DNA of 35,342 bases, taken from assembly GCA_947567625.1 (NCBI GenBank), contig CANONN010000036.1, forward strand, positions 1-35,342, given 5' to 3'. Position 1 is the first letter of the stretch; every line of letters starts with the position of its first letter. Source of the DNA: an uncultured Roseburia sp. Its GTDB lineage: Bacteria; Bacillota; Clostridia; Lachnospirales; Lachnospiraceae. The position numbers and the translations under genes are program-made. The notes beneath the pieces are model-generated. The model saw only the letters and a program-made list of their open reading frames with translations, ran no database searches and was not told the DNA's origin. Shown here one piece after another: positions 1-35,342 of the stretch.

Positions 1-737
1 TCCACCGCGATGATATTGCCGATGCCCATCGTCTTAAGCACTGCGATACAGATCAGGCCGATCGGGCCGCATCCCTGTACGACAACGCGGCTGTTAAACT
101 TCAAGATACCGGTCGATTTTGCACGCTCCACCGCATGTATCAATACGGCACACGGCTCGATTAAGATACGGGAATCCAAATCCAAATCGCTGACATTAAA
201 GAATGTGGAACCGAGCGCACCGCGGATTAAGATGTAATCCGCAAACCAACCGTTTGCGTGCACGTCGTCGTCGGGCAGCAATCCGTATACGTCCGCTCCG
301 CCGACATTCTGCTTATTTAAATCAAACATGGTAATGTCGGGATTATCCTTAAAGATCATACAGGTAACGATCTTGTCGCCGACTTTCACCGCTTTTCCGG
401 CGCTGTCGACCGTAACGTTTTTGCCCATCTTTACGATCTCGCCGGTTCCCTCATGTCCCAACGCAACCGGAATCAGACCAAACGGGTCTCTCTTGTATTC
501 GTGGGAATCGGTGCCGCAGATTCCGCACCCTTCCACCTTTACCAGAAGGTCGTCGTCTCCGACTTCCGGCATCGGAAATTCTTTGATTTCCATTTTGCCA
601 AGCTCCGTGAGCATTGCCACGCGCACTTTCGACGGAACTACTCCGCCAAAGGAGCTTGCGCTAGAAACAGATGTACCGGATACACTGTTTAACACCTGTT
701 TTACAATCTCTTCTATCTGAGACGCATTCATAGCCAT
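1..737 (-). CDS. Zinc alcohol dehydrogenase with N-terminal encapsulation peptide (3' end off window)
   Basis: Medium-chain zinc-dependent alcohol dehydrogenase, C-terminus lost at the left edge; about 245 residues are visible. The GroES-like domain shows CGICGTDSHEY (C71, catalytic zinc ligand) and GHEGTGEI (H95, E96). A Rossmann start, VVQGCGPIGLICIAV, follows near residue 220. Residues 4-18 (NASQIEEIVKQVLNS) form an amphipathic helix followed by a Ser/Gly-rich linker, which is the usual form of a microcompartment encapsulation peptide and is absent from ordinary family members. The start at 737 is chosen because GGAGGT lies 7 nt upstream; the Met two codons later would be too far. It is the last operon gene visible here. 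Inferred role: reduce propionaldehyde to 1-propanol and regenerate NAD+ inside the compartment. The family is clear; the substrate is inferred from context. Confidence 0.9.
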   Translation of the reverse strand, partial: MAMNASQIEEIVKQVLNSVSGTSVSSASSFGGVVPSKVRVAMLTELGKMEIKEFPMPEVGDDDLLVKVEGCGICGTDSHEYKRDPFGLIPVALGHEGTGEIVKMGKNVTVDSAGKAVKVGDKIVTCMIFKDNPDITMFDLNKQNVGGADVYGLLPDDDVHANGWFADYILIRGALGSTFFNVSDLDLDSRILIEPCAVLIHAVERAKSTGILKFNSRVVVQGCGPIGLICIAVLKTMGIGNIIAV

Positions 738-793
738 TCTCTCTCTACCTCCAAACTTCGTTTATCATACTTCGCCAGCCCGCGCCGTTTGCC

Positions 794-2179
794 CTAGCGG
801 ATGCAGAGACTGTCGGACATCGTGCAGCGTCTGCGCTTCGTAAACGTCGCCGCGCTGGTGAGTCCCTCGCCGGTACGGCTCGCGATCGTAAAGGTCGGGA
901 ATCCCTCGCCGCCGAAACCGAGCGCCGCATAAGAAGGCCCGTTCTTTACCAGAATCGCGGTGTCAAGCGCTCTCGCGTACTCGGTGATACGGTCCACATT
1001 CTTAGAATGAATGTGTGCGGAGTGGCGGTTGCCGTGCTCCAACCATACGGCCTGCTCCACCGCATCCTTAAAGTCTTTGGCGCGGACAACGCCGAGAATC
1101 GGCATCATCAGCTCTTCCGCAATCAGCGGATGCTCCTTTGGACCCTCAAACGTGATGCAGCGGATATTGTCCGGCACGTCCACGCCGACCATCTTTAGGA
1201 GAACTTTTGCGCTCCTGCCGACACACTTGCGGTTTAATGCGCCCTTTTCGTTTAATACCGTCTTTACAAGCCGATCCTGTACCTCTTTGGAAGCGAGATA
1301 ACAGCCCTGCTCCTCCACCATATATTGCATCAGCTGATCGCAGATGGCGTCCACCGCCACGATCTCTTTCTCTGCGATACACGGAAGATTGTTGTCGAAT
1401 GTACATCCGTTGACGATATCCTCCGCCGCTTTTCTGACATCCGCCGTCTCATCGACCAGCGCCGGAGGATTGCCCGCGCCCGCGCCGATTCCTCTCTTGC
1501 CGCTCGAGAGCACTGCCGTCACCACGCCGGGGCCGCCGGTGGCAACCAACAGCGGAATATCTTTGTGTTTCATCATCACCGCACTCGAGTCCAGCGTCGG
1601 TTTCTCGACCGTACAAGCGATGTTGTCGGGGCCGCCCGCCTCTAAGGACGCCTCGTTTAAAAGGTTGATCGCAAAGATCGTTGTGCGGATTGCCTGCGGA
1701 TGCGGGTTAAATACCACGGTATTGCCGCCCGCGAGCATACCGATTGTGTTGCAGAGCACGGTCTCGCTGGGGTTGGTACAGGGGGTGATCGCGCCGATCA
1801 CGCCAAACGGCCCCATCTCCACGAGCGTAAGCCCACGGTCGCCGGACCATGCCACGGTCTTGATATCCTCTGTGCCCGGCGTCTTCTCCGCCACCAGAAG
1901 ATGTTTTAAAATCTTATCGCCGACATTGCCCATCCCGGTCTCCTCGACTCCCATGCGGGCAAAGGTCTCTGCGTTTTCCTTGATCTTCACACGGATGATG
2001 GAGATGATTTTCTCTCTCTGATCCATGGACATTCTGTGCACAATTTTCTGTGCCTCTTTGGCCTTGGCGATGGCGGTGTTCATGTCTGCAAATACGCCGT
2101 GCATGCCGCTGACGCTGCTGCCGAGCTGCATTTTCGCCATCACTTCGCCGACTATACTCTTAATCTGGCTTTCTGTCAT
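794..2179 (-). CDS. CoA-acylating propionaldehyde dehydrogenase (PduP/EutE family), microcompartment cargo
   Basis: 461-residue aldehyde dehydrogenase that oxidises an aldehyde to acyl-CoA with NAD+. The family is shown by the nucleotide-binding part (GPFGVIGAITPCTNPSE, near 123-139), the glycine-rich segment RGIGAGAGNPPALVDE and the catalytic cysteine in NNLPCIAEKE (C267), which is the form seen in PduP/EutE rather than in hydrolytic aldehyde dehydrogenases. The N-terminus (TESQIKSIVGEVMAKM) is an amphipathic helix plus flexible linker resembling the alcohol dehydrogenase N-terminus, so it is probably an encapsulation peptide. I start at the ATG at 2179; a TTG two codons upstream (2185) is an alternative and no strong Shine-Dalgarno decides between them. 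It follows the HbpS-like gene after 7 nt. Expected substrate: propionaldehyde from the dehydratase. Some homologues accept acetaldehyde. Confidence 0.93.
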   Translation of the reverse strand: MTESQIKSIVGEVMAKMQLGSSVSGMHGVFADMNTAIAKAKEAQKIVHRMSMDQREKIISIIRVKIKENAETFARMGVEETGMGNVGDKILKHLLVAEKTPGTEDIKTVAWSGDRGLTLVEMGPFGVIGAITPCTNPSETVLCNTIGMLAGGNTVVFNPHPQAIRTTIFAINLLNEASLEAGGPDNIACTVEKPTLDSSAVMMKHKDIPLLVATGGPGVVTAVLSSGKRGIGAGAGNPPALVDETADVRKAAEDIVNGCTFDNNLPCIAEKEIVAVDAICDQLMQYMVEEQGCYLASKEVQDRLVKTVLNEKGALNRKCVGRSAKVLLKMVGVDVPDNIRCITFEGPKEHPLIAEELMMPILGVVRAKDFKDAVEQAVWLEHGNRHSAHIHSKNVDRITEYARALDTAILVKNGPSYAALGFGGEGFPTFTIASRTGEGLTSAATFTKRRRCTMSDSLCIR

Positions 2180-2186
2180 TTCCAAG

Positions 2187-2657
2187 TTATATCACATCCT
2201 TTAATATATTTTTTCCGTAGGCGCCAAGCTTTGTGTCCTGTTCGGCTGTCCCGCCGCTGACACCGACTGCCCCGATCATGACCCCGTCCAACAGCAGGGG
2301 TTCTCCGCCGCCGAAGATGACGATCTTCCCCTCGTTTGTGTGCTGGATGCCATAGAGCGAACCTCCCGGCGCCGCCAGCTTCGCAAGCTCGGCCGTCGAC
2401 ATCTGAAACGCCACGGAAGTGTAAGTTTTATTGAGTGCCACGTCAAAACTGCCGATATAGGAGCCATCCATACAGTGGATGGCAACCGGCCTGCCTGATG
2501 CGTCGGAGACCGCGACTACGGCCTTCACTCCCATGCGGGCCGCCTCCTCCTCCACCTTTTCGATCAACGCCGTCGCCAGTTTTAAGCTCATGGCGGACGA
2601 GGCTTTCATCTTGCGCAAAACTTCCCGCACCGCATGTTCCATCGCTGTGTTTTCCAT
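2187..2657 (-). CDS. HbpS/GlcG-like (PduO C-terminal-type, DUF336) protein
   Basis: 156-residue protein of the GlcG/HbpS family, also found as the C-terminal domain of PduO. Recognisable parts are the LATALIEKVEEEAARMG helix, the VVAVSDASGRPVAIHCMDG strand pair, the KTYTSVAFQMSTAELA segment and the GGGEPLLLDGVMIGAVGVSGGT region typical of this fold. The first 20 residues (MEHAVREVLRKMK plus a short linker) resemble an encapsulation helix, less convincingly than in its neighbours. Family members bind haem or cobalamin, but their role in glycyl-radical microcompartments is not settled, so no reaction is assigned. It starts 24 nt after the aldolase stop and runs into the aldehyde dehydrogenase gene, so it belongs to the same operon. 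Confidence 0.85.
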   Translation of the reverse strand: MENTAMEHAVREVLRKMKASSAMSLKLATALIEKVEEEAARMGVKAVVAVSDASGRPVAIHCMDGSYIGSFDVALNKTYTSVAFQMSTAELAKLAAPGGSLYGIQHTNEGKIVIFGGGEPLLLDGVMIGAVGVSGGTAEQDTKLGAYGKNILKDVI

Positions 2658-2681
2658 ATGGATAACCTTTCCCGTCCGAAC

Positions 2682-3527
2682 TTATTTCATCTCGGAGATA
2701 ACTTTCTTCACGATCTCTGCGATTGTGTTCTCGTCCACGCCATTGCTGCCGCCGCAGTCACAGCCAAAATTGTACTCATAACCCGGCATATTGGAGTAAT
2801 CCGCGCCGCCGCAGCTGCCGCCGCAATTGTGGCAGTTGTCGCCGCCCTTGTTTAAGCAGATATTGGCCGGATGCTTGCCCGGCATACCGAATTTGCGGCG
2901 AATCTCGTATAATTTCTTGATGTTGGCTTTGTCGAACTCCTTGGGTCCGCCGAGCATCTTGGACTTATAGAGCAGCTCCGCATAGAACTCAACGCTCTCC
3001 ATCTTGTGGTAAGCGGCGAGCAGGTCTGTACTCCAGGTCAATGCGCCGTGGCTCTCAAGAAGCACTGCGTCGAAATACGGAAGATATTTCTCCAGGTTAT
3101 CAGGAATCTCCATCGTGGACGGTGTGCCGTACTCTGCGATCGGCACGCATCCTAAGGAGATCACTGCCTCCGGCATGATCGGCTGTGTCAGCGGAATACC
3201 GGCGATCGCAAACGAGGTCGCAAAGGTCGGATGCGCGTGCACGACGGAGCCTACATCCGGGCGCTTCTGATAGACACGCATATGCATCTTGATCTCGGAA
3301 GACGGTTTAAAACCTTTGTTTGCCTGGATGACATTGCCGTTCTCGTCTACTTTACAGATGAATTCCGGCGTCATGAAGCCTTTGGAAACACCGGTCGGTG
3401 TGCACAAAAACTCATGGTCGTTTAACTTTACGGAAATATTGCCGTCGTTTGCCGCTACCATGTTGCGGTTGTAGATTCTCTTGCCAACCTCACAAATCTG
3501 TTTTTTGATCTCCATTTCGTTTACCAT
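2682..3527 (-). CDS. Class II L-fuculose/L-rhamnulose-1-phosphate aldolase with Cys-rich linker and C-terminal encapsulation peptide
   Basis: 281 residues. Residues 1-215 form a class II (zinc) aldolase of the FucA/AraD family. E78 (EIKMH), H97 and H99 (HAHP) and H160 (ESHGAL) align, with a constant offset of five, with the catalytic Glu and zinc ligands of E. coli FucA (E73, H92, H94, H155). It should cleave fuculose-1-P or rhamnulose-1-P to dihydroxyacetone phosphate and L-lactaldehyde. After the catalytic domain comes a Gly/Cys-rich segment (about 222-264; Cys at 224, 232, 235, 239, 256, 258) and then an amphipathic helix, DENTIAEIVKKVISEMK, at the C-terminus. That is a C-terminal encapsulation peptide. 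The start at 3527 has AAGGAGG 8 nt upstream. Neighbouring rhamnulokinase and a rhamnose importer favour rhamnulose-1-P, but GRM5 aldolases may use both sugars. Confidence 0.92.
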   Translation of the reverse strand: MVNEMEIKKQICEVGKRIYNRNMVAANDGNISVKLNDHEFLCTPTGVSKGFMTPEFICKVDENGNVIQANKGFKPSSEIKMHMRVYQKRPDVGSVVHAHPTFATSFAIAGIPLTQPIMPEAVISLGCVPIAEYGTPSTMEIPDNLEKYLPYFDAVLLESHGALTWSTDLLAAYHKMESVEFYAELLYKSKMLGGPKEFDKANIKKLYEIRRKFGMPGKHPANICLNKGGDNCHNCGGSCGGADYSNMPGYEYNFGCDCGGSNGVDENTIAEIVKKVISEMK

Positions 3528-3651
3528 TGTAAATTTCCTCCTTAAAATAGAATCTGTTTTTTATGAAAGATGCGGACAGACCGCAAAACATGCCGCCCGC
3601 TATTTTGATTGCCGCCTCCGCGCCGGAACGCAGTCCCTTACGCATAAGCAG

Positions 3652-4107
3652 CTATAACTCACTAAGCTTTATCTTTTCGGCGTCGTCCTTTAAGTACTCC
3701 AGGATATCGGCCACGCCGACCCCCTCAAGCGAATTGACATGAAAGATCTTTTTGCACCCCGCAATCCGAAGCCATCTGTCTGCCATCGGTATGTTGGCGT
3801 TCGGCAGATCGATCTTTGTGACAATCCCGATACACTCGCGGTTCGCCTGACAGGTTACGTTGGGCGGGAACAGGGAATACGGCTCAATCGCAGATACTAA
3901 TATGCCCACCACGTCCGCCTCGTAGGTGTAGAGCGCCAGCGCTTTCCCCAGCCTGTGGCTCTGCGCGTATTCGCCCGGCGTATCGATCACACTCTCATAA
4001 TGGTTGACATACTGCGTCTTATAATAGTGGATTTCCTCGCCCCGCAGCGCCTGGGTGAGCGTCGTCTTGCCCGCCTCGCTCCTGCCCATGAGCACAAGCT
4101 TTCTCAT
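3652..4107 (-). CDS. EutP/PduV-type small GTPase
   Basis: 151-residue P-loop GTPase of the EutP/PduV family found with microcompartments. Walker A/G1 is GRSEAGKT (8-15), G3 is DTPGE (42-46) and the guanine-specificity motif is TKID (97-100, in place of NKxD). The ATG overlaps the stop of the upstream shell-protein gene by four bases (ATGA), so the two are probably translationally coupled. PduV is reported to bind the shell protein PduU, which fits the coupling to a PduU/EutS-like protein here. Its cellular function in microcompartment placement or dynamics is not firmly known. About 120 nt without a gene separate it from the aldolase; only a small hairpin and the aldolase ribosome binding site are visible there. 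Confidence 0.88.
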   Translation of the reverse strand: MRKLVLMGRSEAGKTTLTQALRGEEIHYYKTQYVNHYESVIDTPGEYAQSHRLGKALALYTYEADVVGILVSAIEPYSLFPPNVTCQANRECIGIVTKIDLPNANIPMADRWLRIAGCKKIFHVNSLEGVGVADILEYLKDDAEKIKLSEL

Positions 4108-4475
4108 GTCTTTGTGATCGGGCAGACAGAATACCCGAGCTTTTCCTGTACATAGTCCTGCATCGCCTCGATCGCGGCCTGCACCTCGCTGAATGTGCCG
4201 GTGATAATCAAAGAACCGCTGAAGCGATCGACAAAGCCGAGCGTGATGCCGCTGGCTTTCATCGCGATATCCGCCATAATGATGGCGGTCTCCGAAGGCG
4301 TCACGGTCGTCACGCCGATCGCCGCCTTTTCATAATCAATGCGCGGGTCTAAACCCAGCTTTTCGTAGAGAACTTTGTCCGGGCTCGCGATGATGTGCGC
4401 CAGCGTAATCTGGCGCCCCGGCACGGATTCCTGAATAATCCGCATCTTATTCTCCAAACTATTTAAATCAATCAT
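4104..4475 (-). CDS. Circularly permuted BMC shell protein, EutS/PduU type
   Basis: 123-residue bacterial microcompartment shell protein. It carries EutS/PduU landmarks: RIIQESVPGRQITLAHIIASP near the N-terminus (the beta-barrel segment that caps the hexamer), GVTTVTPSETAIIMADIAMKASG and GFVDRFSGSLIITGTFSEV. The order of these parts marks the circularly permuted subgroup rather than the classic BMC-H type. The N-terminus is a little longer than E. coli EutS. It is the only shell gene in this window; the hexamers and pentamers a closed shell needs would have to lie beyond the left edge or elsewhere. It couples through ATGA to the GTPase gene. A GAGGTAGGA sequence precedes the start. Confidence 0.93.
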   Translation of the reverse strand: MIDLNSLENKMRIIQESVPGRQITLAHIIASPDKVLYEKLGLDPRIDYEKAAIGVTTVTPSETAIIMADIAMKASGITLGFVDRFSGSLIITGTFSEVQAAIEAMQDYVQEKLGYSVCPITKT

Positions 4476-4556
4476 ACATCCTACCTCATACTCCCAGTCA
4501 TATCAGCACAGCCGTCAGCGCCCTGCTATGGCACAATCGGAACTTCTTGTCAAATG

Positions 4557-5351
4557 TCATCCCCCGATCTGGCACTCAAGCCTTGAGACGTTTTCCACCG
4601 TCTTTTTGAGCATCAGCATGTGCTCGTTTTCCGGCGGCAGCACATCCCCCATCAGATATTTGCGGTTCAGCCCGTCGTATTTGTCCTGCCCCAGCCTGTG
4701 GTAGGGCAATAGATGAATCTTACGGACGCCGGGGAGCTTATCGGCAAACATGGCGATCGAACCGATCTCCTCCGGTGTATCGTTAAACGTCGGGATCACC
4801 GGAACGCGAATCACCAGATTGGTCTTGCCCGACTCCGCAATCTTCCTGGCGTTCTCCAACATCAGGTCATTTTTGCGCCCGGTAAACGCCTCATGCTTTT
4901 TGATGTCGGTATGCTTGATATCCATCAGATAGGTGTCAAGGTAGGGCAGGATGCGCTCGATCACCTCATAGGGCGCACATCCCATGCTCTCCATCGCGGT
5001 ATTGATGCCGGAGGACTTTGCCGTAGCGAGAAGCGCCCGCGCGAAATCCGGCTGGCACAGGCTCTCTCCGCCCGAGAGCGTAAGACCGCCGCCGCTTCTC
5101 CGGTAATATCCCCGGTCCTTCTCCACGGTCTCCATGACCTCTTCCACCGTGACGTCCCTGCCGATCGTCTTGGGCTTTCCCGCCACCGTCATCGTCTCAA
5201 TCCGGTAATCCTGCGATTCCGGATTGCAGCACCAGCGGCACCGCAGTACACAGCCTTTTAAAAATACGATCGTGCGGATACCCGGCCCGTCATGGATGGA
5301 GTATCTTTGGATATCGAAGATACGCCCCTTTGTCTGCAACAAATCATTCAT
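4557..5351 (-). CDS. Glycyl-radical enzyme activase (radical SAM)
   Basis: 264-residue activating enzyme of the PFL-activase family that installs the glycyl radical on the dehydratase using S-adenosylmethionine. The 4Fe-4S site is C34-x3-C38-x2-C41, within GCVLRCRWC. The N-terminal FDIQRYSIHDGPGIRT is the family signature, and LSGGESLCQ is the SAM-binding GGE region. It is short: it lacks the roughly 50-residue ferredoxin-like insert with extra clusters that many activases of microcompartment-type glycyl radical enzymes carry after the radical SAM cysteines. It starts 30 nt after the dehydratase stop, with AGGTGGG upstream, so the pair is co-transcribed. Substrate assignment comes from adjacency. 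Confidence 0.94.
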   Translation of the reverse strand: MNDLLQTKGRIFDIQRYSIHDGPGIRTIVFLKGCVLRCRWCCNPESQDYRIETMTVAGKPKTIGRDVTVEEVMETVEKDRGYYRRSGGGLTLSGGESLCQPDFARALLATAKSSGINTAMESMGCAPYEVIERILPYLDTYLMDIKHTDIKKHEAFTGRKNDLMLENARKIAESGKTNLVIRVPVIPTFNDTPEEIGSIAMFADKLPGVRKIHLLPYHRLGQDKYDGLNRKYLMGDVLPPENEHMLMLKKTVENVSRLECQIGG

Positions 5352-5381
5352 TGTCTTCCCACCTGTTTCTAAAGTGATGTT

Positions 5382-7907
5382 TTAAAAGCCCTGTTCGGTA
5401 CGTCTTATGATATCATCCTGCAGGCTCTTTGATAAAGTGGTAAATAATGCACTGTAGCCCGCCACGCGCACAACCAGATGCTTATAGTTCTCCGGGTGCT
5501 TCTGCGCGTCCAAAAGCGTCTCCCTGGACACGACGTTAAACTGCATATGCATCCCTTTGTTGTCGAAATAGGTGCGGATGAGATTGACAAAATTCTCCAG
5601 CCCCGCCGCTCCGCTTAAGGCCGACGGATGGAATTTTTGGTTAAACAGCGTGCCGTTTGAGGCAATGCCGTGATCAAGCTTGGCAACCGAGTTGGCAGCG
5701 GCGGTAGGCCCTTGCACATCTCTGCCCGCGGTAGGCGACACGCCGTCCGCCACCGGAACACCGGCAAATCTCCCGTCCGGCGTCGCTCCGGTCTGCGCCC
5801 CCAACGGGACATTGGCAGATACCGGGTAGAGCCCCGCCTGGAACTGTCCGCCTCTTGGGTTCTTATATTGAAGCAGCGGTCTGGTGTAGGTGTAGGCCGC
5901 TTCTCTCGCGAACGCATCCACCTCCTCGTCGTCGTTGCCGAATTTGGTGATCTCGTCGATCATGTTCAAAAGCTCTTTAAACTTGCGCTGGTCTTCGGCA
6001 GTGACAGACTCTCTGATAATGGTCTGCGTCGCCTGCGCCACCGCCGCGGCATCCGCTTTGACGCCGTTTTCAGCCAACTGCCTTGCGACGGTCCCCGCCA
6101 CCTGGGCAACCACCAGAGGATGCACCTCTTTGCCGTAGTTAAAGGTGATGGCTTTCTTGTAATCCGCCATCGTAACTTTCTTTTCGTCGTAGACCAGTTT
6201 CTTAATCGCATAGAGAGAATCCGCCACATTCGCGATACCAAAGCCCTGCGGGCCGGTAAAATTGTAAACGGCTCCGCCCTCCTCGCAGGTCTTTCCCCTT
6301 GCGATACAGTCGTCCACCATACACGCCAGAAGCGCTAACGGCGCCCGCTCCATATGCGCCTGGTCGATCGCGTTGTCGGCATTTACCAACAGCGAGATAA
6401 AATAGTCCATCTGTGTCTTGTAGGCGTCAAAGAACTCTTCAAACGTCTGCATCTGCTCGACATCCCCGGTCTTTGGGCCAATCTGCTCGCCGCAGTCGAT
6501 ACCGTTGTGGAATACAAGCTCTAAGGGACGGCACATATTGTAGAACGCCGCGTCGTGCCAGCCGTTTGTCTTTCCGGCTTTCTGCGGCTCCACGCAGCCG
6601 ATGATATTGTAAGTCCGCGCATCCTCAAGCGTCAGTCCCCGGCTCATCAAAGACGGGATAATCACCTCGTCATTGTAGTAGGCCGGCAGGCCGATTCCGG
6701 TTCTCGTCAGCTCCGCCGCGCGCAAAAGCAGATCCTGCGGCGAGCCGTTCCACACACGGATGGACAGGGACGGCATCGGCAAAAATACATGGAACGACGC
6801 GTCGATGCACATAAAGGAAAGATCGTTTGTCACATCGCGCCCCTGCTCGTCCTGACCGCCGACGATCAGGTTCTGGAATAAGCTATAACCGGCAAAGCCT
6901 TTGGCGCTCTCGGCATCGCGGCACTTGTTGAGATCGTTTAGCTTGACCCAGATGCAGTCTATGTATTCCTGCGCCTGCGCCCTGGTCATGATGCCCTCGT
7001 CAAGGCTTCTTTTATAGTAGGGATACATATACTGGTCAAAGCGTCCCGGTGAGATCGAGTGGCCGGAGGATTCCATCTGCAATAGCTGCTGTACAAACCA
7101 AAAGCTCTGGCACGCCTCATAGAACGTATCCGCGCCCTTTCCCGGCACCTTGGAACAGTTGGCGGCAATCGCTAACAGCTCCGCTTTCCTGGCCGGGTCC
7201 ATGCAGCCGTCCGCTTCTTTCTGCGCCAGCGCGGCGTAGCGCTTCGCGTAGTCGATCACCGCCTGGCAGTTGATGAGCACCGCCTCGTAGAAATGGCTTC
7301 TGGTCGCATAGTCGGCGTCGCCAAAGTTCATCTTCGCCTGCGCCCTGCGCACCTCATCCATGATGCCTTCAAAGCCGACAGCGAGTACTTTTTCATACTG
7401 TACTGTAAAATGACCCACACCGTTGTAAAAATAGTTGCCCGGCGTAAACATATTGTGCTCCATGGCCTTTAAGGTCTCGGGCGCCATGTAAGCGGTCGCA
7501 AGCTCGCTCGTGGTCCTGCCCTTCCAGTACTGATCCGCCTCAAGCAGTTCCTGCTTCGCCTTGTCCGAAATATAGAACGGGTCAGCTTCCCTGGTTGCAA
7601 CGGTGTCGAACTCTTTCTCCAGCCAATCGAAAGAAAACTCCGGGAATGTCTGACAGCCGCGCGGCGCGATCGTTGAGCTTCCCACGATCAGCTCTTCCGG
7701 GCGGATGATGATCGGAATATTCTTCAGTACGTGCGCAAACGCCTTCGCCTTGCGCACCACCATGGGTTCCTGTTCTGTCTGGCGAAACGACTCGGTATAG
7801 AGCCGCGCGCGCGCAGACTCAATCTCGGGCATCTTCGCATAAAGATGCGCTACCATACGGGTAATCCGCTCCGTCTTCGGTATCCTTTCACTGTTATATT
7901 TTTTCAT
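5382..7907 (-). CDS. Glycyl radical B12-independent propanediol dehydratase
   Basis: 841-residue glycyl radical enzyme. The thiyl-radical site is IIGCVEPQ (C438, E440), the diol/glycerol dehydratase form. The glycyl radical loop is RVAGYSALF with G817 near the C-terminus. The N-terminal pattern (RITRMVAHLYAKMPEIE, then GSSTIAPRGCQTFPEF) matches the Roseburia-type propanediol dehydratase as I recall it. It converts 1,2-propanediol to propionaldehyde. An upstream in-frame extension to 8120 exists, but I choose ATG 7907 because GAGGT precedes it by about 5 nt, the length then fits the family (about 846), and the extension would run through the promoter. No obvious N-terminal encapsulation helix is seen. 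First gene of the microcompartment operon, directly behind a strong promoter. Confidence 0.95.
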   Translation of the reverse strand: MKKYNSERIPKTERITRMVAHLYAKMPEIESARARLYTESFRQTEQEPMVVRKAKAFAHVLKNIPIIIRPEELIVGSSTIAPRGCQTFPEFSFDWLEKEFDTVATREADPFYISDKAKQELLEADQYWKGRTTSELATAYMAPETLKAMEHNMFTPGNYFYNGVGHFTVQYEKVLAVGFEGIMDEVRRAQAKMNFGDADYATRSHFYEAVLINCQAVIDYAKRYAALAQKEADGCMDPARKAELLAIAANCSKVPGKGADTFYEACQSFWFVQQLLQMESSGHSISPGRFDQYMYPYYKRSLDEGIMTRAQAQEYIDCIWVKLNDLNKCRDAESAKGFAGYSLFQNLIVGGQDEQGRDVTNDLSFMCIDASFHVFLPMPSLSIRVWNGSPQDLLLRAAELTRTGIGLPAYYNDEVIIPSLMSRGLTLEDARTYNIIGCVEPQKAGKTNGWHDAAFYNMCRPLELVFHNGIDCGEQIGPKTGDVEQMQTFEEFFDAYKTQMDYFISLLVNADNAIDQAHMERAPLALLACMVDDCIARGKTCEEGGAVYNFTGPQGFGIANVADSLYAIKKLVYDEKKVTMADYKKAITFNYGKEVHPLVVAQVAGTVARQLAENGVKADAAAVAQATQTIIRESVTAEDQRKFKELLNMIDEITKFGNDDEEVDAFAREAAYTYTRPLLQYKNPRGGQFQAGLYPVSANVPLGAQTGATPDGRFAGVPVADGVSPTAGRDVQGPTAAANSVAKLDHGIASNGTLFNQKFHPSALSGAAGLENFVNLIRTYFDNKGMHMQFNVVSRETLLDAQKHPENYKHLVVRVAGYSALFTTLSKSLQDDIIRRTEQGF

Positions 7908-8028
7908 ATACAACCTCATTTCTGCAATACGGACCGTGTCCGCAGCCTCCATATCTTGTGTGTCGTGCCCGGTATCTTCTTCCTGAAGAAATCCTGTAAT
8001 CCAACACAATTCCACACTTATAATTAGT

Positions 8029-8057
8029 ATTATATGTTTGTTTGTGTGGTTTGTCAA
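8029..8057 (-). promoter_or_regulatory. Sigma-A promoter of the microcompartment operon, perfect consensus
   Basis: On the minus strand TTGACA (8057-8052) is followed by a 17-nt spacer and TATAAT (8034-8029). Both hexamers and the spacing are exact consensus. It points at the dehydratase gene, whose ATG is about 120 nt downstream. A catabolic operon with such a strong core promoter is probably held down by a repressor or by catabolite control; the repeats overlapping it are listed separately. Confidence 0.85.
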
Positions 8058-8084
8058 GGCATATTGGTGTGGTTTTGTGTGGTT
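8044..8084 (-). promoter_or_regulatory. Three direct repeats of an octamer across the promoter, candidate operator
   Basis: The octamer AACCACAC (minus strand) occurs at 8084-8077, 8074-8067 and 8051-8044. Flanks extend the similarity to about AAACCACACmAA. Two copies lie upstream of the -35 box, 10 nt apart start to start. The third lies inside the -35/-10 spacer, 23 nt further on. Spacing near one and two helical turns suggests a protein bound on one face of the DNA, for example an AraC-type regulator, which typically binds direct repeats. Which protein binds is unknown. The rest of 7908-8333 holds no gene, only a 5' leader and the rhaB terminator. Confidence 0.5.
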
Positions 8085-8206
8085 TTTGTTGTTTTTTCTT
8101 TTTTTGTGCACTTTGTCCATACTACCAGATATTGGGGACGTGTTTTCAAGGTTTGCGGGCTTTACTTTTTTGATTTCTCGTCAAAAGTACCAAAATTTCG
8201 CGCATT

Positions 8207-8255
8207 AGAAAAGCAGGACAGCCCGGGTTCCCTCCTTTTTCCATCCTGCTTTTCT
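8207..8255 (-). terminator. Hairpin after rhaB, likely terminator
   Basis: A perfect 12-bp stem, AGAAAAGCAGGA (8207-8218) with its complement at 8244-8255, and a 25-nt loop. It lies 79 nt past the rhaB stop. The downstream arm reads CTGCTTTTCT on the minus strand but no long U-run follows, so termination may be partial. It separates rhaB from the microcompartment promoter. Confidence 0.5.
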
Positions 8256-8333
8256 GTGTTTTGTTGTGTATTTCCCCCAAAGAACCGGTCAATTTTTGTA
8301 TTTTCTCATACAATTCAGACAAATTATCGCGGC

Positions 8334-9743
8334 TTACGGCTCGTAGGTCTTAATCTCAAAGGAGTCAAAAATACAGCTTCTGACTGCCGAGAGACTGTCA
8401 AACGCGCCGTCCGCAATCATCTGCGCGGCAAGATTGCCGATCGCCGTGGCCTCGGTAGGTCCGGCATACACGGTGCACCCGGTCGCCTTCGCCGTCAGCT
8501 CGTTTAAGTACGCCGCATTGGCGCCGCCGCCCACGACATGGATGCTGTCATACTTGCTGCCCGTCATCTCCTCGATCTCCGCGATGGTATCGGCATAACA
8601 CTTCGCAAGGCTGCTGTAGATCACGGAAGCAACCTCCGCAATGCCCTCCGGCACCTGCTGCCCCGACTCCTCGCAGGCTTTCTGCACCTCTTTTGTCATG
8701 TTATCCGGCGCTAAAAATCTGTCGTCGTTGCAGTCCACCAAAGATGTGATCGTCGTCTTCGACGCATTTTCACAGATCTCGCCAAAGCCCTGGTCGGGCG
8801 CCAGCTCCTTACGGACAGACTGAATCATCCACAGGCCCATAATATTTTTCAGATAGCGGAAACGGTAATCATAACCGCCCTCGTTGGTGAAATTGTGCTC
8901 CATGCTCTTCTTAGAACACTCCGCGCTCATGCGCTCGGTTCCCATTAAGGACCAGGTGCCGGAGCTTATGTAGATCGTGTCCTCCTTGTTGGTCGGAACC
9001 GCCATCACGGCAGAGCCGGTGTCGTGCGTAGCCGGCAGCACCACCTTACAGTCAAAGCCGACCTCGGCCGCTATCGCCTCCGTCAGGCCGCCCAGCACGG
9101 TACCGGGCTTCTCGATCTTCTGGAAAATCTGCTTCGGATAACCGAGCCGCTCGATCAGCTCATAATCCCAGTCCTTCGTCTCGGGGCTCACCAGCTGTCC
9201 GGTCGTGGCGTTGGTATACTCGGACGCCTTTTTCCCCGTGAGCAGGAAGTTAAAATACTCTGGAATCATCAATAAGCTTTTGGCCTGCTCCAAATAGTCG
9301 GGATGGTCGCGTTTTACGGCCATCAGCTGATAGATCGTGTTAAAAATCTGCTTCTGGATACCGGTTTTTGCGTACAATTCGCTCTGCGGAATGATCTGAT
9401 ATACAAGCTCGTCCGCCCCCTTTGTGCGCCCGTCGCGGTAGCCCACGGCATTGCCGATGCGCTGATCCTCACCGTCAAGAAGGACAAAATCGACGGCCCA
9501 GGTATCGATTCCCATAGAAACCGGTATCTTCCCCGCCTCCTTACATTTTTTCATGCCCTCTTTGATGTCGCAAAACAGCTGATCCACGTTCCAGCACAAT
9601 TCACCGTCTGTTTCGGTCATACCGTTCCAGAAACGGTACATTTCTTCTAAAACCATCTTTCCGTCTTCCATATGCGCCAGAATGTGACGCCCGCTGGAAG
9701 CCCCGATATCGACTGCAAGATAATATGTCTGCATAAACCCCAT
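8334..9743 (-). CDS. rhaB: L-rhamnulokinase
   Basis: 469-residue FGGY-family sugar kinase that phosphorylates L-rhamnulose to rhamnulose-1-phosphate, the aldolase substrate. The N-terminal phosphate-binding loop is AVDIGASSGRH (10-20). GIDTWAVDFVLLD is the conserved region that marks rhamnulokinases among FGGY kinases. HDTGSAV and YISSGTWSLMG precede the C-terminal domain, and VVGGGANAAYLN is the adenosine motif. I start at ATG 9743, where AAAGGA lies about 5 nt upstream. A Met three codons later is possible, and a longer in-frame extension to 9815 is unlikely because it would cross the probable promoter. It lies between the importer genes and the microcompartment operon and is separated from each by a hairpin, so its expression may be independently set. 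No rhamnose isomerase gene is seen in the window. Confidence 0.9.
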   Translation of the reverse strand: MGFMQTYYLAVDIGASSGRHILAHMEDGKMVLEEMYRFWNGMTETDGELCWNVDQLFCDIKEGMKKCKEAGKIPVSMGIDTWAVDFVLLDGEDQRIGNAVGYRDGRTKGADELVYQIIPQSELYAKTGIQKQIFNTIYQLMAVKRDHPDYLEQAKSLLMIPEYFNFLLTGKKASEYTNATTGQLVSPETKDWDYELIERLGYPKQIFQKIEKPGTVLGGLTEAIAAEVGFDCKVVLPATHDTGSAVMAVPTNKEDTIYISSGTWSLMGTERMSAECSKKSMEHNFTNEGGYDYRFRYLKNIMGLWMIQSVRKELAPDQGFGEICENASKTTITSLVDCNDDRFLAPDNMTKEVQKACEESGQQVPEGIAEVASVIYSSLAKCYADTIAEIEEMTGSKYDSIHVVGGGANAAYLNELTAKATGCTVYAGPTEATAIGNLAAQMIADGAFDSLSAVRSCIFDSFEIKTYEP

Positions 9744-9771
9744 AGCCTTCCTTTCGTTCGTATTTACTGTC

Positions 9772-9777
9772 ATTATA
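9772..9777 (-). promoter_or_regulatory. Possible -10 element for rhaB
   Basis: TATAAT on the minus strand, 28 nt before the rhaB ATG. At the expected -35 position there is only a T-run, so the promoter is weak or needs an activator. It would allow rhaB to be transcribed despite the terminator-like hairpin upstream at 9889-9912. Confidence 0.3.
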
Positions 9778-9888
9778 CATGATATCACAAGGAAAAAAAA
9801 GAGCTTTCTTTCCAAACGAAAAATCTTGGCTGCCGTTTTGCAATGTAAAATAACGGCTGCCTAGTTGCCATTTCGCATATGCAGGAAA

Positions 9889-9912
9889 AACGGGCTGCCT
9901 TGGCAGCCCGTT
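9889..9912 (-). terminator. Rho-independent terminator after the rhamnose-binding protein gene
   Basis: Perfect 11-bp inverted repeat AACGGGCTGCC / GGCAGCCCGTT with a very short loop, followed on the minus strand by TTTTT. T-rich sequence also follows on the plus strand, so it could work in both directions. It is 49 nt past the rhaS stop. A second 7-bp hairpin (TTCTGCC / GGCAGAA, 9934-9952) sits between the stop and this one. Confidence 0.8.
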
Positions 9913-9960
9913 CTTTTTCCCACAAAGCGCTTCTTCTGCCGTTTTGGCAGAACATGCTCT

Positions 9961-11043
9961 TTAATATACTGTTTTCCACTCTTCGATATTGGTCGGGTCA
10001 AATTTGAACGGAGCGCCAAGGATAACCTCGGTTCCGCCGTCGCCGGCATCCACGATCGTGTACGGGCTGTTCGGCATATCCCCAGCCTCAAATGTCTCGC
10101 CGGCTGCGCCGGTGATGGTTCCGTCAACCAATGCCGCGGAAATGTACGCGCCGAGACGTCCCACGTCGATCGGGTTCCAGAGGAACATATACGGGCAGGA
10201 GTGTGCGTCGTCATCGCCGATATACTCCGCCATCTCGGACGGCAGGCCAAGTCCGGTCAGCTTTACCGCAGAGCTCTGATCCTGCAATACCTTTGCAGCC
10301 GCCGCGATACCTACCGTAGTCGGCGCGCAGATCACTTTTAAATTCGGATATTTGGACAACAATGCCTGCGTCTGGTCGGTAGATTTAACCGGCTCGTCAT
10401 CGCCGTACGCAACTTCCACCAGATTTAAGTTTGCATACTTGGAGTCGTTCTCCATGATATCTTTCATCGCATCAATCCATGCATTCTGGTTGGTCGCCTG
10501 AGACGTCGCGGAGAGAATCGCCCAGTCGCCCTCGCCGCCGGCGATATCATAGACCGCATCCATCAGAGCCTGCCCGATCTCTGTCGTACCTGCCTGATTG
10601 GCAAAAGTCATACGGCTCGCCGCATTCGTCTTAGAGTCAAGGCAGGAAACCTTGATGCCCGCTGCCATCGCGTCCTCCAATGCCGCCTGCAGGGCATTTT
10701 CATCATTGGCCGCAATGCAGATACTGTCCACACCCTGTGAAATTAAAGACTGGATAACGGACACCTGCGCGTCTGCGGTCGCCGATTCCGGATGCTTGAT
10801 GATGCACTCGCCGCCAATCGACTCGATCGCCTGCTGAAATCCCTCCGCCTCTTTCTCATTGTAGGGATTGCCCGCTGATTTGGTCACCAGCGCAAATTTC
10901 TTTCCCGCTGCGCTGCCGTCCGCGTCGGAAGCCGCCGGCTTATTGGCGTCGTCCGTAGATGCCTTGTCGTCCCCGCCGCATCCTGCCAGCATACCTGCTG
11001 CCATGGCCGCACACAAAAGTACACTTAAAACTTTTTTCTTCAT
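9961..11043 (-). CDS. rhaS: Rhamnose-type ABC transporter substrate-binding lipoprotein
   Basis: 360-residue periplasmic-binding-protein-family lipoprotein. A signal peptide (MKKKVLSVLLCAAMAAGM) ends in the lipobox LAGC with C22 as the lipidated residue. An acidic Ser/Ala/Asp linker leads to a type I sugar-binding fold (FALVTKSAGNPYNEKEAEGF). The C-terminal part, with FLWNPIDVGRLGAYISAALVDG and a PFKFDPTNIEEW end, is characteristic of the rhamnose-binding RhaS family (TIGR02637 type) as I know it. A strong GGGAGG precedes the ATG. About 147 nt lie between the permease gene and this gene, with no convincing gene or strong hairpin. The name means the transporter component, not the E. coli regulator RhaS. 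The ligand is inferred from family and rhaB context. Confidence 0.85.
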   Translation of the reverse strand: MKKKVLSVLLCAAMAAGMLAGCGGDDKASTDDANKPAASDADGSAAGKKFALVTKSAGNPYNEKEAEGFQQAIESIGGECIIKHPESATADAQVSVIQSLISQGVDSICIAANDENALQAALEDAMAAGIKVSCLDSKTNAASRMTFANQAGTTEIGQALMDAVYDIAGGEGDWAILSATSQATNQNAWIDAMKDIMENDSKYANLNLVEVAYGDDEPVKSTDQTQALLSKYPNLKVICAPTTVGIAAAAKVLQDQSSAVKLTGLGLPSEMAEYIGDDDAHSCPYMFLWNPIDVGRLGAYISAALVDGTITGAAGETFEAGDMPNSPYTIVDAGDGGTEVILGAPFKFDPTNIEEWKTVY

Positions 11044-11190
11044 CTTTTTTCCTCCCTTTCGATGATTCGTTGTACGGGTGAAAAACGGGTTCCCACCCTA
11101 ACCTCTGTATATCTGATGGACCGCCCGCGCATGGCACACGGCCCACTTGATACCGCAATTGCTTCTGTCATAAATCGAATGACTTAAATA

Positions 11191-12189
11191 TTAAGATTTT
11201 TTCTTTAATTTCAAACCGGCCGAAACATTCGGCAGCAATACGGCGCAGATCAGCAGCGCGCCAAGTATGATCAGGATGACCTGCGGGTTCATATTGATCT
11301 GCCCAAGGCCGATGCGCAGGCATATGATAATAAACGCTGAAATCAAGCCGCCGATCAGGCGTCCCTTTCCTCCCGTCGTCGCGATGCCGCCAAACACCGC
11401 CATGGCGATGGCATCCATCTCGAAACCGTTTCCTGTCGTGGTATTGGCGCCATACAAAGACGAGGTCAAAAACAGCGCCGCAATCGCCGCAAAAATACCC
11501 ATCAGCGTAAATACAATAAACTTCACTTTTTTTACTTTGATGCCGGAGTAAAAAGAAGTTCTGCTGTTGCTGCCAATCGCGTATAGGCTGCGCCCGAAAA
11601 TTGTTTTTATGGATATTACAATAAAAACAGCGCCGCTTATCAGGACCAGGAAAAAGATGTAAGGGAACGGTCCGATCTTTCCCGCAATGGCGCGGAACCC
11701 CGCCGTATTTGTCACAGAAACCGAACCGCCGCTGCCCAGTATAATCTCTGCGATGCCGCGGAATACAATCTGCGTTCCCAGCGTCACAATCATCGAGGGC
11801 AGTTCCGGGAATTTTACCAGAATAAATCCGTTTACCATCCCGCAGATGGCTCCGGTCAAAATGGTAAGCACAATCACGATCGGAAACGGAATTCCCGCAT
11901 TGCTCGCGATACAGGCGATCGTAGCCGACAGGCATACCGTCGAGCCGACGGATATGTCGATTTCTCCCAGCATCAGGATATATGCCATCGGGAACAACAG
12001 GAAGATCTCACTCAAGTATTTCGGCATCTCGCGCAGTACATTCGCCATCGTATAGTTCGGAGAAATGCATCTGCAAAAAATATTTATCAGGAGAAACAGT
12101 ATGACTAACATGCCTTCCCAGCTCAGTATATTTTTCTTCCACACATCCTTCGGTGTGGCGTCTATCGTTCTTCCAGACTTACCCGCCAT
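11191..12189 (-). CDS. rhaQ: Rhamnose-type ABC transporter permease
   Basis: 332-residue inner-membrane permease of the ribose/AraH/RbsC family with about eight to ten hydrophobic segments after a polar N-terminus. The family segment MLGEIDISVGSTVCLSA and the cytoplasmic-loop motif GRSLYAIGSNSRTSFYSGIKVKKVK are present. MAVFGGIATTGGKGRLIGG is the conserved Gly-rich region before the last membrane spans. It starts 2 nt after the rhaP stop, with AGGAGGGAG upstream, so the two permeases are coupled and probably form a heterodimer. The assignment of Q versus P within the pair is by order and is tentative. Confidence 0.85.
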   Translation of the reverse strand: MAGKSGRTIDATPKDVWKKNILSWEGMLVILFLLINIFCRCISPNYTMANVLREMPKYLSEIFLLFPMAYILMLGEIDISVGSTVCLSATIACIASNAGIPFPIVIVLTILTGAICGMVNGFILVKFPELPSMIVTLGTQIVFRGIAEIILGSGGSVSVTNTAGFRAIAGKIGPFPYIFFLVLISGAVFIVISIKTIFGRSLYAIGSNSRTSFYSGIKVKKVKFIVFTLMGIFAAIAALFLTSSLYGANTTTGNGFEMDAIAMAVFGGIATTGGKGRLIGGLISAFIIICLRIGLGQINMNPQVILIILGALLICAVLLPNVSAGLKLKKKS

Positions 12190-12191
12190 GA

Positions 12192-13190
12192 CTACATCTC
12201 CCTCCTCTCCAGATTGTTCTTATCCATCATGCGCTGCGTGACGACATTGAGTACGATAACGGCAATAATAATCACGCCTTTCACTGTATTCTGCGCCAGC
12301 GCGTCAATTCCCACAAGCGGCAGCGCTTTCGCGATCACTGCCAGAATCAGCGCTCCAAGCAGCGCCCCTCCCACGGAGCCGCGGCCGCCGCTCATGCTGA
12401 CACCGCCGATCACGCAGGCCGCAATGACGTCCATCTCTTTATTCTGCATCATATTGGGCTGTGCGGACGCGTATACCGTAACCGCAAGCGCCCCGCAAAG
12501 ACCTGCCAAAATGCCCATCAACGTGTACACGGCCAGCTTGACGTGCGCCACATGGATACCGGAAATCTCCGCCGCCTCGGCATTACTGCCCACCGCGTAG
12601 ATATTTCTGCCGAACTTGGTCCACTTCATCAGGATAAAAAAGATGATATAGCAGACAATCACAATCACCAAAACATTATTGATCACACCAAATCCGAGAT
12701 AAGATTCCAGCGCAAAATCCTTAAAGCCCCCGAGCGCATCGGCGCCCGCCCACTGGCTGTTCGCCACCAGATAGGCGAAACCGCGGTAAATATACATAAA
12801 TCCCATCGTGGCAATGATCGGCGTCACATTTCCCTTGGCGATGATAAGGCCGATCAAAAAACCGCAGGCCGCGCCGATGGCTATCGCGATGATAAAGCCC
12901 AGCAGCGTACTGTGTATCACGCCGTTTTTGAACAGCATACCGACCGTCATCCCGGCAAATGCCAGCGAAGAAGTAATCGAAATATCAATGCCGCCGATCA
13001 ACAGCACGCAGAGCATACCGAGCGCCATAATCATAATGACGGCGTTATTTTTTAGAATCTCCAGGATATTATAAAGCGCTAAAAATGACGGATTCTTTAT
13101 GGATATCAATGCACAAAGCACAATCAGCACGATCACGAGGCTGGCTTCACGGGAGCCTGTGATCCTCTTCCAGAGTGATTTCTTTTCCAT
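12192..13190 (-). CDS. rhaP: Rhamnose-type ABC transporter permease
   Basis: 332-residue permease of the same family as its neighbour. LIGGIDISITSSLAFAGMTVG and GRNIYAVGSNAEAAEISGIHVAHVK are the conserved signatures, and CVIGGVSMSGGRGSVGGALLGA is the Gly-rich region before the last helices. Its ATG overlaps the stop of the ATPase remnant by one base (TAATG), and GGAGGG lies just upstream within that remnant. In the intact ancestral operon it therefore followed the ATPase gene directly. Because that ATPase gene and everything upstream of it is missing here, the promoter that would drive rhaP, rhaQ and rhaS is not visible. Confidence 0.85.
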   Translation of the reverse strand: MEKKSLWKRITGSREASLVIVLIVLCALISIKNPSFLALYNILEILKNNAVIMIMALGMLCVLLIGGIDISITSSLAFAGMTVGMLFKNGVIHSTLLGFIIAIAIGAACGFLIGLIIAKGNVTPIIATMGFMYIYRGFAYLVANSQWAGADALGGFKDFALESYLGFGVINNVLVIVIVCYIIFFILMKWTKFGRNIYAVGSNAEAAEISGIHVAHVKLAVYTLMGILAGLCGALAVTVYASAQPNMMQNKEMDVIAACVIGGVSMSGGRGSVGGALLGALILAVIAKALPLVGIDALAQNTVKGVIIIAVIVLNVVTQRMMDKNNLERREM

Positions 13191-13371
13191 TATGCTTCAC
13201 CCTCCTCTTTACCGGTTCCTTTCTCCATCGCGTACTCGAGTATCTTCTCCTGTGTCGCTTCCGCGCGGTCAAGCTCGCCGGTTATTTTCCCGTTGCACAT
13301 CACATAAATCCGGTCGCTCATGCCGAGTATCTCGGGCATCTCGGACGAAATCATGATAATCGCAAAACCTT
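13190..13371 (-). pseudogene. 3' remnant of the sugar ABC importer ATPase (RhaT/RbsA/MglA type)
   Basis: Only about the last 60 codons remain. The peptide begins [20 protein letters not shown], continues [20 protein letters not shown] and ends near EEGEA. This is the end of the second nucleotide-binding domain of RbsA/MglA-type ATPases, just after Walker B; full proteins are about 500 residues. Just upstream, at 13372-13374, the frame closes with a TAG, and the sequence becomes the receiver domain of a response regulator on the other strand. The two Walker A motifs, the signatures and the start are all missing. It cannot energise the importer as it stands. It is either a deletion remnant or a product of misassembly. 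Confidence 0.85.
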
Positions 13372-13374
13372 TCT

Positions 13375-14856
13375 ATGGCGCTTAAGCACCGCCCAGATAT
13401 CATCCTGTGTGATGTACGGATGCCCCGCATGGACGGTATCACCATGTTAGAGCGCGTTTCGGCCCATCTCCCCGACACCAGTATTATCTTTATGAGCGGT
13501 TATTCCGACAAAGAATATCTCAAGGCCGCCATCAACCTCAAAGCCGTCACCTATATCGAAAAACCGATCGAGCCGGAAGAAATCCGGCAGGCTCTCATGC
13601 GCGCGATCGCCCAGCGCAGTGAAAAGATGCGGCAGCAAAACGCCGCACAGGCTCACACGAATCTTGCGGCGACACGCCTTGCCCACGCGCTGACGATGCC
13701 CTATCCCACCTGCAAGCCGCTCGTAGACGATTTCTGCGCCCAGTTCCGCCAGTATTACGGCGGCGACAAGTTCAAGTACCTGACGACATTTATTGTAAGA
13801 CTGGAACATATCTCAAGACAGACGCTCGATTATTCCGATCTCTATGAACAGCTGCGGCTCTATCTGCGCCCGATGCATCTGCATATTATTTACAGTGAAA
13901 AGCAGTTGTTTCATATTATATATCATATCTACGGCACCAATCCCCCCTCCGGCAGCACGCTCACACTCATCGCAGACAAAATTCATTCGCTGTTTTCCTC
14001 CTATGGCGGCCGCTATATTGCCGTCGGCGAAACGGTGGAGGGACTTCGCAACGCCTACCACTCTTATCAATCGGCCGTCATCTTACTGCAAAACTGTTTC
14101 TTTTTCGAGGCCGGCTGCACGATGACAACGCAAAAGATCGAAGACTACCCGCCGATCGACATGGACGCGTTCAACGGAGCCGTGGCCGATTACCGCGACG
14201 CACTCGCCTCCCACAACAGGACAAAACTCTATGACGCGCTCGCCCGGCTGCATGACGCGTGTACGCAGGTTCGGGACTTTATGCCCAACCAGGTGAAAAC
14301 CATCTATTATGATCTGTTTTCCTGTCTGTACCAGACGCGCAGGACAGAGAAGCTGGCGCCCGATTTCCCGCTTGAACATGTTATGGATTTGCTTGAACAC
14401 TGTTTTTCTTTTTCCACGCTCCATGCGATGCTCAAAGCAAAGACCGACGCGTACCTAGACGACCGGTCAAACGCCCGGCCAGACAACGCCGTGATCTGTC
14501 TGATACGCGATTATATCACCCAGCATTACAGCAATCCCTCGCTTTCGGTAAAAGATATCAGCGCCTGCGTCAATCTGTCCGCCTCCTACGTCTGCACCTA
14601 CTTTAAAGCGGAGACGGGCGCTACGCTCAACCAGTACATCACGGAATTTCGGATGGAAAAAGCCAAACATCTGCTCGCCGACCCGCGCTATAAAATCAAT
14701 GACATTTCGGCCGCCGTGGGCTACAATGACGGCAATTACTTTGGGAAAAGCTTCCGCAAGCACACCGGACTGACCCCCTCCGAATACCGTGAAAAAGTCC
14801 TTAACAGAAACGAGGTAATGCATGAAGCTGCTGCACCGCTTAAAGATCAGCTATGA
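13375..14856 (+). pseudogene. YesN-type response regulator (receiver + AraC), N-terminus missing
   Basis: 493 codons are open from ATG 13375. The sequence starts in the middle of a receiver domain: the phosphoacceptor aspartate is present (LCDVRMP, D13) and so are the Ser (FMSGYSD) and Lys (YIEKP, K63). The first beta-alpha-beta part, with the acidic pocket that binds Mg2+, is absent (about 50 residues). The C-terminal 100 residues are an AraC-type double helix-turn-helix (VKDISACVNLSASYVCTYFK; DISAAVGYNDGNYFGKSF). No ribosome binding site precedes the ATG. The frame is open only back to about 13360, into ATPase sequence on the other strand. An intact version would regulate the rhamnose/microcompartment genes with the kinase that overlaps its end. 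As written it is truncated. Confidence 0.85.
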
Positions 14857-16642
14857 TAACTTAAAATTGCAAACGAAATATACGATCTGTATTCTTTCCG
14901 CCGTCTGTATCCCGCTCATGATTCTCGCCCTGACATTTTCCACACGTCTCTACGACATGGTCATCGCCGACACCATTCAGGGGGAACAAAAAGCCACGGC
15001 ACGCACGGCGCCGCTGATCGAGGAATCGCTGCGCGCCGTGATCGACGATTACACGGCGCTCACCGAATACGGCTATTACCGCACGCTGTTCAAACGCCCC
15101 GTCAGCACCCCCTTATCAACGCTGGCAGGCAGCACGCAGGCGCGCGCCTTTTCGCAGCAGGTAACAAACTTAACCACCGGCCGCGCCATCACGGCGGTGC
15201 GCATCTATCTGGACATCCCCGGCCAGGAAGCCTTTTTTGACAGCGCGACAGCGAAAGACCTCTTTCTTCCGATCTCGTATGCCAAAGGCACTTACTGGCA
15301 TGGCATTTTTCAGGGAACAAAGGCACACGCTCTGTACTGCCCTTCCTTCTACCTTGGAAAGCGGGAACTGAACAACCTGGGCGATCTGGCCTATATCACA
15401 GCCTCCTCCCTGTACTACTATGGCAAAGCCTACCCCTGCTATACGGCGGTCTATTTTTCCTCCGATCACATCACAGAGCTATTGCAAAACACGATCTCGT
15501 TCCCCGGCAGTGTCGCCTACATTATAAACGAGAGAAATTCCCTGGTTTCTTCTACCGACGATTATTTATCCGCCATATACCGCCTGCGCTACGAAACCAT
15601 GTCCGACGCCCTGATGTCCTCCAACAGCTTTGTCGAGCGCAATGTGCTGGACGAAGAGATCTACGCCGGCTACTACTATATCAAAGAGCCTGGCTGGATT
15701 CTGGTCACCGTGCTTCCCGCAAAGCCCCTGGTGCATCGGGGCATCGTCAGCCTTGTCAAAATTGCCCTGATCTGTCTTTCCTGCGCCCTGATCGTCGCCA
15801 TATTTACCATCTGGCAGACGCGTTCCATCACCACGCGCATTTCCTCCGTCATCTATCAGATGGGCCAGCTGAAACAGGGCACGCCGGCCTCGCTGCCCGA
15901 CCCCGAAATCTTTGACGAGGTGGGCGATCTCATCACCACCTACAATTATATGACTTCCCGTATGAAACAGCTGATTGAGCAGCAGGAAAAAACTGCCGAG
16001 GAGCTGCGCATCGCCGAATTTAATTCCCTACAGGCCCAGATCAATCCCCATTTTTTATATAACACGATGGACATGATTAACTGGATGGCCCTGCAGGGGC
16101 AAACGGCCGAAATCAGCAATGTCGTGCAGAACCTTGCCCATTTCTACAAGCTGACCTTGAGTAGCAAGAATCATTTTAATTCCATCAAGAGCGAGTTAAA
16201 ACATGTATCCATCTATGTAGAATTGCAAAATATGCGCTATCAGAACGCGTTTGACTTTGTCATTGATCTCCCCGACGAGCTTTACCGGTATGAGATTCCC
16301 AAATTGACGTTACAGCCGATCATAGAGAACTGTATTTTACACGGCATACTGGAAAAAGAAGAAAAGACAGGTACGATCGTCGTCACCGGGTGGTTCGAGG
16401 ATACCGGGCTTGCGCTCCTAGTTTCGGACGACGGAGTGGGAATTGAGGAGGAAAAGCTGCCGCTTCTGTTGTCGGGTCAAAATGCCCCCGCCTCCGCAAA
16501 GGGAAATAACATCGCCGTCCACAATATTCACAGACGGCTCAAGCTCTTATACGGCGAGCCATACGGCCTCTCTTATAAAAGCGTATTGGGGGAGGGAACG
16601 GAAGTGACGATTCATCTGCCGCTGAAACCGGCAGCCGGATAA
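14822..16642 (+). CDS. YesM-type sensor histidine kinase
   Basis: 606-residue membrane sensor kinase. Membrane span 1 is at about 20-40 and span 2 at about 309-331, enclosing an extracellular sensor of about 265 residues. A HAMP linker follows (about 332-385). The phosphoacceptor region is FNSLQAQINPHFLYNTMD with H410, the His_kinase (HPK7/LytS-YesM) form. The ATPase domain shows the N box LQPIIENCILHG, the G1 box SDDGVGIEE and the G2 region KGNNIAVHNIHRRL. Start ATG 14822 has GAGGT 7 nt upstream and overlaps the response regulator gene by 35 nt, so they were one operon. It is intact, while its partner is truncated. Partner sugar inferred: rhamnose or a related signal. Confidence 0.93.
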   Translation: MKLLHRLKISYDNLKLQTKYTICILSAVCIPLMILALTFSTRLYDMVIADTIQGEQKATARTAPLIEESLRAVIDDYTALTEYGYYRTLFKRPVSTPLSTLAGSTQARAFSQQVTNLTTGRAITAVRIYLDIPGQEAFFDSATAKDLFLPISYAKGTYWHGIFQGTKAHALYCPSFYLGKRELNNLGDLAYITASSLYYYGKAYPCYTAVYFSSDHITELLQNTISFPGSVAYIINERNSLVSSTDDYLSAIYRLRYETMSDALMSSNSFVERNVLDEEIYAGYYYIKEPGWILVTVLPAKPLVHRGIVSLVKIALICLSCALIVAIFTIWQTRSITTRISSVIYQMGQLKQGTPASLPDPEIFDEVGDLITTYNYMTSRMKQLIEQQEKTAEELRIAEFNSLQAQINPHFLYNTMDMINWMALQGQTAEISNVVQNLAHFYKLTLSSKNHFNSIKSELKHVSIYVELQNMRYQNAFDFVIDLPDELYRYEIPKLTLQPIIENCILHGILEKEEKTGTIVVTGWFEDTGLALLVSDDGVGIEEEKLPLLLSGQNAPASAKGNNIAVHNIHRRLKLLYGEPYGLSYKSVLGEGTEVTIHLPLKPAAG

Positions 16643-16690
16643 CGTTGCTTCTTCCCCTGCCCGAAAAGCTGCCGCTTTGAAAAACTAAAA

Positions 16691-16741
16691 AAATACCATA
16701 TCGCGTCCGCTCTCGATGGAAAACAACGCGATATGGTATTT
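16691..16741. terminator. Bidirectional terminator between kinase and cortex hydrolase genes
   Basis: Perfect 15-bp stem AAATACCATATCGCG (16691-16705) with its complement at 16727-16741 and a 21-nt loop. A-rich sequence lies on the left and a short T-run closes the right arm. It sits between two convergent genes, the kinase (+, ends 16642) and the SleB-like gene (-, ends 16795), so it probably serves both. Confidence 0.8.
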
Positions 16742-16794
16742 TGTCACTCGGTGGGGCATCCCTCTTGGGCTGTCCGAATCGGATGATCGGCATG

Positions 16795-17664
16795 CTAATA
16801 GCAAAAACTGTGCCCGCCGATTCTCACATCTGTGTGCGAGGTCAGAGGCGTCGTCGAAAAATAAACGGTATCTGTTCTGAGCAGATTGCTCTCTCCGTTT
16901 AATACCTGACGAATCGAATCATATTCTTTTTCAGTGGGCTTTGCAATCCCCACATTTTTCCACGAACAAAACTGTACCGGATTCTTCTGGCTCAGCACAT
17001 CATACAGCGTGTCGGGAAAAAGACCGGAGGCCATGCGGTTAAATACGACTTCCACGACCGCCTGCTGTCCCTCCACCGGCTCACCGTTGGCTTCGAGCCA
17101 CACGATCTTGGCCAAAAGATTGATCTCCTCCTCGCTCAGGGCAATGTTCCAACGATTCTCAATCACATTGATCGCAGGCACGCTCTCTTCCTCCTGCGGC
17201 TGCGGCTGCCCCTGCCCGTCCTCCTGCGAAGCGGGTTCTTCCTGGGACGGCTGCCCGGCCGTCAGCTCATCGGCTCCCGGATAGGCAGCCTTGATCGTCT
17301 GCTCGTCAAACGCACGACAAAGCATCCCCTCTCTGGCAACCATCCGCCTGGCCCTCTCGCTCTCCTCATCTATGGAAAGCATCACCGGCTCGGCCACATC
17401 ATAGATATCTGCCTGTGTTGTCACCAGTGTAATGTCTTTTCGTTCTATATAGGTTTTTTCATCTGCTATTTCATTTCCTGATTCCGTCGTAAATGAATTT
17501 CCGAAAATTTCTTCATCAAGCCCTGCCAGAACCGTCGTATTCTTTTTGCTGATCTGTTTCGGGTCCTGGATTTCTATTTCGTCATTTTTCTTCATGTCCG
17601 CTGCCAACAACAAACAGATACAAAAAGCAGTTGCCGCCAGCGCGCTCAATATCCTTCTACTCAT
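16795..17664 (-). CDS. SleB-family cell wall (spore cortex) hydrolase
   Basis: 289 residues. N-terminal hydrophobic segment (about 4-22, ILSALAATAFCICLLLA) acts as a signal peptide or anchor. Residues 25-165 are a charged, Gln/Glu/Pro-rich low-complexity region. The C-terminal 110 residues form the Hydrolase_2 (SleB) domain: LLAKIVWLEANGE with the likely catalytic Glu at 191, then QQAVVEVVFNRMASGLFPDTL and NPVQFCSW. The family cleaves peptidoglycan, in SleB as a lytic transglycosylase on spore cortex. No peptidoglycan-binding domain is seen at the N-terminus, so it is closer to the SleB/CwlJ-like vegetative hydrolases of clostridia. The start is set by AAAGGAG 5 nt upstream of ATG 17664; an extension to 17703 is rejected. 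Confidence 0.85.
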   Translation of the reverse strand: MSRRILSALAATAFCICLLLAADMKKNDEIEIQDPKQISKKNTTVLAGLDEEIFGNSFTTESGNEIADEKTYIERKDITLVTTQADIYDVAEPVMLSIDEESERARRMVAREGMLCRAFDEQTIKAAYPGADELTAGQPSQEEPASQEDGQGQPQPQEEESVPAINVIENRWNIALSEEEINLLAKIVWLEANGEPVEGQQAVVEVVFNRMASGLFPDTLYDVLSQKNPVQFCSWKNVGIAKPTEKEYDSIRQVLNGESNLLRTDTVYFSTTPLTSHTDVRIGGHSFCY

Positions 17665-17743
17665 CGTTCTCCTTTCCTCAAGAATGATACCAAAGTCCGG
17701 CAATTTCGGTTTGTCAATTATTTTCTGCCGTAACTTTTCACCT

Positions 17744-17771
17744 ATGATACTAAATTATTTCCAAATGTCAA
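17744..17771 (-). promoter_or_regulatory. Likely promoter of the SleB-like gene
   Basis: TTGACA (17771-17766) and TATCAT (17749-17744) on the minus strand, 16-nt spacer, about 80 nt before the ATG. The -35 is consensus and the -10 differs by one base. The rest of 17772-18078 is an AT-rich gap holding only the arabinofuranosidase terminator. Confidence 0.5.
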
Positions 17772-17910
17772 ATTTTTTATTACAAAATTGTTAAAATTTT
17801 TTTCTCCACTTTTTACTATAAAAAATAGCTGCTTTTTACAAATTTCCTTGCGAAAAATGGATTCACATTTGGCCGCCACAGGGTTAGAACTGGGATTTTT
17901 CACAAAAAAA

Positions 17911-17947
17911 TCAGGGATTTCCACTTGTTTTCGTGAAAATCCCTAAT
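17911..17947 (-). terminator. Terminator after the arabinofuranosidase gene
   Basis: Stem TTAGGGATTTTCAC / GTGGAAATCCCTGA on the minus strand with G-U wobble and a 9-nt loop, followed by TTTTTTT (17910-17904). It is 130 nt past the gene's stop. The stem is weaker on the plus strand, which supports minus-strand use. Confidence 0.7.
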
Positions 17948-18078
17948 TTTTTACTTACTTTTTACACTGTCGAAATCACTGTTATCGTGACAATAAGCGT
18001 TAGCTTTTTCTTACGCCGCAACTCCCTGCTTTCGCAGCGCCACAACTTTTTTGGCCCGCTGCACTCAGTTTCTTCCTA

Positions 18079-20445
18079 TTATATATCTGCATGAAGGCGA
18101 AGCACACAAAAACTCTCTTTTTCCATGCGCCAGTTAAAATCTTTTGTAACAATTGTAACATTTTCCTGCACCGGTGCCACCCGGTTTGGCTCTGCGAAGC
18201 TATTCTCCGCCGTAAGGTCATACCCCCTCATGTGATATGCCGTGCCGTGCCACCCCGCCGCGTCGCTGTCCGGGAAAGAAAGCTGTGCTTCCTGCACGCT
18301 GTCGCTGACATTGACCAGCTTAATCAGCACATCACCGGTGCGCTCCTCATAGCTTACAGTCACATAAAGCGGCTCAATCACCGGCGGTTTCGCCACCGTC
18401 TCCCCGTCTTTTTGTCCGTCCAGAAAAGTCGTGATCGTCCGGCCGTCGACATGAATCTCCAGTTCATAGGTCCGGCCCGGCTCCACATGCCCTTCTCTCT
18501 GATACAGGCACGAATCTCTGCCGTCCATCACCTCGCCGATGATCGAGTCCATATTCTGCCAGCCGCCAAGTTGCCAGTACATCTGACGCTTCTTCTCTTT
18601 TGGATGCTCCCCGTGTTTTCTGCCGAATATGATTTTAAACCCGCGGGCGCCCGCCAGCTCCGCTGCCTTACAGCGCAGCGTATACCGGGTACTGTCGATC
18701 GCGGCAAGCACACAATCGCTCTTCTCTCCGCCCACCGTCACATCCGCAAATGTCCGCACGGTTCCAGCCTCTTCGTCGATCAGCTCAATCCCGCTGTACG
18801 CCACTTCTGAACTATCGCAGCCCAGCACGATCTCCCCCGCAATGCGGTCCGTCTCAGGACTTACCGCAATGCCACCGCAGCCCCCTGTGATCTTATGCTC
18901 CAGCAGTACGTCCCCCTGGTGATGCATAAACAATTTCTGCACATGATAATTCGGCGTCACATAATAATCTGTCTGATTGAACCAGATCAGATCCGGCTGC
19001 CAGTTGATGTAATCGACGTTGCAAAAGAGCGGCGCGTAGCAGGCCAGTCCCACCACGGCGGCGTTATTAGAAAGCCCCGTCATATAGGCCGCCTCGCAGA
19101 GGGCATTGTACCAGGTATTGCCCCACGAAGCGTACTCGCCCAAAAACACCTTCGGCCCGGCGGCGTCAAATCCGTCGTAGCGGTGTATGTTGGCGAGAAA
19201 CCACTCCGGCGCCATATAATAATGCTCATCCACCAGATCAATCTGATTTTCCCTGGCCGACTGCCAGCCTCTCTCATACTCGCCGCCCGACGCAAAGGGC
19301 CCGCTGGTGCCGATCATCTTGATCTTCGGATATTTGGCCCGGATTGCCTCTACAAACAGGGGAAACCGCTCAAAAAACGGCGCTCCGACCTCCTCGTTGC
19401 CGATTCCGATGTATTCCAGATGAAACGGCTTTTCATGGCCAAGCGACGCCCTCACGCTGCCCCACTCGCTATCCGGCGCTCCGTTGGCAAACTCAATCAA
19501 ATCCAGCGCGTCCTCTATGTACTCCTGCATAAGACTGCCGTCCGCCGCCCTGCCGTGGTGCGGGTCATAACCGCCGGACAGCACCGGAAGCGGTTTTGCG
19601 CCGATATCTTCGCATAATTGAAAATACTCATAGTACCCCAATCCCAGCGTCTGGTTGTACTGCCAGTTATTGCGCCTGGCCGGGCGCCCGGTAAGCGGCC
19701 CTATGGTATTCTTCCAGCGGTACAAGCTCCCCCTGTCGTCGGCGTCGAGCGCGCCGTCGTGCACAAGACATCCGCCGGGAAAGCGCATAAATTTGGGATG
19801 CAACGCCTCCAACGCCTCCGCCAAATCCCGCCGCAACCCGTTCCTGCGGTTTTTGTAGGTATGCTTCGGAAACAATGACACAAAATCCAGCTTGAGGACG
19901 CCCATTCCCACAGCGGTCAGCGTCAGCCTGCCGTCCTTCACCGTTTTTTGCGGCCGCAGCTCACATTCGTATTTCTCCCATTCCTCCGTAACGGAAAAGG
20001 TCTCGCCCGCCAGCCTTTCCCCGTCGCCGCCCTCTAAGCTGACCCGCAGCCTTTCGATCGCGGCATGTCTGTCTTTTTTGGCATAGCAGGTAAAATAATA
20101 ACTCTCCTCTGCGCTAAGCAAAATTCCTTGATGAAATCCTCTGTTACAGACGCCGACGCGCTCTCCGCCGCTTGTGATATTCATCACAAGGCAGTGTGGA
20201 TTTTTTTCGTTTACGGCGTCCCCCTCCTCCACTGTAAGCTCGACCCTGCCGTCGTCCTCCACCTTCTCCCATGCGGTCAGACCATGGTACGCGGCATTGT
20301 CGATCTCACAGAATTCAAACGAACGGTTGCGAATCAACTCCGCATACAGCCCACCGTCCGCGGCATGATTTAAATCTTCAAAAAAGATGCCGAACAGATC
20401 GCCGAGCGGCGCTGTTTTCTTTGTCAAATGAATCTCGATCTGCAT
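18079..20445 (-). CDS. GH51 alpha-L-arabinofuranosidase
   Basis: 788 residues, glycoside hydrolase family 51. The N-terminus DLFGIFFEDLNHAADGGLYA (15-34) and RNRSFEF are the family opening. Next comes a carbohydrate-binding-like beta domain (about 50-195). The (beta/alpha)8 barrel has the acid/base Glu in EYIGIGNEEVG (E351) and the nucleophile in VFLGEYASWGN (E437). A C-terminal beta-sandwich ends the protein. It releases terminal arabinofuranose from arabinan or arabinoxylan fragments. No signal peptide is seen, so it is cytoplasmic and acts on imported oligosaccharides. GGAGG lies 7 nt before ATG 20445. A 13-nt direct repeat (TGCATGTTATTCC on the plus strand, 20441 and 20486) duplicates the start region with a decoy ATG. 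It stands alone between its terminator and the tRNA, and no convincing promoter of its own is visible. Confidence 0.93.
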   Translation of the reverse strand: MQIEIHLTKKTAPLGDLFGIFFEDLNHAADGGLYAELIRNRSFEFCEIDNAAYHGLTAWEKVEDDGRVELTVEEGDAVNEKNPHCLVMNITSGGERVGVCNRGFHQGILLSAEESYYFTCYAKKDRHAAIERLRVSLEGGDGERLAGETFSVTEEWEKYECELRPQKTVKDGRLTLTAVGMGVLKLDFVSLFPKHTYKNRRNGLRRDLAEALEALHPKFMRFPGGCLVHDGALDADDRGSLYRWKNTIGPLTGRPARRNNWQYNQTLGLGYYEYFQLCEDIGAKPLPVLSGGYDPHHGRAADGSLMQEYIEDALDLIEFANGAPDSEWGSVRASLGHEKPFHLEYIGIGNEEVGAPFFERFPLFVEAIRAKYPKIKMIGTSGPFASGGEYERGWQSARENQIDLVDEHYYMAPEWFLANIHRYDGFDAAGPKVFLGEYASWGNTWYNALCEAAYMTGLSNNAAVVGLACYAPLFCNVDYINWQPDLIWFNQTDYYVTPNYHVQKLFMHHQGDVLLEHKITGGCGGIAVSPETDRIAGEIVLGCDSSEVAYSGIELIDEEAGTVRTFADVTVGGEKSDCVLAAIDSTRYTLRCKAAELAGARGFKIIFGRKHGEHPKEKKRQMYWQLGGWQNMDSIIGEVMDGRDSCLYQREGHVEPGRTYELEIHVDGRTITTFLDGQKDGETVAKPPVIEPLYVTVSYEERTGDVLIKLVNVSDSVQEAQLSFPDSDAAGWHGTAYHMRGYDLTAENSFAEPNRVAPVQENVTIVTKDFNWRMEKESFCVLRLHADI

Positions 20446-20533
20446 GTTATTCCTCCCTCGCTTTCTGCTGTCGGCGGTTAAATTTTGCATGTTATTCCGC
20501 GCCGTTTTCCAGCACGGGGCTGTGCAAAAAAAA

Positions 20534-20566
20534 TACCTCAAACCATTGATTCAATAGTTTGAGGCA
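20534..20566 (-). terminator. Terminator of the tRNA-Trp transcript
   Basis: Long stem TGCCTCAAACTATTGA / TCAATGGTTTGAGGTA on the minus strand, followed by at least eight T (20533-20525). It begins 12 nt past the tRNA 3' end. Confidence 0.85.
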
Positions 20567-20577
20567 TTTTTCTCTAA

Positions 20578-20648
20578 CAGGGGATGAGAGAATCGAACTC
20601 CCACCAAAGGTTTTGGAGACCCCTATCATACCATTTGACCAATCCCCT
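20578..20648 (-). tRNA. trnW: tRNA-Trp (anticodon CCA)
   Basis: 71 nt. Acceptor arms AGGGGAT and ATCCCCT pair fully. The D stem is GTCA/TGAT. The anticodon stem-loop GGGGT-CTCCAAA-ACCTT gives CCA, with two G-U pairs. The T arm is GGGAG-TTCGATT-CTCTC with one G-U pair. The discriminator is G and CCA is not encoded. It has its own promoter, leader and terminator. No integrase or repeated tRNA end is seen next to it. Confidence 0.93.
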
Positions 20649-20658
20649 AGTTAAAAGA

Positions 20659-20712
20659 CTTTCAAGGCACTTTAATTCTCTTAAAGTGTCGTATAAAAGA
20701 TATTCTTGAAAG
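20659..20712 (-). ncRNA. Structured 5' leader of the tRNA-Trp precursor
   Basis: Nested hairpin in the leader between promoter and tRNA: outer stem CTTTCAAG / CTTGAAAG (20705-20712 with 20659-20666) and inner stem CACTTTAA / TTAAAGTG. It probably folds the part removed by RNase P. No T-box consensus is recognisable. Confidence 0.5.
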
Positions 20713-20721
20713 CACTTTTTT

Positions 20722-20749
20722 ATTATACACTATTCAAAACATTTGTCAA
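20722..20749 (-). promoter_or_regulatory. Consensus promoter of tRNA-Trp
   Basis: TTGACA (20749-20744), 16-nt spacer, TATAAT (20727-20722) on the minus strand. Both hexamers are perfect. It lies 74 nt upstream of the tRNA, directing the leader and tRNA only, since a strong terminator follows. Confidence 0.85.
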
Positions 20750-20843
20750 CAATTTTTTATAACTCATTCAAAACTTTGCAGTATAAAAGAATATTTGGTT
20801 CTTATGATAGCTTCTCCATTTCCAGCATACAATATTTTTCAAC

Positions 20844-21227
20844 CTATCCAATAAATTCATCTGCCGTTAAAACCTGCCGTTCTGCCTCTTCAAAACTTGC
20901 AATGTAAAAATCGTCATAATCACTGGCATGCCTAATCTCTTCCATTTCACCAATTTTTCTTCCTATCTCGCGAGGAAAAATTTCAGTTTTCACATAATCT
21001 TTGTTAAAGCTTCCTATTGCATCTTTATGACGCTTAAATGATTTCCCACTTAATGCGTGAACCGCATTGACAGCGTGGAAAACCGCATAATAAGAACGAT
21101 TATTAGAACTTTTATATTGATCGGCTTTCAACAATATTTTCGCTGATTCTAAGTCCTCTTTTGCTGGCTGGATGCGGTATCAACACAAATCCTTTTTTGT
21201 GCCAGCCTCCTCATCCGGCTTTTCCAT
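20844..21227 (-). pseudogene. HEPN-domain protein (toxin-type) with in-frame stop
   Basis: The open part from 21179 down encodes a HEPN domain: YRIQPAKEDLESAKILLKAD, then NNRSYYAVFHAVNAVHAL, which contains the Rx6H motif of HEPN RNases. The natural start appears to be ATG 21227 (MEKPDEEAGTKKDLC), inside the end of the nucleotidyltransferase gene, with GGAG about 9 nt upstream. Codon 16 is TGA (21182-21180), directly before the conserved YRIQ, so the reading frame is broken by one nonsense codon. A TTG (21134) inside the domain is unlikely to rescue it. In intact HEPN/MNT pairs HEPN is an RNase toxin and MNT the antitoxin. Whether the stop is real or a sequencing error cannot be told from here. 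Confidence 0.75.
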
Positions 21228-21556
21228 ATAATATCACTCCCTCCTTTTGGATATTGGCATAAAATGAATAATTTTCACACCATTTTGGGAAATGTTTTGC
21301 ACTTTTGGCAATCGGCTTTATATCAACATTATGGTCTAAGTTAAAATCATATGTCATATAAGAAAGCTTCCGGCTGTACGCTTTCAATTTTAAATCTGAA
21401 ATATCCAGCAAAATCATGATATCAACATCTGAATCAATTCTAAAATCGCCTCTGGCATAAGATCCATATAAAATAATCTGCCGTAAATACATCCCATATA
21501 TCTTTTTAATCTCCTCTATAATATTGCTCGATCAAATTTAGCAATGTCTGCGGCAT
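21211..21556 (-). pseudogene. MNT-type nucleotidyltransferase (antitoxin-type), probably frameshifted near its start
   Basis: Minimal nucleotidyltransferase with IILYGSYARGDFRIDSDVDIMI, the GSxxRG...SDxD catalytic motif. The open frame with this motif has an ATG only at 21492, which lacks a good ribosome binding site and cuts the usual first helix. Upstream, ATG 21556 with a strong GGGAGG 7 nt before it opens another frame (MPQTLLNLIEQY...). Removing one T from the ATATTAT run near 21518-21525 joins the two into a natural sequence, ...LIEQYIEEIKKIYG, ahead of MYLRQIILYG. A single-base insertion is therefore the simplest reading. The HEPN gene overlaps its end by 17 nt, typical of a HEPN/MNT operon. 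Confidence 0.7.
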
Positions 21557-21736
21557 ACCAATACCTCCCTCCATTTATATGACCGTAAAACATTTATACA
21601 TTTTCAATAGTTTCAATGCTCCATATCTTATAAGACAATCTTTTTCTTCATTATAAATGATTCCATCTCCAATTACCATAGGCGATTCAAAATCGGACGC
21701 AAAAATAGTTATCGTTCGGTTACTTTTCACGGATCA

Positions 21737-21895
21737 GGAATGAGCATATGCTGCTCATTCCGTGAGAACATGATTCAGGAGTGAAAATTTTGCTACACAA
21801 AATAGGCGATAAATTTTGCTGTGCAAAATTAGCGCAGCAAAATTTATCGCCCCGAATCGTTACTATGAGCGGCCTCATAGGCCGTGAATAGTGAC
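21737..21895. repeat. Cluster of three palindromes downstream of the ABC exporter gene
   Basis: Three adjacent inverted repeats: GGAATGAGCA (21737-21746 with 21752-21761), a perfect 17-bp stem GGCGATAAATTTTGCTG (21805-21821 with 21835-21851), and an imperfect one from GTTACTATGAGCGGCC to its partner ending 21895. No reading frame fits. The stretch 21557-21903 contains no gene; 21557-21736 is AT-rich with no feature I can name. The pattern suggests an interspersed REP/MITE-like element or a structured 3' UTR. The last palindrome ends 8 nt from the exporter stop, so it may also act as its terminator. Confidence 0.6.
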
Positions 21896-21903
21896 ATCGT
21901 TCG

Positions 21904-23748
21904 TTACATATTATAATACTGCGCCTGCGCGTTCCACATTTCCCGGTATATCCCGTCCTGCCCCACCAGCGCCTCGTGGCTTCCGCTCTGGACCACATTG
22001 CCCGCGTCGAACACCAGGATACTGCCGCAGAACCGGCAGGAGGCGAGCCGATGGGAAATATAAACCGCCGCCTTGTCGCCGACCAGCTTATCGAACCCCT
22101 CATAGACGTCACATTCCGAGATCGGGTCGAGCGCCGCCGTGGGCTCGTCCATGATGACAAACGGCGCGTTTTTATAGATTGCCCTGGCGATCGCAAGCTT
22201 TTGGCGTTCTCCGCCCGATACATTGACGCCGCCCTCCTCAAAGTCCTTGCCTATATAGGTGTTAAGTCCTCCCTCAAGCCACGCGAAACGCTCATCAAAG
22301 CCGGACTTTTGCAGCGCTTCTATCGCACGCGCCTCCTCGATCTGCTCCGAAGCTGCAATATTTTCCCCAAGCTTTAAGGAAAAGATGCGGTAGTCCTGAA
22401 ACACAACAGAAAACAGCCGCAGATATTCCTCATAATCGTAATCTCTGATATCCCTGCCGTTGACGCGGATGCAACCCTCCGTGGCATCATAAAGGCGGCA
22501 CAAAAGCTTAATAAATGTGGTTTTCCCCGAACCGTTCCTGCCGACGATCGCCAGGTGGTCCCCCGGCTTTAAATCGAGTTTCAGATTGAGATCGCGGATG
22601 ACATTTTGTTCACTTCCGGGATAATGAAAGCTTACATGCTCACATTCCAAGCAAATCCCCTGTCCCGGATGATCTGCCACATGCGCCTCCCCGGTGTCTT
22701 TTTCATTCGCCAGTTCCATGTAATCCAGATAATCTCTGCCGTAGTCGACTGCCTGCTTCCAGCTCGAAAGCGTGAGCAGCATATTCTTGATTCCCTCCAC
22801 ACACTTGATCACGCTCGTGGCATATTTTACCACGCTGCCCACCGTAATCAAGCCGGCATATGCTTTCATGGCCGCATACAGATAAACCAGGCCGCAGCTT
22901 ACCATCGAGAACGTCGCTTCCAGACCGCCCTGCTTCATTCCCGCAGCGCGGATTTTTTTCAGGAAACCAATGCACGCTTCCTCATTAGCAAACATCCCAT
23001 CCTTTAACAGCTCTTTCTGATTGAAAATCCGCAGGTCTTTCCCCGTCTCACTGCCAAATAAGATATGATGCAGAATATAATTGCTCACCCGGCTGCTGTT
23101 CGCATATCCGTCAAACAGCTTCTTAATCTGTTTATTCCAGTGTTTGCTATTTTTGTAGCTTGCATATGCGGCAAGCGCAATCATAGCTCCAAGCAGAACC
23201 GAAAGCACAACATAAAGCATCCCATCCCTGCCGGCCCCCCGTGTAAAAAGAGGAAGCGCCACCGAAAAGGCCGTGATGACGCCGACCAGTCCTGTCAGCC
23301 CACGGTCCATCGGCCAAATCAGCATCCAGTACATACCGCCCCGCACATTGACCACCTGTTCCTGCCTGCGCTTTTTCTCCTGTATCGCAGGATTTTCCAG
23401 ATTTTCAAAGTCGATTGCCATACTCTGCTCATTCATATCAAAATTCTGCTTTTCCATGCAGTTTTCCACCTGGGCGTTAAAGGATTCTCTAAGCCACGCC
23501 TCCGCAATCTGCAGCACCCCGTTTGCCAAAAGCCCTCCGGACAAATAGTAAAACAAATGTAAAAAATCCATGCCCGACATCAACCCGTCGATGAGCGCAC
23601 CCGACAAAATGATCAGCACATAAGGGCGAAAGCCACCGACCAGTGAACAAAACACGCCTGTAACAATGGTTCTGGAATGGTTTTTGGCATACACGGAGAA
23701 TAATTTTCTAAATACTGTAATATCTGACATTTCTTTATTCTTGTTCAT
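21904..23748 (-). CDS. ABC exporter half-transporter (TMD-NBD), partner 1
   Basis: 614 residues: a type I exporter membrane domain (about 1-340) fused to an ATPase domain (about 370-614). Walker A is GRNGSGKTTF, the signature VSGGERQKLAIARA, Walker B FVIMDEPTAALDP and the H-loop YISHRLAS, all intact. No C39 peptidase domain is present at the N-terminus. GAGGTG lies about 6 nt before ATG 23748. It is 112 nt downstream of a second, related exporter gene in the same direction, and the two probably form a heterodimer. Substrate unknown; context suggests export of the product of the upstream cluster, but the gap to that cluster and its own possible promoter leave this open. Confidence 0.9.
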   Translation of the reverse strand: MNKNKEMSDITVFRKLFSVYAKNHSRTIVTGVFCSLVGGFRPYVLIILSGALIDGLMSGMDFLHLFYYLSGGLLANGVLQIAEAWLRESFNAQVENCMEKQNFDMNEQSMAIDFENLENPAIQEKKRRQEQVVNVRGGMYWMLIWPMDRGLTGLVGVITAFSVALPLFTRGAGRDGMLYVVLSVLLGAMIALAAYASYKNSKHWNKQIKKLFDGYANSSRVSNYILHHILFGSETGKDLRIFNQKELLKDGMFANEEACIGFLKKIRAAGMKQGGLEATFSMVSCGLVYLYAAMKAYAGLITVGSVVKYATSVIKCVEGIKNMLLTLSSWKQAVDYGRDYLDYMELANEKDTGEAHVADHPGQGICLECEHVSFHYPGSEQNVIRDLNLKLDLKPGDHLAIVGRNGSGKTTFIKLLCRLYDATEGCIRVNGRDIRDYDYEEYLRLFSVVFQDYRIFSLKLGENIAASEQIEEARAIEALQKSGFDERFAWLEGGLNTYIGKDFEEGGVNVSGGERQKLAIARAIYKNAPFVIMDEPTAALDPISECDVYEGFDKLVGDKAAVYISHRLASCRFCGSILVFDAGNVVQSGSHEALVGQDGIYREMWNAQAQYYNM

Positions 23749-23784
23749 TTTTCACCTCATTTTTGCGCGGCTCTTTGCGCATAA

Positions 23785-23844
23785 CAAGTTTGTGGATGCC
23801 GCGCAGACACAAACTTGCAGATTGAAAATTTTAATTTTCAATCT
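23785..23844. repeat. Two perfect palindromes between the exporter genes
   Basis: CAAGTTTGTG (23785-23794) pairs with 23808-23817 (10 bp, 13-nt loop). AGATTGAAAAT (23819-23829) pairs with 23834-23844 (11 bp, 4-nt loop). They fill most of the 112-nt gap. On the minus strand no U-run follows, so these look like processing or REP-like sites, not simple terminators. Confidence 0.6.
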
Positions 23845-23860
23845 TTACCTCCCATTCGCT

Positions 23861-25732
23861 TTACGCTTCCATTGCCTTTTGCCTGATCTTTTCTGCTTCC
23901 TGTTCCTTATAATATTTGCTCTGCAACTCAAAAAGCTCTGCATATCTGCCGTTTTTTTCTATCAGCTCATCATGCGTCCCGCTCTCTGTAATACGGCCGT
24001 TCTCAAGAAGTATGATACGGTCACAAAACCTGGTGGAAGAGAGACGGTGCGAAATATAGATGGACGTCTTCCCCCGCGACGCTTCGCTGTATTTTAAATA
24101 AATCTCGTTCTCCGCGATCGGGTCGAGCGCCGCCGTGGGCTCATCTAAAATCAGCAGCGGCGCTTCCTTATATAAAGCCCGGGCGAATAAAAGCCGCTGT
24201 TTCTCGCCTCCTGAAAAGTCCACGGCATCTTCATTGATCTCTCTTATCAGCATACTCCCGCCTTTCTTTGGCAGCTTCCCATACCGCTCCAGGAAACCGG
24301 ACAGTGCAAGCGTTTCCCGCAAACGCGCTTGCTTTACTTTATCTCCCGGCACGGAGGCAATATTCTCGTCAACCGTCAAAGGCAGCAGCGTAAAGTCCTG
24401 AAACAATACAGAAATCAGGCTATAATACTGCTCTCTGTCAAAATCCTCAATATTTCTGCCGTTTAAAAGAATCTCACCGCCCGTCGGCTTATAAAAACCG
24501 CAGATCAGCTTGACCAGCGTCGTTTTCCCCGCGCCGTTTAAGCCGATCAGCGCCAGCTTTTCCCCCGCGGCAATCGTGAGGTTCATGTGCGAGATCACCG
24601 GCTTTGCTTTTTCGTCATAGGTAAAGCTCACATCCCTAAGTTCTAAGGTCACGGGCGCCCGCTTTATCTCATCCACCTCTTCTTCGGCCGCACGTTTCCC
24701 CTCGTTTCTGTGCTCTTTCGTATCAAAATAATCCCGGATGCTGCTGAATGTATTGCTGATAATACCAAACGACAGCGCCTCCCGCATCGCTAACAGCATT
24801 TGCTCCGCAAAGCTGTTGGCAAATCCAAAGAACAGGACAAATTGTGAAATGCCAAGCCTCCCGTTTGCCGTCAGATAAATAAGATATGTATAAACAAGCC
24901 CGTTTCGCAGAAAATCGAGCCCCGCATCGGCTACATTGCGCAGAAAATACCAGTTGTGCACCTTGCCGTACAGACGATTCATATCTGTCAGGTTATCCAT
25001 ATATTTTTTTGTCAGCCAGTCCTGCATACGAAAAATGCGGATATCCTTGCCCGAAGCCGTCTCCATCGTTTGGTTCGTCAGATAATTGAGTTTCTTGGAA
25101 TAATTGGATAAATGTGGATGCTGCTCGCTGTGCTTTTGCCGTGCCAGCTTCAAAAACCAGATCTGTATGACTGCGCAGGGTATCGCCAGCACAATAATCC
25201 ATATGCTCACTCTCGCTAAGAGTACCGCATAGACGGCAGCGGGAATCAGATAGTTAAGAAATGTTGAAAGACGAAGCGTGGCGTCGTCAATGCCCCTGCC
25301 CTGATAGATGGCTGTGTAAGAAGCGTTGGCCTGCGTCTGGAAGTTCTTCTCCTCGAGCACATCATAGTCCACTTTCATCTTTTTTTCCACATAGGGCTTA
25401 GAATAATGCGCCCGATATATGGTTCTGCTGTTTTCCATAAACGCCTGCGCCATATTCTGAAGCATTGTGCAAACCCACAGCGCAAGAATCAGCACGATCA
25501 AGGTAAAAAAATACCGCTGTATCCCCCAGCTGCTCTCGAGGCCGACCACGACGACCGACGGCAGAACATTACCCAGGATACTAGCGGCTGTCCAAGGAAT
25601 CAACGCCAGAAACCCCATCCAAAAAACCAAAGGTTCCTGGCGTCTTAAGTTGACATAATGATATTTTAGATTACTAAAAAAACTGTACCTGCCATTGGAT
25701 TTTTCCATCCTAGCGCCATTGCTGAAAATCAT
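23861..25732 (-). CDS. ABC exporter half-transporter (TMD-NBD), partner 2
   Basis: 623 residues: membrane domain (about 30-340) and ATPase domain (about 375-610). Walker A is GLNGAGKTTLVK, the signature FSGGEKQRLLFARA, Walker B LLILDEPTAALDP and the H-loop IYISHRLSS, all intact, so neither half of the pair looks catalytically degenerate. The C-terminus is charged (KEQEAEKIRQKAMEA). ATG 25732 is chosen because AAAGGAG precedes it by 6 nt; an in-frame extension to 25795 has no support. It follows the kinase-like gene after about 230 nt containing a possible promoter. Confidence 0.9.
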   Translation of the reverse strand: MIFSNGARMEKSNGRYSFFSNLKYHYVNLRRQEPLVFWMGFLALIPWTAASILGNVLPSVVVVGLESSWGIQRYFFTLIVLILALWVCTMLQNMAQAFMENSRTIYRAHYSKPYVEKKMKVDYDVLEEKNFQTQANASYTAIYQGRGIDDATLRLSTFLNYLIPAAVYAVLLARVSIWIIVLAIPCAVIQIWFLKLARQKHSEQHPHLSNYSKKLNYLTNQTMETASGKDIRIFRMQDWLTKKYMDNLTDMNRLYGKVHNWYFLRNVADAGLDFLRNGLVYTYLIYLTANGRLGISQFVLFFGFANSFAEQMLLAMREALSFGIISNTFSSIRDYFDTKEHRNEGKRAAEEEVDEIKRAPVTLELRDVSFTYDEKAKPVISHMNLTIAAGEKLALIGLNGAGKTTLVKLICGFYKPTGGEILLNGRNIEDFDREQYYSLISVLFQDFTLLPLTVDENIASVPGDKVKQARLRETLALSGFLERYGKLPKKGGSMLIREINEDAVDFSGGEKQRLLFARALYKEAPLLILDEPTAALDPIAENEIYLKYSEASRGKTSIYISHRLSSTRFCDRIILLENGRITESGTHDELIEKNGRYAELFELQSKYYKEQEAEKIRQKAMEA

Positions 25733-25841
25733 AGGTTGCTCCTTTCTTTGTGTAAAGTATTTTCTGTGCATCTCACGCTGTGGATTCTCTTTCAAGCGAA
25801 TCTGCGCAGAAAACGTAACATCTTGTATAATGTTGTTTTAG

Positions 25842-25869
25842 AATATAACACATGTATTCGGTTAAGCAA
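25842..25869 (-). promoter_or_regulatory. Possible promoter of the exporter pair
   Basis: TTGCTT (25869-25864), 16-nt spacer, TATATT (25847-25842) on the minus strand, about 110 nt upstream of the exporter ATG. Two mismatches in the -35 box and one in the -10 box, in AT-rich sequence, so this is a modest call. Confidence 0.35.
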
Positions 25870-25965
25870 GAATTTTTTATATAAATCAATATACAAAATG
25901 CCGACTCTGTGGCATTATAATCGTAATCTGTATGATAAAACTTGCTCTAATTCCCGTAATTGCAG

Positions 25966-26634
25966 TCATATACATAATAATCCTTTACACGATCTCATAA
26001 TTTCATTGCAAGTTACATTCACATCCCTATTGCGATTAATCGTTATCCATTTGTGATCCGCAGCCAAATGATCATATATTGCTTTCATCTTGGTTTGATG
26101 TTTTACAAAATCGCTTTGTATCCCTACAAATGCCCCTGATTCAACTCGATTTGTATTGGAATTTTCTCGTATGCATTCACCAGGGGCAGCCGTAAGATAA
26201 AAAACTATGTCCGGTTTAAGCAAAAAATCAAATTCTTTTTCTGTGTCAAAATGTCCACTGCTATATATAGCCTTAACAATTTCTTTATAAACATAACCAT
26301 CCGTGACAATCGTTATCCCCTGCTCCAAAACAGGCAATATCATATGTTGTTCAAAAGCACTATACCATGCCAACATCAAATAGCGCCAATGTTCTCGATT
26401 AAAACCATTATATTCAATATCGGGCGCCTTAGAAAACACCTCTCCTTTCCTCCATAAAATGGCATAAAGGTATTCCATATGTAATCTTATGTAATCACTA
26501 TCTACAGGCAACATCTTTCTATTTATATATTTACACTTTTTTTCCAGATTAAGCATTTCACACAAAATATAGGCACAAGAAGTCTTTCCCACCCCATCTA
26601 TTCCCTCTAAACTAATTAATTTACCCCGCTCCAT
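25966..26634 (-). CDS. Thymidylate-kinase-like P-loop nucleotide kinase
   Basis: 222 residues. Starts RGKLISLEGIDGVGKTS (P-loop 11-18), the dTMP kinase N-terminal pattern. A later VTDGYVYKEIVKAIYSSG stands where Tmk has DRY/DRW, and PDIVFYLTAAPGECIREN is the region before the LID. Lengths fit Tmk (about 210), but the DR motif is altered to DG and the middle part is unusual, so it may phosphorylate a different (modified) nucleotide. GGGGAGGG precedes the ATG at a suitable distance. AT-rich codon use like its upstream neighbours and unlike the GC-rich genes before 21 kb. It is 94 nt downstream of the NDT-like gene. Housekeeping Tmk is expected elsewhere. Confidence 0.7.
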   Translation of the reverse strand: MERGKLISLEGIDGVGKTSCAYILCEMLNLEKKCKYINRKMLPVDSDYIRLHMEYLYAILWRKGEVFSKAPDIEYNGFNREHWRYLMLAWYSAFEQHMILPVLEQGITIVTDGYVYKEIVKAIYSSGHFDTEKEFDFLLKPDIVFYLTAAPGECIRENSNTNRVESGAFVGIQSDFVKHQTKMKAIYDHLAADHKWITINRNRDVNVTCNEIMRSCKGLLCI

Positions 26635-26728
26635 ATTCTAACCCTCCCCTTTCTTAGGTATCGTTACATTTCGGTTAAACTTAGATACAGCTTAACTACT
26701 TTCAATATAATGGCCTTAATAAATACTC

Positions 26729-27499
26729 TTAAAAGTTTAGACCTATCTCATACGGAAATGGAATTGACAAATCTTTTGGTCTTTCCGTAAATATAATTCT
26801 CTTAGAATGGGCGATCATAAAGCCAAACTCGAACATAGTTCCTTTTCCAACTACGCCTTTGGGATTGCAAACTATAATAGCATCAGCATGTCTAAACTTA
26901 TCCATATGTTCATATTTGTGCCTCCATGCATCTCGCTCATTTTTAAGTGGCTCCTGCCCCTCTAAAAGAATAAAATCTGTTCCTAATGTCTCTGGCACAA
27001 CTTTCGTCGTCCAGGGGCTCAACACTTTTACATTGTATATGCCTAACAAATTCATAATATCATCTATTTCTTTTAAATGTTGTTGAAAACTCCCACATAT
27101 AACGACTTTTCTAAACTCTTGGATAACCAATCCATTTATCATTCCTTCTAAACCTCTTTCAAGGCTCTTTTCCATATAAAATCTTTCTAAATCAGGTTTG
27201 ATTATATTAAAAAAAAGTCCCCAATTTATATAGATATGAATGATCAATCTGTTCTGTTCTTTCAGAGTTAATGTCTGAAAAATTCCAGTAGCATATATCC
27301 TGACAAACTCGTTATTAATCTTATCAGTATAATTGTTTAAGCTTTTTAAAAAGTTTTCGCAACCAATCAATAACTTTTCTATATCTAAATTCTTTTCAAA
27401 TAAATACCTTTCCCTACCTAATATATGTAACGATTTATTTTTCAGGCTATATATAATGACGTTATAAGATTCAAAATGAATCAGTATTTTATCTTCCAT
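26729..27499 (-). CDS. Protein with C-terminal nucleoside 2-deoxyribosyltransferase-like domain
   Basis: 256 residues. The C-terminal half (about 130-256) has an NDT/N-glycosidase-like Rossmann pattern: RKVVICGSFQ, the HADAIIVCNPKGVVGKG strand-loop and GTMFEFGFMIAHSKRIIFTE, where the Glu in FEF would be the likely nucleophile and the last strand is typical of the family. Such domains cleave or exchange the glycosidic bond of nucleosides or nucleotides. The N-terminal 125 residues (FVRIYATGIFQ, INWGLFFNIIKPDLERFY) are not firmly recognised; they recall a Ppx/GppA-like ATGIF pattern only weakly. AGAGAGG precedes the ATG. It lies between the SMUG2-like glycosylase gene and the kinase-like gene, fitting a nucleotide-directed pathway. 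Confidence 0.55.
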   Translation of the reverse strand: MEDKILIHFESYNVIIYSLKNKSLHILGRERYLFEKNLDIEKLLIGCENFLKSLNNYTDKINNEFVRIYATGIFQTLTLKEQNRLIIHIYINWGLFFNIIKPDLERFYMEKSLERGLEGMINGLVIQEFRKVVICGSFQQHLKEIDDIMNLLGIYNVKVLSPWTTKVVPETLGTDFILLEGQEPLKNERDAWRHKYEHMDKFRHADAIIVCNPKGVVGKGTMFEFGFMIAHSKRIIFTERPKDLSIPFPYEIGLNF

Positions 27500-27592
27500 A
27501 TTATAGCAACCTCTCTCGTAATAATCCTTAAACTGTTAATTACACTTTGATCCTCGTCAAAATATACAGGGAATATTGATGCCACATTTTAT

Positions 27593-28297
27593 TTAATTAT
27601 TTAAGGCATTTATATATTTATCAATAAACTTTTTTTTGTCCTTAGAATTATATTGCATAATATATCGTGGGTGCTCTAACGGTACTATTTTTTCAAAAAA
27701 ACAATATTTACTATTGATTTTTGATAAAAAACTATAATTTTCACCACTGCCAATACAATAACACAAGGTAGCATCAATCCCAAGCTTTATCTGGTTTCTT
27801 ATCGAATTTACAATAAACGGATATAACGCCTCCTGTAATTTTTTATTTTCATAATAATTACAATTAACCTCATTACCTTTTGAATTTTTTTTGACTATTC
27901 CTAGCGGGCAAACAAAATTCATATAAAAATCAGTATAAAATTTTCTATATCCTCCGTATGTTCTCATAACTTCATTAAGGAAATCTGATGAGGCCTGACT
28001 GACATGCCCCCCCTCCAAAAATACACCCGTTTCATTTTGAAGGTGTTCTGTATCTTCAAAAGGTACTCCTGTTATAGCCGTCCCACGACGCGCGGGCGAA
28101 CTTCCAAGGATTATACGCCGTACACCAAAATCATTATAATATTTCTGATAAAATACAGTTGTAACCTTTTTAACCAGTTCTTTTTGTTCACCCAGAAACG
28201 GATTTAAAAGTCTAAATCCTGAAGGCAATACAAGTGTTTCATTCATAAGCGTTTCATTAAATAGCATGATTCTCTCAGCCATTGTTTTCTCTTTCAT
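27593..28297 (-). CDS. SMUG2-like uracil-DNA glycosylase (DUF4918 type)
   Basis: 234 residues. The active-site motif region is RRIILGSSPARRGTAITGVPFED (the SMUG/UDG-type motif 1 with TGVPF), followed by MNFVCPLGIVKKNSKGNEVNCNYY, and the C-terminal EHPRYIMQY stands at the HPxP-like motif 2. The combination is that of the SMUG2/DUF4918 branch of the uracil-DNA glycosylase superfamily as I recall it. It would remove uracil or a damaged pyrimidine from DNA. ATG 28297 is used; an overlapping TTG just before it is rejected. It begins 24 nt after the upstream methyltransferase stop, so the two are probably co-transcribed. AT-rich codon use. Confidence 0.75.
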   Translation of the reverse strand: MKEKTMAERIMLFNETLMNETLVLPSGFRLLNPFLGEQKELVKKVTTVFYQKYYNDFGVRRIILGSSPARRGTAITGVPFEDTEHLQNETGVFLEGGHVSQASSDFLNEVMRTYGGYRKFYTDFYMNFVCPLGIVKKNSKGNEVNCNYYENKKLQEALYPFIVNSIRNQIKLGIDATLCYCIGSGENYSFLSKINSKYCFFEKIVPLEHPRYIMQYNSKDKKKFIDKYINALNN

Positions 28298-28321
28298 CAA
28301 ATGAACTCTCTTTCCTTTTCA

Positions 28322-29566
28322 CTAAGTCATTGCTGTTAAATATATTTCAGTATTGGTAGGAATTAGGTTAATATGATCAAATCCTATATCAAGCAACTCA
28401 TTCTGTATTGATTTTATTGTATCTAAACCACGATATAAGTCTACAAATTCTGTTCCTGGAATTATCAAGCCAGAAATGATACACTCACGCTCTTGATACA
28501 AAAAGCCATTTGCTACAGAAATAATTATTACCGCATTAGATTTCAAAACTCTGCGCGCTTCTAACAATGCTTCTTTTACATTAAAAAAAGATGAATTGTA
28601 CGTTCGCAGAGAAACATATAAATCATAACTATTATCAGGTAATAAAGACAGATTGTCCGCACTCGAAACCATAACTTTTGATAAAGGAATAAATTTCTTT
28701 ATATTTTTCAAACCTGCCTTTGCAATATCAACAAACGTCACATGCTTACAACCAAAAAATAAATTCAATGCTTCTTGTCCACCGCCAACACCAACATTTA
28801 ATATATTAGCATTAGATATATCCGCTGTAAATGCCCCATCGCAAATAGCCATAAATTTTTTCTTCCAATCTAAATCTATGGAACGGGCATCATGTACATA
28901 ACTATATTTACCATATTTAAAATTGAATGCCTCTGATATAGCATCGCTTACAATACCATAGGCATCCTGATACCCTGCTTTATATTTTTTGCAAATTAAA
29001 GATGCTATCGCACTCATCTTTTTGTTTTTAACTAATTCATCTACAGAAATGTTAAAACCCTTTGCATTTAGATTCTCAACAACGAATGAACTAATTCTAT
29101 TATCTGAATAATAGGAACTACACTTAATACTTTGCATACTATCTGCAAAATATTTCTTATGCAATTCCATTATTTCAAGTTTCAAATTGTCTGGATAACG
29201 ATACACATTATTAAACATAATAACAGGGTCCTGATTAGAATAATTTGCCAAGTGCGTATCTGGCAGACCTATATATATTTCTCGAACGCATATCTCATTC
29301 AGAACATCGTTTAAACTAAAGGAACCATCCGCTGATAATGTGTTTACTGTAACATAAACACTCTGTGCCGTAGAAATCCTAAGCTTTTTCGCCTTATGTA
29401 ATAGTATGGAACACCATGATTCATAACACTCTTCATTTGAACAAGCAGCGCAAAGCATTTCATTTCTCTCTGAAACGAGAATAGCCCCTACACATAAATT
29501 GGATTTATTTACTTGTTTAGTAATACTAATAGAATAATTCATCCAGTAAATATTACGATCATTCAT
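28322..29566 (-). CDS. Degenerate RibD-like deaminase domain fused to SAM methyltransferase
   Basis: 414 residues. Residues 1-110 follow the plan of a RibD-type deaminase: YWMNYSISITKQVNKSNLCVGAILV, then EECYESWCSIL at the HAE site (CYE, 47-49; Glu kept), then VYVTVNTLSADGSFSLNDVL where EPCSHHGRTPPC would stand. Both zinc-binding cysteines of that segment are replaced, so the domain is probably inactive or a binding module. Residues 250-400 are a class I methyltransferase: NILNVGVGGGQEALNLFF (motif I), the VTFVD acidic residue (D280) and a YDLYVSLRTYNSSFF region. The linker (about 120-250) is not recognised. Substrate unknown; a small molecule or nucleotide is likelier than DNA, since no target recognition domain is seen. 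Starts with GAG about 8 nt before the ATG. Confidence 0.65.
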   Translation of the reverse strand: MNDRNIYWMNYSISITKQVNKSNLCVGAILVSERNEMLCAACSNEECYESWCSILLHKAKKLRISTAQSVYVTVNTLSADGSFSLNDVLNEICVREIYIGLPDTHLANYSNQDPVIMFNNVYRYPDNLKLEIMELHKKYFADSMQSIKCSSYYSDNRISSFVVENLNAKGFNISVDELVKNKKMSAIASLICKKYKAGYQDAYGIVSDAISEAFNFKYGKYSYVHDARSIDLDWKKKFMAICDGAFTADISNANILNVGVGGGQEALNLFFGCKHVTFVDIAKAGLKNIKKFIPLSKVMVSSADNLSLLPDNSYDLYVSLRTYNSSFFNVKEALLEARRVLKSNAVIIISVANGFLYQERECIISGLIIPGTEFVDLYRGLDTIKSIQNELLDIGFDHINLIPTNTEIYLTAMT

Positions 29567-29679
29567 TTATTAACTCATTTCCCCATAAAAGCGTTCTGTA
29601 ACTTCATAATACTGTTTTTATATCATTCAACATTTACTTACAATAAAAGTCCAAATCAGTTTTATATTTTCATCATGAT

Positions 29680-30336
29680 TTACTTCACATCCACGACTAT
29701 TTCATCAAAGCTTTTTCGAGTAAGCCCCAGCGCAATGGCTTTCCAAAGATAAGAAGAAACTATTGTTGCATTCTTTATCCAATTGGAAAAATACTCTGTC
29801 AATTCTTCCGCTGAAGGTATGCTTTCGAGATTATACATCCATTGAATCGCCCTTCTAATTGTTCTATCCTGTTTTGAAAGCACATTCTCTCTTCCCAACG
29901 AAAATATTAAATACATTTCTGCTGTCCACTGTCCAATGCCCTTTAATTCCGTCAGTTTATCAATAATCTCTTTGTTAGACAACACCCGATATTCTTCAAA
30001 ATCAATTACTTTTTCACTAGCACTTACAGCCAAGGACTTTATGTATTCGGCTTTCCTACCAGATAATCCTAAACTGCGGAGTTCGCTGATTTCAGTTGAT
30101 AAAATAATATCAGGCATAACATCGCCTAAAGTTACACAAAGTCTTTGCCAAATAGTTTCTCGTGCCTTATCGCTAATTTGCTGACCGATAATATATTTAA
30201 CAAGACATTGAAAACCATTCTTTTCTATAGTCAATTCACTAGTACGAATATATTTAAGTAGTTTGCCTAATTTCTCATCCGATTTAACAAGGTATTGCAC
30301 CTTTTCATCTTTTAAATCAAATTTTAATAAATACAT
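29680..30336 (-). CDS. AlkA-type DNA-3-methyladenine glycosylase (HhH-GPD)
   Basis: 218 residues, helix-hairpin-helix glycosylase. CLVKYIIGQQIS (44-55) is the AlkA-family segment. LKGIGQWTAEMYLIFSL (131-147) is the hairpin, and D157 (LSKQDRTIRRA) stands at the catalytic aspartate position. There are no C-terminal iron-sulphur cysteines. The length is that of short firmicute AlkA proteins lacking the N-terminal domain. It should excise alkylated purines from DNA. Start ATG 30336 is preferred over an upstream TTG because GGGAG lies 8 nt before it. The 94-nt gap to the upstream BtrH-N-like gene holds at most a weak promoter. Confidence 0.88.
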   Translation of the reverse strand: MYLLKFDLKDEKVQYLVKSDEKLGKLLKYIRTSELTIEKNGFQCLVKYIIGQQISDKARETIWQRLCVTLGDVMPDIILSTEISELRSLGLSGRKAEYIKSLAVSASEKVIDFEEYRVLSNKEIIDKLTELKGIGQWTAEMYLIFSLGRENVLSKQDRTIRRAIQWMYNLESIPSAEELTEYFSNWIKNATIVSSYLWKAIALGLTRKSFDEIVVDVK

Positions 30337-30430
30337 AAACCTATCTCCCAATATTGATAAACAAAAACATTTACCTGTTCATCCTGTTAATATAATAGAT
30401 TCCAACCATATAACATCGGCAAACTTCACA

Positions 30431-31471
30431 TCATACCAGCTTTATATGACTTATCATATACTCAAATAAAGCTTCTTCCTTTTCATAAACATTCTGAATA
30501 TTCTCCTTTATTTTCTGCAATATTTTTCTATCTTTTGTCATATTATATTTGAGCGTCAACGACAACAATATCTTATACATTTTATCAATTTCAGCAAAAC
30601 CATCTTTTATGCCACCCGCCGTCTCAAGATACCCTTTTTCACCTAAATAATCCATTCGCTCCAGCATAAGCTGTGTGCGCTCTGCAGGAACCGTAAAAAA
30701 TTTAAAATTTACCTTTTTCAAGTTCTCCCCCGCAATGATTTCCTCCAGCTTATGCAGTGTCTCTATACCATAGACGGCCTCAGCAAAATAGTAACCGTCG
30801 CCCAGATTACATAAATGCGACAGATTCGTAGAATTCAAGTAATTTTCACATTGAATTTTCAGTGCTTCCGGCTCAAAACGATAGGCAAAATCTGTTCTGT
30901 TGCGGTACAAAACCGCATCCTCCGACCCAAAATATCTTTGGTTAAGGAACAGCATATCCCTTTTGGCATCGCTGTAAAATGCCTTGCGCAAATCATCAAA
31001 TGAGAGCTCTTTAAAACCAAACCTGCGGTGGATATAAAAATCCCCCACGCTGCACACCTTTCTTGTCCGGTCATAACCATACAACAGGGTCGGATGCCAG
31101 AAGTGCCAGTCATTTTGATACCAGTCGCTGCACGGGATATAATAAGTGTCCAGATACAGCATGATATAATAATCGTGATCAATCATATCTAAAATAAACG
31201 CAAATACATCCTCCCATTTTTTCATGATGAGATCTCTGGAAATCCGCAGATAATCAATACAGGGGCACTGTGTATGGTTGACCAACGGATAAAAATTCAT
31301 ATCCGGCCCATATCTTAAAGTATACATAATCTGATTCACATAATTGCCCATCAGCCAGTCTTTGGCTTTCGGGTTTGTCAACACCCCGGATAACAGATAA
31401 CCGTGTTCCGTATTTGACGCAACGATCGGCTGCACTACCGGCAGCACTTTTGACTCCTGTCCACTTCCCAT
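30431..31471 (-). CDS. BtrH-N-like protein of a natural-product cluster
   Basis: 346 residues. The middle segment, YIMLYLDTYYIPCSDWY, then HFWHPTLLYGYD and VGDFYIHRRFGFKELSFDDL, resembles the peptidase-fold N-terminal domain of butirosin protein BtrH, where residues such as C114 (or D108), H126 and D144 could form an active site. BtrH transfers an acyl group from a carrier protein to the antibiotic, which would suit the carrier protein encoded upstream. The remaining C-terminal 150 residues are helical and not recognised. AGAGGT lies 7 nt before the ATG. The resemblance is from pattern only, so function is a suggestion. Confidence 0.5.
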   Translation of the reverse strand: MGSGQESKVLPVVQPIVASNTEHGYLLSGVLTNPKAKDWLMGNYVNQIMYTLRYGPDMNFYPLVNHTQCPCIDYLRISRDLIMKKWEDVFAFILDMIDHDYYIMLYLDTYYIPCSDWYQNDWHFWHPTLLYGYDRTRKVCSVGDFYIHRRFGFKELSFDDLRKAFYSDAKRDMLFLNQRYFGSEDAVLYRNRTDFAYRFEPEALKIQCENYLNSTNLSHLCNLGDGYYFAEAVYGIETLHKLEEIIAGENLKKVNFKFFTVPAERTQLMLERMDYLGEKGYLETAGGIKDGFAEIDKMYKILLSLTLKYNMTKDRKILQKIKENIQNVYEKEEALFEYMISHIKLV

Positions 31472-31531
31472 TTGTCTTACCTCTAATTTATAATGCTTCC
31501 CGTTCCCATAACCGCCTGTCAGCAGCTGAAT

Positions 31532-32683
31532 TTACTTCTTCAGCTCCTGCTGTATTCTGTCAAAACGTTTACTCTCGTCCTCTATGTTATTCCATGCCTC
31601 CCGCTTTCTTTCCATAGAAAACACCCTTTCATAAAATCCCATATTCCAATTATATACCTCATCGCTGTTATCTCTTCCCTTATATTGATGCAGGAAAGAT
31701 ACATCATCCATCCCCAACATATCAAAAACGCCGGAATCCACCGTGCCAGGATACAATAACTCGGTATAAGAAAGCGTATGGTAAACTTCTTTTTTCCGGT
31801 TCATTTCTGCGCACACCGAAACCAGCCTGTCCCAGTCAACCGGACTTTTCCTGATAAACATATGGATATCCATATATTTGTACAAAACCATATCCTCGCC
31901 ATTGGCAATCTTATAGATCATCGTCGCCTCTCTATAATGGTGTATACATAAAAAAATCAGAAATCTCTCGACGGACAGCGTCTGAATTTTTGCCCCACCG
32001 ATCTCCAGCCGCACGACATCCGAGAGCATTTGCGACGCAGCCTCATTTCCGTCCTCATTACTCAGACGAAAATTAATGTCCACAGCATGGTATGCAAGAT
32101 ATCTCTCGTCGATTGGCTTTAAAAAAGGAACAATCTCATATGTATTCATCCGCGCGAAAAAAAGCTCTTTCTTCGTCGCCGGCATAAAAACCCCGTGTTC
32201 CAATTTCCCCTGGCGATACCCCAAGTCGCGCATCAATTGACAGCACAAATCCAAATCCTTTACATCAACCATCAAGTCGGAATCTCCCGATATCCGCTCG
32301 CCTTTTTCATAGTATAAAACATTTAAAACCGCCCCCTTCATAAAGGCATAGCGAACACCGTTCTCATATAACACCTCGTCAATCCGTCGTATTTCCTGCT
32401 GATGTAACTTTGTTCTCTGCACCATCTCCTCGTACACCGCCCGCAGATAAAAATGGATTCTCCACGGGATCCCATTCATTCCCCGCAATTTCCGGTACAC
32501 AACTCCATTGACACGGTGGTAAAGAATCAATCCCAAAAAGGACGCCCAATCCATATCCTGCTGCTTTAACAGTTTCTGAACATATGCGCTCTCATCCTCT
32601 TCCAATTGATTTCTGGAGCACAGCAGCATAACCTGCTCATGCGTTTTATACGGTTGTAATTTATCTATAACATAGCTGCTCAT
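31532..32683 (-). CDS. NTP_transf_5-type uncharacterised nucleotidyltransferase
   Basis: 383 residues. RYAFMKGAVLNVLYYEKG (111-128) followed by RISGDSDLMVD (130-140) is the lysine-glycine plus GDSDxxVD core of the Nucleotidyltransferase_5 family (PF14907 type), which is common in lasso-peptide, capsule and other biosynthetic clusters. The likely metal ligands are D134, D136 and D140. Flanking helices (Leu-rich, 40-110) are as in the family. No substrate is known for most members. I start at ATG 32683, which has GAGGAGG at a good distance; an upstream ATG (32734) overlapping the dehydrogenase stop by 4 nt is an alternative. Confidence 0.7.
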   Translation of the reverse strand: MSSYVIDKLQPYKTHEQVMLLCSRNQLEEDESAYVQKLLKQQDMDWASFLGLILYHRVNGVVYRKLRGMNGIPWRIHFYLRAVYEEMVQRTKLHQQEIRRIDEVLYENGVRYAFMKGAVLNVLYYEKGERISGDSDLMVDVKDLDLCCQLMRDLGYRQGKLEHGVFMPATKKELFFARMNTYEIVPFLKPIDERYLAYHAVDINFRLSNEDGNEAASQMLSDVVRLEIGGAKIQTLSVERFLIFLCIHHYREATMIYKIANGEDMVLYKYMDIHMFIRKSPVDWDRLVSVCAEMNRKKEVYHTLSYTELLYPGTVDSGVFDMLGMDDVSFLHQYKGRDNSDEVYNWNMGFYERVFSMERKREAWNNIEDESKRFDRIQQELKK

Positions 32684-32730
32684 AAGTATCCTCCTCGTTG
32701 CTTTTTTATATTTCTGCGCTGCTTTGGTAT

Positions 32731-33483
32731 TCATTTAATCCTGGAATCAATATTAAAGATCTGTCCGCTGATTCCATTTACAAGATCTGATGCAAGGAAT
32801 GCGACAAAATGCACAAAATCCTTCATTCCAAAAGCAATCTGCATCGTGCTCATATCTTTCGCAATGTGATATTTGTTTGTATTGCCACGATTCAAATCTG
32901 TCGCAATATACCCCGGACAGATTGCATTCACGCTAATATTGTGCTGTCCCATTTCCTTTGCCATAGACTTTGTCAATGCGATCACCGCAGCATTTGACGC
33001 AGCAAAATTCGACTGCCCCTCCGAGCCGAGATGACCTTGTAAATACGCAATATTTATAATTTTCCCATTTCTTTTTTGAATCATATTTTTACTGAAATAT
33101 TTGCTGCACAAAAAAGTCCCGTTAAGATTCGTCTGCATGACTCCATTCCATCTTTCCTCAGACAAAAAATGCACGTAATCATCATCATTCTTCCCCGCGT
33201 TGTTAATCAATACATCTATTTTTCCATATTCCCGCAGGACTTTACGGTACATAGCGTGAACCTGTTCCTCATCTGATACATCTGCCCGGCACAACAGGCA
33301 GCGGCGGTTATATTGCCTGATTTCCCCAAGCGTCTCCTTAGCTTTTGATTCGTCATGACAATAATTGACAGCCACGTCTGCTCCAAGCTTTGCCAGCTGC
33401 AGTGCCACTTCTTTGCCTAATCCCTTGGACGACCCGGTGATCATAATGACTTTATCCTCAAATAGCGTTTCAAACATCCCCAT
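32731..33483 (-). CDS. Short-chain dehydrogenase-like (FabG-like) protein lacking the catalytic triad
   Basis: 250 residues. The fold and cofactor site are intact: TGSSKGLG (16-23), ADVSD (67-71), NNAG (94-97) and N119. The length and PGYIATDLNRG region match 3-oxoacyl-ACP reductases. The three catalytic residues are all replaced: Ser to Ala (A146), Tyr to Phe (F160) and Lys to Asn (N164), where FabG has a Ser...YxxxK set. I checked the codons TTT and AAT on the minus strand. It therefore cannot act as a normal reductase and may be a scaffold, a ligand-binding protein or an enzyme with other chemistry. Its start overlaps the carrier protein gene by 14 nt, showing tight coupling. Confidence 0.85.
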   Translation of the reverse strand: MGMFETLFEDKVIMITGSSKGLGKEVALQLAKLGADVAVNYCHDESKAKETLGEIRQYNRRCLLCRADVSDEEQVHAMYRKVLREYGKIDVLINNAGKNDDDYVHFLSEERWNGVMQTNLNGTFLCSKYFSKNMIQKRNGKIINIAYLQGHLGSEGQSNFAASNAAVIALTKSMAKEMGQHNISVNAICPGYIATDLNRGNTNKYHIAKDMSTMQIAFGMKDFVHFVAFLASDLVNGISGQIFNIDSRIK

Positions 33484-33745
33484 CCAGTCTCTTTTCTACC
33501 GCAGCTTTCAAACCGCCATATATTTTTAATTCTTCCATATCCATGTCATTGACATCAAACTCCATATCAAACGCCGCCTCAAGTTCCACTACAAGCTCCA
33601 CCATCAAAAAAGAATCAAATCCCAGGCTCTCAATGAGGTCTGTCTGCTCGTTTTTTAATTTCTGTTCGATTTCCTCTTTTTTTAATTCCAGCCTGCATAT
33701 GTTACAAATCGTATCCTTTAATAGTTTCTCATCCGCTGCCTTCAT
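33470..33745 (-). CDS. Acyl/peptidyl carrier protein
   Basis: 91 residues, acidic. SLGFDSFLMVELVVELEAAF (40-59) is the phosphopantetheine-attachment region with Ser45 in DSF. Three-helix plan and length fit carrier proteins. GFDSF rather than GxDSL suggests a specialised carrier. The ATG lies 1 nt after the stop of the ligase gene, and its own end overlaps the dehydrogenase-like gene, so translation of the three is coupled. I place the start at 33745 because longer in-frame extensions would run into the ligase gene. It is probably loaded by the adjacent ligase. Confidence 0.88.
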   Translation of the reverse strand: MKAADEKLLKDTICNICRLELKKEEIEQKLKNEQTDLIESLGFDSFLMVELVVELEAAFDMEFDVNDMDMEELKIYGGLKAAVEKRLDGDV

Positions 33746-33746
33746 C

Positions 33747-35225
33747 TCAGTTTTTCCGCCCTTTCCTTTTGATTTTTCCGGTATATGTCTTTTCAAATTC
33801 CTCGCAAAAAACAATTCTGCCCGGCACTTTATTCCCCGGCAGCCTCTTTAGGCAGTACTCTATGAGCTCCCTGCCATCCGCCTTTGCCCCTTCTTTTAAG
33901 ATGACCCTGGCAATCGGCACCTCGCTTAAGATAGGATGCGGCTCTGCCGTCACCAACGCTTCTTTCACCTTGTCATGGCCCAGCAAAACCTCCTCGATTT
34001 CCTCCGGGTATATGTTTAATCCGCCGGAAATAATCACATTTTTTAACCTTCCGGCAATATATAAATACCCCTCCTCGTCAAACCTCCCCAAGTCACCGGT
34101 ATGCAGCCAGCCGTTTTCTATCGTTTTGGCGGTGATTTCCGGCTGCTTATAATAGCCCTTCATCACATTATCGCCCTTGACCAGGATTTCCCCCGTTTCC
34201 CCCGGCGGCAGCTCTCTTAACTGCTTATCGGCAATTTTTACCGTTACCCCCGGTATCGGCTTTCCGACGGAACCGATCTTTCTTTTGGCGTCCTCCGGCA
34301 GCAGACATGTCACTCGCGGCGACGCTTCTGTCTGCCCATAGGTCTGTATCACACCTGTCTTGTCAAAAAAACACAATATCTTCTCCAGCTTGTCTATTGG
34401 CATACTTCCGCCCCCGAAGCAGAGATAGCGCAGAGAGGATAAATCGTATGTTTCACGCCTGCAGGCATTGATCACCATAAACAGCATCGACGGCACACAG
34501 GTCGTGTTGGTGCACTTTTCTCTGTCAATCAATTCTAAAAACTTTCTTGGATAAAAAGAAGAATCATAAATCACCAGACTAGCGCCGACATACAGATGGG
34601 ATAAAAACTGTGAGGTATTGCAGTATCCAAAAAACATCGGCAGGATAATCAGGCAGCGGTCATCTTCCCGCAAATCAAGCGACGCCACATTGGACTCTAT
34701 ATTGGCAAGCAGGTTGCGGTTTGTCAGCATGACTCTCTTTGGATTGCTCGTTGTGCCGGATGTGTGGAGCATAATCGCCACGTCCGTTTCATCCTCGCCG
34801 CCCACCTCGATATAGGCACATTCCGGGTTTGCAACAAATGTTTGACCCGTCTCCACATTGTAGATGTCTACCCGGTATGGATAATCGGCAAGCATTTCAA
34901 AGAGTTTTTGGTCATTTCCTGTGTTGGTAAGCACAAGTGAGATTTCACAATATTTTAAGATGCTTCTTACGGAATCTTTTTTTGCATGATCTTCTATTGG
35001 AATAATAACCTTGTCCATATATGCGATTGTAAAATATGCGATGGCATATTCGATTGAATTATTGATAAAGATTCCTATGTTACGGTTGGATGTTTTCCTG
35101 CTTAAAATATCTGCATTTTTTACTGCATTATTATGTAATTCTTTGTAGGTAATATTTCTGTTCTGATAAGTAATCGCAATTTTATGGTTATTCATTTGAT
35201 GGGATAAAATATTCTTAATTTTCAT
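33747..35225 (-). CDS. Stand-alone adenylate-forming ligase (acyl-CoA/acyl-ACP synthetase type)
   Basis: 492 residues, ANL superfamily. Motifs in order: LHTSGTTSNPK (153-163, P-loop), GQTEAS (297-302), LHTGDLG (374-380), GRLKNVIISGGLNIYPEEIE (392-411, hinge and loop) and TYTGKIKRK (480-488, with catalytic K484). It activates a carboxylic acid as an acyl-adenylate and passes it to a thiol, most likely that of the carrier protein encoded 1 nt downstream. The acid cannot be read from the sequence. An upstream ATG at 35258 overlaps the stop of another frame (ATGA) and could be used by coupling; I prefer 35225, which has AAGGA 8 nt upstream. Confidence 0.88.
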   Translation of the reverse strand: MKIKNILSHQMNNHKIAITYQNRNITYKELHNNAVKNADILSRKTSNRNIGIFINNSIEYAIAYFTIAYMDKVIIPIEDHAKKDSVRSILKYCEISLVLTNTGNDQKLFEMLADYPYRVDIYNVETGQTFVANPECAYIEVGGEDETDVAIMLHTSGTTSNPKRVMLTNRNLLANIESNVASLDLREDDRCLIILPMFFGYCNTSQFLSHLYVGASLVIYDSSFYPRKFLELIDREKCTNTTCVPSMLFMVINACRRETYDLSSLRYLCFGGGSMPIDKLEKILCFFDKTGVIQTYGQTEASPRVTCLLPEDAKRKIGSVGKPIPGVTVKIADKQLRELPPGETGEILVKGDNVMKGYYKQPEITAKTIENGWLHTGDLGRFDEEGYLYIAGRLKNVIISGGLNIYPEEIEEVLLGHDKVKEALVTAEPHPILSEVPIARVILKEGAKADGRELIEYCLKRLPGNKVPGRIVFCEEFEKTYTGKIKRKGRKN

Positions 35226-35254
35226 TATTCTTTCCTTTTGCATATTTTTTAATC

Positions 35255-35342
35255 TCATTTTACCAAAATGATCCCCTCTTCCCCGTCCATTCGTTTCTTC
35301 TCATAGTTATTTTTAAACCACTGTAAAATTACTATTATATTC
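35255..35342 (-). CDS. C-terminal end of a CDS cut by the right edge
   Basis: On the minus strand a frame is open from the window edge for 28 codons (...VILQWFKNNYEKKRMDGEEG...VK) and ends with TGA at 35257-35255, which overlaps an in-frame ATG of the ligase as ATGA. This suggests a further upstream gene of the same operon. The stretch is too short to identify, and a chance open frame is possible; a TATAAT-like sequence (35339-35334) at the edge would argue instead for a promoter here. Confidence 0.35.
   Translation of the reverse strand, partial: NIIVILQWFKNNYEKKRMDGEEGIILVK

Follow-up and report, generated by a model that had tools for sequence, protein, structure and literature searches.

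A candidate modified-base clearance cassette beside putative acyl biosynthesis genes in an uncultured Roseburia sp.

The use of DNA glycosylases for self-resistance has a precedent (PMC9040887), and the families known for this role are HTH_42/AlkZ and the AlkD-related YtkR2 (PMC9040887, PMC8626424). In humans, DNPH1 cleaves hmdUMP and SMUG1 removes hmU from DNA (PMC10603095). An anti-phage role is proven for two glycosylases of the UDG superfamily, Brig1 and Brig3 (PMC11078745, PMC13160076). Here, a row of genes from an uncultured Roseburia sp. is compared with these systems.

The window, meaning the whole 35,342-nt stretch analysed, is a mosaic by GC content, and its genes split into two modules and a pair of exporter-like genes (Table 1). 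GC amounts to 42.4% in module A (30431-35258), 32.5% in module B (25966-30351), 48.9% at 21904-25795, and 52.9% at 1-20000. The contig terminates at position 35342, so this genome offers no sequence further to the right, and the ligase gene lies 84 nt from this end. The genes listed in a first-pass annotation are real, correctly located and all on the minus strand, and Pfam supports its ligase, carrier, SDR, NTP_transf_5 protein, both glycosylases, and methyltransferase. It had missed the Nuc_deoxyrib_tr-like and thymidylate-kinase-like genes, and its order of two glycosylases followed by a methyltransferase was wrong: the methyltransferase gene sits between the HhH-GPD and UDG genes. The tight coupling it described applies to the ligase, carrier, SDR and NTP_transf_5 genes, joined by a 1-nt gap, a 14-nt overlap, and a 4-nt overlap, respectively, but not to the BtrH-like gene, which is spaced 60 nt behind, or to the genes beyond it (21 to ~170 nt). 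Searching 20000-35342 against Rfam returned tRNA only, and counts of promoter-like (54 against 39.1 in shuffles, sd 5.5) and terminator-like signals (9 against 10.0, sd 3.3) gave nothing usable.

Table 1. Genes of the two modules and adjoining exporter-like genes in the window.
Feature	Position	Strand	Evidence
Acyl/aryl AMP-forming ligase (A)	33747..35258	-	Pfam AMP-binding E 1e-75; 51% identity to L016 (Roseburia MAG)
Acyl carrier protein, GFDS site (A)	33470..33745	-	Pfam PP-binding E 1e-6; 32% identity to L016
SDR-family protein (A)	32731..33483	-	Pfam adh_short E 1e-56; catalytic motif missing
NTP_transf_5 nucleotidyltransferase-like protein (A)	31532..32734	-	Pfam NTP_transf_5 E 3e-39; 42% identity to L076
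Remote BtrH-like protein (A)	30431..31471	-	Remote relatives; label weak
HhH-GPD DNA glycosylase, MAG/AlkA type (B)	29680..30351	-	Pfam HhH-GPD E 5e-15; catalytic Asp
Fusion of RibD-type pseudo-deaminase domain and class I methyltransferase (B)	28322..29566	-	Pfam Methyltransf_11 E 2e-10
SMUG2-type UDG-superfamily protein, motif I GSSPARRG (B)	27593..28300	-	Pfam UDG superfamily E 1e-12
Fusion of N-terminal half of Ppx/GppA domain and putative DNPH1/BcmB-fold nucleotide N-glycosidase (B)	26729..27499	-	Nuc_deoxyrib_tr-like; fold comparison
Thymidylate-kinase-like protein (B)	25966..26634	-	Pfam Thymidylate_kin E 7e-12
ABC exporter-like protein 1, membership unsure	23861..25795	-	Named by eye; host-like GC
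ABC exporter-like protein 2, membership unsure	21904..23748	-	Named by eye; partial copy elsewhere in genome

The two exporters of the first-pass annotation are recognisable by eye as ABC exporter-like ORFs, 23-29% identical to annotated ABC proteins of locus L014. They were not accepted as sure members of the cluster since their GC content is host-like and a partial copy exists elsewhere in the genome (contig C19 carries a copy of part of the exporter-like 2 DNA, at 71% identity). The region 18000-25795 is not kept whole across the genus, with partial matches at 67-72% identity in 6 of 40 other genomes.

Module A is a compact group of genes with the potential to produce a natural product. Scans of the ten window genes with Pfam and NCBIfam found no NRPS, PKS, condensation or PPTase domain, and none was noticed by eye at L016 or L076. 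Production of a compound by the window genome itself appears doubtful from its sequence, since the SDR catalytic motif, present in the L016 homologue, is absent from the window protein. The label 'BtrH-like' is weak, because BtrH_N was matched only by two remote relatives and only under its cut-off (E 0.037 and E 0.004); the window protein has no Pfam match at E 1 and no NCBIfam match at E 0.1. Within its family, 20 of 298 other genomes encode relatives, at 22-28% identity.

Turning to module B, the catalytic Asp column of the HhH-GPD alignment is invariant (9/9 rows). The SMUG2-type protein is homologous across its whole length (residues 6-233, E 7e-61) to the solved structure 5h0j, which carries the record title 'uncharacterized protein' and which I take to be SMUG2 of P. 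heparinus. Motif I reads GSSPARRG in 31 of 32 rows and GSSPAWRG in the remaining one, unlike the GINPG of the solved protein, so that base excision by the SMUG2-type protein is not assured. Ordinary base-excision repair is not favoured as the main reading because both the UDG and the whole-length methyltransferase are rare among relatives: the UDG gene has no match in the genomes of 60 other relatives, and the methyltransferase is matched at whole length in one of 299 genomes of the family, namely its own, with partial matches (~residues 190-413, at most 46 bits) in 76 others.

The N-terminal domain of the methyltransferase fusion aligns to RibD in a profile alignment, and the deaminase zinc motif (HxE plus PCxxC) is present in none of 30 full-length rows. 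In the VIA list, the model of the fusion is well covered only at residues 205-414. For the N-glycosidase domain, the predicted model places it within the DNPH1/MilB/BcmB fold: BcmB and DNPH1 were tied as the nearest structures, and a deoxyribosyltransferase tied with DNPH1. Neither DNPH1 nor BcmB was among the 50 matches listed by Foldseek for the fusion, and a profile search against solved structures returned none at E 0.1 and one deoxyribosyltransferase at E 0.64. All 29 rows keep the motif GTxFExG with its Glu, which probably corresponds to E104; no counterpart of the DNPH1 catalytic Asp or Tyr could be assigned in the domain. Likeness of the fusion to Ppx/GppA was recovered by fold comparison, while a profile comparison with one Ppx/GppA protein gave nothing (prob 2.3), and the two-domain catalytic unit is absent, one half only being present. 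The thymidylate-kinase-like gene has a counterpart with 72% identity in L016, is absent from the other 30 of 31 loci, and was matched in one of 392 genomes, its own.

Methyltransferase, UDG, and N-glycosidase genes lie together as a trio in 28 of 31 other loci from Actinomycetota, Bacillota, and Alphaproteobacteria. Together with the Roseburia MAG (L016), in which BLAST finds nine of the ten window genes and the tenth has a remote counterpart, this places the grouping beyond chance. L016 shares with the window the position of the cassette next to the acyl-ligase/carrier set. Of 16 actinobacterial loci, 15 have another kind of acyl set following the trio (ACP-ligase, KS, KS, ACP-thioesterase). 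Between the two lineages, ligase identity is only ~24%, and the best NCBIfam match of the first KS is AmcF, below the family cut-off. The actinobacterial neighbours resemble the type II PKS-like set of cispentacin (AmcB, AmcF, AmcG, AmcH) in having an adenylating enzyme, a carrier, and a KS pair, but their carriers are fused to the ligase and to the thioesterase, and the window has no KS. Glycosylases occurring apart from the ligase/carrier set in most relatives had been named in the first-pass annotation as evidence against its reading, and this is in part what was found: the window-type ligase is absent from 13 of 14 non-actinobacterial genomes searched, many of which are MAGs. The HhH-GPD gene joins the cassette in 8 of 31 loci as well as in the window; in L030 and L036, a NUDIX gene takes its place just upstream, and 6 of 16 actinobacterial loci have a NUDIX gene downstream. 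An actinobacterial clade and two further pairs are common to all three trio gene trees, while the position of L022 is inconsistent among them. No description of the cassette, and none of SMUG2 plus a DNA glycosylase linked to a biosynthetic gene cluster, was found in the open-licence papers searched.

Genes for conjugation, transposases, or restriction lie next to several of the non-actinobacterial cassettes. Compared with its flanks, the cassette is more AT-rich by 13 to 19 points in the window and at 3 of 10 loci; at 5 of 10 its GC is within 5 points of theirs. A phage origin was rejected for the methyltransferase, for which viral contigs gave 31 pattern matches but none confirmed as a relative, and for the N-glycosidase, which has no match among phages; the UDG matches four Listeria phage records that carry no annotation.

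Gene order, homology, repeated co-occurrence, signs of mobility, motifs kept or lost, and predicted folds were established directly. From these I infer enzyme activities, a substrate, a product, and protection, and the chances seem evenly balanced that module B is a horizontally moving cassette for clearing modified bases, self-protective beside biosynthetic genes and cross-protective alone. The HhH-GPD and SMUG2-like glycosylases would excise a modified or analogue base from DNA, the Ppx/GppA-half/N-glycosidase fusion would remove the same base from (deoxy)nucleotides and thereby prevent its re-incorporation, and the methyltransferase, through its putative base-binding pseudo-deaminase domain, may methylate the freed base or a precursor and block salvage. 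Beside acyl-ligase/carrier genes, as in the window, L016, and most actinobacterial loci, the cassette would shield a cell that makes a base-modifying compound or a base analogue, and a solitary cassette would shield a non-producer.

The pairing of a predicted DNPH1/MilB-fold N-glycosidase with a SMUG2-type protein parallels that of DNPH1 and SMUG1 in the clearance of 5-hydroxymethyl-deoxyuridine. Unlike the human pair, the cassette is a single bacterial gene row with a methyltransferase, and its N-glycosidase is fused to half a Ppx/GppA domain. Like the AlkZ, HedH4, and YtkR2 genotoxin clusters, it has glycosylase genes within or next to biosynthetic genes, and its position beside ligase/carrier sets in the window, L016, and 15 of 16 actinobacterial loci agrees with the genotoxin self-resistance proposed in the first-pass annotation. 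Its glycosylases, however, are HhH-GPD and SMUG2-like, neither HTH_42 nor AlkD by Pfam and thus outside the known self-resistance families, and the cassette also encodes a pseudo-deaminase methyltransferase and a nucleotide N-glycosidase and is often found where biosynthetic genes are missing. With predicted nucleotide-pool and base-binding proteins alongside the glycosylases, a modified or analogue base fits as readily as a bulky adduct. The genotoxin reading thus has partial support, and a self-protected DNA-damaging compound at the window locus is plausible but unproven.

The main rivals to this clearance reading are anti-phage defence and biosynthesis of a nucleobase product. For defence, the cassette would act by excision or hydrolysis on modified bases in phage DNA and phage nucleotides, in the manner of Brig1 and Brig3, with the biosynthetic neighbours being secondary. 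Like these, it has a UDG-superfamily protein on mobile DNA; its distribution is sparse, and two loci adjoin type III restriction genes (L022, with a type III restriction set, an SNF2 helicase, and phage tail genes, and L017, with a type III methyltransferase gene). The methyltransferase part weakly matches mads_2 in PADLOC (E 7e-7), but the HhH-GPD, UDG, and N-glycosidase proteins have no PADLOC match at E 0.1, and neither do five of ten scanned neighbour proteins at E 1e-5 (from L015, L017, L018, L037, and L042). All but one of the 16 actinobacterial loci have a common, conserved acyl set beside the trio, and biosynthetic neighbours occur in many genomes. The cassette is also multi-gene and of SMUG2 type, whereas Brig-type action needs neither an N-glycosidase nor a small-molecule-type methyltransferase. 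Defence is rather unlikely; if true, it would amount to a multi-gene base-excision defence.

MilB and BcmB act in the synthesis of mildiomycin and bacimethrin; that the N-glycosidase, methyltransferase, and kinase likewise build the nucleobase moiety of a nucleoside-type product, leaving protection to the DNA glycosylases alone, is improbable. BcmB is among the top structural matches of the predicted C-terminal domain, but the cassette has DNA glycosylases, and Pfam found no thymidylate-synthase-like partner among the ten window genes, whereas mildiomycin synthesis has MilA (PMC5175136). Of the 14 non-actinobacterial genomes, 13 have the cassette but no window-type ligase, and the kinase is missing at 30 of 31 loci. 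More doubtful again is a chance neighbourhood, in which a cassette for general repair or immunity came to lie by an unrelated acyl-carrier set and has no functional link to it. The GC step between the modules (42.4 vs 32.5%), the lack of the window-type ligase beside most non-actinobacterial cassettes, and the presence of BtrH-like genes in other clusters would fit this, but the Roseburia MAG holds nine of ten genes in a single AT-rich cluster, and 15 of the 16 actinobacterial loci pair the trio with an independent ligase/carrier set.

A wider version of the clearance reading is offered only tentatively: the cassette may be a prokaryotic system, so far undescribed, that excises, hydrolyses, and caps a non-canonical base. 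It would in effect be a bacterial gene-row version of SMUG1-DNPH1 with a base methyltransferase added, would guard the Bacillota and streptomycetes that make a still unknown class of base-modifying acyl compound, and would also travel by itself on mobile elements as orphan immunity. If the clearance reading is true, the cassette would serve as a handle for genome mining: wherever a pseudo-deaminase methyltransferase, a GSSPA-type SMUG2, and a Ppx/GppA-half N-glycosidase occur together, a modified-base threat would be expected, and in streptomycetes the probable maker of that threat would adjoin the cassette. It would also offer a bacterial model for DNPH1-SMUG1 sanitation, which is of medical interest (PMC10603095), and would hint at a hitherto unknown class of natural products directed at bases.

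Few genomes carry the DNA-repair-like cassette of the window, and those that do mostly keep its genes together. Among 61 genomes of relatives, its UDG occurred only in the window's own. Searching plasmids with the UDG by tblastn matched 8 records (6 from Streptomyces) and with the methyltransferase 5 (all Streptomyces); three records were inspected, and all carried the methyltransferase, UDG and N-glycosidase genes collinearly, at 46-58% identity to the window. A methyltransferase-alignment scan of a species-genome collection returned 28 loci, a lower bound because the scan relies on exact short peptides. The methyltransferase is thus found in 31 loci outside the window (28 scanned, 3 on plasmids), 16 actinobacterial (Streptomyces, Kitasatospora, Saccharothrix), 12 from Bacillota and 3 alphaproteobacterial. 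UDG and N-glycosidase adjoin it in 28 of the 31; L035 and L040 stop at a contig edge, and L017 runs on into transposase-like genes (by eye). An HhH-GPD gene lies upstream of the methyltransferase in the window and 8 of the 31 loci, none of them among the 16 actinobacterial ones, and the kinase is limited to the window and L016, a Roseburia MAG locus. Trees of methyltransferase, UDG and N-glycosidase (27 loci plus the window) agreed on an actinobacterial clade and on pairing L036 with L037 and L031 with L034; L022 grouped with actinobacteria in the N-glycosidase tree only. The placement of the window was poorly resolved, the methyltransferase tree grouping it with L016 and L020 (support 84/86).

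The surroundings point to mobility. Transposase-like genes sit beside the cassette in L015, L020 and L031 (by eye), a MobL relaxase and T4SS coupling protein in L018, a coupling protein in L034 and a CHC2 protein in L019, and in at least three strains the actinobacterial acyl genes described below are on linear plasmids. Cassette GC fell short of the flanks by at least 13 points in 3 of 10 loci and by about 8 in 2; in the other 5, whose hosts are AT-rich, the difference stayed within 5 points.

Family scans of the Pfam/NCBIfam type covered 10 of the 12 minus-strand genes at the right of the window, which spans the entire contig (end 35342). The first-pass annotation had correctly listed ligase, carrier, SDR, NTP_transf_5, glycosylases and methyltransferase, and had overlooked the Nuc_deoxyrib_tr-like and thymidylate-kinase-like genes. 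GC was 42.4% from ligase to BtrH-like gene, 32.5% from HhH-GPD to kinase, 48.9% in the exporters and 52.9% over 1-20000, steps that split the 12-gene run into parts of differing composition.

Features of the window and side observations at compared loci
Feature	Position	Strand	Remark
Ligase (first of 12 genes)	up to 35258	minus	AMP-binding family match
Carrier protein		minus	named by family scan
SDR	32731-33483	minus	named by family scan
NTP_transf_5		minus	named by family scan
BtrH-like protein		minus	no family assignment in scans
HhH-GPD glycosylase		minus	family scan
Methyltransferase		minus	family match; weak N-terminal deaminase match (E 0.03)
UDG-superfamily protein		minus	family scan
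Nuc_deoxyrib_tr-like protein		minus	family match below cut-off
Thymidylate-kinase-like protein		minus	family scan
Second ABC exporter-like gene (last of 12)	from 21904	minus	
Nucleotidyltransferase/HEPN-like pair	20844-21492		small; resembles MntA/HepT toxin-antitoxin (by eye)
tRNA-Trp	20577-20649		adjoins the pair
Microcompartment-type set	3-13190		by eye: aldehyde dehydrogenase, aldolase, EutP-like and shell-like proteins, glycyl radical enzyme and activase, sugar kinase, sugar ABC transporter genes
Truncated S-adenosylmethionine synthetase	L016:14255-14824		after kinase gene; central and C-terminal domains
Ppx/GppA-family protein	L022:8415-9317		separate, 300 aa (E 3e-9), directly upstream of HhH-GPD; notable as the cassette N-glycosidase holds half such a domain
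GSSPARRG-motif protein	L013:8001-8708		Listeria monocytogenes; stand-alone, without cassette; the UDG search also matched four Listeria phage records that lack annotation

L016, with the further Roseburia stretch L076, carries genes for NTP_transf_5, ligase, carrier and SDR, a pair of ABC genes, a gene for a 506-aa BtrH-like protein, and the cassette genes HhH-GPD, methyltransferase, UDG, N-glycosidase and kinase; BLAST recovered counterparts of nine of the window's ten scanned genes, 36-72% identical. The two BtrH-like proteins gave no direct mutual BLAST match and are connected via shared relatives (22% identity in alignment). This cluster has 30-38% GC, against 47.5% upstream, where housekeeping genes lie (by eye), and 40.9% downstream. 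The window SDR lacks a catalytic motif kept by its 51% identical L016 homologue, so the window's acyl module may have lost its earlier mode of working. Of the 299 genomes in the window's family, 21 have relatives of the BtrH-like protein, the window's own included; ten surroundings were fetched and seven were readable, and in five of these (L078, L083, L084, L085, L087) the gene is flanked by an ACP gene on one side and a PPTase-like gene on the other, the PPTase being confirmed by Pfam in L078, L083 and L084. This uncharacterised conserved carrier-protein trio adjoins nusG, rplK and rplA in all but L087 (by eye).

Downstream of the actinobacterial cassettes, an ACP-ligase, a KS, a second KS-like protein and an ACP-thioesterase were found in 15 of 16 loci (L010-L012, L021, L023-L026, L028, L029, L032, L033, L038, L039, L041), the exception being Saccharothrix L027, and a NUDIX gene in 6 of 16. 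This small set is conserved in Streptomyces and Kitasatospora, and the searches made of open-licence literature yielded no paper on it. KS1 retains Cys-His-His (by eye), and its top NCBIfam match, below cut-off, is AmcF of cispentacin synthesis; AmcF-AmcG perform a single C2 elongation plus cyclisation (PMC10698177).

The four shared proteins all seem made to meet a nucleobase: two would act on a base in DNA and one on a base in a nucleotide, and the methyltransferase is likely base-binding. The cassette is proposed to clear a modified or analogue base. A close parallel to its N-glycosidase and SMUG2-type UDG is the human pair of DNPH1, which cleaves hmdUMP, and SMUG1, which removes hmU from DNA (PMC10603095). 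In L030 and L036 the HhH-GPD position is occupied by a NUDIX gene; like the downstream NUDIX genes of the 6 actinobacterial loci, this would suit cleaning of the nucleotide pool, although such genes are widespread. Ligase and carrier could produce an acyl compound, possibly transferred by the BtrH-like protein; beside acyl genes the cassette would give self-protection, and elsewhere cross-protection. Against clearance weigh the altered motif of the cassette UDG, the window SDR without its catalytic motif and the genomes lacking the window-type ligase: at E <= 1e-60, the window-type ligase was not found in 13 of 14 non-actinobacterial genomes (3 of 4 and 10 of 10 in two sets; many MAGs, L035's genome left out), L016's being the sole carrier. 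Anti-phage defence is a rival reading that I consider rather improbable. In its favour, the cassette of L022 adjoins type III restriction genes as well as a phage tail protein, that of L017 adjoins a type III methyltransferase, and Brig1 and Brig3, of the UDG family, are proven anti-phage glycosylases (PMC11078745, PMC13160076).

The first-pass observation is confirmed in part, and the genotoxin with glycosylase self-resistance proposed there gains from the cassette lying beside carrier-protein genes in two lineages and loses from the missing ligases; with this partial support, a genotoxin is a putative product only. What is new is the cassette, which is rare, mobile and attached to carrier-protein chemistry in two lineages. 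It combines a pseudo-deaminase methyltransferase with a hydrolase of the DNPH1/BcmB fold, fused to one half of a Ppx/GppA domain, and with a SMUG2 protein of divergent type.
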